A DNA stretch of 64,000 nucleotides, taken from positions 1,488,001 to 1,552,000 of the forward strand of contig NZ_LN868939.1 of NCBI RefSeq assembly GCF_001182745.1, given 5' to 3'. The notes below the pieces were generated by a model that was given only the letters and a program-made list of their open reading frames with translations, made no database searches and had not been told where the DNA came from. The stretch comes from Nocardia farcinica (GTDB taxonomy: Bacteria; Actinomycetota; Actinomycetes; Mycobacteriales; Mycobacteriaceae). This document shows, one piece after another, positions 1 to 64,000 of the stretch. Positions within the stretch are counted from its first letter, which is position 1. Each line of letters opens with the position of its first letter. A program made the translations under genes and the position numbers.

Positions 1-14478
<14,478 letters not shown>

Positions 14479-14484
14479 CACGGT

Positions 14485-14518
14485 CGTGGGCCGCTGTCGG
14501 ATTCGACAGCGGCCCACG
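14485..14518. terminator. Hairpin terminator after the NRPS gene
   Basis: A perfect 14-bp stem (CGTGGGCCGCTGTC and its complement) closes a 6-nt loop just after the synthetase stop codon and before the convergent YHS gene. It can act in either direction; there is only a short T run (GTCTTT) on the plus side. Confidence 0.85.
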
Positions 14519-14534
14519 GTCTTTCCCGGCCGGT

Positions 14535-15140
14535 TCAGTCGGCGGGGGCGAGGTCCTCGGCGAAGACCTTCCGGCAGCCGGGCGCACAGAAGTAGTGCTC
14601 GACGCCGTCGTGGGTCAGCCGGATCCGCGCCGAGGCGATCTCCACCGTCATCCCGCAGACCGGGTCGACCGCATACCCCTCGGGCGCCTCGACGGTGACC
14701 CCGGAATCCCGGAACTCCCGCGTCATCATGCGCACGATCTCACCGCTCGTCACCGGCGCACCCAGCACACCCAGTGCGTGCTCACGCAGGCCGACGATCT
14801 GGACGACACAGTGCGGCTCCCGGGTCAGCCGCGCCGCGTCGGGTTCGGTGCCGGCGATCGTGCGGGTGAGTGCGGCGACGATGTGCGCGCCGAACTCGGG
14901 GCTGTTGACCCACGCGCCCGGCGCGGTCACCCGGGCCAGATAGCGCGGCCGGTCGCCGGGACCGCCCGTGGCCCACGCGGCCGGACGGTGCACGACCACG
15001 TGCGTGAGTTCGCGCGCCTTGCCCAGCACCTGTTCGGGTGCACCGTCTTCGGTGGTGAGTGTCCGCAGTAGCCGCTCGGCCAACTCGGCATCGACGGTGG
15101 CGGGAACCGTGGGGGACAGGAACAATTCGACGGTCATCAT
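14535..15140 (-). CDS. Tautomerase-like protein with C-terminal YHS domain
   Basis: A 201-aa protein. Residues 1-150 look like a tautomerase/MIF-like fold from the sequence pattern only (weak). Residues from about 157 form a clear YHS domain: DPVCGM, then FCAPGCRKVF, with three cysteines suited to metal binding. The start is ATG-ATG at 15140; the second ATG is equally possible. It lies 51 bp downstream of the broken peroxiredoxin-like gene on the same strand, so the two probably share a transcript and a redox or metal-related role, which is inference. The convergent NRPS gene ends at the shared hairpin. The fusion itself is unusual, because YHS domains are more often stand-alone or attached to metal transporters. 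Confidence 0.75.
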   Translation of the reverse strand: MMTVELFLSPTVPATVDAELAERLLRTLTTEDGAPEQVLGKARELTHVVVHRPAAWATGGPGDRPRYLARVTAPGAWVNSPEFGAHIVAALTRTIAGTEPDAARLTREPHCVVQIVGLREHALGVLGAPVTSGEIVRMMTREFRDSGVTVEAPEGYAVDPVCGMTVEIASARIRLTHDGVEHYFCAPGCRKVFAEDLAPAD

Positions 15141-15191
15141 GGGGGCCTCTTTTCGTTGCGGTGTGGTGACGGCACGGCGGTCGTGAGCGGC

Positions 15192-15750
15192 TCAGGGTGT
15201 CGGTTCGGGCGCGGGGACCCGGGCCAGGAGTTCGTCGACCGACCATTGGTCGTCGGCGTGGACGCCGTGGTGGGATGCCAGGACGCGGCCGTCGGGGGGC
15301 GATGAGGAAGTCGGCGGGCAGGCCGAGGCTGCCGCCGTCCGGGCGCAGCGGGGGAGCGGGGCGGCCGCGCAGGGTGGCGAGGGCGGCGTGGGCGACGGCC
15401 CGCAGGATGGTGGGCCAGGCGCGCGGGTCGAGGACGGCGCGCGGCGCGGTCTCGACACCGAATTCGCGGTAGAGCGCGCGGCCGGGGTCCGCGACGACCG
15501 CGAACGGGAGATCATCGGTGTATTTGCGCAGTTCCGCGGCTGCCGAATGGAACACGACCACTTCGCGGACACCCGCGGCCGCGACCTCTTCGGCACGGGT
15601 GACGAACGAGCGCAGGTGCAGGTGGCATACGGGGCAGCCCGCGAAGCGGCGGAACTGCAGGTGGATCAGGCGGGTCGGATCGGGGACGGGCACCTGATCA
15701 CCGGTGACGGTGTCCAGCGTGCGCCCGGGCACGGTGCCGAGCAGGGACAT
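15192..15750 (-). pseudogene. Peroxiredoxin-like (AhpC/TSA) protein, frameshifted
   Basis: Starting at ATG 15750 (GAGGAG just upstream), the reading frame encodes a thioredoxin-fold protein with CPVCHLHLRSF near residue 38, a CxxC-type redox centre, followed by VVVFHSAAAELRKY. After LGLPADFLIAP the frame becomes Arg/Pro-rich nonsense and would run into the next gene. In the adjacent frame the expected ending, PDGRVLASHHGVHADDQWSVD, resumes and stops at 15192. The switch falls at a run of six G (plus strand 15294-15299); one G fewer restores a 186-aa protein. It may be a real mutation, a phase-variable tract or a sequencing error. It is the first gene of a minus-strand pair with the YHS protein and divergent from the TetR gene. 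Confidence 0.8.
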
Positions 15751-15819
15751 GGCGACTCCTCGTAGGTGTACTTCGTACGCTTACGACCAGTATGCGCGTA
15801 TCTTGTACGCTGTCAATCC
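15751..15819. promoter_or_regulatory. Divergent promoter region with TetR-type repeats
   Basis: This 69-bp region separates the peroxiredoxin-like gene (minus) from the TetR gene (plus). It holds a perfect inverted repeat, TCGTA-cgct-TACGA, at 15773-15786, and the heptamer GTACGCT twice (15775 and 15805, 30 bp apart). TATCTT at about 15799 could be the -10 of the TetR gene. This is a probable autoregulatory operator, inferred from position and symmetry. Confidence 0.5.
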
Positions 15820-16434
15820 GTGCCCCGTCCTCGCTCCCTGACCGGCGCCGATCTCGTGCGCGCCGCCCTCGCGGTGATCGATCGCGACGGTTTGTCGGCG
15901 CTCACCATGCGCGCCGTCGCCAAGGAACTCGGCATGGCGACGATGGCGCTGTACCGCTACGTGCCCGATCGCGAGGGGCTCGAACGGTTGATCGTGGACA
16001 GCCTGTTCGAGTCCGTCGACGTGCGCGTGCCCGCGGACACGCCATGGCGGGAACGGGTGATCCTGCTGCTCGACCGGTTACGGGCGGCCGTCGCCGCGCA
16101 CCCGGAGACGGTGCCGCTGCTGCTGGCGCACCGGCAGTCCTCGCCGACCAGCCTGCGCTGGATGGAGGCGATGCTCGGGGTGCTCACCGAGGCGGGCTTC
16201 GACGGCGCCGAGCGGGTGATCGCCCAGCGCACCCTGGTGGCGTTCCTGCTCGGCTTCCTGCAGAACGAGCACTACGCCTCGGTGCGCGGGCGCGGGACCG
16301 CCGTGATCGCCGAACTCCCGGAGGCGGACTACCCGCACCTCACCGCGACCGCCCGGACGGCACTGCGGATCGCACCGGACGAGGAGTTCCGCGGCGGCGC
16401 GCAGATCGTGCTGCGCGGATTGCGGCCGGACTGA
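15820..16434 (+). CDS. TetR family transcriptional regulator
   Basis: A 204-aa regulator. The N-terminal helix-turn-helix covers about residues 10-55 (AALAVIDRDGLSALTMRAVAKELG, then ALYRYVPDREGLERLI, in two pieces), the typical TetR pattern. The remainder is a helical ligand-binding domain of the TetR_C kind. The start chosen is GTG at 15820 (VPRPRSLTG), because upstream in-frame codons would place the protein inside the operator region. Divergent from the peroxiredoxin-like gene, it probably controls that promoter and its own. The ligand is unknown. Confidence 0.88.
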   Translation: MPRPRSLTGADLVRAALAVIDRDGLSALTMRAVAKELGMATMALYRYVPDREGLERLIVDSLFESVDVRVPADTPWRERVILLLDRLRAAVAAHPETVPLLLAHRQSSPTSLRWMEAMLGVLTEAGFDGAERVIAQRTLVAFLLGFLQNEHYASVRGRGTAVIAELPEADYPHLTATARTALRIAPDEEFRGGAQIVLRGLRPD

Positions 16435-16539
16435 CGGCCTCCGGAACGCTGTGTGTACGGCGGCGTTCTCCATGGCGTGTCGGCTCGGCCCGCCCGGCAC
16501 AATCGGCCCGGAATACGGTGCCGAGCAGGAGGAATCACC

Positions 16540-16692
16540 GTGAGCGAGCCGATGCGGATGACCGACGAACACCGGGAGAACTTCTGGCGCCGCTGCGGGT
16601 GGTCGCCCGAGCTGCCCGAATCCGAACGGATGCGGATCGAGCAGCGCTGGGACGACGAATCCATCGATCTCGCCGAACTTTTCGGCTGGTGA
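16540..16692 (+). CDS. Small hypothetical protein (50 aa)
   Basis: A 50-aa acidic, tryptophan-containing protein (VSEPMRMTDEHRENFW, ending DLAELFGW). The start is fixed by a near-perfect ribosome binding site, AGGAGG, 6 bases before GTG 16540. It lies about 105 bp after the TetR gene, with no other feature in that gap. No family is recognised. It is probably a real gene, because the Shine-Dalgarno is strong and composition matches nearby coding DNA. Confidence 0.6.
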   Translation: MSEPMRMTDEHRENFWRRCGWSPELPESERMRIEQRWDDESIDLAELFGW

Positions 16693-16719
16693 GATCGACG
16701 ACGGGACAGCGGTGGCCGG

Positions 16720-18219
16720 TCAGTCCTTCCCGCGACCGGCCTTGAAGCCGAAATCCCAGTTGTAGAGCCGCGCGATCTCGATGATGCCCGCACCCGGACG
16801 CCCTGCGGGCGGGCGGATGAAGGTGCCTTCGCGGCGAACCACCAACTCGCCGTTGATGTTCTCGATGTGCGCGAGCACGGCATCCCGGGAGTCGTCGGTG
16901 CAGCCGTCGAGGGTCATCTCGATCGGTGGGCAGTTCAACGGATACAGCGTGGCGGTGGCGTGCACGCCGCGGAAATCGTTGGCGCCCTCGTAGATCGAGG
17001 TGAACACCAGGATCCGGCGGAACTGGGCGGTGTAGTCCAGGTTGATGTCGAGGTTCTCACCGGTCGCGCTGGATCCGGTGCGGTCGTCCTGGTCCAGCCG
17101 GATGAACGGCGGGCGGTCGAGGGCGCCGAAGGAGCGATCGAGCGCGCGCACCGAGCCGATCCGGCCGTCGGCGAGTTCGAAGAAGCAGCTCAGGTCCAGA
17201 TCGAGACCGCCGCCGCGGCGCCTGCCGAACAGACCGGTGCGCTGCTGGTTCTGGCTGGTCCAGTTGAGGTTGATCCGCATGGTGCCACCGGTCGCGCCCT
17301 GCTTGGTGAGCGAGACCGACGGGGATTCCTTGGTCAGCGAGATCTTGCCGAGGTTCACCGGCGCGCCACCGGTCGCGGGCTGCGCGGGCGGCTGCTGGAC
17401 GGGCGGTTGTACCGGCGGCGGGGGGAAGCCACCGGTCGGCGGCTGCCCGTATTGCGGCGGGGCCGGGTAACCCTGGTGCTGTGGCGGGTACGGCTGCTGG
17501 CCCTGCGGGAACTGCTGCGTGGGCGGTGGGGTGAATTGCTGCTGCGGGGGTGGTGGCGGGGTGAATTGCTGCTGCGGGGGTGGTGGTGGCGTGAATTGCT
17601 GCGGGGGCGGTGGTGGCGTGAATTGCTGCGGCGGTGGTGGTGGGGTGAATTGCTGCTGCGGCGGTGGCGGTGGGGTGAATTGCTGCTGAGGTGCGGCGGC
17701 GGGGGCATCGTCGACGGAGATACCGAAATCGGTGGCCAGACCGGCCAATCCGGAGTCGTAGCCCTGGCCGACGGCGCGGAACTTCCACGCGCCCTGCCTG
17801 CGGTACAGCTCGCCGAGTACGAAGGCGGTCTCGGTGCTCGCGCCGGTGCTGTCGAACCGGGCCACCTCGGCACCGTTCGCCGCGTCCAGCACCCGCACGT
17901 GCAGTCCCTGGAACTGGCCGAAGGTGCCGCCATCGGCCGACGCGGCGATCACGATCGTCTCGACCTGGGGTTCCACACCGGCCAGGTTCACCGACAGCAC
18001 GTCGAGCACCGTCGGGCCCTGCCGCTTGCCCTCGTGGCGGACCGCGCCGGAGGGATGCGCGGGCTGGTTGTAGAACACGAAATCGTTGTCGGAACGGACC
18101 TTGCCGCCGACCAGCAACAGTGCGGACGCGTCGGCATCCGGCACACCCGGACCCGACTGCCACCCCAGCTCGATGCGGACCGCGGACATCGGCACCGCCA
18201 CGTTGGCGCCCTTCATCAT
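16720..18219 (-). CDS. TerD-family protein with two TerD domains and a Pro/Gln linker
   Basis: A 499-aa protein. Residues 1-165 form a TerD domain (KGANVAVP start, [34 protein letters not shown]-like end). A low-complexity linker at about 170-285 repeats [10 protein letters not shown] and then turns Pro/Gly/Gln-rich. A second TerD-like domain follows from about residue 290 ([46 protein letters not shown]). TerD domains bind calcium through acidic loops and are linked to tellurite and stress resistance. ATG 18219 is chosen because TerD proteins begin with an M-x-KGANV motif; GTG 18225 is an alternative. It is last in the minus-strand series that starts with the cupin gene, 97 bp after the PH-like membrane gene. 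Confidence 0.9.
17523..17690. repeat. 27-30 bp tandem repeat encoding the Pro/Gln linker
   Basis: Six copies of a unit containing GTGAATTGCT begin at 17531, 17561, 17591, 17618, 17645 and 17675 (spacing 30, 30, 27, 27, 30). The copies are in frame, so changes in copy number would lengthen or shorten the linker without breaking the TerD protein. Confidence 0.9.
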
Positions 18220-18316
18220 CGACACAGCAGTCAACGTATACGAGAGGCTCCGGCCCGTCACGCCGGAACACCGAGACCGTGCGCGACGCGCCGCAGGCCG
18301 GCGACGGACGCGGGCG

Positions 18317-18844
18317 TCAGCGTGTCGGCGGCGCGATCTTCCAGAACTCGCTGAGCGCACCCGCGATCTCCGGCAGCACCGTCACCGGAACGCGTTTGCG
18401 CCGCAGGAACTCCCGGATCTCGTGCACCTGCTCGCGCTTGCGCATGTCGTAGGCGCCGGACACCGGGCGCACCACCGGGGGTATCGACAGCAATACCAGC
18501 TCGCCGTGCCGTTCGTCCCCGCCCGCCAGATCCAGCGCCAGCGACCACCGCGCCCGCTCGTCGAGCGCGAACCGCGCCGCGCGCACCCGGTCCCAGCCCA
18601 CGGTCTCGTGCGTCAGCGGGGTGCGCAGCTCGATGGCCTGGTCGGTGAGTACCACCGCGTCCCGCCGGAACAGCGCCACCAGCACCGCCACCCCGGCGAC
18701 GATCCCGACCAGCAGCCCGGTGAACACCCGGTTCCAGCCGAACACGGCCACCACGCCGAGCGTCACCGCCACCAGCACGGCCAGCCCGGCGCCCGCGTAC
18801 ACCGCCGCCCGCGGGGTCGGCACCACCCCGGCCCGCACCGTCAT
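18317..18844 (-). CDS. Membrane protein with PH-like domain
   Basis: A 175-aa protein with two hydrophobic segments near the N-terminus (about 10-30 and 34-56: [19 protein letters not shown], then [19 protein letters not shown]). The rest is soluble and resembles bacterial PH domains ([20 protein letters not shown], then a long helix [19 protein letters not shown]). ATG 18844 is chosen because AGGAGG lies 6 bases upstream. It sits 63 bp after encapsulin on the same strand and may be co-transcribed, but a role with the nanocompartment is only a guess. Confidence 0.7.
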
Positions 18845-18907
18845 CCGTACCTCCTGCTCACCGCCCACCCGCTGCCGGCGAGCACGGCGTTTCTCCTGGG
18901 GAGCGCG

Positions 18908-19708
18908 TCACCGGCGCAGGGCGACGGCGGCCTCCGCGGTGTGGACGAGGAACTGCATGGTCTGCTGGAAGTACAGCCGCACGGTGTCGGCGTCGTGCGA
19001 GAGGTAGCCGATGGAGACGTCCTGGCCGAGGGTGAGCTCGTAGTCGCCGCCACGGGTGGTGAGCACGAACGCGCCGTCGATGGCGGGAGCCCAGATGATC
19101 TCCCCGTCCGGGATCAGGCGCTCGATGTGGGTGCGGATCGGGTAGCCGTGGTCGGAGGTCTCGCTGACCTCGGTGTAGAGCTCGGCGCTGAGCAGCACCG
19201 AGTACGGGCCGTCCACACCGGCCAGCCGCAGCGCGGTGAGCGCCTGGGTGATGGCCTCGGGCACCAGCCGCGCGTCGTCGGGGACGGTGATGGGCGCGTT
19301 GGACCCGGCGGCGCGGATGCCGGTGATGCCCGCGGCGGGGTAGCCCTCGAAGATCGCCCGGTCCTCGGCGAAGGCGATGCGGCGCGCGGCCTCCTTCACC
19401 GCGTCCAGATCGGTGTCCTTCGCGCCGCGTTCGACGTTGTCGAGTTCCTCGCGGGAGAGGGTGAACGGCACGCGCAGTTCCACCAGTGGCGCCACCACCC
19501 GCTGCCGCGCCTGGACGCCCTCGTCGGGCGCCGCGATGCCGGTGGTCCGGCCCAGCCCGACCGCCGAGAAGTCCACTCCGTGCGGCCCGGCGACATCGAC
19601 CACGCGGCGGCCCGCGATGTGCCGCTTGAACGTACGCCCGGCCTCCTCCTCGATCGCCGCCCATGCCTCGGAGGTGATCGGCGCCAGTTCGCGATGGAGG
19701 TTGTTCAC
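18908..19708 (-). CDS. Encapsulin nanocompartment shell protein
   Basis: A 266-aa family 1 encapsulin (Linocin M18-like, HK97 capsid fold). Recognisable stretches are NNLHRELAPITSEAWAAIEEE, ARRVVDVAGPHG-type N-arm residues, REELDNVERGAKDTDLD, GYPAAGITGI, and the C-terminal SIGYLSHDADTVRLYFQQ. These proteins self-assemble into icosahedral shells that enclose enzymes. Start GTG 19708 has AAAGGAG upstream and overlaps the DyP stop codon as GTGA, so translation is probably coupled. The cargo is the preceding gene, whose C-terminal tag fits this shell. Length is normal for the family. Confidence 0.97.
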   Translation of the reverse strand: MNNLHRELAPITSEAWAAIEEEAGRTFKRHIAGRRVVDVAGPHGVDFSAVGLGRTTGIAAPDEGVQARQRVVAPLVELRVPFTLSREELDNVERGAKDTDLDAVKEAARRIAFAEDRAIFEGYPAAGITGIRAAGSNAPITVPDDARLVPEAITQALTALRLAGVDGPYSVLLSAELYTEVSETSDHGYPIRTHIERLIPDGEIIWAPAIDGAFVLTTRGGDYELTLGQDVSIGYLSHDADTVRLYFQQTMQFLVHTAEAAVALRR

Positions 19709-20748
19709 AGCGTGCTCCTTTTCAATGTGCCGATACCGAGTGAGCCGTCGCCGAGGACGCGCAGTTCCGATGCCACCGCGGCGGCGGCCTCCGCGTCGTC
19801 GTCGACGGCCGCGGCGGCCGTGGGCGGATCGGGCAGGTCGTCGAAGAAGTCCAGCGGCGGGGCGAAGAACAGGGTGCCGGTGACGGCGACCGAGAAATCC
19901 AGGATGCGGTCGTAGGCCGCCTCCTCGGTGCCCTCGAACATGCGCGAGAGCATGGTCTCGGTGACGGTGGGAGTGGCGGCGTAGGCGATGTAGTAGGTCC
20001 CGAATCGGCCCTCGCGGACGCTGCCGAAGGGCATGTTGGCGCGGGTGATCTGGCGTTCGGTGCCGTCGGGGTCGACCACGGTGTTCACTGCGACGTGCGA
20101 GTCGGCCGGCTTCACGTCGTCGGGCAGTTCGAAGTCGTCGAGCTTGGTGCGCCCGATGATGCGTTCCTGCTCCTCCACCGACAGCGCCCGCCACTCGTCG
20201 AGGGGATGCAGGTACTTCTGCACCACGACGTAGCTGCCGCCCGCGAAGTCCGGGTCCTCCTGGCCCACCAGCGTCGCCGCCGCGGCGGCCGCGCCCTCGG
20301 GATTCTCCGTGCCGTCCACGAAGCCGAGCAGGTCGCGCTGTTCGAAGTACCGGAAGCCGACCGTCTCGTCGACGATGGTCGCCGCGCCGGCCAGCCGGTC
20401 GCCGATCGCCATCGCCAGCTCGAAGCAGGCGTCGTGCACCTCGGCGCGGATGTGGAACAGCAGGTCGCCGGGCGTGGAGGGGGCGCGGTGCTTGGCGCCG
20501 ACGAACTCGCGCAGCACGTGCAGTTCGGCCGGTCGCGGCCCGGTGAACAGCCGGTCCCACGCCTGCGAGCCGATCGAGGTCACGCAGCTCAGGTTCGCAC
20601 CGGGGATACGGAAGCCGACCGAGCGGCGCAGGCCGGGCAGATCCTCGAGCAGGTCGCGCACGATCGCCTCGCCGCCCTCGTCGATGGTCGCGACGAGGAA
20701 GATCGCGGCGGGCGTGAGCGGTTCGAGAATCGGCTGCGGCTCACCCAT
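19705..20748 (-). CDS. DyP-type haem peroxidase, encapsulin cargo
   Basis: A 347-aa dye-decolourising peroxidase. It shows the GFVDG motif at 142-146 (catalytic Asp145 in GFVDGTENP), the probable haem ligand His218 (ADSHVAVN) and the distal Arg236 (ITRANMPFG). It should reduce peroxides using haem. The C-terminus is the key feature: after an acidic, alanine-rich linker (about 305-330) it ends DGSLGIGTLKRSTL, matching the known encapsulin cargo-loading peptide. The start chosen is ATG 20748 rather than TTG 20754. It lies 17 bp downstream of the cupin gene and overlaps the encapsulin gene by 4 bp. Confidence 0.97.
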   Translation of the reverse strand: MGEPQPILEPLTPAAIFLVATIDEGGEAIVRDLLEDLPGLRRSVGFRIPGANLSCVTSIGSQAWDRLFTGPRPAELHVLREFVGAKHRAPSTPGDLLFHIRAEVHDACFELAMAIGDRLAGAATIVDETVGFRYFEQRDLLGFVDGTENPEGAAAAAATLVGQEDPDFAGGSYVVVQKYLHPLDEWRALSVEEQERIIGRTKLDDFELPDDVKPADSHVAVNTVVDPDGTERQITRANMPFGSVREGRFGTYYIAYAATPTVTETMLSRMFEGTEEAAYDRILDFSVAVTGTLFFAPPLDFFDDLPDPPTAAAAVDDDAEAAAAVASELRVLGDGSLGIGTLKRSTL

Positions 20749-20765
20749 GAGCAACAGCCTAGAGG

Positions 20766-21092
20766 CTACTTGGCGACGGTCAGCAGGAAGACCACGTCCT
20801 CGGTCGCCTTCACGCTGTGCCTGGCCTTGGGCACCACGATCAGGTCACCGGCCGAGCCCTTCCACTCGTTCGCGCCGCTGATCAGCACCAACGTCCCGCT
20901 GAGCACATAGATCGTGGCGTCGCCGAGGTTGTCGTGCTCGGCCAGGCTCTGGCCTTCGGTGAGGGCCACCACGGTCTGGCGCAGCGACTGGGCGTGTCCG
21001 CCGTAGATGGTCTGCGAACTGCGTCCGCTCGAGGCGGTGGCGGCCAGTTTCAGTTGCTGGCGGGCGACCGCGGTCAGCGATTTCTTGTCCAT
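20766..21092 (-). CDS. Small cupin-domain protein
   Basis: A 108-aa single-domain cupin: AEHDNLGDATIYVLSGTLVL supplies the first cupin motif in a reduced form, and AGDLIVVPKARHSVKA the second, with a His (ARHSV) in the metal-site position. ATG 21092 (MDKKSLTAV) is chosen; an upstream in-frame start at 21113 is less likely. It is the first gene of the operon running into DyP and encapsulin, so it may bind a substrate, a metal or a redox signal for that system (inference). Confidence 0.85.
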   Translation of the reverse strand: MDKKSLTAVARQQLKLAATASSGRSSQTIYGGHAQSLRQTVVALTEGQSLAEHDNLGDATIYVLSGTLVLISGANEWKGSAGDLIVVPKARHSVKATEDVVFLLTVAK

Positions 21093-21281
21093 GAGACTGC
21101 CTTTCGCGTCCACATCTCGCCGGCGGCCGGGCTGGTGCCACCGGCGCGGCGGGCGGGCGGAACCGGTCGGGCTGAGACAGGATCTCTTCCCGCCGCCGCA
21201 TACACCTGGAGTATGCCCGACTTGCCCGGGCCGCGGGCGGCGTTTGCCCGCCGCGGTGGCCGCACGCGTGTCGGCCGCCGG
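21093..21281 (-). promoter_or_regulatory. Probable promoter region of the cupin-DyP-encapsulin operon
   Basis: This 189-bp gap separates the folA stop from the cupin start. It contains a perfect inverted repeat, GCATAC-7 nt-GTATGC, at 21198-21216, about 105 bp before the cupin start codon. Position and symmetry suggest a regulator-binding site; no regulator gene is adjacent. No clear -35 is seen. Confidence 0.4.
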
Positions 21282-21797
21282 TCAGCTGCGGGTGCGGCGG
21301 ACGTAACGGTTGATGCGGAATTTCAGGCCCGTGGTCGAGGTGCGCTTGGGACCGGCCTCGGCCAATCGCCACTGGGCCCCGATCACCGGGGCGTGCGCGT
21401 CGCCCTGCACGCTGACCTGCACCTCGGTGACCAGCAGCTCGGTCGCGAAATCCATTGCGGTCTCGTAGATCTGCGCACCGCCCGCGATCCACACCGACTC
21501 CGGCTCGGTGAGCGCCAGCGCCTCGGTGAGCGAGCCCGCGCGCTCGGCGCCCGGCGCCGACCAGTCCGGCTGCCGGGTGACCACGACGTTGCGGCGCCCG
21601 GCCAGCGGCCGGAATTTCGGCGGCAGCGAATCCCAGGTGCGGCGGCCCATGATCACCGGGTGCCCCCAGGTGACGGTGCGGAAATTCGCCATGTCCTCGG
21701 GCACCCGCCACGGGATGGTGTTCTCGAAACCGATGACGCCGTCGGTGGTCTGCGCCCAGATCAAGCCGATGGTGCGGGTGGAGACGATCGTGTTCAC
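21282..21797 (-). CDS. folA: Dihydrofolate reductase
   Basis: A 171-aa dihydrofolate reductase, which makes tetrahydrofolate from dihydrofolate with NADPH. Seen: [13 protein letters not shown] at the start, IPWRVPEDM with the active-site acidic residue, [12 protein letters not shown] for cofactor binding, and [11 protein letters not shown]. Start GTG 21797 overlaps the thyA stop as GTGA. The pairing is logical, because thymidylate synthase produces the dihydrofolate that this enzyme recycles. Confidence 0.97.
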
Positions 21798-22594
21798 ACC
21801 GCCACCGGAGCTTTGATCGCCGGGTGATGCCGGTAGTCGGTCACCGTGACGTCCTCGAAGCGGTAGTCGAACAAGCTGGGCGCCGGGCGCAATTCGAGCC
21901 GCGGGAACGGATAGGGCTCGCGGCCGAGCTGCTCGGTGACCTGCTCGACGTGGTTGTCGTAGATGTGGCAGTCACCGCCGGTCCAGATGAACTCACCGGG
22001 CTCGAGCTCGGTCTGCTGGGCCACCATGTGGGTGAGCAGCGCGTAACTGGCGATGTTGAACGGCACCCCCAGGAACAGGTCCGCGCTGCGCTGGTAGAGC
22101 TGGCAGGACAGCTTGCCGTCGGCCACGTAGAACTGGAAGAACGCGTGGCAGGGCGCCAGCGCCATCCGGTCGAGTTCGGCCACATTCCACGCCGAGACGA
22201 TCATCCGCCGCGAGTCCGGGTCGGTGCGCAGGGTCTGCAACACCTGGGAGATCTGGTCGATGTGGGTGCCGTCCGGGGTGGGCCACGACCGCCACTGCAC
22301 GCCGTACACCGGGCCCAGCTCGCCCCGCGGGTCGGCCCATTCGTCCCAGATGGTCACCCCGTGCTCGCGCAGCCAGCCCACGTTGGAGTCGCCGCGCAGG
22401 AACCACAGCAGCTCGTAGACGATCGACTTCAGGTGCACTTTCTTGGTGGTGATCAGCGGGAATCCCGCGGACAGGTCGTAGCGCAGCTGGTGCCCGAAGA
22501 TGCTGCGGGTTCCGGTGCCGGTGCGGTCGCCCTTGGCCGTGCCGGTGTCGAGCACGAGCCGCAGGAGGTCCTCATATTGCCTGTCCGTCGCCAC
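21794..22594 (-). CDS. thyA: Thymidylate synthase
   Basis: A 266-aa classical thymidylate synthase, converting dUMP to dTMP with methylene-tetrahydrofolate. It contains the catalytic Cys149 ([11 protein letters not shown]), the phosphate-binding region [32 protein letters not shown] and DCHIYDNH. Start GTG 22594 (VATDRQYED) gives the usual length of about 264 residues; the frame is open upstream but without family similarity. It is the first gene of the thyA-folA pair and divergent from cobF, with a 61-bp gap. Confidence 0.97.
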
Positions 22595-22655
22595 GCCTGG
22601 CAGCTTAGTCGGGCCGCGCCCGGCGCCCGCCGGTGATCCTGGCATGCTCGGGCGA

Positions 22656-23420
22656 ATGCGCAAGCTCTACGTGATCGGCATCGGCGCCGGCGACCCCGGC
22701 CAGGTGACGATGCAGGCCGTCGCGGCCATGCGGCAGGTCGAGGTGTTCTTCGTGATCGGCAAGGGCGAGCAGAAGCGCGAGCTGGCCGAGCTGCGGACCG
22801 CGATCCTGCACGCGCACGTGGACCGGCCCTACCGGGTGGTGCCGATCCCGGATCCGCCGCGCGATCGCACACCGGACGACTATCGCGGGGTGGTCGAGGA
22901 CTGGCACGAGCGGCGCTCGCTGCTGCTGGAACAGGCGTTCGCGGAAACCGGCGGGGTGGGCGGCATCCTGGTCTGGGGCGACCCGTCCCTCTACGACAGC
23001 ACCCTGCGCATGGTCGAGCGGGTGCTCGCGCGCGGCGCGATGCGCTTCGACTACGAGGTGATCCCCGGCATCACCAGCGCGCAGGCGCTGGCGGCCCGGC
23101 ATCGCATCGTGCTGCACGACATCGGCGAGCCGGTGCACATCACCACCGGCCGCAAGCTGCGCGAGGAAGGTCTCGGGCCGGGCTCGACGCTGGTGATGCT
23201 CGACGGGGAGTGCTCGTTCACCACCGTCGCCGAGCCGGACGTGCACATCTGGTGGGGCGCCTATCTCGGCATGCCGGACGAGACGTTGATCGCGGGGCCG
23301 CTGCGCGAGGTGGGGGAGCGCATCGCCGCGGTCCGGGCGCGGCTGCGGGACCGCAAGGGCTGGATCATGGACATCTACCTGCTGCGTCGTACCCCGGGGA
23401 ATGTCGGTGCGGCCGGGTAG
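22656..23420 (+). CDS. cobF: Precorrin-6A synthase (deacetylating), CobF-like
   Basis: A 254-aa tetrapyrrole methyltransferase. The N-terminal [16 protein letters not shown] is the S-adenosylmethionine-binding signature of this superfamily; [15 protein letters not shown] and [13 protein letters not shown] are its other conserved blocks. The tail ([11 protein letters not shown]) and [19 protein letters not shown] fit CobF, the C1 methylase of the aerobic cobalamin pathway. Start ATG 22656 (MRKLYVIG). It stands apart from other cob genes here. It is relevant because metE further along has a cobalamin riboswitch, so the cell probably makes B12. Confidence 0.9.
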
Positions 23421-23429
23421 CCTGGCGAT

Positions 23430-24299
23430 GTGCCCGAGCTACCCGAAGTGGAGGCGCTGGCCCAGTTCCTGCGCGAACACGCCGTCGGCGCGGTGGTGGG
23501 GCGAGTCGATGTGGCCGCGCTGAGCGCGGTGAAGACCTTCGACCCGCCGGTCACCGCGCTGTCCGGCCGCGACGTCAGCGGCGCGGCACGCTGGGGCAAG
23601 TTCCTCGGCATGGACTGTTCGGGGCTGTGGCTGATCACGCATCTGTCCCGCGGCGGCTGGCTGCGCTGGATCGACGAACCCAATCCGAATCCACCCAAGC
23701 CCGGTGGCAAGAGCCCGCTGGCGCTGCGGGTGCACTTCTTCACCCCCGAGGGCGCCACACCCGCGTTCGACCTCACCGAGGCGGGCACCAAGAAGCGTCT
23801 GGCCGTCTACGTGGTCGACGATCCCAAGCTGGTCCCCGGTATCGCCCGGCTCGGGCCCGACGCGCTCGAGGTGAGCGAACCCCAGTTCGCCGAACTCCTG
23901 CACGGCACCTCGCAGCGGCTCAAGACCGCGCTGGTGGATCAGGCGCTGCTCGCGGGCATCGGCAACGCCTACTCCGACGAGATCCTGCACACCGCCAAGA
24001 TCTCGCCGTTCGCCAACACCAAGACCCTGCCCGCCGAGAAGATCGCCGAACTCTACGCGGCGATGCGCGCCGTGCTCACCGACGCGGTGCAGCGCTCGGT
24101 GGGGCAGGACGCGGCCCGGCTCAAGGGCGAGAAACGCTCGGGCATGCGGGTGCACGCCCGCACCGGCCAGCCCTGCCCGGTGTGCGGGGACACCGTGCGC
24201 GAGGTCTCCTACGCCGAACGATCGTTCCAGTACTGCCCCACCTGCCAGACCGGCGGGAAGGTGCTCGCCGACCGGCGCATGTCGCGGCTGCTCAAGTGA
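23430..24299 (+). CDS. Formamidopyrimidine-DNA glycosylase family (Fpg/Nei) protein
   Basis: A 289-aa DNA repair glycosylase-like protein. The N-terminus PELPEVEAL follows the initiator, as in all Fpg enzymes, so Pro2 and Glu3 are in place. The helix-two-turn-helix area reads QALLAGIGNAYSDEILH. The C-terminal zinc finger uses Cys249, Cys252, Cys269 and Cys272 (CPVC, then CPTC), followed by QTGGK. Start GTG 23430 lies 9 bp after cobF. The N-terminal lobe differs from standard MutM (ARWGKFL, HLSRGGWLRW), so it resembles the second Fpg-like paralogue of actinobacteria. Exact base specificity cannot be read. Confidence 0.9.
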   Translation: MPELPEVEALAQFLREHAVGAVVGRVDVAALSAVKTFDPPVTALSGRDVSGAARWGKFLGMDCSGLWLITHLSRGGWLRWIDEPNPNPPKPGGKSPLALRVHFFTPEGATPAFDLTEAGTKKRLAVYVVDDPKLVPGIARLGPDALEVSEPQFAELLHGTSQRLKTALVDQALLAGIGNAYSDEILHTAKISPFANTKTLPAEKIAELYAAMRAVLTDAVQRSVGQDAARLKGEKRSGMRVHARTGQPCPVCGDTVREVSYAERSFQYCPTCQTGGKVLADRRMSRLLK

Positions 24300-24385
24300 G
24301 CGGGTTGCGTGCGCTGGGCGGTTGAGTCGAACTCAGCGGCCGCTGGACCGTGCGTGGCCTGAGCGGGTGAGCAGGCGGGCGCCGA

Positions 24386-25897
24386 TCAGGTCAGGGTCGG
24401 CACCCTGACGCCCGACCACGCCAGTCGTCGCTCGCGGTCCGGATCGCCGATCACCCGGGTGGGGCAGTCGATGATCAGGGTGAGCCGGTTCTCCTCGGTG
24501 TACTCCGGCCAGGACGGCAGTGGCGTGCCGGTGCGGGCGAAGGCCAGCCAGTTGTCCTGGAACTGCCGGGTCACGGCGGCCAGGCCCCGGGCACCGCCCG
24601 CGGCGGTGAGCGCGCGCCCGAGCGGGGTGTCGGCGGCGCCGAAGACCGGGATGAGGTCGGTGGCGTGGGTGGCCCCGATCCCGGCGAGTTGCAGTGCCCG
24701 GGGGGCGTAGTCGTAGCGGTAGGCGTAGGTGGGGGCGTGCCTGCTGTGGCCCTCCATCACCTCCACCGAGGGACGCCAGAACACGTAGTCGCCACCCATC
24801 CGCACCGCGGCCCGCGCCCCCGGGTAGCCGGGATAGGCCGCCACGACCCGCTTTTCGACCTCGTCGCCCTCGGCGGACAGGATGCGGTGCAGCCGGTCGG
24901 GATTGGTGGGCAGGTAGTCGGCGAAGCGGGCGAAGAGCTGGCCTTCGTCGCGGCAGGTGCCGATGATCAGCGGCACGGCCGCGGCAGTGCCCGCCGCGAT
25001 GGCGTCGACGGGCGCCTGCGGCAGGTAGTCGCCGTCGGCGACCGGGCAGATGGGGAAGAAGCCGGGACGCTGGCGTCCGGCGGCGGCCATCGCGCGGTCG
25101 GCGGCGCGGCGGATGTCGTTGGCGGGCAGGTCGGTGAGGGCACGTGCCGCATCGGCGGGGTCGATGCCGAGGCGCTCGACCAGGCGGCGGGCGAATTCGG
25201 CGGCGTCCGCGGCGCTCAGGCCCCAGTCCGCGGGCGGGCTCTGGGCGATGCCGCGATGGAAGAGACCGTGCGCGGCGGGGGTGGCCAACAGTGCGAGCAC
25301 GGCGTGCGCACCGGCGGATTCGCCGAAGATGGTGACGTTGTCCGGGTCGCCGCCGAACGCGGCGATGTTGCGCCGCACCCACTCCAGGGCCGCCACCTGG
25401 TCGCGCAGGCCGAGGTTGTTGTCGAACGGCCTTGCGGGCGTGGCGAATTCGCTGAAGTCGACGTAGCCGAAGGCGCCGAGCCGGTAGTTCAGCGTCACGA
25501 CCACCACGTCGCCGCGCAGCGCCAGTCGCGCGCCGGAGTACAGGCCGAGCGCGGAGGTGCCCATCACGTAGCCGCCGCCGTGGATGAACACCATCACCGG
25601 ACGCGGGGTGATCGCCGGGGTCGCGGGCACGATGACATTCAGTGTCAGCGAATCCTCGCTGGTCGGCTGATAGGTGCGCGCGCCGATACGGGCACCGCCG
25701 CGATGCTGGAACGACGCCGAGGCGAACTCGGTCGCGTCCCGCACGCCCGACCAGGGCTGCACCGGTTGCGGGGCGCGGAAGCGCAGCTCGCCCACCGGTG
25801 GCGCCGCGTAGGGCAGGGCCCGCCAGCGCAGCACCCGGCGTCCGCGGCGACCGCGGACGACCCCGTCGGCGGTCGTGATGTCGATCGTTGCCACCAT
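24386..25897 (-). CDS. Type B carboxylesterase
   Basis: A 503-aa alpha/beta-hydrolase of the carboxylesterase/cholinesterase family, hydrolysing carboxylic esters. It contains the oxyanion-hole motif VMVFIHGGGYVMG, NYRLGAFGYVDF, the nucleophile elbow FGESAGAHA and the His region GATHATDLIPVFG. Start ATG 25897 (MVATIDITTADG) suits the family's first strand. It follows the oxidoreductase gene by 13 bp on the same strand, so it is probably the last gene of that operon, and converges with the glycosylase across an 86-bp gap in which no clear terminator is seen. No signal peptide is visible. The natural substrate is unknown. Confidence 0.93.
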   Translation of the reverse strand: MVATIDITTADGVVRGRRGRRVLRWRALPYAAPPVGELRFRAPQPVQPWSGVRDATEFASASFQHRGGARIGARTYQPTSEDSLTLNVIVPATPAITPRPVMVFIHGGGYVMGTSALGLYSGARLALRGDVVVVTLNYRLGAFGYVDFSEFATPARPFDNNLGLRDQVAALEWVRRNIAAFGGDPDNVTIFGESAGAHAVLALLATPAAHGLFHRGIAQSPPADWGLSAADAAEFARRLVERLGIDPADAARALTDLPANDIRRAADRAMAAAGRQRPGFFPICPVADGDYLPQAPVDAIAAGTAAAVPLIIGTCRDEGQLFARFADYLPTNPDRLHRILSAEGDEVEKRVVAAYPGYPGARAAVRMGGDYVFWRPSVEVMEGHSRHAPTYAYRYDYAPRALQLAGIGATHATDLIPVFGAADTPLGRALTAAGGARGLAAVTRQFQDNWLAFARTGTPLPSWPEYTEENRLTLIIDCPTRVIGDPDRERRLAWSGVRVPTLT

Positions 25898-25910
25898 CGG
25901 TCGATCGTAA

Positions 25911-27344
25911 CTAGCCTCGGTAGGCCTCCGACAGACGCAACCAGATCTCGCTGACCGTCGGATATGCCGGCACCGCGTGCCACAGCGTCTCCATCGGCAC
26001 CCGCCCCACCACCGCGACGGTCGCCGCGTGCAGCAGTTCACCGACGCCGGGTCCGACGAAGGTCGCGCCGACCGGAACCCCGGCCTCGGCGTCGACTACC
26101 AGTTTGGCGCGCCCGCGGTAGTCGTCCCGCGCCAGCGCCGACCCGGCCACCGCGATGTCGAGTTCCACGGCCCGCACGGTCAGCCCCTGCTCGCGCGCCG
26201 CCGCCTCGGTGAGCCCGACCGCGGCGACCTCGGGGTCGGTGAACACCACCTGCGTCACCTGCCCGTGGTCGGCGGAGGCGGTGTAGCGGGCGCCGGTGAG
26301 CGGACGGCCTTCGGCACGCGCGGCGATCACGTCACCGCAGATCCTGGCCTGGTATTTGCCCATGTGCGTGAGGGCGGCGCGATGGTTGACGTCCCCGACG
26401 GCGTAGAGCCAGTTCCCGGCGACGCCGGTCGCGGTGAGCTGGTCGTCGACCTCGACGTATCCCTCCGGCAGCCCCACCCGGTCGAGCCCGAGGCCCGCGG
26501 TGGCGGGGCCGCGGCCCGCGGCGACGACGACCTCGTCCACGGCCAGCGTCTCGCCGCCGCGCAGGTGCAGGGTGACCGGGCCGCCGTGCACGTGTCCCTC
26601 GCCCGTGTCGCGGGGGTGTTCGCGCGCCACCCGTTCGGGTTCGGTGCCGAACCGCACCGTGACCCCCGCCGCGCCCAACGCCTCGGCCACCCGCTCGCCC
26701 GCGAACGGCTCGGTTCCGGTGAGCAGCGCCTTGCCCCGCACCAGCAGCGTCACCTCGGCGCCGAGGGCGCGCAGCCAGGTCGCCGCCTCGCAGGCGACCA
26801 CGCCGCCGCCGATGATCGCCACCCGGCCGGGCACCTCGTGCAGGTTGGTGGCGTCGCGCGAGGTCCACGGCAGCGCATCGCGCAGGCCCGGCGTATCCGG
26901 GACATTGGCTTTCGTGCCGGTCGCCAACACCACCGCGTGCCGGGCCCGGTAGCGGCGGCCGTCGACCTCGACGAGCCGTTCGCCTGCCAGCCGCCCGGCG
27001 CCGCGGATCACCTCGATCCGGTTCTGGCGCGCCCAGTCCACCTGGCCGGAGTCGTCGTGGTCGTGCACGATCGCGTCGCGGCGGCGCAGCACGGCCGCGA
27101 CGTCGAGGCCCTCGGCCCGCACGCCGGGCAGCGCCCGGGCGGCGGCCAGCACATGGCCGGGCCGCAGCAGGGCCTTGCTGGGCATACACGCCCAGTAGGA
27201 GCATTCGCCGCCGACGAGCTCGCGTTCCACGATCGCGGCGGTGCGGTCACTGCCCGCGATGGCGTAGGCGGCGGCGTTCTCCCCGGCGGGCCCACCGCCG
27301 ATCACGATGACGTCGTACTCGGCGGCGGGAGCCGGTGCGGTCAC
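25911..27344 (-). CDS. FAD-dependent pyridine nucleotide-disulfide oxidoreductase
   Basis: A 477-aa flavoprotein of the dihydrolipoamide dehydrogenase/mercuric reductase group. Seen: the FAD motif VIVIGGGPAGENAA, the redox disulfide GGECSYWACMPSK (CX4C), the NAD(P) motif VAIIGGGVVACEAATWL, the second FAD motif YAVGDVNHRAALTHMGKYQA, and a C-terminal dimerisation domain. In the C-terminal motif the usual catalytic His before Pro-Thr is Tyr (AYPTVSE), so it is probably not a lipoamide dehydrogenase. Start GTG 27344 overlaps the DUF2630 stop as GTGA. The substrate is unknown; a low-molecular-weight disulfide, quinone or metal ion is possible. Confidence 0.92.
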   Translation of the reverse strand: MTAPAPAAEYDVIVIGGGPAGENAAAYAIAGSDRTAAIVERELVGGECSYWACMPSKALLRPGHVLAAARALPGVRAEGLDVAAVLRRRDAIVHDHDDSGQVDWARQNRIEVIRGAGRLAGERLVEVDGRRYRARHAVVLATGTKANVPDTPGLRDALPWTSRDATNLHEVPGRVAIIGGGVVACEAATWLRALGAEVTLLVRGKALLTGTEPFAGERVAEALGAAGVTVRFGTEPERVAREHPRDTGEGHVHGGPVTLHLRGGETLAVDEVVVAAGRGPATAGLGLDRVGLPEGYVEVDDQLTATGVAGNWLYAVGDVNHRAALTHMGKYQARICGDVIAARAEGRPLTGARYTASADHGQVTQVVFTDPEVAAVGLTEAAAREQGLTVRAVELDIAVAGSALARDDYRGRAKLVVDAEAGVPVGATFVGPGVGELLHAATVAVVGRVPMETLWHAVPAYPTVSEIWLRLSEAYRG

Positions 27345-27586
27345 TGCAGATAGCCCTCGACCTGGCGGGGCGAATTGACCTGCGCGTCATCCGGCGATTC
27401 GCCCGCATCGATCCGGGCGCGCCGCTGACGCAGCAGATCCCAGCACTGGTCGAGCATCACTTCCAGCTCGGCCAGTCGCTTGCGTTCGGTCACCGGGTCC
27501 ACCTCGCCCGCGGTCGCCTTCGCGCGCAACGTGTGCTCGTCGTCGACCAGTTGCTTGATGCGTGCCAGGATGTCCTGTTCGGTCAT
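27341..27586 (-). CDS. DUF2630 family small helical protein
   Basis: An 81-aa protein that is mostly charged helix: ILARIKQLVDDEHTLRAK, RKRLAELEVMLDQCWDLL and RQRRARIDAG. It matches the actinobacterial DUF2630 pattern (early E-D/E-H-L segment, CWDLLRQRRA), as far as I recall it. Function is unknown. Start ATG 27586. The coding end overlaps the next gene by 4 bp, so they are likely co-translated. The MocR gene starts its stop only 10 bp away on the same strand. Confidence 0.8.
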   Translation of the reverse strand: MTEQDILARIKQLVDDEHTLRAKATAGEVDPVTERKRLAELEVMLDQCWDLLRQRRARIDAGESPDDAQVNSPRQVEGYLQ

Positions 27587-27596
27587 GCAGACCATG

Positions 27597-29021
27597 CTAC
27601 GGCGGTGTCGGCCTCCCGGCAGGGCCCTCGGCGGCGGCGTCGGCCAGGCATTTCGCCGCCATCGGCACGGCCGTGACCAGGTCGGCCCAGGCCAGCGCGG
27701 TGTAGCCGAGCGGGATGCCGTAGGTGCGCTCGCCGCCGTCGGGCTGGTGCTCGCCGTCGAGATGGTGCTGCCCGAGCGGGTCGAAACCCAGGCCGGCGGC
27801 CGCGCCCGCGCGCACGGCGGCGCGTTCGGCGGCCGCGTCGGGCAGCGGCACCACCACGTGCGAGCCCGCGTCGTCGCCGACGACGGTGAGCCCGCGCTCG
27901 CGCAGCGCGGTGACCACGAGCTCGCGGCGCGGCGCGACGGTACGGCGCAGGCGGCGCAGATGCCGGGCGAGGTCGCCGTGCCGGGCGAACTCGGCCAGCA
28001 TCGCCTGCCCCGCCGGGCTCGGCGAGGTGCCCGTACGCTCCCGGTGCGCGAGCACCGCGGCGGCGACGGCCGGCGCGGCGACCAGCCAGCCCACGCCCAG
28101 CGTCGGGGACAGGATCTTGCTCGTGGTGCCCAGATGCACCACCACGTCCGGCGCGAGCGCGGCGAGCAGCGGCAGCGGTGCGGTGTCGTAGCGGAGCTCG
28201 CCGTCGTAGTCGTCCTCGACGACCAGCGCGCCGGTGCGCCGGGCATGTTCGATCAGCTGCACCCGCCGCGCCGCGGGCATCCGCGCGCCGAGCGGAAACT
28301 GGTGGGCCGGCGTGCAATACACCACGCGCACCCCCGCCGGAATCCGGTCCACCCGCAGACCGTGGTCGTCCACCGGCACCGGGCACACCCGAACCCCCGC
28401 CGCGCGGAACGCGCCGATCGCCCGCTGATAGCCGGGGTTCTCCACGGCGACGGCGTCACCGGGCCGCAGCAGCGCCGCCGCGAGTTCGCCGACCGCCGCG
28501 CTGGTGCCCGCGGTGGCCAGCACCACGGTGTCCGCGCCCGCCACCAGCCCGCGGTGCCGCAGCAGATGGTCGGCCACCGCCGCCCGGTAGGCCGGGTCGC
28601 CCGCGCGGTCCTTGCGCACGAGGGGCGGATGGTCCGCCGCCGCCCGCCATGCGCGCCGCCACGCCGCCCGGTCGAGTGCGTCGACGCAGGGCGCGCCGGG
28701 TGCGAAGTCGTAGCGGCGGCCCGGTCGCGTGCCGGTGGTCGAGCCGTCGCGACGCGCCGGTGCGGCGGCCGGGGCCGTGGTCAGATAGGTGCCCGAGCCG
28801 CGGCGCCCGTCGATCCAGCCCTCCGCGTGCAACTGCTCGTAGGCCGCGGCGGTCACGCTGCGGCTGATCGCGAGCCGCTGGGCCAGCGCCCTGGTGGACG
28901 GCAGCCGGTCGCCCGCGCGCAGCAGGCCGCCGGTGGCGGCGGCGCGCAGGGCGTCGGCCACCTGCACGGCCAGCGGCCGCGGGCTCTCGCGGTCGAGGAC
29001 GATCGGCAACTCGTCGAGCAC
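27597..29021 (-). CDS. MocR-type GntR/aminotransferase regulator (PdxR-like)
   Basis: A 474-aa regulator. The N-terminal winged helix (SPRPLAVQVADALRAA, GDRLPSTRALAQRLAISR, YEQLHAEGWI) is GntR-like. The remainder is a fold-type I aminotransferase with the PLP lysine in LGTTSKILSPTLGVGWL and VEDDYDGELRYD before it. Such proteins sense PLP or related amines. Start GTG 29021 (VLDELPIVLDRE) has GAGGGA 5 bases upstream. It is divergent from a pyridoxamine-phosphate-oxidase-fold gene with a direct repeat between them, which suggests a local vitamin B6 or flavin-linked circuit. Confidence 0.92.
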   Translation of the reverse strand: MLDELPIVLDRESPRPLAVQVADALRAAATGGLLRAGDRLPSTRALAQRLAISRSVTAAAYEQLHAEGWIDGRRGSGTYLTTAPAAAPARRDGSTTGTRPGRRYDFAPGAPCVDALDRAAWRRAWRAAADHPPLVRKDRAGDPAYRAAVADHLLRHRGLVAGADTVVLATAGTSAAVGELAAALLRPGDAVAVENPGYQRAIGAFRAAGVRVCPVPVDDHGLRVDRIPAGVRVVYCTPAHQFPLGARMPAARRVQLIEHARRTGALVVEDDYDGELRYDTAPLPLLAALAPDVVVHLGTTSKILSPTLGVGWLVAAPAVAAAVLAHRERTGTSPSPAGQAMLAEFARHGDLARHLRRLRRTVAPRRELVVTALRERGLTVVGDDAGSHVVVPLPDAAAERAAVRAGAAAGLGFDPLGQHHLDGEHQPDGGERTYGIPLGYTALAWADLVTAVPMAAKCLADAAAEGPAGRPTPP

Positions 29022-29030
29022 GTTCCCTCG

Positions 29031-29073
29031 ATTGGCCTGTCGAAGTAATGCGGAATTGGCCCTTCGATCATGC
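29031..29073. promoter_or_regulatory. Direct-repeat site for the MocR regulator
   Basis: ATTGGCCNNTCGA occurs at 29031 and again at 29055, a 24-bp period, each followed by ATGC. MocR regulators typically bind direct repeats in the divergent gap beside their own gene, which is exactly where this lies. No biochemical evidence exists here. Confidence 0.6.
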
Positions 29074-29097
29074 CACTCGCTCGCCCATGCTGGGTGC

Positions 29098-29775
29098 ATG
29101 GACGCCACCGCCCGCCCGCCGCTCTCACCCACCCCGCGCAGCACACCCACCCGGCTGAAGGAGCGCGCCCGTACCGACCGCGCCGCTCTCGACGCGGTGC
29201 TCGACGCCGGGTTCGTCTGCCACCTTGGCGTCGTGCTCGACGGCAGTCCGCTGGTGCTACCGACCGTCTACGGCCACGACGGCGCCTTCCTCTACCTGCA
29301 CGGCTCGACCGGCGCGGGCAACCTGCGCGCCGCCCGCGACGCCGAGGTGTCGGTCGCCGTCACCCACGTCGACGGTGTCGTCTACGCCCGTTCGGCCATG
29401 CACTTCTCGGCCAACTACCGCTCGGCGGTGATCCGTGGCCGCGCCGTCGAGGTGACCGACCACGCGGCGCGCCTGGACGCGTTGCGCCGCATCGTCGAGC
29501 ACACCGCGCCCGGCTCCTGGGACCGGGTACGTCCGCCGAGCCGCAAGGAGATGGCCGCCACCCTCGTCCTGGCCGTGGATCTCACCGAGGCGTCGGTGAA
29601 GGTGCGCACCGGCGATCCACGCGACGACGCGGACGACATCGCCGCGGGTGGCGTGTGGGCCGGGGTGCTGCCGATGCGGCAGGTGTTCGACGCACCGGTA
29701 CCGAGCGCGGATCTGGCGGCGGGGGTGCCGGTGCCACCGTCCGTGCTCGGACGCGGGGCGGTGGCGGTGGGGTGA
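29098..29775 (+). CDS. Pyridoxamine 5'-phosphate oxidase-fold flavin-binding protein
   Basis: A 225-aa protein with the split-barrel flavin-binding fold: TRLKERARTDRAALDAVLDAGFVCHLG, PLVLPTVYGHDGAFLYLHGS (shown in parts), NYRSAVIRGRAVEV, then VLAVDLTEASVKVRTG. It fits the Pyridox_ox_2 group, which are mostly uncharacterised FMN or F420 proteins, not the true PNPOx. Start ATG 29098. Divergent transcription from the MocR gene suggests it is the regulated target. It converges with the acyltransferase, with an 18-bp gap. Confidence 0.88.
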   Translation: MDATARPPLSPTPRSTPTRLKERARTDRAALDAVLDAGFVCHLGVVLDGSPLVLPTVYGHDGAFLYLHGSTGAGNLRAARDAEVSVAVTHVDGVVYARSAMHFSANYRSAVIRGRAVEVTDHAARLDALRRIVEHTAPGSWDRVRPPSRKEMAATLVLAVDLTEASVKVRTGDPRDDADDIAAGGVWAGVLPMRQVFDAPVPSADLAAGVPVPPSVLGRGAVAVG

Positions 29776-29793
29776 GCGGGCCGGCCCGGTGGC

Positions 29794-31122
29794 TCACCAG
29801 AAGCGCAGCGGTAGGCGGAGTTCCGCGCCGACCCGCACCGCCGCGTCGCGCAGGGCCGCCGGGGAGTCGATCCCCGGTGGGTCGAGGGCGACCAGACACA
29901 GCGTGTAGTCGCCGCCGATCCGGCACAGGTAACCGGACAGGCGGGTGCGCGGCCGGGTGCGCGCGTCCAGCCCGGGGTGGATGGCGCGCGCCGCCACACC
30001 GGTGCACCGGCTTTCGCCGAGCGTCAGCAGCGAGTCGGGCAGGTCGCCGATGTTGGAGCACAGGATGTCGCGTTCACCGGCGCCGCGCGCCATCGCGTGC
30101 GCGACCCGGTCCGGCACCACCTGGAGGATCTCCTCCGGCAGGCCGGCCGGTGCCGTCATTCGGCGCTCGTAGGCGGCGCGCGCCTTCGCCCGCACGGATG
30201 CCGGGGTATCGGAGCGACGCACGACGATCGAGGTCATCGCCAGATCGTTGGTGACGCGTGGCTCGTCGCGCGTGTCCACGGGCAGGCTCGCCGTCAGCTC
30301 GTCGCGGGGAAAGCCGGAGGCCAAGAGCACCTGGGCGACGAGGTGGATGAACAGGCTGTTGGCCGTCCCGCCTGTTTCCGCGGCCACCCGGTCCCACGTC
30401 GCGGCGTCGACGGCGGCGACCACGCTGTGCACCGGGTGTGCCACCACGTTTCCCGTGTCCGGCCGGCACCGCTGCGGTGCGCCGCCCCGATGCCGGTCGC
30501 CGCCCGGTGCGCCCCGCCGGCCCGGTCGCAGCGCCGACAGTGCCGCGCGGGCCGTCCCGCCGATGACCGTCGTCCACTGATGCAGCGCGTCGGCCCACTC
30601 CGCCGCCGCGTCGGCGGTGTCCGCGCGGCTGCTGCTCGGGGTCGCGGGCGCCGCGCCCAGGTCGTTCCCGTCCGCCGGGACGTGTGCCCGCGCCAGCGCC
30701 CGGTCCACCGCGATCACCAGCCCCCGCGCGTCCGCCAACGCGTGCGAGCACGTCAACGCCACGACGGTGCCGCCGTCGGGCAGCGGCGCGGCCGCCAACC
30801 GCCAACCCGGCCCGAACTCCGGGTCCAGGTCGAACCCCTGCCCGTCGGCCCATCCGAGCAGGTCCGCGACGGGACGCGGTTCCAGCACGAGCGGATGGGC
30901 GCGCACATTTCGGCGCCAACCCCGGCGGGCCCCCGGCACCCGCGGACGGACCACGCGCCGCCCCAGCTCGCCCACGGCCAGCGCCGCGTGCACCCGCTCC
31001 AGCAGGACGGGGTCCACCGGGTCGGCGGTGCGCCAGAGTCCTTGCAGCGCAATGGGAGTGCCCATCCCGCGATGGGTTCGCAGGAAGATCTCGTCGACGA
31101 CGCCGAGCCGCGCGGACCTCAC
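29794..31122 (-). CDS. Condensation-fold acyltransferase (CoA-dependent acyltransferase superfamily)
   Basis: A 442-aa protein with the chloramphenicol-acetyltransferase/condensation fold. The active-site motif is CSHALADARG (HxxxD), about residue 145. Later blocks are NSLFIHLVAQVLLASGF, LTASLPVDTRDEPRVTNDLAM, GAGERDILCSNIGDLP and the closing DYTLCLVALDPPGID. It resembles wax-ester-synthase or polyketide-associated acyltransferases, not an NRPS C domain with carriers. Start GTG 31122 overlaps the crotonase stop as GTGA, so the two are probably translated together and act on the same acyl group (inference). Confidence 0.75.
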   Translation of the reverse strand: MRSARLGVVDEIFLRTHRGMGTPIALQGLWRTADPVDPVLLERVHAALAVGELGRRVVRPRVPGARRGWRRNVRAHPLVLEPRPVADLLGWADGQGFDLDPEFGPGWRLAAAPLPDGGTVVALTCSHALADARGLVIAVDRALARAHVPADGNDLGAAPATPSSSRADTADAAAEWADALHQWTTVIGGTARAALSALRPGRRGAPGGDRHRGGAPQRCRPDTGNVVAHPVHSVVAAVDAATWDRVAAETGGTANSLFIHLVAQVLLASGFPRDELTASLPVDTRDEPRVTNDLAMTSIVVRRSDTPASVRAKARAAYERRMTAPAGLPEEILQVVPDRVAHAMARGAGERDILCSNIGDLPDSLLTLGESRCTGVAARAIHPGLDARTRPRTRLSGYLCRIGGDYTLCLVALDPPGIDSPAALRDAAVRVGAELRLPLRFW

Positions 31123-31880
31123 GCCCGCGCGCCGTGCCTGCCCGCGCCCGCGGCGAAGCGCTGTGCCCCCTCCAGTGCACCGTCGGCCAGGGCTCGCAGC
31201 CCGTGCCGGAACTCGTTGCGTAGCGCGTCCTGTTCGTCCATGCCCTGCTGTTCCAGCAACGACATCCGATCCGAGCGCAGGCAGGTCTGCGGTAGCGCGG
31301 CCAGCTCGGCGGCCAGCTGCTCGGCGGCCGTGCGCGCCTGCCCGGCCGGCACCACCCGATTGACCAGGCCCATCGCCAGTGCTTCCGCGGCGTCGACGGC
31401 GCGACCGGTGAGCACCAGATCCATCGCGCGGCTCGCGCCGATCAGCCGGGGCAGCCGCACGGTGCCGCCGTCGATCAGCGGCACACCCCAGCGGCGGCAG
31501 AACACCCCGAGCGTGCTGTCCTCCTCGGCCACCCGCAGATCGCACCAGAGCGCCAGCTCCAGCCCGCCCGCCACGGCATAGCCGGAGATCGCCGCGATCA
31601 CCGGCTTGCTCAACACCATCCGGGTCGGCCCCATCGGCCCGTCCCCGTCCTCCTCGGCCCGATTGGATCGTTCCGTCCCGAGCGATTTGAGATCCGCCCC
31701 CGCGCAGAACGTTCCGCCCGCGCCCCACAGCACCGCCGCGGCGGCCTCGGGGTCGGCGTCGAACTCGCGGAAGGCCGCGGCCAGCGCGGCGGCGGTCGGC
31801 CCGTCCACGGCGTTGCGCGCCTGCGGGCGATCCAGGATCACCGTGGTGACCGGCCCGTTCTTCTCCACCCGCACGCTCAT
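31119..31880 (-). CDS. Enoyl-CoA hydratase/isomerase family (crotonase) protein
   Basis: A crotonase-fold protein of 253 aa from ATG 31880 (MSVRVEKNG); ATG 31913 is an alternative. Seen: VTTVILDRPQARNAVDGPTA, the oxyanion-hole segment GTFCAGADLKSLG, AISGYAVAGGLELALWCDLR and LTGRAVDAAEALAMGLVN. The catalytic Glu expected in the F-x-x-P-E-x-x-x-G block is replaced (VFCRRWGVPLIDGG), so ordinary hydratase activity is uncertain. It is divergent from the TetR-dehydrogenase operon across an inverted-repeat operator and is followed by the acyltransferase, which suggests a fatty-acyl or related CoA pathway. Confidence 0.88.
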   Translation of the reverse strand: MSVRVEKNGPVTTVILDRPQARNAVDGPTAAALAAAFREFDADPEAAAAVLWGAGGTFCAGADLKSLGTERSNRAEEDGDGPMGPTRMVLSKPVIAAISGYAVAGGLELALWCDLRVAEEDSTLGVFCRRWGVPLIDGGTVRLPRLIGASRAMDLVLTGRAVDAAEALAMGLVNRVVPAGQARTAAEQLAAELAALPQTCLRSDRMSLLEQQGMDEQDALRNEFRHGLRALADGALEGAQRFAAGAGRHGARA

Positions 31881-31961
31881 GGCACCCCGTTCGACGTCCT
31901 CGCTCCGGCTCATCCCGTCGACGATAACCGCGCGGACCCGTCCCGCACGACCCCTTGCGTG

Positions 31962-31988
31962 AAGAAGTGAAGCTCTGATTCACTTCTT
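31962..31988. promoter_or_regulatory. TetR operator (perfect inverted repeat)
   Basis: AAGAAGTGAA-gctctga-TTCACTTCTT is a perfect 10-bp inverted repeat with a 7-bp spacer, ending 2 bases before the GTG start of the TetR gene and about 80 bp from the divergent crotonase start. It is almost certainly the operator of the adjacent regulator and could control both directions. Confidence 0.85.
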
Positions 31989-31990
31989 GT

Positions 31991-32641
31991 GTGCCGTATC
32001 GCAGAACCCCCGCCGTGCAGGCCAGGCTCGACGCCCAGGCCGGCCAGATCGTGCAGGCCGCGACCAGGGTGCTGTCGGAGGCGGGCTTCGCGGGACTGTC
32101 GATGGCGGCGGTCGCGGCCAATGCCGGCGTGGCCACCGGCACCGTCTACAAGCACTTCGCCGGCAAGGCCGAGCTGGTCACCGCCGTGTTCCGGGCCGTG
32201 GTCGCCCGCGAGGTGGACGCGGTCGCCGCCGCCGCGGCCGAGGGCGGCGCCGTCGAGCGGGTGGTCGCCGCGGTGGAGACCTTCGCCTGCCGCGCCCTGA
32301 AGAACCCGAAACTGGCCTACGTGCTGCTGGCCGAACCGGTCGACGCGGTGGTCGACGCCGAGCGCCTGCGCTTCCGCCGCGCCTTCGCCGACGCGTTCGC
32401 CGCCGCCGTGTCCGACGGCGTCGCCGCCGGCGAGCTTCCCGGCCAGGACGCCCGCACCACCGCCGCCGCCCTGGTCGGCGCGATCGGTGAGGTGCTCGTC
32501 GGCCCGCTGGCCGACGCCCCGCACAGCGAATCCGTCGTGCCCCAACTCGTCACCTTCGCCCGGCGCGCACTCGGTGTGCCGGAGCGGGCTCGCGCGGCCA
32601 TGACCGCGCCGGAAACAGGAGTGTCCGATGCAGACTCATGA
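31991..32641 (+). CDS. TetR family transcriptional regulator
   Basis: A 216-aa regulator with a clear N-terminal TetR helix-turn-helix (QIVQAATRVLSEAGFAGLSM, GVATGTVYKHFAGKAELV). The C-terminal helical part (RALKNPKLAYVLLAEPVD) belongs to a TetR group often found beside acyl-CoA dehydrogenases, as here. Start GTG 31991 directly abuts the operator. Its last codons overlap the dehydrogenase start by 14 bp, so they form one operon. The likely ligand is an acyl-CoA (inference). Confidence 0.92.
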   Translation: MPYRRTPAVQARLDAQAGQIVQAATRVLSEAGFAGLSMAAVAANAGVATGTVYKHFAGKAELVTAVFRAVVAREVDAVAAAAAEGGAVERVVAAVETFACRALKNPKLAYVLLAEPVDAVVDAERLRFRRAFADAFAAAVSDGVAAGELPGQDARTTAAALVGAIGEVLVGPLADAPHSESVVPQLVTFARRALGVPERARAAMTAPETGVSDADS

Positions 32642-34250
32642 GGTCTTCAACCAGGTCCCGAACATCGTGCCCTTCGACGTGTCGCGCAATCCCGCGCTGC
32701 TCGAGGGCCTGCACCGCGAGGGCGCGGGCTGGGCCGAGGCCGAGGTGCGCGAGCTCGGCGCGCTCGCCGGCGGTGAGCGCGCGCAGGACTGGGGCAGGCT
32801 CGCCAACGAGTACCCGCCGGTCCTGCACACCCACGACCGCTACGGCCATCGCATCGACGAAGTCGAATTCCACCCGTACTGGCACGAACTCATGACGGTC
32901 GCCGTCGGCCACGGCCTGCACGCCGCCCCCTGGCTCGACGAACGCCCCGGCGCGCACGTCGCCCGCGCCGCCAAGTTCTACACCTGGGGCGCCGCCGACG
33001 CCGGTCACATGTGTCCCATCTCGATGACCTACGCCGCCGTGCCCGCCCTGCGCCACAACCCCGAGCTGGCCGCCAAGTACGAGCCGCTGCTCGGCTCCCG
33101 CGTCTACGATTTCGGCCTGCGCGAGCCCACCGGCAAGGCCGGACTCATCGCGGGCATGTCGATGACGGAGAAGCAGGGCGGCTCCGACGTGCGCGCCAAC
33201 ACCACCACCGCGACACCGCAGCCCGACGGCACCTACCGCATCGTCGGCCACAAGTGGTTCACCTCCGCGCCGATGTCGGACATGTTCCTCACCCTGGCGC
33301 AAGCCCCCGGCGGCCTGTCCTGCTTCCTGCTGCCGCGCGTGCTGCCCGACGGCACCCGCAACCCCATCCGCATCCAGCGCCTCAAGGACAAGCTCGGCAA
33401 CAAGTCCAACGCCTCGTCGGAGATCGAATACGAGAACGCCACCGGCTGGCTCGTCGGCCCCGAAGGCCACGGCGTGAAGACCATCATCGAAATGGTCAAC
33501 ATGACCCGCCTGGACTGCGTCATCGGTTCGGCCACCAACATGCGCCAGGCGACCGTCCACGCCGTGCACCACGCCCGGCACCGGGAAGCGTTCGGCGCCA
33601 AGCTGATCGACCAGCCCGCCATGCGCAACGTCCTCGCCGACCTGGTGATCGAATCCGACGCCGCCACCACCGTCATGATACGGCTGGCCGGCGCCACCGA
33701 TCGCGCCGCCCACGACCCCGCCGAAGCGAACCTGCGCCGCATCGCCCTCGCCGTCACCAAGTACTGGGTGTGCAAGCGCGCCCCCATGCTCACCGCCGAA
33801 GCCCTCGAATGCCTCGGCGGCAACGGCTACGCCGAAGAATCCGGCATGCCCCGGCTCTACCGCGAGTCCCCGCTGATGTCGATCTGGGAAGGCTCCGGCA
33901 ACGTCGCCGCCCTCGACGCCCTGCGCGCCATGGGTCGCCAACCCGACACCGTCGCGGCCTACTTCGACGAGGTGAACAAGTCCCGCGGTGACAACCCCCG
34001 CCTCGACGACGCCATCGACCGCGTCGGCAAGGAACTCGCCGACCTGTCCGACATCGAATACCGGGCCCGGCGCGTGGTCGAACTCATGGCCCTGGTCCTG
34101 CAAGGCGCCCAGCTGGTGCGGCACGGACACCGCGCGGTGGCCGACGCCTTCTGCGCCACCCGATTGGGGGATGACTGGGGAATCGCGTTCGGGACATTGC
34201 CGACCGGGGTCGACACCGAATCGATCATCGAGCGCGCGTTCGTGGAGTGA
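32628..34250 (+). CDS. AidB-like acyl-CoA dehydrogenase
   Basis: A 540-aa flavoprotein of the AidB/acyl-CoA dehydrogenase family, longer than standard 380-aa enzymes. Seen: the N-terminal AidB-type extension (HEVFNQVPNIVPFDVSRNPA), MSMTEKQGGSDVRANTT (FAD/substrate loop), IVGHKWFTSAPMSD, MTRLDCVIGSATNMRQA, REAFGAKLIDQPAMRNVLAD, ECLGGNGYAEESGMPRLYRE and SIWEGSGNVAALD. Start ATG 32628 overlaps the TetR gene. AidB homologues are linked to alkylation stress in E. coli, but here the context suggests acyl-CoA metabolism. The last 311 bp, ending at the stop codon, are repeated at 45621-45931. Confidence 0.95.
   Translation: MQTHEVFNQVPNIVPFDVSRNPALLEGLHREGAGWAEAEVRELGALAGGERAQDWGRLANEYPPVLHTHDRYGHRIDEVEFHPYWHELMTVAVGHGLHAAPWLDERPGAHVARAAKFYTWGAADAGHMCPISMTYAAVPALRHNPELAAKYEPLLGSRVYDFGLREPTGKAGLIAGMSMTEKQGGSDVRANTTTATPQPDGTYRIVGHKWFTSAPMSDMFLTLAQAPGGLSCFLLPRVLPDGTRNPIRIQRLKDKLGNKSNASSEIEYENATGWLVGPEGHGVKTIIEMVNMTRLDCVIGSATNMRQATVHAVHHARHREAFGAKLIDQPAMRNVLADLVIESDAATTVMIRLAGATDRAAHDPAEANLRRIALAVTKYWVCKRAPMLTAEALECLGGNGYAEESGMPRLYRESPLMSIWEGSGNVAALDALRAMGRQPDTVAAYFDEVNKSRGDNPRLDDAIDRVGKELADLSDIEYRARRVVELMALVLQGAQLVRHGHRAVADAFCATRLGDDWGIAFGTLPTGVDTESIIERAFVE
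33940..34250 (+). repeat. 311-bp direct repeat, copy 1 (3' end of acyl-CoA dehydrogenase)
   Basis: Identical by eye to 45621-45931 except for one base (33989 T, C in copy 2). Similarity stops exactly after the stop codon, and upstream at the AACCC of codon 438 or so. It is the left boundary of an 11,681-bp unit. Confidence 0.95.
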
Positions 34251-34328
34251 CTCGTCCTCGAGCCAACGCCGCAACCGGTGGCCTGCGCTACGGCCGGCAT
34301 GTGGCAAGTGTCGGCCGGATGGTGTCGT

Positions 34329-34745
34329 TCACGCCAGATCAGCGAATTCGGCGGCGATCTCGGGGCGATTCGTGAAATCGCGGATGTAGTGCAGCGCGCT
34401 GCGCAAACCGAAATAGGACTGGATGGTCTCAGCGGTCGGGTCGGCCGCCGCAGCGCGGAGCACTCGTATCGAGGCGATCGGATCGCCGCTCGCCGCCGTG
34501 GCAGCCCAGTATATCGCGGGCATGCCGTTCGCGGTCACGGCATCCACGTCGGCGCCGGCGTCGAGCAGGAGTGCGATCGCGGCGGGATCCGCTTCCTGGG
34601 CGGCGAAATGCAGTGGTGTCCAACCCTCCCCATCCCGCACGTCGACATCCTCGCCGGCCTGCAGGAGCTGGGTGATGAGCGTGAGGTCACCGTCCCGGGC
34701 GGCGTAATGCAGGCCGACGCGCCCGAACTCATCGCGGTGCCTCAT
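34329..34745 (-). CDS. Ankyrin-repeat protein
   Basis: A 138-aa protein with about three ankyrin repeats: FGRVGLHYAARDGDLTLITQ, GWTPLHFAAQEADPAAIALL and NGMPAIYWAATAASGDPIAS, each starting with the usual turn and helix pattern. These repeats bind other proteins. Start ATG 34745. It is the last gene of a minus-strand cassette, 52 bp after a 59-aa gene. No enzymatic domain is seen, so a partner or immunity-like role is possible but unproven. Confidence 0.88.
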   Translation of the reverse strand: MRHRDEFGRVGLHYAARDGDLTLITQLLQAGEDVDVRDGEGWTPLHFAAQEADPAAIALLLDAGADVDAVTANGMPAIYWAATAASGDPIASIRVLRAAAADPTAETIQSYFGLRSALHYIRDFTNRPEIAAEFADLA

Positions 34746-34797
34746 CAGCTTGCTCCGTTCTTGGTCCGTTCACCGGTTGCGGTACGGGTCTCCGGGC

Positions 34798-34977
34798 CTA
34801 TTCGCGCAGAAACCGTTCGACGTCGCTGAGCGAAGCGCACTCGAACAGGCGCTCGCCATCGTAGATGTCGACCAGCGCCCACCCGCCACCCGCCGGATAG
34901 GCGATGAGTTGGTATCCGCCGCGGCGGGCACGGGCCATCAGGAAGCGCAGCCGAGCGGCGCGCGGGTGGTCGCTCAT
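34798..34977 (-). CDS. Small hypothetical protein (59 aa)
   Basis: A 59-aa protein: basic N-terminus (RAARLRFLMARARRGG), then a short beta-rich segment (YQLIAYPAGGGWALVDIYDG) and an acidic end (LSDVERFLRE). Start ATG 34977 overlaps the stop of the preceding 53-aa gene as ATGA, supporting both as real genes in one operon. No family recognised. Confidence 0.65.
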   Translation of the reverse strand: MSDHPRAARLRFLMARARRGGYQLIAYPAGGGWALVDIYDGERLFECASLSDVERFLRE

Positions 34978-35135
34978 TCCGCCCTGCCCCGGCCCGGGTC
35001 GTCGCGCCATTGCCGCAGTGCCGTGGCGAAACGGGTCAGCACGACCAGGTCGGGGGCGGGGGGAGTCGTCACGGGATGTTTCGGCGGGGGGATGCGGGAT
35101 TGTCCGGGCTCGCGCCGCGGCAGGTCGTTGAGCAC
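34974..35135 (-). CDS. Small hypothetical protein (53 aa)
   Basis: A 53-aa proline-rich protein (VLNDLPRREPGQSRIPP, then LVVLTRFATALRQWRDD). Start GTG 35135 is preferred because GGAGG sits 8 bases upstream; GTG 35180 is an alternative adding 15 residues. It overlaps the next gene by ATGA and follows the DUF4254 gene by 60 bp. No function can be read. Confidence 0.6.
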   Translation of the reverse strand: MLNDLPRREPGQSRIPPPKHPVTTPPAPDLVVLTRFATALRQWRDDPGRGRAE

Positions 35136-35195
35136 GTTGCAGCCTCCGGCGATGGAGTCGATGGTCGATGGCCGTGTCACTCGTGGGTGGTCGGT

Positions 35196-35666
35196 TCAGG
35201 TCTGGTCGGATCCGATCAGGCGAAGGTTGCCGAGGTCGGGGACCCGGCGCACGCCGGTGCTGACCTCGTGGGAGAGATCCGCATAGCCGACGGCCAGTTC
35301 CGCCAACCGGCGCCAGGCGTAGTGACGTTCGACCGGTGCATCGTCGAACACCAGCGCACTGCGCGCCGACGAGCTGTAGCGGGCGAGGCGATCGATCACG
35401 GTGCCGACCGATTCGGTGTGCAGGTGCGCGCCGCCGCGGGCGGGTGGGAGTTGGCAGGCCAGCCAGCGGTCGATCCCACGGATCAATGCCATTCGACGGT
35501 GGAGTAGGTCCCTGGCATCGACTGCCCGCTCCGCCGTGGCGTGGAGACGTGCCAGCTCGAGCGCCATCCGCAGCACCGGATGCTCGCTGCCGAGGCGGCC
35601 ACTGCACGCCTCGAGGACGAGTTCCTTGGGCGGGAGCGGATCAGCGCGGGGATCAGGCCGGCTCAC
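35196..35666 (-). CDS. DUF4254-like protein
   Basis: A 156-aa mostly helical protein. The core HPVLRMALELARLHATAE, RRMALIRGIDRWLACQLP and HLHTESVGTVIDRLARYS resembles the nocardial DUF4254 family as I remember it. The function of that family is unknown. Start ATG 35666 overlaps the previous gene's stop as ATGA. It belongs to the minus-strand cassette starting at 35944. Confidence 0.7.
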   Translation of the reverse strand: MSRPDPRADPLPPKELVLEACSGRLGSEHPVLRMALELARLHATAERAVDARDLLHRRMALIRGIDRWLACQLPPARGGAHLHTESVGTVIDRLARYSSSARSALVFDDAPVERHYAWRRLAELAVGYADLSHEVSTGVRRVPDLGNLRLIGSDQT

Positions 35667-35944
35667 CGTGCACGCCCCTCGCCGTCACGGAAGAAGCATG
35701 CCGGCCATCCGGGTTCGGTCAGGGCGAAGTGCACGGCCTCGCGCGCCGTCAAACCGAGCGCATGTGCGAGTTCTGCTGCACTCCAGGTGAATTCGGCGAG
35801 CTGGACTGCGGAGACGGCCTGCTCGAGCGTAAGGGTGCGGCCCGGTAGGAACGACACCACCCACCGACCTCCACCAACCGCTCTCGCTTGATGCTCGCAA
35901 CGATCGCTGAGAATCCGCGAGCTGTTGACCACCTGCACAGACAT
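35663..35944 (-). CDS. Hypothetical protein (93 aa), first gene of small-gene cassette
   Basis: A 93-aa protein, beta-rich at the start (VQVVNSSRILS, GGGRWVVSFLPGRTLTLEQA) and then helical (FTWSAAELAHALGLTAREA), the latter vaguely like a helix-turn-helix. Start ATG 35944 with GAAGGGGGA upstream. Divergent from the HTH-DUF5753 gene. Overlaps the DUF4254 gene by 4 bp. No family recognised. Confidence 0.65.
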   Translation of the reverse strand: MSVQVVNSSRILSDRCEHQARAVGGGRWVVSFLPGRTLTLEQAVSAVQLAEFTWSAAELAHALGLTAREAVHFALTEPGWPACFFRDGEGRAR

Positions 35945-36102
35945 GGTTCTCGTTCCCCCTTCGAATGAACGATGTGGGCGAGCCGGCGGTACCGCTTGTC
36001 AGTATCGTATACTAGACAACGTTATAAGTTGTCGTTAATCGCCGAGCTGGCTGTGCTGGTACTGTTGCGCCCGCTTGTCTGTACTCGCGAAAGAGGATCG
36101 GC
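35945..36102. promoter_or_regulatory. Divergent promoter region with two inverted repeats
   Basis: An AT-rich island in high-GC DNA between the small-gene cassette (minus) and the HTH gene (plus). It has AGTAT-cgt-ATACT at 36001-36013 and GACAAC-7 nt-GTTGTC at 36015-36033, back to back. TATACT (36008) and TATAAG (36023) are candidate -10 boxes. These are probable binding sites for the adjacent HTH protein, by position. Confidence 0.55.
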
Positions 36103-36972
36103 ATGGCTCCGTCATCCCCGACTGTTGCTCGTTGGGAACTCGCTGTCCGCTTCAAGCAGCGGCTCGACGAGCTGAGCATCAAGGTCCCGGCCCTGTGCAA
36201 GGCCATCGGGTTCACGCCCGCGTACTGGTCGCACGTCGTGACCGGCCGCAGCGTCCTCAGTGAAGAGAAGATGCACAAGCTGATCGAGCACCTGGACTTT
36301 CCGGCGGATCAGCGAGCGGAACTGCTTGCTCTGCGCGCCGAGGCAAAGGAACCCGGCTGGTGGAATAAGTACGCGGCACTCTTCGGCGACGAACTGCTGC
36401 GTCTCTACGGTCTCGAACACGGCGCTCAGCGGATTCGAGTTCACGAAGGCGTCATCGTGCCTGCGATGCTGCAGGCTCCCGACTACATGCGAGCTCTGAT
36501 GACGTCGCCGTATGGTGTGCGGTCGGCGGTGGAGGCCGACAAGTACGTGGAAGCGCGAATGCGCCGCCAGAAACGGTTGGACGGCCCCGACGCTGTTCAC
36601 TTCACGGCGATGCTCACCGAAGCGGTCCTACTTCAGCATCCGTGGGGGCCGAAAGTGCAGATCGCCCAGCTTCGGCACATCAAGTCTTTGATCGAAGCGC
36701 ATCCGGACACCGTCGACGTCCGGGTCATCCCGCTGGGTGCCCCGGAATGTGCGGCGCTGAGCGGCAACGTCTACCTGCTGGATTTCGAGAGCTGCTGGCT
36801 CCCTACCGTGGCGTGGTTCGAAAACGCGCTGTTCGGAGCACTCGTCGAAGACCCGGTTCAAGCCCGCAATCTCAACTATGTCTACAACAACGTCTTTGCG
36901 GCCATGCCGGACCAGGGGCGGTCTCTCGACCTGATCGACCAAGCGGTACGTACGCTAACATCGTTGGCATGA
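36103..36972 (+). CDS. HTH regulator with DUF5753 domain
   Basis: A 289-aa protein: an N-terminal Xre-type helix-turn-helix (VRFKQRLDELSIKVPALCKA, AYWSHVVTGRSVLSEEKMHK) and a DUF5753 domain from about residue 95 (HEGVIVPAMLQAPDYMRALM, RRQKRLDG, VRVIPLGAPECAALSGNVYL). Such proteins are common in Nocardia and Streptomyces as partners of DUF397 proteins in developmental or antibiotic regulation. Start ATG 36103 with AAAGAGGA upstream. It overlaps the DUF397 gene as ATGA. The first helix-turn-helix is less canonical than usual. Confidence 0.9.
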   Translation: MAPSSPTVARWELAVRFKQRLDELSIKVPALCKAIGFTPAYWSHVVTGRSVLSEEKMHKLIEHLDFPADQRAELLALRAEAKEPGWWNKYAALFGDELLRLYGLEHGAQRIRVHEGVIVPAMLQAPDYMRALMTSPYGVRSAVEADKYVEARMRRQKRLDGPDAVHFTAMLTEAVLLQHPWGPKVQIAQLRHIKSLIEAHPDTVDVRVIPLGAPECAALSGNVYLLDFESCWLPTVAWFENALFGALVEDPVQARNLNYVYNNVFAAMPDQGRSLDLIDQAVRTLTSLA

Positions 36973-37325
36973 GTACCGGCACGACCAGCACGTGGTTCAA
37001 GTCCAGCTTCTCGAAGGAAGCCGCCAACTGCGTGGAGGTTCGGTTTTCCGGGGATGCGGTGCTCATCCGCGACAGCAAGTATCTGCGGGATCCGGGGAAC
37101 GATCCGGCGCGGCAGCCGGTCATCGAGATTTCGGCGATGCGGTGGGGTGCGTTTCTCGCCTATGCGGTCGATCCGGGCGTCGCGCCGGAGCCTGGGCTGC
37201 CGGTGATCGTGCGGGGTGCGCGCGGTGTGGTGGTGTCGCTCGGCGGGGTATCGCTGCATTTCACCGATGCCGAGTGGATTGCTTTCACCTCGGGCATTGC
37301 GGTGGGGGAGTTCGCCGCGGCGTAG
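36969..37325 (+). CDS. DUF397 protein with two DUF397-like halves
   Basis: A 118-aa protein. Residues 8-65 are a DUF397 domain (WFKSSFSKEAANCVEVRFSG, VLIRDSK). Residues 75-118 look like a second partial copy, ending FTDAEWIAFTSGIAVGEF, the usual DUF397 closing motif. Start ATG 36969 overlaps the HTH gene. It is presumably the small partner that binds or modulates the HTH protein. The gene ends next to a hairpin facing metE. Confidence 0.88.
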   Translation: MSTGTTSTWFKSSFSKEAANCVEVRFSGDAVLIRDSKYLRDPGNDPARQPVIEISAMRWGAFLAYAVDPGVAPEPGLPVIVRGARGVVVSLGGVSLHFTDAEWIAFTSGIAVGEFAAA

Positions 37326-37375
37326 CGGCGGGCGGTGCGGTTGCAGCGCGCCCGCCGCTGGCCCCTGGCCAGCGG
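37325..37375. terminator. Overlapping hairpins between DUF397 and metE
   Basis: Two mutually exclusive stems lie between the convergent genes: GCGGCGGGCG with CGCCCGCCGC (37325-37334 / 37349-37358), and CCGCTGGCC-cct-GGCCAGCGG (37355-37375). Probably a bidirectional terminator; there is no U tract. Confidence 0.55.
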
Positions 37376-37441
37376 TTGCGCAGCTGTTCGATGCCGACTC
37401 CGGTGGATCCGAGTGCCGGCACCCGAACAGCTACGATCGGA

Positions 37442-39706
37442 TCAACGCAGGGCTGCCGCCGCGGCGACGAGGTTGCGTAGCGAGGCTTCCACCTCAACCG
37501 GGCCACGGGTCTTCAAGCCGCAGTCGGGATTGACCCACAACCGTTCGGCCGGAACCGCTTTCAGCGCTGACTGTAGCGACGCGACGATCTCCTCGATCGA
37601 AGGCACGCGCGGCGAGTGGATGTCGTAGACGCCAGGTCCTACGCCGAGATCGAAACCGGCGGCGTTGAGATCGTCGAGGACTTCCATGTGAGAGCGAGCC
37701 GCTTCGATGGAGGTGACGTCAGCATCGAGCGCGGCGATCGCGCCGATGACTTCACCGAACTCGGAGTAGCACAGGTGAGTGTGGATCTGCGTGGTGTCGG
37801 CGACGCCGGCGGTCGCCAGGCGGAACGAATCGACCGACCACGCCAGATAGGCCGGTCGCTCGGCCGCGCGCAGTGGAAGCAGTTCGCGCAGCGCGGGTTC
37901 GTCGACCTGAATGATGCGGGCGCCGCCTGCTTCGAGGTCGGTGACTTCGTCGCGGATGGCGAGGGCGACCTGGCGAGCGGATTCGCCCAGGGGCTGGTCG
38001 TCGCGGACGAAAGACCACGCGAGGATGGTGACCGGGCCGGTGAGCATGCCCTTGACCGGCTTGCTGGTGCGTGACTGCGCGTAGCCGATCCAGTCGGTCG
38101 TCATCGGGGTCGGGCGGGTGACATCACCGAAGAGGATCGGCGGGCGCACGCAGCGCGTTCCGTAGGATTGCACCCACCCGTTGTCGGTCGTGGCGAAGCC
38201 GTCGAGCAGCTCTGCGAAGTACTGGACCATGTCGTTGCGCTCGGGTTCGCCGTGGACGAGCACGTCCAGGCCCAGACGTTCCTGCAGCGCGATCACCTCG
38301 TCGATCTCCCTCCGCATACGGGCTACGTACTCGGCGTGGTCGATCTCGCTCTTGCGCAGTGCGGCGCGAGCCAGGCGGATCGTCGAGGTCTGCGGGAAGG
38401 AGCCGATGGTGGTGGTGGGCAGCAGCGGCAGGTCGAGGTGAGCACGCTGCTTGGCGCGACGTTCGTCGGCCGGTGCGCGTTCGAGGTCGGTGGGTGCCAG
38501 TGCCGCCAGACGTGCCCGGACGGTGGCGTTGTGCAGGCGCGGATCTGTGCGGCGGGACTCGGCGGCGTCGCGGGCGGCGCGCAGTTCGTCGGCGACGACG
38601 TCGGTGCCCTGGGTCAAAGCGGTGGCCAGCAGCCGGACTTCGTCGACCTTTTCGGCGCCGAAGGCGAGCCACGAACGCAGCCGGTCGTCGAGCGCGGTTT
38701 CCGGGGTCAGTGAGTAGGGAACGTGCAGCAGCGAGCAGGAGGTCGATACCGCGACCGAGGCTGCGCTGCCGAGCAGCGAGCCCAGGGTGCTCAGAGTGGC
38801 GTCGAGGTCGGTGCGCCAGACGTTGCGGCCATCGACCACGCCGGCCACCAGCAGCTTGTGGGTCAAGGCCGGGACCGAGGCCACCGCCTCGACGGTGGTG
38901 CCCGCGGTGAAGTCGAGCGCGACCGCGTCGACCGGCGTCGCCGCGATCTCGGCGAGTGCCGCGTCGGTGTGCCCGAAATAGGTGGCGATCAGGATCGCGG
39001 GCCGGTCGGTGCCCGAGGCGAGTTCGGTGTAGGTGGCGCGCACGGCGGCCAGTTCGGCGTCGGTGAGATCGGTGACCAGGATCGGCTCGTCGATCTGGAC
39101 CCAGGTGACACCCGCCGCCGCGAGCCGCGACAGCAGCTCGCGGTAGAGCGGGAGAAGCTCGGCGAGGCGGTCCAACGCGCCGCCTTCGGCGTGCTTGGAC
39201 AGTTTCAGGAAGGTCAGTGGCCCGATGACGACGGGCCGGGCCGGGATGCCGAGTTCATCGGCTTCGGCGAGTTCGGAGAACAGCTTCGCCGGGTTCAGTG
39301 AGAACTGCGTTCGGGCGTCGATCTCGGGAACGATGTAGTGGTAGTTGGTATCGAACCATTTCGTCATCTCGAGCGGGGCGATCGTGTCGGTGCCGCGGGC
39401 CGCGGCGAAGTAGCGATCGAGTGGATCGATGATTTCGGCGACGCGCGGAGGCAGCGCACCGAGCAGGACCGCGGTGTCGAGGACCTGGTCGTAGTAGGAA
39501 AAGGTGCCGACCGGGATGGAATCCAGCCCCGCGGCGGCGAGCAGGCCCAGGTGGGTATCGCGCAGTTCACGCGCGACGGTGTGCAGGTGCTCGGCGTCGG
39601 CCTTGCCGGCCCAGTAGGCCTCGATGGCGCGCTTGAGTTCCCGGTTCGGCCCGACGCGGGGCAGTCCGAGAACCGTGGCGGTGAAGGGGGTGGGCGAAAC
39701 AGCCAC
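37442..39706 (-). CDS. metE: Cobalamin-independent methionine synthase
   Basis: A 754-aa MetE, transferring a methyl group from methyl-tetrahydrofolate to homocysteine without B12. Seen: the N-terminal barrel ([36 protein letters not shown]), then the catalytic half ([57 protein letters not shown]). Zinc ligands are in [10 protein letters not shown] and [10 protein letters not shown]. Start GTG 39706 (VAVSPTPF) has GGAGA upstream. A cobalamin riboswitch precedes it, so expression should fall when B12 is plentiful. The length is normal for the family. Confidence 0.97.
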
Positions 39707-39889
39707 GTTGATCGTCTCCGGTGTAGATGCGGATGGCCATCGCCTGTCGTGCGCAGCGCCGAAATCCGACCGTGAGGTACGTGCGAGGCAAGCTCGCGCG
39801 CCCGTTTCCAGGGTCTCCTGGCGGGGCGGTGGAATATCGGTCCATGCGCCCAATCCTCGAGGCGGAGGCCGCCGGGCACGGCGTGTCCG

Positions 39890-40075
39890 GCACAGCGGGC
39901 AGGTCTTCGGACTCATGGGCACCGGCCTGATTCGGCCGACCTAGTGGCCGTCGCTTCCCAGGCAGGCGCCCAGTGCTCCATGACGGCGGTCGTTCCCACT
40001 CACCGCTGCGGGACAGTCCCGGATTCCCACCGGGTTCCCTCTCACCGGTCCGGTGTCCCGGGCCGGCTTCGACAC
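39890..40075 (-). ncRNA. Cobalamin riboswitch upstream of metE
   Basis: Read on the minus strand, the region contains GGGAACCCGGTGGGAATCC, then GGGACTGTCCCGCAGCGGTG, and near its 3' end GTCCGAAGACCTGCC, the B12-box equivalent. This order and spacing are characteristic of cobalamin riboswitches. It lies about 185 nt before the metE start. TAGAAT on the minus strand at 40135-40140 is a candidate -10. Exact ends are approximate. Confidence 0.93.
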
Positions 40076-40140
40076 GATCACTGGAGTTCGGGGCTCCGAC
40101 TCTGCACGGTGAACGTGAACCAGCTGCGGTCACCATTCTA

Positions 40141-40428
40141 GTCCAGCCCGACCGCGTGCTGAGGCCTACCGGTAGTCGGCCCGCCGATCGCTGCACCGAT
40201 CAGCCGGTTCTGCTCCTCGGCGGACCGGTGGGGAGCCGGGGGCGGGTAAGGCTGGATCGAGCGGACGGGGTGGCGATCGGGGGCGCGGGCATCTGCGGTG
40301 GCAGCGAGGGTCCCCAGCCGATGCCCGCAAGACCGAGGATTCGCCCGCTGTGCCGGGCGCGTCGCGGCTGGTGGTCGGCGAACCCGCTCGCGAGCGCGCC
40401 ACCGCGCGCAGGCGATCGGGGTGGACGG
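40141..40428. other. Non-coding gap between prpR and metE leader
   Basis: 288 bp upstream of the metE promoter and downstream of the prpR stop. No convincing gene, hairpin or repeat was seen apart from the metE promoter edge. Confidence 0.5.
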
Positions 40429-41865
40429 TCAGCGCCGGGTTTCAGTGGGTGAGTCGGCGGGGGCGTAAGGGATGTTCGCAGCGAGGTTGTCGTCGACGCG
40501 GATGGCCCGCCCGAGCTGTGGGAAGGCTCGTTGTGCGCAGTTCGGGCGTTCGCACACCTTGCAGCCCGCGCCGATCGGGACCGCGGTGGGGTCATCGTGG
40601 AGCGGGAGTCCTTGGGAGTACACCAGTTTCTCGGCGTAGGCGAGGTCGCAGCCGAGTCCGATCGCGAAATTGCGCTTGGCGGCGAGGAATCCGGGAGTGT
40701 TCTCGTCGGTGGTGCGGGCCAGCCACAGGTACTTGCGGCCGTCGGGCATCTGGGCGATCTGGGTGCGGATTCGCCCCGGGGTTGCGAAGGCGTCGTGGAC
40801 GACCCACAGCGGGCAGCTGCCGCCGACCCGGGAGAAGTGGAACGCGGTGGCGGACTGGCGTTTGGAGATGTTGCCGGCCCGGTCGATACGCACGAAGAAG
40901 AACGGCACACCGCGCTGTCCGGTCCGCTGCAATGTCGACAGGCGGTGACAAACGGTCTCGAAACCGACCTCGAACATCGATGACAGCAACTCGATGTCGT
41001 AGCGCAGATCTTCGGCGGCATTACGGAACCTGTTGTAGGGCAGGATGAGCGCTCCGGCGAAATAGTTGGCCAGGCCGATGCGCAACAGGTCGCGTGATGC
41101 GGTGGGCAGATTCGACATGGCGGTGATCGCGTCGATGGTGTGGTTGTGCGTCAGGAACGCCAGCTGGGTCGCGAGCTGGAATGCGCGCTGACCGGCTGAG
41201 AGTCGTCGTGCGAGCGCGATGTGGCGCGCTGCGGGATCGTAGACACGCTTGGGGCCGGGATCGGTCGGATCGTCGGAGCGAATCGTGACGGTGATGCCGT
41301 GGCGCTCGTGCAACAGGCGGGTCAGCTGCAGGTCCAACCCGCCGATGCTGAGCCGATTGTCCTGAAACATCGATTCCGCGGCGGAGTCGAGCTCGGGTAT
41401 GTGGTTGCGATGGTCGTAGAAGAAGTCGCGCACGTCCTCGTACGGAGTCACCGCCGTGGCACTCGCGGCTGGAGCCTCGAGACCAGCGGAGATCTGCTCG
41501 AGCTGCTGCGTCGCGCTGCGCAGTCTGCGATGCAAGTTCACCAGCAGATGCGCGGCGGCCGGGACCCGCGTGGTGAGATCCTCGAGTTCGGCATTGCTGA
41601 TGCCCGCGGCATCGGGATCCTCGATGAACACCTCATGGAGATCGGCCAGCAGTCGTGCGTCGGTGTCGGTAGCGAAGAAGCCCATGTCCAGATCGAAGGC
41701 GGCATTGAGTTTGAGCAGCACCTGGACGGTCAGCGGACGCTGATCGTTCTCGAGCTGATTGACATAGCTCACCGATAGCCCGAGCAGTTTTGCCAGCGCG
41801 GTCTGCGACAGCCCGCGCTGGTCGCGCAGTGCGCGCAGCCGCGCGCCCGCGAACATCTTCTGCAT
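40429..41865 (-). CDS. prpR: PrpR/RamB-type regulator of the methylcitrate cycle
   Basis: A 478-aa regulator. N-terminal Xre helix-turn-helix (LRALRDQRGLSQTALAKLLG, SVSYVNQLENDQRPLT). The middle is an IrrE/ImmA-like region (HITVTIRS..., AARHIALARRLSAGQRAFQL, ATQLAFLTHN). The C-terminal short-chain-acyl-CoA domain has several conserved cysteines (GGSCPLWVVHDAF, GAGCKVCERPNCAQRAFPQL). In mycobacteria the related PrpR activates prpDC when propionyl-CoA builds up. Here it is divergent from prpDBC, supporting that role. Start ATG 41865. RamB, the acetate regulator, is the main alternative identity. Confidence 0.93.
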   Translation of the reverse strand: MQKMFAGARLRALRDQRGLSQTALAKLLGLSVSYVNQLENDQRPLTVQVLLKLNAAFDLDMGFFATDTDARLLADLHEVFIEDPDAAGISNAELEDLTTRVPAAAHLLVNLHRRLRSATQQLEQISAGLEAPAASATAVTPYEDVRDFFYDHRNHIPELDSAAESMFQDNRLSIGGLDLQLTRLLHERHGITVTIRSDDPTDPGPKRVYDPAARHIALARRLSAGQRAFQLATQLAFLTHNHTIDAITAMSNLPTASRDLLRIGLANYFAGALILPYNRFRNAAEDLRYDIELLSSMFEVGFETVCHRLSTLQRTGQRGVPFFFVRIDRAGNISKRQSATAFHFSRVGGSCPLWVVHDAFATPGRIRTQIAQMPDGRKYLWLARTTDENTPGFLAAKRNFAIGLGCDLAYAEKLVYSQGLPLHDDPTAVPIGAGCKVCERPNCAQRAFPQLGRAIRVDDNLAANIPYAPADSPTETRR

Positions 41866-42020
41866 GACCCGAATCTATCACGCGCACCATTCGCAACTTT
41901 CACAGATTTGCCGGCGATCTTCCACATATTTCGGCATCTGCGAGGCATTTTGCCCGCAAATCGAACTGTGTAACGTGCGAACGGTATCGGTGAATATTTG
42001 ACGTCCGGGAGGCCAGCGCT
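41866..42020. promoter_or_regulatory. prpR/prpD divergent promoter with PrpR-type site
   Basis: The 155-bp gap has TTTGC-cc-GCAAA at 41949-41960, a perfect inverted repeat similar to the known RamB/PrpR core (TTTGCAAA-like), and a further TTTGCC at about 41907. GGGAGG at 42008 is the prpD ribosome binding site. Confidence 0.6.
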
Positions 42021-43523
42021 GTGAAGCACCATCTTGTCCGTACCCACCGCTCTGCCGAGGACTTCCCTCGTGAGGAGCACTTGGCGTGGCGGATCGCCGA
42101 GGTAGCCACCGATGCCGTGGAGGTTCCGGCCGACACCGAGGAGATGATTGTCAACCGCATCATCGACAACGCCTCGGTCGCCGCGGCCTCGATCACCCGC
42201 CGACCGGTCGCCAACGCTCGCGCCCAAGCCTTGGCCCACACCTACCGCCCGGGCGCGACCGTATTCGGCGTGCCGGGCCGGTTCTCCCCGGAATGGGCCG
42301 CCTGGGCCAACGGAGTCGCGGTCCGCGAACTCGACTTCCACGACACCTTCCTGGCCGCGGAGTACTCACACCCGGGCGACAACATCGCTTCGATTCTCGC
42401 CGTCGCCCAACACTCCGGTCGCAATGGCGCGGACCTGATCCGTGGCCTGGCCACCGGCTACGAGATCCAGGTCGACCTGGTACGTGCGATCTGCCTGCAT
42501 GAGCACAAGATCGACCACGTCGCCCACCTCGGCCCCTCGGCCGCCGCAGGTATCGGCACTCTGCTCGGTCTCGACGCCGAGACCATCTACCAGGCGATCG
42601 GACAGGCTCTGCACACCACGACCGCTACACGCCAGTCCCGCAAGGGTGAAATCTCGAGCTGGAAGGCCTACGCGCCTGCCTTCGCCGGAAAGATGGCCGT
42701 CGAGGCGGTCGATCGCGCGATGCGCGGTGAGGGCGCCCCCTCGCCGATCTGGGAGGGCGAAGACGGTGTCATCGCGTGGCTGCTCGGCGGCCCGAATGCC
42801 GAGTACTCGGTGCCGTTGCCGGCGCCGGGCGAGGCCAAGCGCGGCATCCTCGACACCTACACCAAGGAGCACTCGGCCGAGTACCAGAGCCAAGCGCCGA
42901 TCGACCTGGCGTTCCGCCTGCGCGAGCGAGTCGGTGATCTGGATCAGATCGCGACCGTCGTGCTGCACACCAGCCACCACACGCATCACGTGATCGGCAC
43001 CGGCTCGAACGATCCGCAGAAGTTCGATCCCCAGGCCTCGCGCGAAACCCTCGATCACTCGCTCATGTATATTTTTGCGGTTGCCCTGCAGGACGGAACC
43101 TGGCACCACGAGCGCTCCTACGCTCCCGAGCGCGCACAGCGGCCCGACACGATCGAGCTGTGGCGCAAGATCTCCACTGCCGAGGATCCGGAGTGGACTC
43201 GTCGCTACCACTCGACCGACCCGAACGAGAAAGCCTTCGGCGCCCGGGCCGAAATCACCTTGAAGAGCGGCGAAGTGATCGTCGACGAGCTGGCTGTCGC
43301 CGATGCGCATCCGTTGGGCGCCCGTCCGTTCACGCGGGAGCAGTATATCGCGAAGTTCCGCACCCTAGCCGAAGGCGTAATCGAGCAGGCCGAGCAGGAT
43401 CGGTTCCTCGACGTCGCCCAGCGAACCCCGGAGCTGACGGCCGAGGAGCTGGGTCAGCTGAACTTCACGGTCTCCGAAGAGGTCTTGGCCCGCGCGCCGA
43501 AGCTGCCGAAGGGGCTGTTCTGA
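42021..43523 (+). CDS. prpD: 2-methylcitrate dehydratase
   Basis: A 500-aa MmgE/PrpD family protein that dehydrates 2-methylcitrate in propionate breakdown. Seen: [80 protein letters not shown] and [20 protein letters not shown]. Start GTG 42021 with GGGAGG 9 bases upstream. It is the first gene of prpD-prpB-prpC, whose stops and starts touch (TGATG), so the three are one operon under PrpR. Confidence 0.97.
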
Positions 43524-44437
43524 TGACCGGCCTGCTGGCAGCGTCGACCTCGGTCTCCGACAAGCGTCTTGCATTCCGGGCGGGCCTGGCATCAGACCGG
43601 ATCCAGCGCATCCCGGGCGCGTTCAGCCCGTTGGTGGCCAGGCTGATCCAGGAGATCGGCTTCGAAGGCGTCTACGTCTCCGGCGCGGTGGTCTCCGCCG
43701 ACCTCGCCCTGCCCGATATCGGGCTCACCACGCTCAGCGAGGTCACCGAGCGCGGCCGCCAGATCGCCCGCGTCACCGATCTACCGGTGCTCATCGACGC
43801 CGACACCGGCTTCGGCGAACCGATGAGCGCCGCACGCACCGTCACCTTCCTCGAGGACGCAGGCATCGCCGGAGCCCACTTCGAGGACCAGGTCAACCCG
43901 AAGAGGTGTGGGCATCTCGACGGCAAGACCGTAGTCCCCGTCGAGGAAATGGTGCGGCGCCTGCGGGCAGCGGTCGCGGCTCGCCGCGATCCGAGCTTCG
44001 TCATCTGCGCTCGCACCGATGCCGCGGGCATCGAAGGCATCGACGCGGCGATCGAGCGGGCACAGGCCTACGTCGCGGCGGGAGCGGATCTGATCTTCAC
44101 CGAAGCCCTGCACACCCCGGCCGACTTCGAGAAGTTCCGCGCCGCGGTGGACATCCCGCTGCTGGCGAACATGACCGAGTTCGGCAAGTCCGAGCTGATT
44201 CCGGCCGCCACGCTGGAGAAGATCGGCTACAACGCCGTGATCTACCCGGTATCGACGCTGCGGTTGGCGATATTCGCCGCCGAGGCCGGCCTGCGGGAGA
44301 TCTTCGAGCAGGGCACCCAGTCCGGTCTGCTGGATCGGATGCAACATCGCAGCCGGCTCTACGAGCTGCTGCAGTACGAGCGCTACAACGAATTCGATTC
44401 CGCCATCTTCAATTTCACCCTCGGAAGGAATCAGTGA
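43523..44437 (+). CDS. prpB: 2-methylisocitrate lyase
   Basis: A 304-aa isocitrate-lyase superfamily enzyme that splits 2-methylisocitrate into pyruvate and succinate. Active-site signature VNPKRCGHLDGK with Cys129. Other blocks: GVYVSGAVVSADLALPDIGL, PVLIDADTGFGEP (Mg-binding acids), ICARTDAAGIEG, and YPVSTLRLAIFAAE. Start ATG 43523 overlaps the prpD stop by one base, and prpC follows the same way. In many mycobacteria this gene is absent and isocitrate lyase substitutes, so its presence makes the cycle complete. Confidence 0.97.
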   Translation: MTGLLAASTSVSDKRLAFRAGLASDRIQRIPGAFSPLVARLIQEIGFEGVYVSGAVVSADLALPDIGLTTLSEVTERGRQIARVTDLPVLIDADTGFGEPMSAARTVTFLEDAGIAGAHFEDQVNPKRCGHLDGKTVVPVEEMVRRLRAAVAARRDPSFVICARTDAAGIEGIDAAIERAQAYVAAGADLIFTEALHTPADFEKFRAAVDIPLLANMTEFGKSELIPAATLEKIGYNAVIYPVSTLRLAIFAAEAGLREIFEQGTQSGLLDRMQHRSRLYELLQYERYNEFDSAIFNFTLGRNQ

Positions 44438-45561
44438 TGACCGACATCGCTGTGCCCACCATCTACAAAGGCCTCGCCGGCGTCGTCGTCGACACCACCT
44501 CGATCTCCCAGGTGGTCCCCGAGACGAACTCGCTGACCTACCGCGGCTATCCCGTACAGGACCTGGCGGCGATCTGCTCCTTCGAACAGGTCGCCTACCT
44601 GCTCTGGCACGGCGAGCTGCCCACAGATTCCCAACTGGCCCTATTCACCCAACGGGAACGGGCGGCACGACGGGCTAATCGTTCGTTGCTGTCGTTGATC
44701 GCGAAGCTGCCCGACAACTGCCATCCGATGGATGTCGTGCGCACCGCGATCAGCTATCTCGGCGCCGAGGACCCTGCCGAGGAAGACAATTCCTCCAAGG
44801 CCAACCTGGCCAAGTCGCTACAGATGCTGGCCGTGCTACCCACGATTGTGGCTGCCGATCACCGTCGCCGCCGTGGCCTGGACCCCATCGAGCCACACTC
44901 CCATCTCGGGTTCGCCGAGAATTTCCTGAACATGTGCTTCGGGAGAGTTCCAGCGCCGGAGCTTGTGAAGGCATTCGAGGTTTCGCTGATCCTCTACGCC
45001 GAGCATGGTTTCAACGCTTCCACCTTCGCCGCTCGGGTCGTGACCTCGACCCTGGCCGATATCTACAGTGCGGTCACCGCGGCCATCGGCGCGTTGAAGG
45101 GTCCGTTGCACGGTGGTGCCAACGAGGCGGTCATGCGTGACATGCTCGAGATCGGCGATCCCGCGCGGGCCGAGCAGTGGTTACGAAACAAGCTGGCGAA
45201 CAAGGAAAAGGTGATGGGCTTCGGGCACCGGGTCTACAAGAACGGTGACTCCCGCGTGCCGACAATGAAGAACGCGTTGCTGGATATAGCCGCGGCCACC
45301 GGCGGTGGCAAGTGGGTCCAGATGTACGAGATCCTCGAGCACACCATGATCGAGGCCACCGGCATCAAGCCGAACCTCGATTTCCCGACCGGCCCCGCGT
45401 ATTTCCTGCTCGGCTTCGATATCGAGGTGTTCACCCCGATTTTCGTGATGAGCCGCATCACTGGCTGGACCGCTCACGTCATCGAACAAGGTGCGGCCAA
45501 CGCGCTCATCCGGCCGCTCAGCGAGTACGCTGGCGTGCCGCAGCGCGCCGTCGGCACCTGA
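44437..45561 (+). CDS. prpC: 2-methylcitrate synthase
   Basis: A 374-aa citrate-synthase family enzyme joining propionyl-CoA and oxaloacetate. Seen: SLTYRGYPVQDLAAICSFEQ, LKGPLHGGANEAVM with an active-site His, VMGFGHRVYKNGDSRVPTMK with the second His and substrate-binding Arg, and ILEHTMIEATGIKPNLDFPT. Start ATG 44437 with GGAAGG upstream. The gene ends only 60 bp before the second repeat copy, so it sits at the right edge of the inserted unit. Citrate synthase activity cannot be excluded, but the operon points to methylcitrate. Confidence 0.96.
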   Translation: MTDIAVPTIYKGLAGVVVDTTSISQVVPETNSLTYRGYPVQDLAAICSFEQVAYLLWHGELPTDSQLALFTQRERAARRANRSLLSLIAKLPDNCHPMDVVRTAISYLGAEDPAEEDNSSKANLAKSLQMLAVLPTIVAADHRRRRGLDPIEPHSHLGFAENFLNMCFGRVPAPELVKAFEVSLILYAEHGFNASTFAARVVTSTLADIYSAVTAAIGALKGPLHGGANEAVMRDMLEIGDPARAEQWLRNKLANKEKVMGFGHRVYKNGDSRVPTMKNALLDIAAATGGGKWVQMYEILEHTMIEATGIKPNLDFPTGPAYFLLGFDIEVFTPIFVMSRITGWTAHVIEQGAANALIRPLSEYAGVPQRAVGT

Positions 45562-45620
45562 GCGGCATCCCGACCGTACTCACCGGTGCGGGCCGTACCC
45601 GTTCCTCGGCGCGGCACGTC

Positions 45621-45931
45621 AACCCGACACCGTCGCGGCCTACTTCGACGAGGTGAACAAGTCCCGCGGCGACAACCCCCGCCTCGACGACGCCATCGAC
45701 CGCGTCGGCAAGGAACTCGCCGACCTGTCCGACATCGAATACCGGGCCCGGCGCGTGGTCGAACTCATGGCCCTGGTCCTGCAAGGCGCCCAGCTGGTGC
45801 GGCACGGACACCGCGCGGTGGCCGACGCCTTCTGCGCCACCCGATTGGGGGATGACTGGGGAATCGCGTTCGGGACATTGCCGACCGGGGTCGACACCGA
45901 ATCGATCATCGAGCGCGCGTTCGTGGAGTGA
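45621..45931 (+). pseudogene. Truncated acyl-CoA dehydrogenase 3' remnant; direct repeat, copy 2
   Basis: An in-frame copy of the last 103 residues of the dehydrogenase at 32628-34250 (QPDTVAAYFDEVNKSRGD to IIERAFVE), with a single silent difference by eye. It has no flavin or active-site regions and no start signal, so it cannot make a working enzyme. It marks the right end of the 11.7-kb unit, and divergence begins right after its stop codon. Confidence 0.93.
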
Positions 45932-46019
45932 GGGGCTGATGTCGCCGGCTACCTGTGGGGTCGGTGTCGGGCCGCTGGCACGAGGGGGAACTGGCGTGAG
46001 TTCGGGGATGTGGTGACGA

Positions 46020-46421
46020 TCAGTTGATTTCGTCGCCCTGGGCGGTCAGCGTGCGGCTGGACTCCTCGTCTACTGCCTGGAGTTGACCGATCGCGGCCAG
46101 GTAGGCGTCGCGCATGGTGGTGACGATCTCGATGTGCTGGTCGATGCGGGCGAGGGCGTTGTCGTTGGGATCGTGGGGTGCGCCGCCGGTCGCCTTCTGC
46201 TCGAACTTCACTCGCAGTTCGTTGGCGGAAGGGAGCCCGCCGTAGCCGGAGAGACGGTCCAGCTGCTGGGCATCGCGCCTGATGTACAACAGTTGTTGCC
46301 GGAGTGCCTCGCAACGGTCGTGTAAGGCTTGGCCGATCTCGGTGTCGAGCCTGAACTCGCCGTTGATGCCCTGTTCTTTGAGAGTTCGCCACTGCTGCAA
46401 ATGTGATTCGGTGTCCGCCAT
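46020..46421 (-). CDS. Hypothetical helical protein, paired with DUF3558 lipoprotein
   Basis: A 133-aa, mostly helical protein (SHLQQWRTLKEQGINGEF, QALHDRCEALRQQLLYIRRD, ALARIDQHIEIVTTMRDAYL). The two long helices and genomic pairing recall small secreted ESX-related proteins of mycolata, but no WXG motif is present. Start ATG 46421. It follows the lipoprotein gene by 21 bp on the same strand. Function unknown. Confidence 0.65.
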   Translation of the reverse strand: MADTESHLQQWRTLKEQGINGEFRLDTEIGQALHDRCEALRQQLLYIRRDAQQLDRLSGYGGLPSANELRVKFEQKATGGAPHDPNDNALARIDQHIEIVTTMRDAYLAAIGQLQAVDEESSRTLTAQGDEIN

Positions 46422-46442
46422 GTCGTCCCCCGTAAGACTCGG

Positions 46443-46991
46443 TTATTTCGGTAGGTGTGGTTCGAGTGTGATCGCGTGTTCGATCGCCAGATCGCACGAT
46501 TCTCGAATGGGCCTGCTGTCGAACCATCCGACCGCAATCTCGAACATTCCTTGTTCGGCAGGCAGGCTGACGTAGCAGACGTCACCACCTTCGATCTTGT
46601 TCGTGTTCACGAGTCCCTGCCGACCCCCGATGGTTATCTCGCGAATGATCTCGACATTGGGATTCTTGCGAGTGTCCTCGATGGTGTGGCTGGTCGACAG
46701 CAGGTCCATGCGGTAGCTGAAGACCGACGGTTCCCACCCGCAGATCCGCCACGACGAGACCTTGTCCGGGTTGACGATGTTGCGTTCCGTGGACGGGTCG
46801 AGTCCGAGCTCGATGAGCCATTCGTCGGGGATGTCGGTGCAGGGGTCGAGCAGGTTGTCCATCTCAGGCTCTGCCGGGGTGGGGGTGCCCGGTCGGGTGC
46901 CGCCGAGGTCGACTGTTCCGCAGCCGGTGACCAGACCGAGAAGCGTGGCAACGGCAATTACGGTGCGGGCGACGGTCGCCGTGATGTGCAT
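46443..46991 (-). CDS. DUF3558-type lipoprotein
   Basis: A 182-aa predicted lipoprotein: signal peptide (VARTVIAVATLLGLVTGC) with the lipobox LVTGC giving acylated Cys24. The mature part starts with a Pro/Thr-rich linker and has DPCTDIPDEWLIELGLDP, WRICGWEPS and CDLAIEHAITLEPHLPK, typical of the mycolata DUF3558 family. Exposed on the outer face of the membrane. Start ATG 46991 with GGGAGGGG upstream. Function unknown. Confidence 0.88.
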   Translation of the reverse strand: MHITATVARTVIAVATLLGLVTGCGTVDLGGTRPGTPTPAEPEMDNLLDPCTDIPDEWLIELGLDPSTERNIVNPDKVSSWRICGWEPSVFSYRMDLLSTSHTIEDTRKNPNVEIIREITIGGRQGLVNTNKIEGGDVCYVSLPAEQGMFEIAVGWFDSRPIRESCDLAIEHAITLEPHLPK

Positions 46992-47238
46992 GTCCCCTCC
47001 CTATGTCGACAGCACAGTCAACATATAACGTGCGGTGTTCACACCGCCGTGGTCGCCCTGTGCTCGGGCTGGCCTTCATCCCGCTGTGGTTTCCGCGGAC
47101 TCGCGAGACGGCAGGGAGCGTGCAGGCAGGCGCACGGGTGTTTCCGCACCGTCGCGGTGCGAGCTGGTCCGCGGAGCCTGCCCCCGGGTCGAAATCTCGA
47201 GGGCAACAGAAGCCCGAATCTCTCGATACGCTGACGCC
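46992..47238. other. Divergent gap with short palindrome
   Basis: 247 bp between the lipoprotein (minus) and kinase (plus) genes. It holds GCGGTG-ttca-CACCGC at 47032-47047 and an AT-rich ACATATAAC segment at 47021-47029, probably part of the lipoprotein promoter. Nothing else is seen. Confidence 0.4.
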
Positions 47239-47916
47239 GTGGGCGACGACGAGATCTCACCGGCTGCGCTGGCACGCGATGTGTCGGCCCGAGCGCAGCG
47301 GCTCGACCGCCGCTACCTGCTCGGCATCGCCGGCCCACCCGGCGCGGGGAAATCGACTCTCGCGAAAGCCCTGTGCCACGAGCTGAACGAGCTGGCCGGT
47401 GCGAACATCGCCGCCGAAGCCCCCATGGACGGCTACCACCTCCCCAACGTCCGCCTGCGGGAAATGGGCAGGCTGCCGAACAAGGGCGAACCGGACACCT
47501 TCGACAGCGAAGGCTACGTGGCGAACCTGGAGCGCCTGCGGGACACCTCGCTCGGCCACGAAGTCACATGGCCGACCTTCGACCGTGCCCTCGACGAGCC
47601 CACTCCCGCGGGCGTCGTGTTCACGACCGAACGCATCGCCGTCACCGAGGGCAACTACCTCCTCGTGGACGATCCCGCGCTCGGCGCCTGGCACGAGGTC
47701 CGCAACCTCCTCGACGCCTGCTGGTATCTCGACGCCGACCCGAGCGTCCTCACCCCCCGGCTGATCCGGCGCCACCTCGACGGCGGGCGCTCGCCCGCGG
47801 CCGCGCACCGCAAGGTGACCGACAGCGACCTGCGCAACGCCCGTCTCGTCGCCGGGACCCGGCGGCGCGCCGATCTGGTGCTCCGGGAACGCGACGGCCG
47901 CTACGTCCGCGCCTGA
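47239..47916 (+). CDS. P-loop nucleoside/nucleotide kinase family protein
   Basis: A 225-aa protein with a Walker A motif (GIAGPPGAGKST, residues 29-40). Further blocks EAPMDGYHLPNVRLREMGRL, TFDSEGYVANLERLRD, WPTFDRALDEPTPAG and ERIAVTEGNYLLVDDP follow the uridine kinase/phosphoribulokinase/PanK pattern. It phosphorylates a small molecule with ATP; the substrate (nucleoside, sugar or pantothenate-like) is not clear. Start GTG 47239. Stand-alone, 57 bp before the potassium channel gene. Confidence 0.85.
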   Translation: MGDDEISPAALARDVSARAQRLDRRYLLGIAGPPGAGKSTLAKALCHELNELAGANIAAEAPMDGYHLPNVRLREMGRLPNKGEPDTFDSEGYVANLERLRDTSLGHEVTWPTFDRALDEPTPAGVVFTTERIAVTEGNYLLVDDPALGAWHEVRNLLDACWYLDADPSVLTPRLIRRHLDGGRSPAAAHRKVTDSDLRNARLVAGTRRRADLVLRERDGRYVRA

Positions 47917-47973
47917 CCGGCGGAACCGGCGCGTACACCACCGATCGGTGCCGGAAAGGCAGATCATGAACGA

Positions 47974-48498
47974 ATGACCTCGACCCGCACCCGCGCCCGC
48001 GTGCTGCACAACGGCGCGGCCCTGCTCTGTGCGCTGCTGCTGTACTACGGCCTGCCGCTGGATTGGGGCACCGACACCCCGGTGCTCACCCGGGTGTTCG
48101 GGCTGGTCGCGTTCCTGGCCGGGCTCGGCGGGACGGTCTGGCTGGCGGCACGCCAGCTGCGGCGCTACCTCGCCGCGCCGGAGGGGCCGGGGCGGCAGGT
48201 CGACGGCATCCTGCTGGTGCTCATGGTGGTGATCGTGTTCTTCGCGCTGTTCTACTACCGGCTCGAGGTGCACGATCCGGGACAGTTCGCGGGACTGGAG
48301 ACGCGCACCGACGCGCTCTACTACACGATCGTCACCCTCGGCACGGTCGGCTTCGGCGACATCCACGCGGTCGGGCAGGCCGCGCGGGTCGCGGTGATGG
48401 TGCAGATCGTGTTCGACCTCGTGGTCATCGGCACGCTGCTCGCGGTGATGACCACGACGATCATGCGCAGGCTCGATGCCGACCGGCCGCGCGAATGA
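47974..48498 (+). CDS. Potassium channel family protein
   Basis: A 174-aa membrane protein. Two N-terminal hydrophobic segments (about 13-28 and 38-58) precede a two-helix pore module (77-95 and 138-162) with the selectivity filter TVGFGD at 124-129. It should conduct K+. The cytoplasmic tail is very short (TTTIMRRLDADRPRE), so no RCK/TrkA regulatory domain is attached. Start ATG 47974; it converges with pgi, the two stop codons being only 3 bp apart. Confidence 0.93.
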   Translation: MTSTRTRARVLHNGAALLCALLLYYGLPLDWGTDTPVLTRVFGLVAFLAGLGGTVWLAARQLRRYLAAPEGPGRQVDGILLVLMVVIVFFALFYYRLEVHDPGQFAGLETRTDALYYTIVTLGTVGFGDIHAVGQAARVAVMVQIVFDLVVIGTLLAVMTTTIMRRLDADRPRE

Positions 48499-48501
48499 CG
48501 G

Positions 48502-50139
<1,638 letters not shown>

Positions 50140-50234
50140 GTCCGCGAGGGTACTCACCGGCGCGGCGGCGTGCACGGGCAACGCAGCTCGCCGACCTGCC
50201 TGCCGCGGCCGCCGCTGCTGTCTACGCTGGCGAC

Positions 50235-51686
50235 ATGGTGTCCGTACCCGAACTACTCGAATCCGTCCCGACGCAACTGTGGATCGGCGGGCCCGTCGAT
50301 GCCACCGGTGGCGCCACCTTCCCCGTGCACGATCCGGCCACCGGTGAGGTGCTCACCCACGTCGCCGACGCGACCCCCGAGGACGCGGTGCGCGCCCTCG
50401 ACGCGGCGGTGGCCGTGCAGGACGAATGGGCCGCCACGCCCGCGCGCACCCGCGGGGAGATCCTGCGCGCGGTGTTCGACGCGATCACCGCCCGCGCCGA
50501 GGACTTCGCCCTGCTGATGACCCTGGAGATGGGCAAGGCGCTGGGGGAGAGCCGCAACGAGGTGCGCTACGGCGCGGAGTTCTTCCGCTGGTTCAGCGAG
50601 GAGGCCGTGCGCGTGCACGGCCGCTACCAGCACGCGCCGTCGGGGACCGGCCGGATCATCGTGCACAAGCAGCCGGTCGGCCCGTGCCTGGCGATCACCC
50701 CGTGGAACTTCCCGCTGGCGATGGGCACGCGCAAGATCGGCCCCGCGCTGGCCGCGGGCTGCACGATGATCGTCAAACCCGCTTCCGAGACGCCGCTGAC
50801 CATGCTGTTGCTGGCCAGGCTGTGCAGCGAGGCGGGCCTGCCCGACGGCGTGCTCTCGGTGATCACGACCAAGCATTCGAGCGCGGTCACCAAGCCGCTG
50901 CTCGACGATCCCCGGCTGCGCAAGCTCACCTTCACCGGCTCCACCGAGGTCGGCAAGAAGCTGGTCGAGCAGTCGGCGAACAAGCTGCTGCGCACGTCGA
51001 TGGAACTCGGCGGCAACGCCCCGTTCGTGGTGTTCGACGACGCCGACGTCGACGCCGCCGTACAGGGCGCGATGCTGGCGAAACTGCGCAACGGCGGCGA
51101 GGCGTGCACCGCCGCCAACCGCTTCCACGTGCAGCGCGGGGTGGCCGAGGAGTTCACCGACAAGCTGGTGGAGGCGATGCGCAGTTCGGTGCGGCTCGGG
51201 CCGGGCACCGACCCGGAGACCACGCTGGGGCCGCTCGTCAACGCCGACCAGCTGGCCACCGTCACCGAGCTGGTGGACGACGCGGTGTCGGCGGGCGCCC
51301 GGGTGCGCCTCGGCGGCGAGGCGCCGGGCGGCCCCGGCTGGTTCTACCCGGCGACCGTGCTCAGCGACGTCCCGGACCGGGCACGGATTCTGAACGAGGA
51401 GGTCTTCGGTCCGGTCGCGCCCGTGGTCACCTTCGACACCGAGGAACAGGGCCTGGCCGCCGCCAACGACACCCGATTCGGCCTGGTCAGCTACATCTAC
51501 ACCCGTGACCTGGACCGCGCGCTGCGGGTGGCCGAGGGGCTGGAATCGGGCATGGTCGGCATCAACCGAGGAGTCATCTCCGACCCGGCCGCGCCCTTCG
51601 GCGGCGTCAAGGAATCCGGCTTCGGCAGGGAGGGCGGCTTCGAAGGCATCGAGGAGTACCTGTCGACGAAGTACATCGCCCTGTGA
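50235..51686 (+). CDS. NAD(P)-dependent succinate-semialdehyde dehydrogenase
   Basis: A 483-aa aldehyde dehydrogenase. Conserved blocks: [31 protein letters not shown] (cofactor), [18 protein letters not shown] (catalytic Glu), [15 protein letters not shown] (catalytic Cys), [13 protein letters not shown] and [20 protein letters not shown]. The last two and [16 protein letters not shown] fit the succinate-semialdehyde (GabD) group, feeding succinate to the TCA cycle. Start ATG 50235. Substrate assignment is by resemblance; other short aldehydes are possible. It stands alone, divergent from pgi. Confidence 0.92.
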
Positions 51687-51799
51687 GCGGCTACCCCGCC
51701 CGTGAGCGGTGATCTGGCGATGAGCAGCGGTCCCCCCGCGCGGAACGTCGCGCAGTCCGGTTGCCGGCACTGCGCGGCGTTCGTCCCCCCTCGGTCGGA

Positions 51800-52096
51800 C
51801 TAGCGGCCCAGCCTGCCCCGCCCGAGACGCAGCAGCAGCATGGCGAGGGTGTGGCCCTCCTGGCCCAGCTCGCTGAAGCGCTCCAGCACCTTCATCTCGC
51901 GGCTGTGGACCAGGCGCGGGCCGCCGGAGGCCATCCGGGTGCGGCCGATCAGCCGGGAGATCTCGGTGCGTCGCTTGATGGCGGCGAGGATTTCGGCGTC
52001 GAGCTGGTCGATCTCCTTACGGAGCTTGTCGATCTCCGCCTCGGTCTGCGGCAGTGCCGCGTCGGACCCGGTGGTCGTGGCAGGGGTGCTGCTCAT
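51800..52096 (-). CDS. Chorismate mutase (AroQ class)
   Basis: A 98-aa helical AroQ-fold chorismate mutase making prephenate for Phe/Tyr synthesis. Seen: IDKLRKEIDQLDAEILAAIK, RRTEISRLIGRTRMASGG and SREMKVLERFSELGQEGHTL, ending LLRLGRGRLGR. It resembles M. tuberculosis Rv0948c, which is poorly active until it binds DAHP synthase through its C-terminus; the LGRGRLGR tail fits that idea. Start ATG 52096 is chosen over 52102 because GAGGAG lies 6 bases upstream. The gene lies just before pcrA, as in mycobacteria. Confidence 0.93.
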   Translation of the reverse strand: MSSTPATTTGSDAALPQTEAEIDKLRKEIDQLDAEILAAIKRRTEISRLIGRTRMASGGPRLVHSREMKVLERFSELGQEGHTLAMLLLRLGRGRLGR

Positions 52097-52377
52097 ATTC
52101 ATCTCCTCGTGTCAGAACGTGGATCGGTGGGTGCGCGCCGCGCGTTACCGTCCGGTTCTTTCACCGTGAAACAGACCTGGTGGGCCTTCCATAGTCCCCC
52201 CAGAAGTGCGATCTCAGCTACAGGTTCCGCGAACACGATATCCGGCGGGTAGCCGACTCGGATGCGTCGCGGCGAGACTGATCATGTGGCCAGTCTGCCA
52301 CGGGTCCTGAGCGATGCAAAACATGTGATGGCGGGGGCTTCGCCCCTGTCGGTGGGCGCCGGTAGCGTGGATGGGCA
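52097..52377. other. Divergent promoter gap between chorismate mutase and pcrA
   Basis: 281 bp. It contains TTTCAC-c-GTGAAA at 52159-52171, a perfect 13-bp palindrome nearer the chorismate mutase gene, and a small GGGGC-ttc-GCCCC hairpin at about 52334-52346 in the pcrA leader. No LexA box was recognised. Confidence 0.45.
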
Positions 52378-54906
52378 ATGGACATGACGGTGGTTCCCCA
52401 GACGACGGCTCCCCAGACGACGCCGGCCGGCCGTTCGCTGGCCGAGCAAGCACAGCAGCGCGCCGACGACCAGGCCCGACGCCGCGCCGACCGCGATCGG
52501 CAGCGGGCCGAACAGGTCGAGCGCCTGCTCGACGGCCTCAACCCGCAGCAGCGGGCCGCGGTGGTCCACGCGGGCTCGCCGCTGTTGATCGTCGCGGGCG
52601 CGGGCTCGGGCAAGACCGCGGTGCTCACCCGGCGCATCGCCTACCTGCTCGCCGCACGGGACGTCTCGCCCGGCCAGATCCTGGCGATCACCTTCACCAA
52701 CAAGGCCGCCGCGGAGATGCGGGAGCGCGTCACGGGGCTGGTCGGCCCGCGCGCGGCCACCATGTGGGTGTCGACCTTCCATTCCAGTTGCGTGCGGATC
52801 CTGCGCATGCAGGCGGCGCTGCTGCCCGGCCTGAATTCCAATTTCTCCATCTACGACGCCGACGATTCGCGGCGATTGCTGACCATGATCAGCCGCGATC
52901 TGGATATCGACACCAAGAAATACTCCGCGCGGTTGCTGGCCACGGCCATCTCCAATCTCAAGAACGAGCTGATCGGCCCGGAGCAGGCGAGCGCCGACGC
53001 CGAGTCCGACGAATCCGAGTTGCCCGGCCTGGTGGCCCGCGTCTACACCGAATACCAGCGCAGGCTGCGCGCGGCGAACGCGCTGGATTTCGACGACCTG
53101 ATCGGCGAGACCGTCGCCCTGTTGCAGAACCACCCGCAGGTCGCCGAGTACTACCGCCGCCGGTTCCGGCACGTGCTGGTCGACGAGTACCAGGACACCA
53201 ACCACGCGCAGTACGTGCTGGTGCGCGAACTCGTCGGACATCACAGCGCGGCGGACGACACCGAGGACGCGGTGCCGCCGAGCGAACTGTGCGTGGTGGG
53301 CGACGCCGACCAGTCGATCTACGCCTTCCGCGGGGCGACCATCCGCAACATCGAGGAATTCGAGCGCGATTTCCCCGACGCGGAGACCATTCTGCTCGAG
53401 CAGAACTACCGCTCCACCCAGAACATCCTGTCCGCCGCCAACGCGGTGATCGCCCGCAACGAGGGCAGGCGCGAGAAGCGGCTGTGGACCGATTCGGGCG
53501 AGGGCGACCTGATCGTCGGCTACGTCGCCGACAACGAGCACGACGAGGCCTCCTTCGTCGCCAGGGAGATCGATCGCCTGGTCGACCAGGGCGAGGCGAA
53601 CTACGGCGACGTCGCGGTGTTCTATCGCACCAACAACAACTCCCGTGCGCTGGAGGAGATCTTCATCCGCATGGGGCTGCCGTACAAGGTGGTCGGCGGC
53701 GTGCGCTTCTACGAGCGCAAGGAGGTCCGCGACATCGTGGCCTACCTGCGGGTGCTGGAGAACCCCGACGACGCGGTCAGCCTGCGCCGCATTCTCAACA
53801 CCCCCCGCCGCGGGATCGGTGACCGGGCCGAAGCCTGCGTCGCGGTGCACGCCGAACAGCGCGGCATCGGCTTCGCCGCCGCGCTGCGCGACGCCGCCGA
53901 GGGCAAGGTGGCACTGCTCAACACCCGTGCCCAGCGGGCCATCGCCGGGTTCCTCGACCTGCTCGAAGAGATCCGGGCCGCCGGTGAACAGGCCGACGCC
54001 GACTTCCCCGATGTCGGCAACGTGGTGGAAGCGGTGCTCGACCGCACCGGCTACCGCGCCGAACTGGAAGCCTCCGACGATCCGCAGGACGGCGCCCGGC
54101 TCGACAACCTGAACGAACTGGTCAGCGTGGCACGGGAATTCAGCTCCGAGGCCTACAACAACGCGGTCGCCGCCCGCGAGGAGGGCATCCTGCCCGAACA
54201 GGCCGAGGGCGAACCCGATCCCGGCTCGCTGGCGGCCTTCCTCGAGCGGGTCTCGCTGGTCGCCGACACCGACCAGATCCCCGACGAGGGCGCCGGGGTG
54301 GTCACCATGATGACCCTGCACACCGCCAAGGGCCTGGAGTTCCCGGTGGTCTTCGTGACCGGCTGGGAGGACGGGCAGTTCCCGCACATGCGCGCGCTGG
54401 GCGATCCCACCGAGCTGGCCGAGGAACGCAGGCTCGCCTACGTCGGCATCACCCGGGCCAGGCAGCGGCTGTATCTGACCCGGGCGGTGGTCCGCTCCGG
54501 CTGGGGCCAGCCGGTGTCGAACCCGGAATCGCGGTTCCTGCAGGAGATTCCCGACCACCTGATCGAGTGGCGCAGGCTGGAGCCTTCGCCCGCCACCCGC
54601 GGCATCCGTAAGCGTGGCGGCGACGAGGGGCTGGAGCGGGACTGGACCCGCGGTGACGGCTGGTCCGAGCCGCGTCCCGGGGTGCGCGACCGCGGTCCGC
54701 GCCGGCCGGCGCCGGGCGGGGCGAGCCGCAACAACACCAATCTGGTGCTCGCCGTGGGCGACCGGGTCAGCGACGACAAGTACGGGCTGGGCCGGGTGGT
54801 CGCCGCCGACGGGTTCGGGCCGCTGGCCACCGTCACGATCGATTTCGGCACGGCGGGCAAGATCCGGCTCATCCCGCAGTACAGCCGGACCCTGGTCAAG
54901 CTCTGA
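52378..54906 (+). CDS. pcrA: ATP-dependent DNA helicase PcrA/UvrD
   Basis: An 842-aa superfamily 1A 3'-5' helicase for nucleotide excision repair and replication restart. Motifs in order: Q motif LNPQQRAAV, Walker A AGAGSGKT (73-80), TFTNKAAAEMRER, motif II VDEYQDTNHAQY, motif III VVGDADQSIYAFRGA, motif IV LEQNYRSTQNIL, motif V MMTLHTAKGLEFPVVF and motif VI YVGITRARQRLYLTR. The C-terminal tail after a Gly/Arg linker is a small Tudor-like fold (VGDRVSDDKYGLGRVVAADG), as in PcrA for RNA polymerase contact. Start ATG 52378; 52384 is possible. Confidence 0.97.
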   Translation: MDMTVVPQTTAPQTTPAGRSLAEQAQQRADDQARRRADRDRQRAEQVERLLDGLNPQQRAAVVHAGSPLLIVAGAGSGKTAVLTRRIAYLLAARDVSPGQILAITFTNKAAAEMRERVTGLVGPRAATMWVSTFHSSCVRILRMQAALLPGLNSNFSIYDADDSRRLLTMISRDLDIDTKKYSARLLATAISNLKNELIGPEQASADAESDESELPGLVARVYTEYQRRLRAANALDFDDLIGETVALLQNHPQVAEYYRRRFRHVLVDEYQDTNHAQYVLVRELVGHHSAADDTEDAVPPSELCVVGDADQSIYAFRGATIRNIEEFERDFPDAETILLEQNYRSTQNILSAANAVIARNEGRREKRLWTDSGEGDLIVGYVADNEHDEASFVAREIDRLVDQGEANYGDVAVFYRTNNNSRALEEIFIRMGLPYKVVGGVRFYERKEVRDIVAYLRVLENPDDAVSLRRILNTPRRGIGDRAEACVAVHAEQRGIGFAAALRDAAEGKVALLNTRAQRAIAGFLDLLEEIRAAGEQADADFPDVGNVVEAVLDRTGYRAELEASDDPQDGARLDNLNELVSVAREFSSEAYNNAVAAREEGILPEQAEGEPDPGSLAAFLERVSLVADTDQIPDEGAGVVTMMTLHTAKGLEFPVVFVTGWEDGQFPHMRALGDPTELAEERRLAYVGITRARQRLYLTRAVVRSGWGQPVSNPESRFLQEIPDHLIEWRRLEPSPATRGIRKRGGDEGLERDWTRGDGWSEPRPGVRDRGPRRPAPGGASRNNTNLVLAVGDRVSDDKYGLGRVVAADGFGPLATVTIDFGTAGKIRLIPQYSRTLVKL

Positions 54907-54928
54907 CGGGCTGGGTAGCGTCGGGGCC

Positions 54929-55354
54929 GTGGATAGCCTCGCACAGCACCTGGTGTGGTTCCTTCCGATGCTCTGGCTCGGCATGGTGGTCGCCATCTCG
55001 TTCCTCGAGGCGCCCCTGAAGTTCCGCGCCCCCGGCATCACCGTCCCGCTGGGGCTCGGCATCGGGCGGATCGTGTTCAAGGCGCTGAACACCGTCGAAG
55101 CGGTGCTGGCGGTGCTGCTCGTGCTCGCCTGCCTGGTGCTGGGCCCCGCCACGGCGGTGTGGGTGTGGCTGGGTGTCGCGGTGGCGGTGCTGGCGGTGCA
55201 GATCCTGGTGGTCCGCCCACCGCTGTCGCGACGGTCGGATCGGGTGCTGGCGGGGGAGGAGCTGCCGCGCTCGACGGCGCACTACTACTACATCGCGCTC
55301 GAGGTGGCCAAGGTGGTCACGCTGATCGGTCTGGCGATCGCCGCGACGCCGTAG
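54929..55354 (+). CDS. Hypothetical four-helix membrane protein
   Basis: A 141-aa protein with about four hydrophobic segments (VWFLPMLWLGMVVAISFLE, TVEAVLAVLLVLACLVLG, VWVWLGVAVAVLAVQILVV, YYYIALEVAKVVTLIGLAIA). Start GTG 54929, 22 bp after pcrA. No enzymatic motif is visible. It is probably co-transcribed with pcrA by position only. Function unknown. Confidence 0.78.
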   Translation: MDSLAQHLVWFLPMLWLGMVVAISFLEAPLKFRAPGITVPLGLGIGRIVFKALNTVEAVLAVLLVLACLVLGPATAVWVWLGVAVAVLAVQILVVRPPLSRRSDRVLAGEELPRSTAHYYYIALEVAKVVTLIGLAIAATP

Positions 55355-55369
55355 CCGGGGCACGGGCGA

Positions 55370-56764
55370 TCAGCAGGCGCGTGTCCGCTGCGGCAGCAGG
55401 TCGCGCAGGGCATCGTCCAGGCACGGGTAGTGGAAGCGGTAACCCGCCTCCCGCAGCACCGTCGAGGTGGCGTGCCTGCCGGTCAGTCCCAGTGCCGGAT
55501 CGGTGCGCAGCACGAGCGCGCCCAGGCGCAGCACCGCGGCGGGCGTCGGCGGCGCGGGCGGGCGGCGCAGGTGCCGCCGCAACGCCGCCATGAGGTCGCG
55601 GTTGCGCACCGGGAAATCGGTGGCCGCCACCACGATCCCGCTCGGCAGCGTGACGTCGGGGTCGAGTCCCAGTGCGGCACGGACGACGGCGAGCCAGTCC
55701 GCGAGATGGATCCAGCTGAACCACTGCTCGCCCGAGCCGATCCGTCCGCCCAGGCCCGCCGAGGTCAACCGGCACAGCATGCGCAGCGCGGGCGCCTGCG
55801 GGTCGAGCACGACGGACGTGCGCAGCACGACGTGGTGGCGGGTGTTCGCGCCGGTGAGGGCGTTCTCCCAGGGCCGCGCCACCCCGGTCATCTGCGGCAG
55901 CCCGATCGGCAGCGGCGTGCTCTCCGTGCAGCGGGTCTCGCCCGCGTCCGACCAGATCGCCGTCGTGCTCGCCTGCACCCAGTGCGCGAGCGGACGATCC
56001 AGCGACGCGGCGGCCTCGACCAGCGCGCGGGTGGGCCGCACCCTGCTGTCGCGCAGCACCGCGATGTTGGCCGGGGTGGGACGGCAGTCGACGAGCTGGC
56101 CGGCGAGGTTGACAACCGCGGTCGGGCCCGGATTGTCCAGCGCCGCAGCCCATTCGCCGACGGTCTCACCGTCCCAGCGCTGCTGCTCGAACGGCAGCCG
56201 GGGGTCGGGCGTGCGAGTGAGCACGACCACGCGCACGGCGCGGCAGGTGAGGTCGGCGGCCAGGTGCCGACCCAGGGAACCGGTGCCGCCGGCGATCACG
56301 ACCGTCAAGGCGTCGGGGCCGGGCTCGATCCCGACGAGCCGGGCCAGCCGGGCGAAACTCACCCGCAGGTCGCCCTCCAGAACCCGGCCGAGTACGGCCC
56401 GGGCGGGGGCGGCGAAGGGGCCGGTGCAGGTGAGTTCCTGGGTCAGCTCCGTGCCCGCGCCGGACGGCCGCAGCCGCCACGAGATCCGCACGCGGCCAAG
56501 GGGATCCGGCTGGTCGATGGTGATCGCGCGGCCCGGGGTGAGTTCGGTGATCGTGAACGGCTCGGCGGTCCTGCGGTGCAGCGGGCCGAGCATCCGCCCA
56601 CTCGGCGCGCAGTCACCGGTCGTGCCCGGTTCCGCCGGGCCGTGCAGCACCACCGAGGTGATCCCCGGATGCCAGTGCGGCCAGCGGCCCGGGTCACCGA
56701 CCACCGCCCAGACGGCTTCCGGTGGGGCGGCGAGGAACTGGGTGTACGTCGTTGTACGAGCCAT
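55370..56764 (-). CDS. SRPBCC domain fused to NAD-binding epimerase (YfcH/TIGR01777-like)
   Basis: A 464-aa two-domain protein. Residues 1-150 are a START/SRPBCC lipid-binding-type fold (TTTYTQFLAAPPEAVWAVVG, GPAEPGTTGDCAPSGRMLG). Residues 155-460 form an SDR-like epimerase: nucleotide motif VVIAGGTGSLGRHLAADL, VVNLAGQLVDCRPTPANI, SSTAIWSDAG-type region, and a C-terminal DUF1731 (DFPVRNRDLMAALRRHLRRP, VLREAGYRFHYPCLDDALRD). Function unknown; the fusion is found in several actinobacteria. The second Tyr/Lys pair of classic SDRs is not evident. Start ATG 56764. Confidence 0.85.
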   Translation of the reverse strand: MARTTTYTQFLAAPPEAVWAVVGDPGRWPHWHPGITSVVLHGPAEPGTTGDCAPSGRMLGPLHRRTAEPFTITELTPGRAITIDQPDPLGRVRISWRLRPSGAGTELTQELTCTGPFAAPARAVLGRVLEGDLRVSFARLARLVGIEPGPDALTVVIAGGTGSLGRHLAADLTCRAVRVVVLTRTPDPRLPFEQQRWDGETVGEWAAALDNPGPTAVVNLAGQLVDCRPTPANIAVLRDSRVRPTRALVEAAASLDRPLAHWVQASTTAIWSDAGETRCTESTPLPIGLPQMTGVARPWENALTGANTRHHVVLRTSVVLDPQAPALRMLCRLTSAGLGGRIGSGEQWFSWIHLADWLAVVRAALGLDPDVTLPSGIVVAATDFPVRNRDLMAALRRHLRRPPAPPTPAAVLRLGALVLRTDPALGLTGRHATSTVLREAGYRFHYPCLDDALRDLLPQRTRAC

Positions 56765-56830
56765 GAGGCGACGCTACTGCCGGGCGGGAGCGCCGGGAAG
56801 CGTGCCGTCGGTCACCCCGGGGCGGGGTGG

Positions 56831-58318
56831 TCAGTCGCGCTGCGGGCCGAGGCTGATGCCGCGAGTGGCCAGCCACGGCACGGGATCGACCTTGTCGCTG
56901 CCGTTGAGCCACACCTCGAAGTGCACGTGCGGACCGGTGGAGAAGCCGCGGTTGCCGACGGTGGCGATCTGGTCACCGGCCAGCACCCGCTCGCCCGCGG
57001 ACACGGTGGCGGTGTCGATGTGGCCGTAGACGGTGACCGTGCCGTCGTCGTGCAGCAGCCGGACCCACATGCCGAACCCGGAGGCGGGGCCCGCTTCGAT
57101 CACGGTGCCGTCGGCGACGGCGTAGATCGGGGTGCCGATGGGCGCGGCGACATCGATGCCGAGATGCTGGACGCCCCAGCGGGCGCCGAAGCCGGAGGTG
57201 AAGTTGCCCGCGGCGAACTTGGCGAAGAGCGGGCGCAGCTTGGCGGCCTCGGCGGCGGCCAGTTCCTCGGCGTACTTGCGGCCCTTTTCGAGCATGTCGC
57301 CGAACTGGCCGATGTTCGCGGGCGAGGAGACGTTGAGCACCTGCGGCGAATCGGGCGAGGCGGTGGGGTCCTCGAGGCTCATGGACTGCGCGGCGATCTC
57401 GTGGATCTGGCCCGCGGCCTCGTAGTCGATGGTCTGCGAAGGCTGCTGCGGCGAGGCCATCGCGGCCTGGCCCGCGGCGACGACCGCGCCCGCGGCGACC
57501 GCGACGACGGCGGCGCGGCCCTTGAGCGCGGTGGGCGGCGCGGGCATGCGGTGCGCACCGCCGCGGCGGCTGCCCGCGCGGGCGGGGATGACGGCGGGGG
57601 CCGCCGGGCTCTCGGGCTCGTCCCAGGACGCGTCGGCCTCGTCGTCGGCCGTCCACCGCTGGTCACGGTCGGCGGTCCACTCGTCGGCCGGCTCGCCGGA
57701 CCAGTCGTTCCCGGTCCAGGGTTCCTCGCTGCCGGGCGTCCACTGCGCCGGCTGTTGTGCCCAGGCGTTGTTGTCGCAGGCGCCCTGCCACTGGCTCGGG
57801 TCGGACTCGGTAGCGGCGGTCGCGTCGGCGATCGTCGCGTCGGCGGCAGACCGGGTCTGCTCGCCGCCCCAGGCGCCGCCGTCGGACCAGGACGCCTGCT
57901 GGTTCCACGAGTCCTGCCTGCTCCACGAATCCTGCTCGGTCCAGGCGGACTGCTGATCCCACTCCTGCTGATGCCATGCGGCCCGGTCGTCCTGGCTCCA
58001 CGCGGGCTGCTCACCCTGGTGCCAGTCGCCCTGGTTCCACGCGGCCTGCTCGTCGCGGGCGGTCCAGGCGGACCCGTCGTGCCAGGCGGCGTGCGGCTCG
58101 GGCTCGACCTGCGCGCCGAATCCGGCGGCGGTGGCGGCCGCGGCGGGAGCGGCGAAGCGGTACCCGGACTCCGCGTAGGACGACTCCGCATAGGACGACT
58201 CAGCGTAGGACGGCTCTGCGTAGGACTCCGTGGCGGGAGCGAAGGGCTGATCGTCGTCGCGATAACGATGACCGGTGCGCGGACGATGACCGGGCGCGAG
58301 GGTGGAGCGGTGATTCAT
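56831..58318 (-). CDS. M23 peptidoglycan endopeptidase with repetitive N-terminal region
   Basis: A 495-aa LytM/M23 metallopeptidase. The C-terminal 130 residues hold HLGIDVAAPIGTPIYAVADG (HxxxD zinc motif), GFGMWVRLLHDDGTVTVYGH and TGPHVHFEVWLNG (HxH). Upstream is a single hydrophobic segment (GRAAVVAVAAGAVVAAGQAA) and then a helical stalk (AEELAAAEAAKLRPLFAKFA). The 250-residue N-terminal part before the membrane is low-complexity: YAESS repeats, then Trp/Gln/Asp-rich SWxxQxSW repeats, so it lies in the cytoplasm. Start ATG 58318 (MNHRSTLAPGHR); no strong Shine-Dalgarno. It corresponds in position to M. tuberculosis Rv0950c. Confidence 0.92.
   Translation of the reverse strand: MNHRSTLAPGHRPRTGHRYRDDDQPFAPATESYAEPSYAESSYAESSYAESGYRFAAPAAAATAAGFGAQVEPEPHAAWHDGSAWTARDEQAAWNQGDWHQGEQPAWSQDDRAAWHQQEWDQQSAWTEQDSWSRQDSWNQQASWSDGGAWGGEQTRSAADATIADATAATESDPSQWQGACDNNAWAQQPAQWTPGSEEPWTGNDWSGEPADEWTADRDQRWTADDEADASWDEPESPAAPAVIPARAGSRRGGAHRMPAPPTALKGRAAVVAVAAGAVVAAGQAAMASPQQPSQTIDYEAAGQIHEIAAQSMSLEDPTASPDSPQVLNVSSPANIGQFGDMLEKGRKYAEELAAAEAAKLRPLFAKFAAGNFTSGFGARWGVQHLGIDVAAPIGTPIYAVADGTVIEAGPASGFGMWVRLLHDDGTVTVYGHIDTATVSAGERVLAGDQIATVGNRGFSTGPHVHFEVWLNGSDKVDPVPWLATRGISLGPQRD
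58167..58226. repeat. 15-bp tandem repeat encoding YAESS repeats
   Basis: Four copies of a 15-bp unit (GACTCCGCGTAGGAC-like) on the plus strand; on the minus strand they encode Tyr-Ala-Glu-Ser-Ser in the N-terminal region of the M23 peptidase. In-frame, so copy number can vary safely. Confidence 0.8.
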
Positions 58319-58873
58319 CGGCGGTGCCACATCGTGAAGCGGGAGTTGGTCACGGTGCCGACGACACGGCAGGTGAACGATGTCGGGGGCGTCGCGATCG
58401 AACGGCTCACCAGTTGCGGAGCATTGTGCTGCATCAAGGCTTGCCGTCCTCCTCATCCTCTGGAACAGGGGAGTCGTGACCTAGTTGTGACATCGACCGC
58501 ATGACGGTAACGAAGCGATTGCGTCGCCCGCAAGCGGTGCGCCCCTTCTGTCCAAACATGTGAGATTCATCACGGTAACGTTGCGGAATAGTTCACCGTG
58601 AATCGGGCATCGAAGTGAGAATGGGTTCCCCGCGGTTACGGTGGTCGCGCACCGCCTTCCGGCGGAGCCGCCCTGCCGAGCGGAACCTACTCGCCAGTAG
58701 TGTTGGCCAGCGGTTTTATCGATCCCGCCCGTCTGCGCGTGACCTGCGCCACTTAGGATGAACGTGGCCGATTGGCCCTCCATGTGACTGGTTAGAGTCC
58801 GACCCGACCCGCTTCCGACGTCGGGCCGCCAACAAAGACGTTGTCATAGCAACGCAGACGAGACGGTGAGTAC
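58319..58873. promoter_or_regulatory. Divergent promoter region, M23 peptidase and sucC
   Basis: A 555-bp gene-free gap. The plus-strand octamer ACGGTAAC (minus GTTACCGT) occurs at 58504-58511 and 58572-58579, and a reverse-oriented relative, CGGTTACGGT, at 58633-58642. A GTCAC pair lies at about 58478-58492. Candidate sucC -10 boxes are TAGGAT (58754) and TAGAGT (58793). The repeated GTTACC boxes resemble MtrA-type sites known to control cell-wall hydrolases, but this is only resemblance. Confidence 0.45.
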
Positions 58874-60040
58874 ATGGATCTCTTCGAATATCAGGCGAAG
58901 GAGCTCTTCGTTAAGCACGGAGTGCCTTCGTCCGAGGGCCGCGTCACGGACACGGCCGAGGACGCCCGCGCGATCGCGGCGGAAATCGGCAAGCCGGTGA
59001 TGATCAAGTCCCAGGTCAAGGTCGGTGGCCGCGGTAAGGCCGGTGGCGTGAAGTACGCCGCGACGCCGGAGGACGCGTTCACCCACGCGCAGAACATCCT
59101 CGGCCTGGACATCAAGGGACACATCACCAAGAAGATCCTGGTCGCCGAGGCGAAGGACATCGCCGAGGAGTACTACATCTCCTTCCTGCTCGACCGCGCC
59201 AACCGCACCTACCTGGCCATGTGCTCGGTCGAGGGCGGCATGGAGATCGAGGAGGTCGCCGCGACCAAGCCCGAGCGCCTGGCCAAGGTGCCCGTCGACG
59301 CCGTCAAGGGCGTCGATCTGGCCTTCGCCCGCTCGATCGCCGAGCAGGGCCACCTGCCCGCCGAGGTGCTCGACGCCGCGGCCGTGACCATCGAGAAGCT
59401 GTGGGAGGTCTTCGTCGCCGAGGACGCGACCCTGGTGGAGGTCAACCCGCTGGTGCGCACCCCCCAGGACGAGATCCTCGCCCTCGACGGCAAGGTCACC
59501 CTGGACGAGAACGCCGGCTTCCGGCACCCCGAGCACGACGAGTTCGCGGACGTCGACGCCACCGACCCGCTCGAGCTCAAGGCCAAGGAGAACGACCTCA
59601 ACTACGTCAAGCTCGACGGCGAGGTCGGCATCATCGGCAACGGCGCCGGCCTGGTCATGTCGACCCTGGACGTGGTCGCCTACGCCGGTGAGAACCACGG
59701 CGGCGTGAAGCCGGCCAACTTCCTCGACATCGGTGGCGGCGCCTCGGCCGAGGTGATGGCGGCCGGGCTCGACGTCATCCTCAACGACGCGCAGGTCAAG
59801 AGCGTGTTCGTGAACGTGTTCGGTGGCATCACCGCGTGTGACGCGGTCGCCAACGGCATCGTCAAGGCGCTCGAGATCCTGGGCGACGAGGCGAACAAGC
59901 CGCTGGTCGTGCGGCTGGACGGCAACAAGGTCGACGAGGGCCGCAAGATCCTCGTCGAGGCCGCGCACCCGCTGGTGACGCTGGCGCAGACAATGGACGA
60001 AGGCGCCGACAAGGCCGCCGAACTGGCAGCCGCCCGCTAA
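58874..60040 (+). CDS. sucC: Succinyl-CoA ligase, beta subunit
   Basis: A 388-aa SucC. Seen: [20 protein letters not shown], an ATP-grasp domain ([16 protein letters not shown]), [40 protein letters not shown] and [20 protein letters not shown]. With SucD it makes ATP or GTP and succinate from succinyl-CoA in the TCA cycle. Start ATG 58874. sucD follows 27 bp later. Its product links functionally to methylcitrate-derived succinate and the semialdehyde dehydrogenase nearby, though not by operon. Confidence 0.98.
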
Positions 60041-60067
60041 CGACGGCCGAGCAAGGGACCACACGAC

Positions 60068-60982
60068 ATGTCAATCTTCCTGAACAAGGACTCCAAGGTC
60101 ATCGTCCAGGGCATCACCGGCGGTGAAGGCACCAAGCACACCGCGCTGATGCTCAAGGCGGGCACCAAGATCGTCGGCGGCGTCAACGCGCGCAAGGCGG
60201 GCACCACCGTCTCGCACACCGACAAGGACGGCAACGCCGTCGAGCTGCCGGTCTTCGGCACCGTCGCCGAGGCGATCAAGGAGACCGGCGCCGACGTCTC
60301 CATCGCGTTCGTGCCGCCGAAGTTCGCCAAGGACGCCATCATCGAGGCCATCGACGCGGAGATCCCGCTGCTGGTGGTCATCACCGAGGGCATCCCCGTG
60401 CAGGACACCGCCTACGCGTGGGCCTACAACGTCGAGAAGGGCAACAAGACCCGGATCATCGGCCCCAACTGCCCGGGCATCATCACCCCCGGCGAGTCGC
60501 TGGTCGGCATCACCCCGGCCAACATCACCGGCAAGGGCCCGATCGGCCTGGTGTCCAAGTCGGGCACGCTGACCTACCAGATGATGTACGAGCTGCGCGA
60601 TTTCGGCTTCTCGACCTCCATCGGCATCGGCGGCGACCCGGTCATCGGCACCACCCACATCGACGCCATCGAGGCGTTCGAGAAGGACCCCGAGACCAAG
60701 CTCATCGTCATGATCGGCGAGATCGGCGGCGACGCCGAGGAGCGGGCCGCGGCCTACATCAAGGCCAACGTCACCAAGCCGGTGGTCGGCTACGTCGCGG
60801 GCTTCACCGCTCCGGAGGGCAAGACCATGGGCCACGCGGGCGCCATCGTGTCGGGCTCCTCGGGCACCGCCCAGGCCAAGAAGGACGCGCTCGAGGCCGC
60901 GGGCGTCAAGGTCGGCAAGACGCCGTCCGAGACCGCCGCGCTCGCGCGCGAGATCCTGGAGAAGGCGTCCATCACCGCCTGA
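60068..60982 (+). CDS. sucD: Succinyl-CoA ligase, alpha subunit
   Basis: A 304-aa SucD. CoA-binding fold at the start ([19 protein letters not shown]), [20 protein letters not shown], and the phosphorylated His256 in [19 protein letters not shown]. Length and motifs are normal for the family. It partners SucC. A strong terminator hairpin follows 16 bp after the stop. Confidence 0.98.
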
Positions 60983-60998
60983 TCCGACCAGCACGTGC

Positions 60999-61037
60999 CG
61001 AAGGCCGCCTTCCGATCGATACGGAAGGCGGCCTTCG
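60999..61037. terminator. Hairpin terminator after sucCD
   Basis: A perfect 16-bp stem (GAAGGCCGCCTTCCG core) with a 7-nt loop, starting 16 bases after the sucD stop. One of the clearest terminators in the window. Confidence 0.9.
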
Positions 61038-61168
61038 TCTTCGGCGGGGCGGCGGCGCCGATCGCGCCCGAACGGCGCTGTTCGGTCGAGGATGACCGGG
61101 GCGGGCGCGTGCAGTAGCGTCAGAAGCAATCCAGCCGAAGTTAACGACTCGACCTAGGAGACGACGAC

Positions 61169-62245
61169 ATGTCATACCCGACCGGGGGCTCCGGGTACAA
61201 CACACCCGCGACGCCCTCCGCACCATCCGGTTCCGGCCAGTCGACCGGTGGCGGCACCGGCGCGAGCGCGACCGGTTCCGCGGCGGCTCCCGCGGCGAAG
61301 GGGTTGCCGTTCTTCCTGGTGGTCGGCGTCGCCGCGCTCGGCGTGATCAACTTCCTGCTCGGCTTCCTGCCGTTCGTGGAGCCGGAAGCCACCAACCCGA
61401 TGACCGGTGCGCGGGTGACCGGCGATTCGATCAACGCGTTCGCCACGCTCGGCCTGGCCGGCCTGCTGGCGATGCTGCTGCTCGGCGGTCTGCTGGCGGC
61501 GCTGTCGATCCTGCCCGGCCAGGACTGGAAGGGCGCGGCCGCGGCGGCGTCGGCGGCGGGCTTCCTCGCGCTGCTGTTCCAGTCCTTCTCGCTGCCCGAG
61601 GGCGCGGGCGCCGCGTTCGGCTTCTGGGTGGTGCTGTTCCTGGCGCTGGTGCAGACCGCGCTCGCGGTCGCCGCGGTGCTGTTCGCCGCGGGCATCCTCA
61701 AGCCGCCTGCGCCGAAACCGGCGGCACCGCAGGCTCCGCAGCAGGGTGGCTACGGCCAGCAGGGCGGTTACGGTGCCCCCTCGTACGGCCAGCAGCCCGG
61801 TTACGGCCAGCAGTCGCCGTACGGCCAGAGCCAGCAGCCGTCCTACGGCCAGCAGCCGGGCTACGGCACCGGCCCCCAGTACCAGCAGCCCCAGCAGCCC
61901 TACGGCCAGAGCCAGCCGGGCCAGTCGCCCTACGGCCAGCAGCCGGGGTACGGTCAGCAGCCCGGCCAGTCCTACGGTCAGCAGCCGGGTTATGGTGCGC
62001 CGCAACAGTCTTCGCCCTACGCGAGCGGCGCGCAGCCCCGTCCGGACGAGAGTGCCACCCAGCACTTCGGTGGCCAGGCCGGTCAGCAGTACGGCCAGCA
62101 GGGGTACGGCCAGGCCCAGCAGCAGCCGGCGCAGCCCGGCCAGCAGGCGGGGCAGCAGCAGGGGCAGCCGTTCGGTGGTGAGAAGAGCGCCGACCCGGCC
62201 GCCGACGCCACCCAGGCGTTCCGGCCCAACGACGACAACAAGTAG
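61169..62245 (+). CDS. DUF5336 membrane protein with Gln/Gly/Tyr-rich tail
   Basis: A 358-aa protein resembling the 34-kDa antigenic protein of mycobacteria (Rv0954). A Ser/Gly-rich N-terminus is followed by four hydrophobic segments (about 46-66, 90-112, 122-140, 150-175). The last 180 residues are low-complexity repeats of YGQQPGYG. Start ATG 61169, GGAGACGACG upstream. Function unknown; the tail could mediate self-association or interactions at the cell pole, as inferred from composition. It precedes the PerM-like gene as in mycobacteria. Confidence 0.88.
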
Positions 62246-62257
62246 TTCGTTCTTCCT

Positions 62258-62296
62258 CCGCGAGCACCCGGCCCGAACCAGGGCGGGTGCTCGCGG
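62258..62296. terminator. Hairpin terminator after the DUF5336 gene
   Basis: A perfect 13-bp stem (CCGCGAGCACCCG and its complement), further extended by CCC/GGG inside the loop, 13 bases after the stop. It lies between two co-directional genes, so the PerM-like gene probably has its own promoter. Confidence 0.8.
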
Positions 62297-62342
62297 CGCG
62301 CCTGCCCCGATCCCGTCGCGAAGGCTGTCACGCTGAATCTCC

Positions 62343-63950
62343 ATGAGCTCCCCCAGAAACTCGCTCGTCCGCTGGACCGGGGAATCGCCTGCGGAGCCGG
62401 AGCCCGCCGTGCGTAGCGGGCCTGCCACCGAGGAGCCGGGTTTCCTGTCGCTGACGCCCGAGCGGGCCAGGGTGCTGCTGTTCGTCGCGGCGCGGCCCGC
62501 GGCGCTGGCGCTGCTGGTGGTCACCGTGCTCGTCGTGTCGACCCTGCTGACCTCCGGTGGCGCGATGACCGGCACGTCGGCCGCGATCGCGGCGAGCTGG
62601 CTCGGCATGCACCAGGTTCCGCTGGAGGTCGGCAAGACGACGCTCGGTCTGTTGCCGCTGCTGCCGACCGCGGTGTTGCTCTGGGCCGCCGCCCGCGAAT
62701 GTGCCAGGGCCGCGGTGCCCAACGGCACCCGCACCGACCTGGCCTGGCTGCTCGGCGCGGCGCTGGGCGGCCCGTTGCTGGTGACCGCGGTCTGCCTGGC
62801 CGTGGTCACCGACGCCTCCGGCGTGCTGCCGGTGCGGCCCCCGAACACGCTGGCCGCGTTCGCCTGGGTGCTCGGACTGCACCTGCTGGCCGCGGGCGCG
62901 GGGATCGCGAGCCGAGAACTGCCGCGGGTGGTCGACACCCTGCGGTTGCCGCCGTGGGCGGTGTCCGGCATCCGGGGCGCCGGGCGCTCGCTGGTGCGGC
63001 TGCTGGCCTGCGCCGCCGCGGTCACCGTGATCTCGTTGTTCGCGCATTACTCGACCATCGGCGACATCTACGGCGGTGCGGGCGACGGATGGGGTGTGCT
63101 GGGGCTGACCGTGCTGTCGGTGCTCTACCTGCCCAACGTCGTGATCGGCGCCCTCGGCGTGTTGCTCGGCGCCACCGCCGAGTTCGGCACGGCCTCGGTC
63201 GGCCTGTTCTCCGTGGTCGGCGGTCCGGTCCCGGCGGTGCCGGTGCTGGCGGCGATGCCGATGGGCCCGGCCGCCGGGTGGTGGGCGCTGTTGCTGGTGG
63301 TACCCGCCGCGGTCGGTGTCCTGGGCGGCCTCGATCTGGCCCGGCTGACCCGGGACGAGATCCGCGCACCCTGGGCCACGCTCACCTCGGCGGCGGTGAC
63401 CACCGTGCTGCTGCTCGTCGCGGCCGTCCTGGCCGGTGGCGAGCTGGGTGGTTTCGGGCACGTCGGGCTGGACCTGCCGATCCTGGCGGCGGCCGGTTTC
63501 GGCTGGCTCGCGGTGACCGGGTGGATCGGGTTGACCGCCGCGCGGTTGTTCCCCGGCCGGACCGCGACCGCCGGCGGTGACCACCACGGCCACGCGGACG
63601 AGCACGACGACTATTACGACGACGAGCACGACTACTACGGCGACGACCGCGACGACGACGAGCACTACGAGGACGAGCACTACGAGGACGAGCACTACGA
63701 CGACCACGACGACGGCGAGTACTACGCGGACGACGATCAGTACGACGACGATGCCCGTGCGGCGGACGACGACTCCAGCGAGGACGGCCACCACGACGAC
63801 CGCGATCGCCGGGACCGGTTCGCCGCCGACGATTCCGAGACCCTCGAGGGCGAACTCGTCGACGAGCCCGCCGCGCTCGCCGGACCGCGCCGCGTCCACG
63901 ACGCCGACATCGTGGACGCCGAAGTGGTGGAATCCGAGACCGACCGCTGA
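62343..63950 (+). CDS. PerM-like multi-pass membrane protein (DUF6350)
   Basis: A 535-aa membrane protein with roughly nine to ten hydrophobic segments over residues 45-405, matching the mycobacterial PerM (Rv0955) in position and type; PerM is linked to cell division and magnesium stress. The last 130 residues are a cytoplasmic tail very rich in Asp, His, Glu and Tyr (DEHYEDEHYEDEHYDDHD), followed by a more ordinary end (LEGELVDEPAALAG). Start ATG 62343. The tail could bind divalent metals (inference). Confidence 0.88.
   Translation: MSSPRNSLVRWTGESPAEPEPAVRSGPATEEPGFLSLTPERARVLLFVAARPAALALLVVTVLVVSTLLTSGGAMTGTSAAIAASWLGMHQVPLEVGKTTLGLLPLLPTAVLLWAAARECARAAVPNGTRTDLAWLLGAALGGPLLVTAVCLAVVTDASGVLPVRPPNTLAAFAWVLGLHLLAAGAGIASRELPRVVDTLRLPPWAVSGIRGAGRSLVRLLACAAAVTVISLFAHYSTIGDIYGGAGDGWGVLGLTVLSVLYLPNVVIGALGVLLGATAEFGTASVGLFSVVGGPVPAVPVLAAMPMGPAAGWWALLLVVPAAVGVLGGLDLARLTRDEIRAPWATLTSAAVTTVLLLVAAVLAGGELGGFGHVGLDLPILAAAGFGWLAVTGWIGLTAARLFPGRTATAGGDHHGHADEHDDYYDDEHDYYGDDRDDDEHYEDEHYEDEHYDDHDDGEYYADDDQYDDDARAADDDSSEDGHHDDRDRRDRFAADDSETLEGELVDEPAALAGPRRVHDADIVDAEVVESETDR
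63580..63800 (+). repeat. Degenerate repeat encoding Asp/His/Tyr-rich tail
   Basis: Repeats of GACGAGCACTACGAG and close variants inside the PerM-like gene. Three near-exact copies lie at about 63656-63702; others are diverged. Confidence 0.7.
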
Positions 63951-64000
63951 GTGCCGCCGCACCTCGCGGCGGGAACGGATCGTGTGCGCGCAGGGCGCTC

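Follow-up and report, generated by a model that had tools for sequence, protein, structure and literature searches.

Nearly identical copies of an acyl-CoA dehydrogenase gene end flank a metE and methylcitrate gene block in Nocardia farcinica

We describe in Nocardia farcinica an 11,366-bp block, here called X, that carries metE and methylcitrate genes and lies between two nearly identical 315-bp copies of the 3' end of an acyl-CoA dehydrogenase (ACAD) gene. We propose, with a probability of about 0.6, that X was captured by illegitimate or one-sided homologous recombination, with a long stretch of the target duplicated in the process. The donor would have been the chromosome or a plasmid of another Nocardia, presumably of another species, and the captured piece would have comprised a B12-independent module (metE and scfR-prpDBC) together with an accessory XRE cassette; it would have landed, without site specificity, in the gap of variable size that follows ACAD. 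Illegitimate recombination would have joined at least one end of X, and a break or copy tract running from codon 437 to the stop would have doubled the last 315 bp of the gene, with the left copy keeping ACAD whole and the right copy staying behind as a remnant on the native side. We infer both the order of these steps and the enzymes involved.

Results

The window, a 64,000-nucleotide stretch of contig NZ_LN868939.1, contains an intact gene for a 540-aa AidB-like ACAD (32628..34250, forward strand; Pfam AidB_N, 1.4e-56, and Acyl-CoA_dh domains), which has a match in 149 of 150 genus genomes, our own included, a few of them with a paralogue-like match only. Codons 437-540 and the stop codon of this gene (33936-34250, forward strand) recur at 45617-45931 on the same strand with two mismatches (99.4% identity), a match that cannot be attained by chance. 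A sequence-only reading of this DNA had described a 311-bp repeat with one difference, which proves to be the core of this pair (33940-34250 and 45621-45931, with 33989 T against 45670 C); the second mismatch lies at 33938/45619, and both are synonymous. As that reading also held, the copies diverge exactly past the stop codon, at the first base after TGA, and the ACAD gene keeps an intact 3' end beside the block. The 3' end of the target gene is regenerated, as it is by site-specific elements, and the reading frame of the right copy, an ACAD tail fragment, is open through to the stop. Used as a query against its own genome, the tail is found in these two places only. In a self-comparison of 464 kb around the locus (minimum 100 bp and 85% identity), the 315-bp pair tops seven direct-repeat pairs, the next best being a local tandem of 130 bp at 96.9%, 77 bp apart. 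The earlier favored alternative, an assembly error that made the second tail out of overlapping contig ends or a chimeric join, is highly improbable given the two differing sites, a contig of 2.66 Mb in a five-contig, 100% complete genome, and the lack of any other such repeat in the 464 kb.

X (34251..45616, GC 66.3%), which is set off by gene order, composition and tree conflict, opens with four reading frames on the reverse strand: a 138-aa ankyrin-repeat protein (34329..34745; Pfam Ank_4, 4.5e-16), a 59-aa protein (34798..34977) that has no match in the Pfam scan and whose translated matches (67-70% identical in L132, L140, L141 and L160) mark it as an accessory-cassette member in other Nocardia, a 156-aa DUF4254-like protein (35196..35666; Pfam, 1.1e-08), and a 93-aa ORF without family match (35663..35944). 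On the forward strand follow an XRE-family regulator with HTH_31 and DUF5753 (36103..36972) and a DUF397 protein (36969..37325; Pfam, 9.5e-17). The reverse strand then carries metE, for cobalamin-independent methionine synthase (37442..39706; Pfam Meth_synt_2, 2.4e-150), with a cobalamin riboswitch upstream (39881..40082, reverse strand; Rfam RF00174, 86.1 bits), and scfR, a short-chain fatty acyl-CoA regulator with HTH_3, Peptidase_M78 and ScfRs domains (40429..41865; Pfam ScfRs, 1.6e-69). The forward-strand methylcitrate genes are prpD, for 2-methylcitrate dehydratase (42021..43523; 500 aa from GTG 42021, or 468 aa from 42117), which is single-copy in this genome; prpB, of the methylisocitrate lyase family (43523..44437; Pfam PEP_mutase, 9.1e-47); and prpC, of the citrate/2-methylcitrate synthase family (44434..45561; Pfam Citrate_synt, 1.1e-127). 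The families of metE, the ScfR-type and XRE regulators, prpD, prpB and prpC bear out what had been read from the sequence of the interior. Beyond the right repeat copy lies the putative native flank, with two small genes for a 133-aa protein and a 182-aa DUF3558 protein (46020..46991, reverse strand), which in G063 and G099 lie farther behind ACAD without change of order (DNA 82-83% identical), and then the genes of 47239..54906 (47239+, 47974+, 48502-, 50325+, 51800- and 52378+).

X is unlike its host in both phylogeny and composition, as genomic islands are. GC3 is 0.82 in nine X genes and 0.92 in 34 others (p=5e-5), a difference that the suggested comparison of inside with outside brings out, and two gaps inside X are indeed AT-richer, as its promoters had been said to be, at 55.3% GC (35951-36102) and 57.4% (41866-42116), where the flanks have 72.3% and 70.1%. 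In seven-taxon trees, our genome groups with G062 and G063 for ACAD (support 100/99) and stands apart from both for prpDBC and ScfR (support 100/100). The lower GC3 and the conflict with the ACAD tree indicate that X came from outside the closest relatives, most simply from another Nocardia lineage and less likely from elsewhere in its own genome. PrpD is 96% identical to a protein of N. thailandica, and the ACAD of N. thailandica NBRC 100428 is 90% identical to ours; among the entries shown in protein searches, none exceeded 96% for PrpD or 91% for ACAD. G134 was rejected as a donor, its prp match being weak (3.1e-44). It is very unlikely that X was relocated from an earlier prp locus of the same genome, or that a simple insertion had its tail patched separately by template switching: although prpD is single-copy, so that a move is possible, and metE lies beside scfR-prpDBC in three of six homologous clusters compared, GC3 and the trees point outside the nearest relatives, and two events would be required.

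We compared 130 relative loci, one genome per species, so that the comparison is between species. Some of the right-flank genes follow ACAD in 115 of them, across a gap of very variable size (below 500 bp in 36 loci, 500-3000 in 50 and at least 3000 in 29). Within the stretches examined behind ACAD (9,990 bases or longer at 116 of the 130 loci), none contains metE, scfR or prp, and the metabolic cluster of relatives sits elsewhere in the genome. Since, as far as these stretches reach, the methylcitrate cluster is present in 0 of 130 loci and genes of the right flank in 115, 34251-45616 is most simply read as an insertion at an accessory hotspot relative to the genus, an event that we infer. 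Self-comparison of each locus revealed no block flanked by long tail repeats, and none was found elsewhere in the 150 genus genomes among the matches listed, with four candidates scored per genome. X would accordingly be bounded by long direct repeats of a sequence that is single in relatives of other species lacking the insertion. That most relatives might share the arrangement, which would have spoken against the proposal, was looked for and seen in none of the 130 loci. A decayed tail copy of 81 bp (81%, E 9e-16) does occur at the N. aurantia locus (L073); other tail matches (16-50 bp, E 6e-5 to 9e-3, the strongest 44 bp in L004) were taken for chance. Because the sequences past both copies (34251-34328 and 45932-46019) resemble the post-ACAD sequences of 129 relatives no more than shuffles do, the native flank is provisionally assigned by gene order alone. 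No homology is visible where the right end of X meets codon 437 of the ACAD tail, and in G050, one of the six homologous clusters, similarity past prpC reaches the tail start (BLAST to 45599, gapped alignment to about 45615).

Alignments to relatives stop near the ACAD stop codon, as they would at a merodiploid scar left by a Campbell-type single crossover of a circular donor or by recombination with a strain carrying ACAD joined to X. We regard such a scar as rather unlikely. Near identity over 315 bp is ample for homologous recombination, and two synonymous differences are what two alleles of one species would show, but the donor circle or strain must already have had an ACAD tail joined to X, an arrangement found in 0 of 130 loci. 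Codon states at the differing sites do not decide: the codons of the right copy are the more frequent ones across 82 rows (CGT in 48, GGC in 63), but the nearest relatives are mixed. An excerpt of PMC3784515 describes how recombination with donor DNA that is partly repeated gives rise to merodiploids.

None of the 17 matches to PF00589 in this genome lies within the window, in keeping with the earlier remark that no integrase is visible. Pfam scans of X ORFs, which cover serine recombinases, found no recombinase or transposase domain; no tRNA was found in the window, and the ends of X, scored as terminal inverted repeats, are no more alike than shuffles (20 against a shuffled maximum of 30). 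In PHROGs, scfR weakly matches a transposition protein (1e-3), over its HTH only, and the XRE, DUF397, ankyrin and metE genes have relatives. The one part of X tried against phage records, 34200-37441, has no DNA match there. X matches 32 plasmid records, none over more than 80% of its length, the best being a Rhodococcus plasmid that carries metE, scfR and prp (76% over 66%). None of 292 ORFs from relatives' gaps is similar to three integrase ORFs of our genome, a weak test in which one seed is perhaps in the wrong frame; for 91 representative gap proteins, the first 25 of 136 Pfam and of 53 PHROGs families were examined, and integrases may still be encoded there. The genome also encodes Ku, which counts in favour of the proposed capture. 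For most terms tried, the literature held nothing on a Nocardia ACAD insertion site.

Discussion

The pattern at the ACAD gene could be that of a site-specific integrative element that uses the 3' end of the gene as its att site, carries a replacement tail, and has lost its integrase or relies on one in trans. Its target gene is whole, the stop codon marks the precise end of its repeat, N. aurantia retains a decayed tail copy, one of the PF00589 proteins encoded outside the window might supply the activity in trans, and the PHROGs relatives make a phage-like carrier conceivable. We nevertheless consider such an element unlikely: the window has no PF00589 match, 34200-37441 has no phage DNA match, the integrase seeds were unmatched in relatives' gaps (weakly tested), no relative locus has a comparable block, and the metabolic cluster of relatives is located elsewhere. 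Moreover, att repeats are usually shorter and less identical than 315 bp at 99.4%. The sequence-only reading had offered either an element regenerating a 3' end or a recombination scar; the scar fits better and the element less well, because no recombinase domain was found in X, its repeat is long and nearly identical, its genes are of an ordinary chromosomal kind, and the loci examined show no further long repeat of the tail. We think it quite improbable that the 3' end of the AidB-type dehydrogenase gene repeatedly serves as a capture site in Nocardia, where recombinase-less cargo is inserted by a host enzyme or one in trans, regenerating the gene end to the stop and leaving tail scars in this genome and N. 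aurantia.

Capture with long target duplication, our preferred reading, has difficulties of its own. By our estimate, breaks placed at random in the 88-bp spacer would fall exactly at the stop in only about one case in 90, so that the repeat boundary is suggestive of an element that carries a tail, or of the edge of an allele; as a product of end joining, 315 bp would be a long repeat; and the N. aurantia copy hints at a recurrent site.

Several known systems resemble X in part. Some integrative elements, such as e14 and phage 21 in icd, likewise restore the 3' end of the protein gene that they enter, and the tail that they displace comes to lie on their far side. Such elements encode an integrase and have shorter, more diverged tails, whereas no integrase was found in X and its tail is longer and less diverged. 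Insertion with long target duplication was described in Helicobacter pylori (Nobusato et al. 2000, via excerpts of PMC1643837 and PMC3154945), where comparison of related genomes likewise shows genes between long direct repeats of the target; like that type of insertion, X has no transposase or integrase domain among its scanned ORFs. In those excerpts the Helicobacter cases frequently involve restriction-modification genes and strains of one species, whereas the Nocardia case involves a metabolic block and a comparison between species. We also liken X to homology-facilitated illegitimate recombination, in which, according to an excerpt of PMC2884548 (citing de Vries and Wackernagel 2002 and Meier and Wackernagel 2003), foreign DNA has homology at one extremity and is joined illegitimately at the other; that process is described there in naturally competent species, whereas the Nocardia case is known without its donor or one-sided homology. 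In content X recalls the 10.2-kb prp genomic island of Neisseria meningitidis, in which methylcitrate genes are inserted between genes adjacent in relatives, although the organism and gene content differ and the term "direct repeat" is absent from the text of the paper (PMC4441257).

X would add a Nocardia case to an already described form of capture, whose workings in actinobacteria are, in our view, little explored, and represents a clean, apparently recent entry of a metabolic module into a chromosome without recognisable mobility genes. Judged by its gene families, the cargo would unite two B12-independent routes, MetE for methionine and the methylcitrate cycle for propionate. Because a further MetE and a MetH domain are also encoded in this genome, what the host really gained would be the prp genes. 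The 315-bp repeats predict that X may be lost again by homologous recombination.

Results

The gene at 32628..34250 (+) encodes an AidB-like acyl-CoA dehydrogenase (ACAD), and its 3' end occurs twice: base-by-base comparison of the left copy (33936-34250) with the right copy (45617-45931) gives a direct repeat of 315 bp with two mismatches. The sequence-only reading had recognized this repeat, but its 311 bp with one difference are the inner part of the full span. Both differences are synonymous and lie at third codon positions (CGC/CGT at 33936-33938, GGT/GGC at 33987-33989). Across 82 aligned rows from relatives' loci (two genomes entered twice, a few not Nocardia, eight lacking the full first codon), the right-copy codons are commoner (CGT 48, GGC 63) and the left-copy codons rarer (CGC 18, GGT 11). 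Among the closest relatives both codons vary (CGC GGC, CGT GGC, CGT GGT, CGC GGG), and the codons therefore give no decision on which copy is older. Searches of this genome returned no third copy of the tail. Seven direct-repeat pairs of at least 100 bp and at least 85% identity were listed in the 464 kb made up of the window and its surroundings; no other listed pair reaches 97%, and the next-best is a tandem 77 bp apart. That the second tail is an assembly error we consider highly improbable.

Between the copies lies an inserted block, X (34251-45616), which carries, from left to right, an ankyrin gene, small accessory genes with a DUF4254-like gene, an XRE/DUF5753 and DUF397 pair, metE with a cobalamin riboswitch (39881-40082, the only one found by Rfam in the window), scfR and prpDBC, in agreement with the regulators, metE and methylcitrate genes read earlier from the sequence. 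Pieces of the left cassette occur together in three genus genomes (G047, G048, G137) at 45-70% protein identity, on contigs separate from the prp genes. metE adjoins scfR-prpDBC in three of six fetched clusters (G006, G063, G062), so this arrangement is not new; near metE in the same three genomes, the riboswitch stretch has a second, inverted match (L126:5449-5647; L128:4051-4203). A 528-kb Rhodococcus plasmid (NZ_CP142144.1, 408380-417448) also holds metE, scfR and prp together, 76% identical over 66% of X, plus one additional gene of the methionine synthase II family; a B12-controlled gene may therefore have been lost from the cluster studied here. prpD is single-copy in this genome, which encodes elsewhere a second MetE (52% identity) and a MetH domain. 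That X moved from within the genome and the tail was patched is improbable.

X and its host gene have different affinities. In midpoint-rooted trees of seven taxa, ACAD groups with G062 (apparently N. higoensis NBRC 100133) and G063 (100/99), whereas prpDBC and ScfR are split from both (100/100) and neighbour G006 and G050 (94/95 and 100/99). The nearest prpDBC DNA, at 85-86%, is in G112, G095, G006 and G050, with G062 and G063 at only 82-83%. The closest PrpD among the matches listed is from N. thailandica (96%); the prp match in G134, apparently N. thailandica NBRC 100428, is weak (3.1e-44), so other strains given that name must carry it. Comparison of codon use inside and outside, proposed earlier, gave a lower mean GC3 for nine X genes than for 34 other window genes (0.82 versus 0.92, p=5e-5), excluding three outer genes (the large synthetase, 15388-15765 and 16720-18225; GC3 0.95, 0.79 and 0.87). 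GC3 is just as low in the native accessory genes 46020 (0.81) and 46443 (0.78); a low value is thus a general mark of accessory genes. Elsewhere in the window, the large gene at 1-14478, with 3.2-kb internal repeats (pieces 60-94% identical), is probably a modular synthetase, and an intragenic, GC-rich array of 27-30 bp tandem units at 17480-17721 probably encodes a low-complexity protein tract.

An ACAD match is present in 149 of 150 genus genomes, this one counted, a few having only a weaker, paralogue-like match. Of the 80 named ACAD loci, 74 are from Nocardia and 6 from other actinobacteria; the usual order, among loci listed, is 29098+, 29794-, 31119-, 32015+, ACAD, 47239+, 47974+, 48502-, 50325+, 51800-, 52378+, from which some relatives depart by inversions and losses. 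For the comparison with related Nocardia that the sequence-only reading had called for, 142 loci (the 74 minus L003 and L007, which come from the same genomes as G062 and G099; 67 genus-genome stretches; G062, G063 and G099) became 130 distinct ACAD sequences after 12 with identical ACAD were dropped, the locus under study standing outside them. Downstream stretches covered 9,990 bases or more in 116 of the 130 and fewer than 5,000 in 8. A right-flank gene follows ACAD in 115, at a gap below 500 bp in 36, 500 to 3000 in 50 and at least 3000 in 29. A large gap need not mean insertion in every case: in some loci the first flank genes may have been lost or inverted. In the other 15 no such gene was found, the contig or stretch having ended in some. 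Over the lengths covered, none of the 130 loci has metE, scfR or prp behind ACAD; one (L068) has an XRE gene. Variable gaps and the absence of these genes show the post-ACAD gap to be a variable region, to which X is an addition.

The best tail matches (84-87%) are in the nearest relatives: G062, G063, G099 (apparently N. shimofusensis NBRC 100134) and N. farcinica 21131357 (L027). The post-ACAD gap measures 11,963 bp in G062 and 14,816 bp in G063, its end not being reached in the other two. In all four it contains a Ser/Thr kinase gene (L027:2602-4206; L120:11185-12975; L118:4607-6313), by Pfam in two of the four. The 24 kinase matches in the genome under study are at most 48% identical, the best-scoring 35%, so an orthologue seems to be absent. 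The 46020-46991 gene pair lies further downstream of ACAD, in the same order, in G063 and G099. Judged only by gene order, this supports the sequence from 45932 on being native flank and suggests that X arrived together with, or after, loss of the kinase region. The sequences beside the junctions (34251-34328, 45932-46019) showed no resemblance above shuffles to post-ACAD sequence of 129 loci.

Discussion

Whole gene, insert, doubled gene end and native flank together equal a 315-bp target duplication. Long target duplication on insertion has been described in Helicobacter pylori (PMC1643837, PMC3154945), and one-sided homologous capture (PMC2884548) and merodiploid formation (PMC3784515) are mechanisms able to give such geometry. 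We propose, with a probability of roughly 0.6, that X was gained by non-site-specific capture. Ku is present in this genome. Downstream of prpC, similarity to G050 (L127) reaches the tail start (BLAST to 45599, gapped alignment to about 45615) and fades sooner in the other five of six clusters compared; the left end of X is at the ACAD stop. Alignments with other species tend to lose similarity there, which would explain the exact boundary if two alleles of this hotspot recombined. Counted against capture are the repeat boundary at the stop codon, the duplication length, and, in N. aurantia RB56, a decayed tail copy that matches the final 81-84 bp of ACAD and lies about 130 bp behind it (L073:11743-11825; 81%, E 9e-16); this copy may mark an earlier event of this type. 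Recombination with a circle or conspecific allele, which differs from capture only in the way the homologous end was used, so that our scores for the two partly overlap, is possible but doubtful.

A true integrative element carrying the tail would explain the boundary equally, but all 17 tyrosine recombinase matches of the genome lie outside the window and Pfam showed no recombinase or transposase domain among the X ORFs scanned, a set leaving out several antisense or overlapping ORFs, in line with the earlier impression that no integrase is visible; such an element is unlikely. Inverted similarity between the ends of X is not above shuffles. The XRE, DUF397, ankyrin and metE genes have relatives in PHROGs; the one scfR hit to a transposition protein is weak and runs through its HTH. 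Identical integrase-domain scores on two contigs of this genome (G000:C1:4376-4897, G000:C3:5810-6331), one near a contig start, would represent either a repeated transposon-like gene or contig overlap. The duplication and insertion are real and without counterpart in the other genomes examined; the insertion of X is apparently recent, and insertion with a long target duplication is an already known kind of event.
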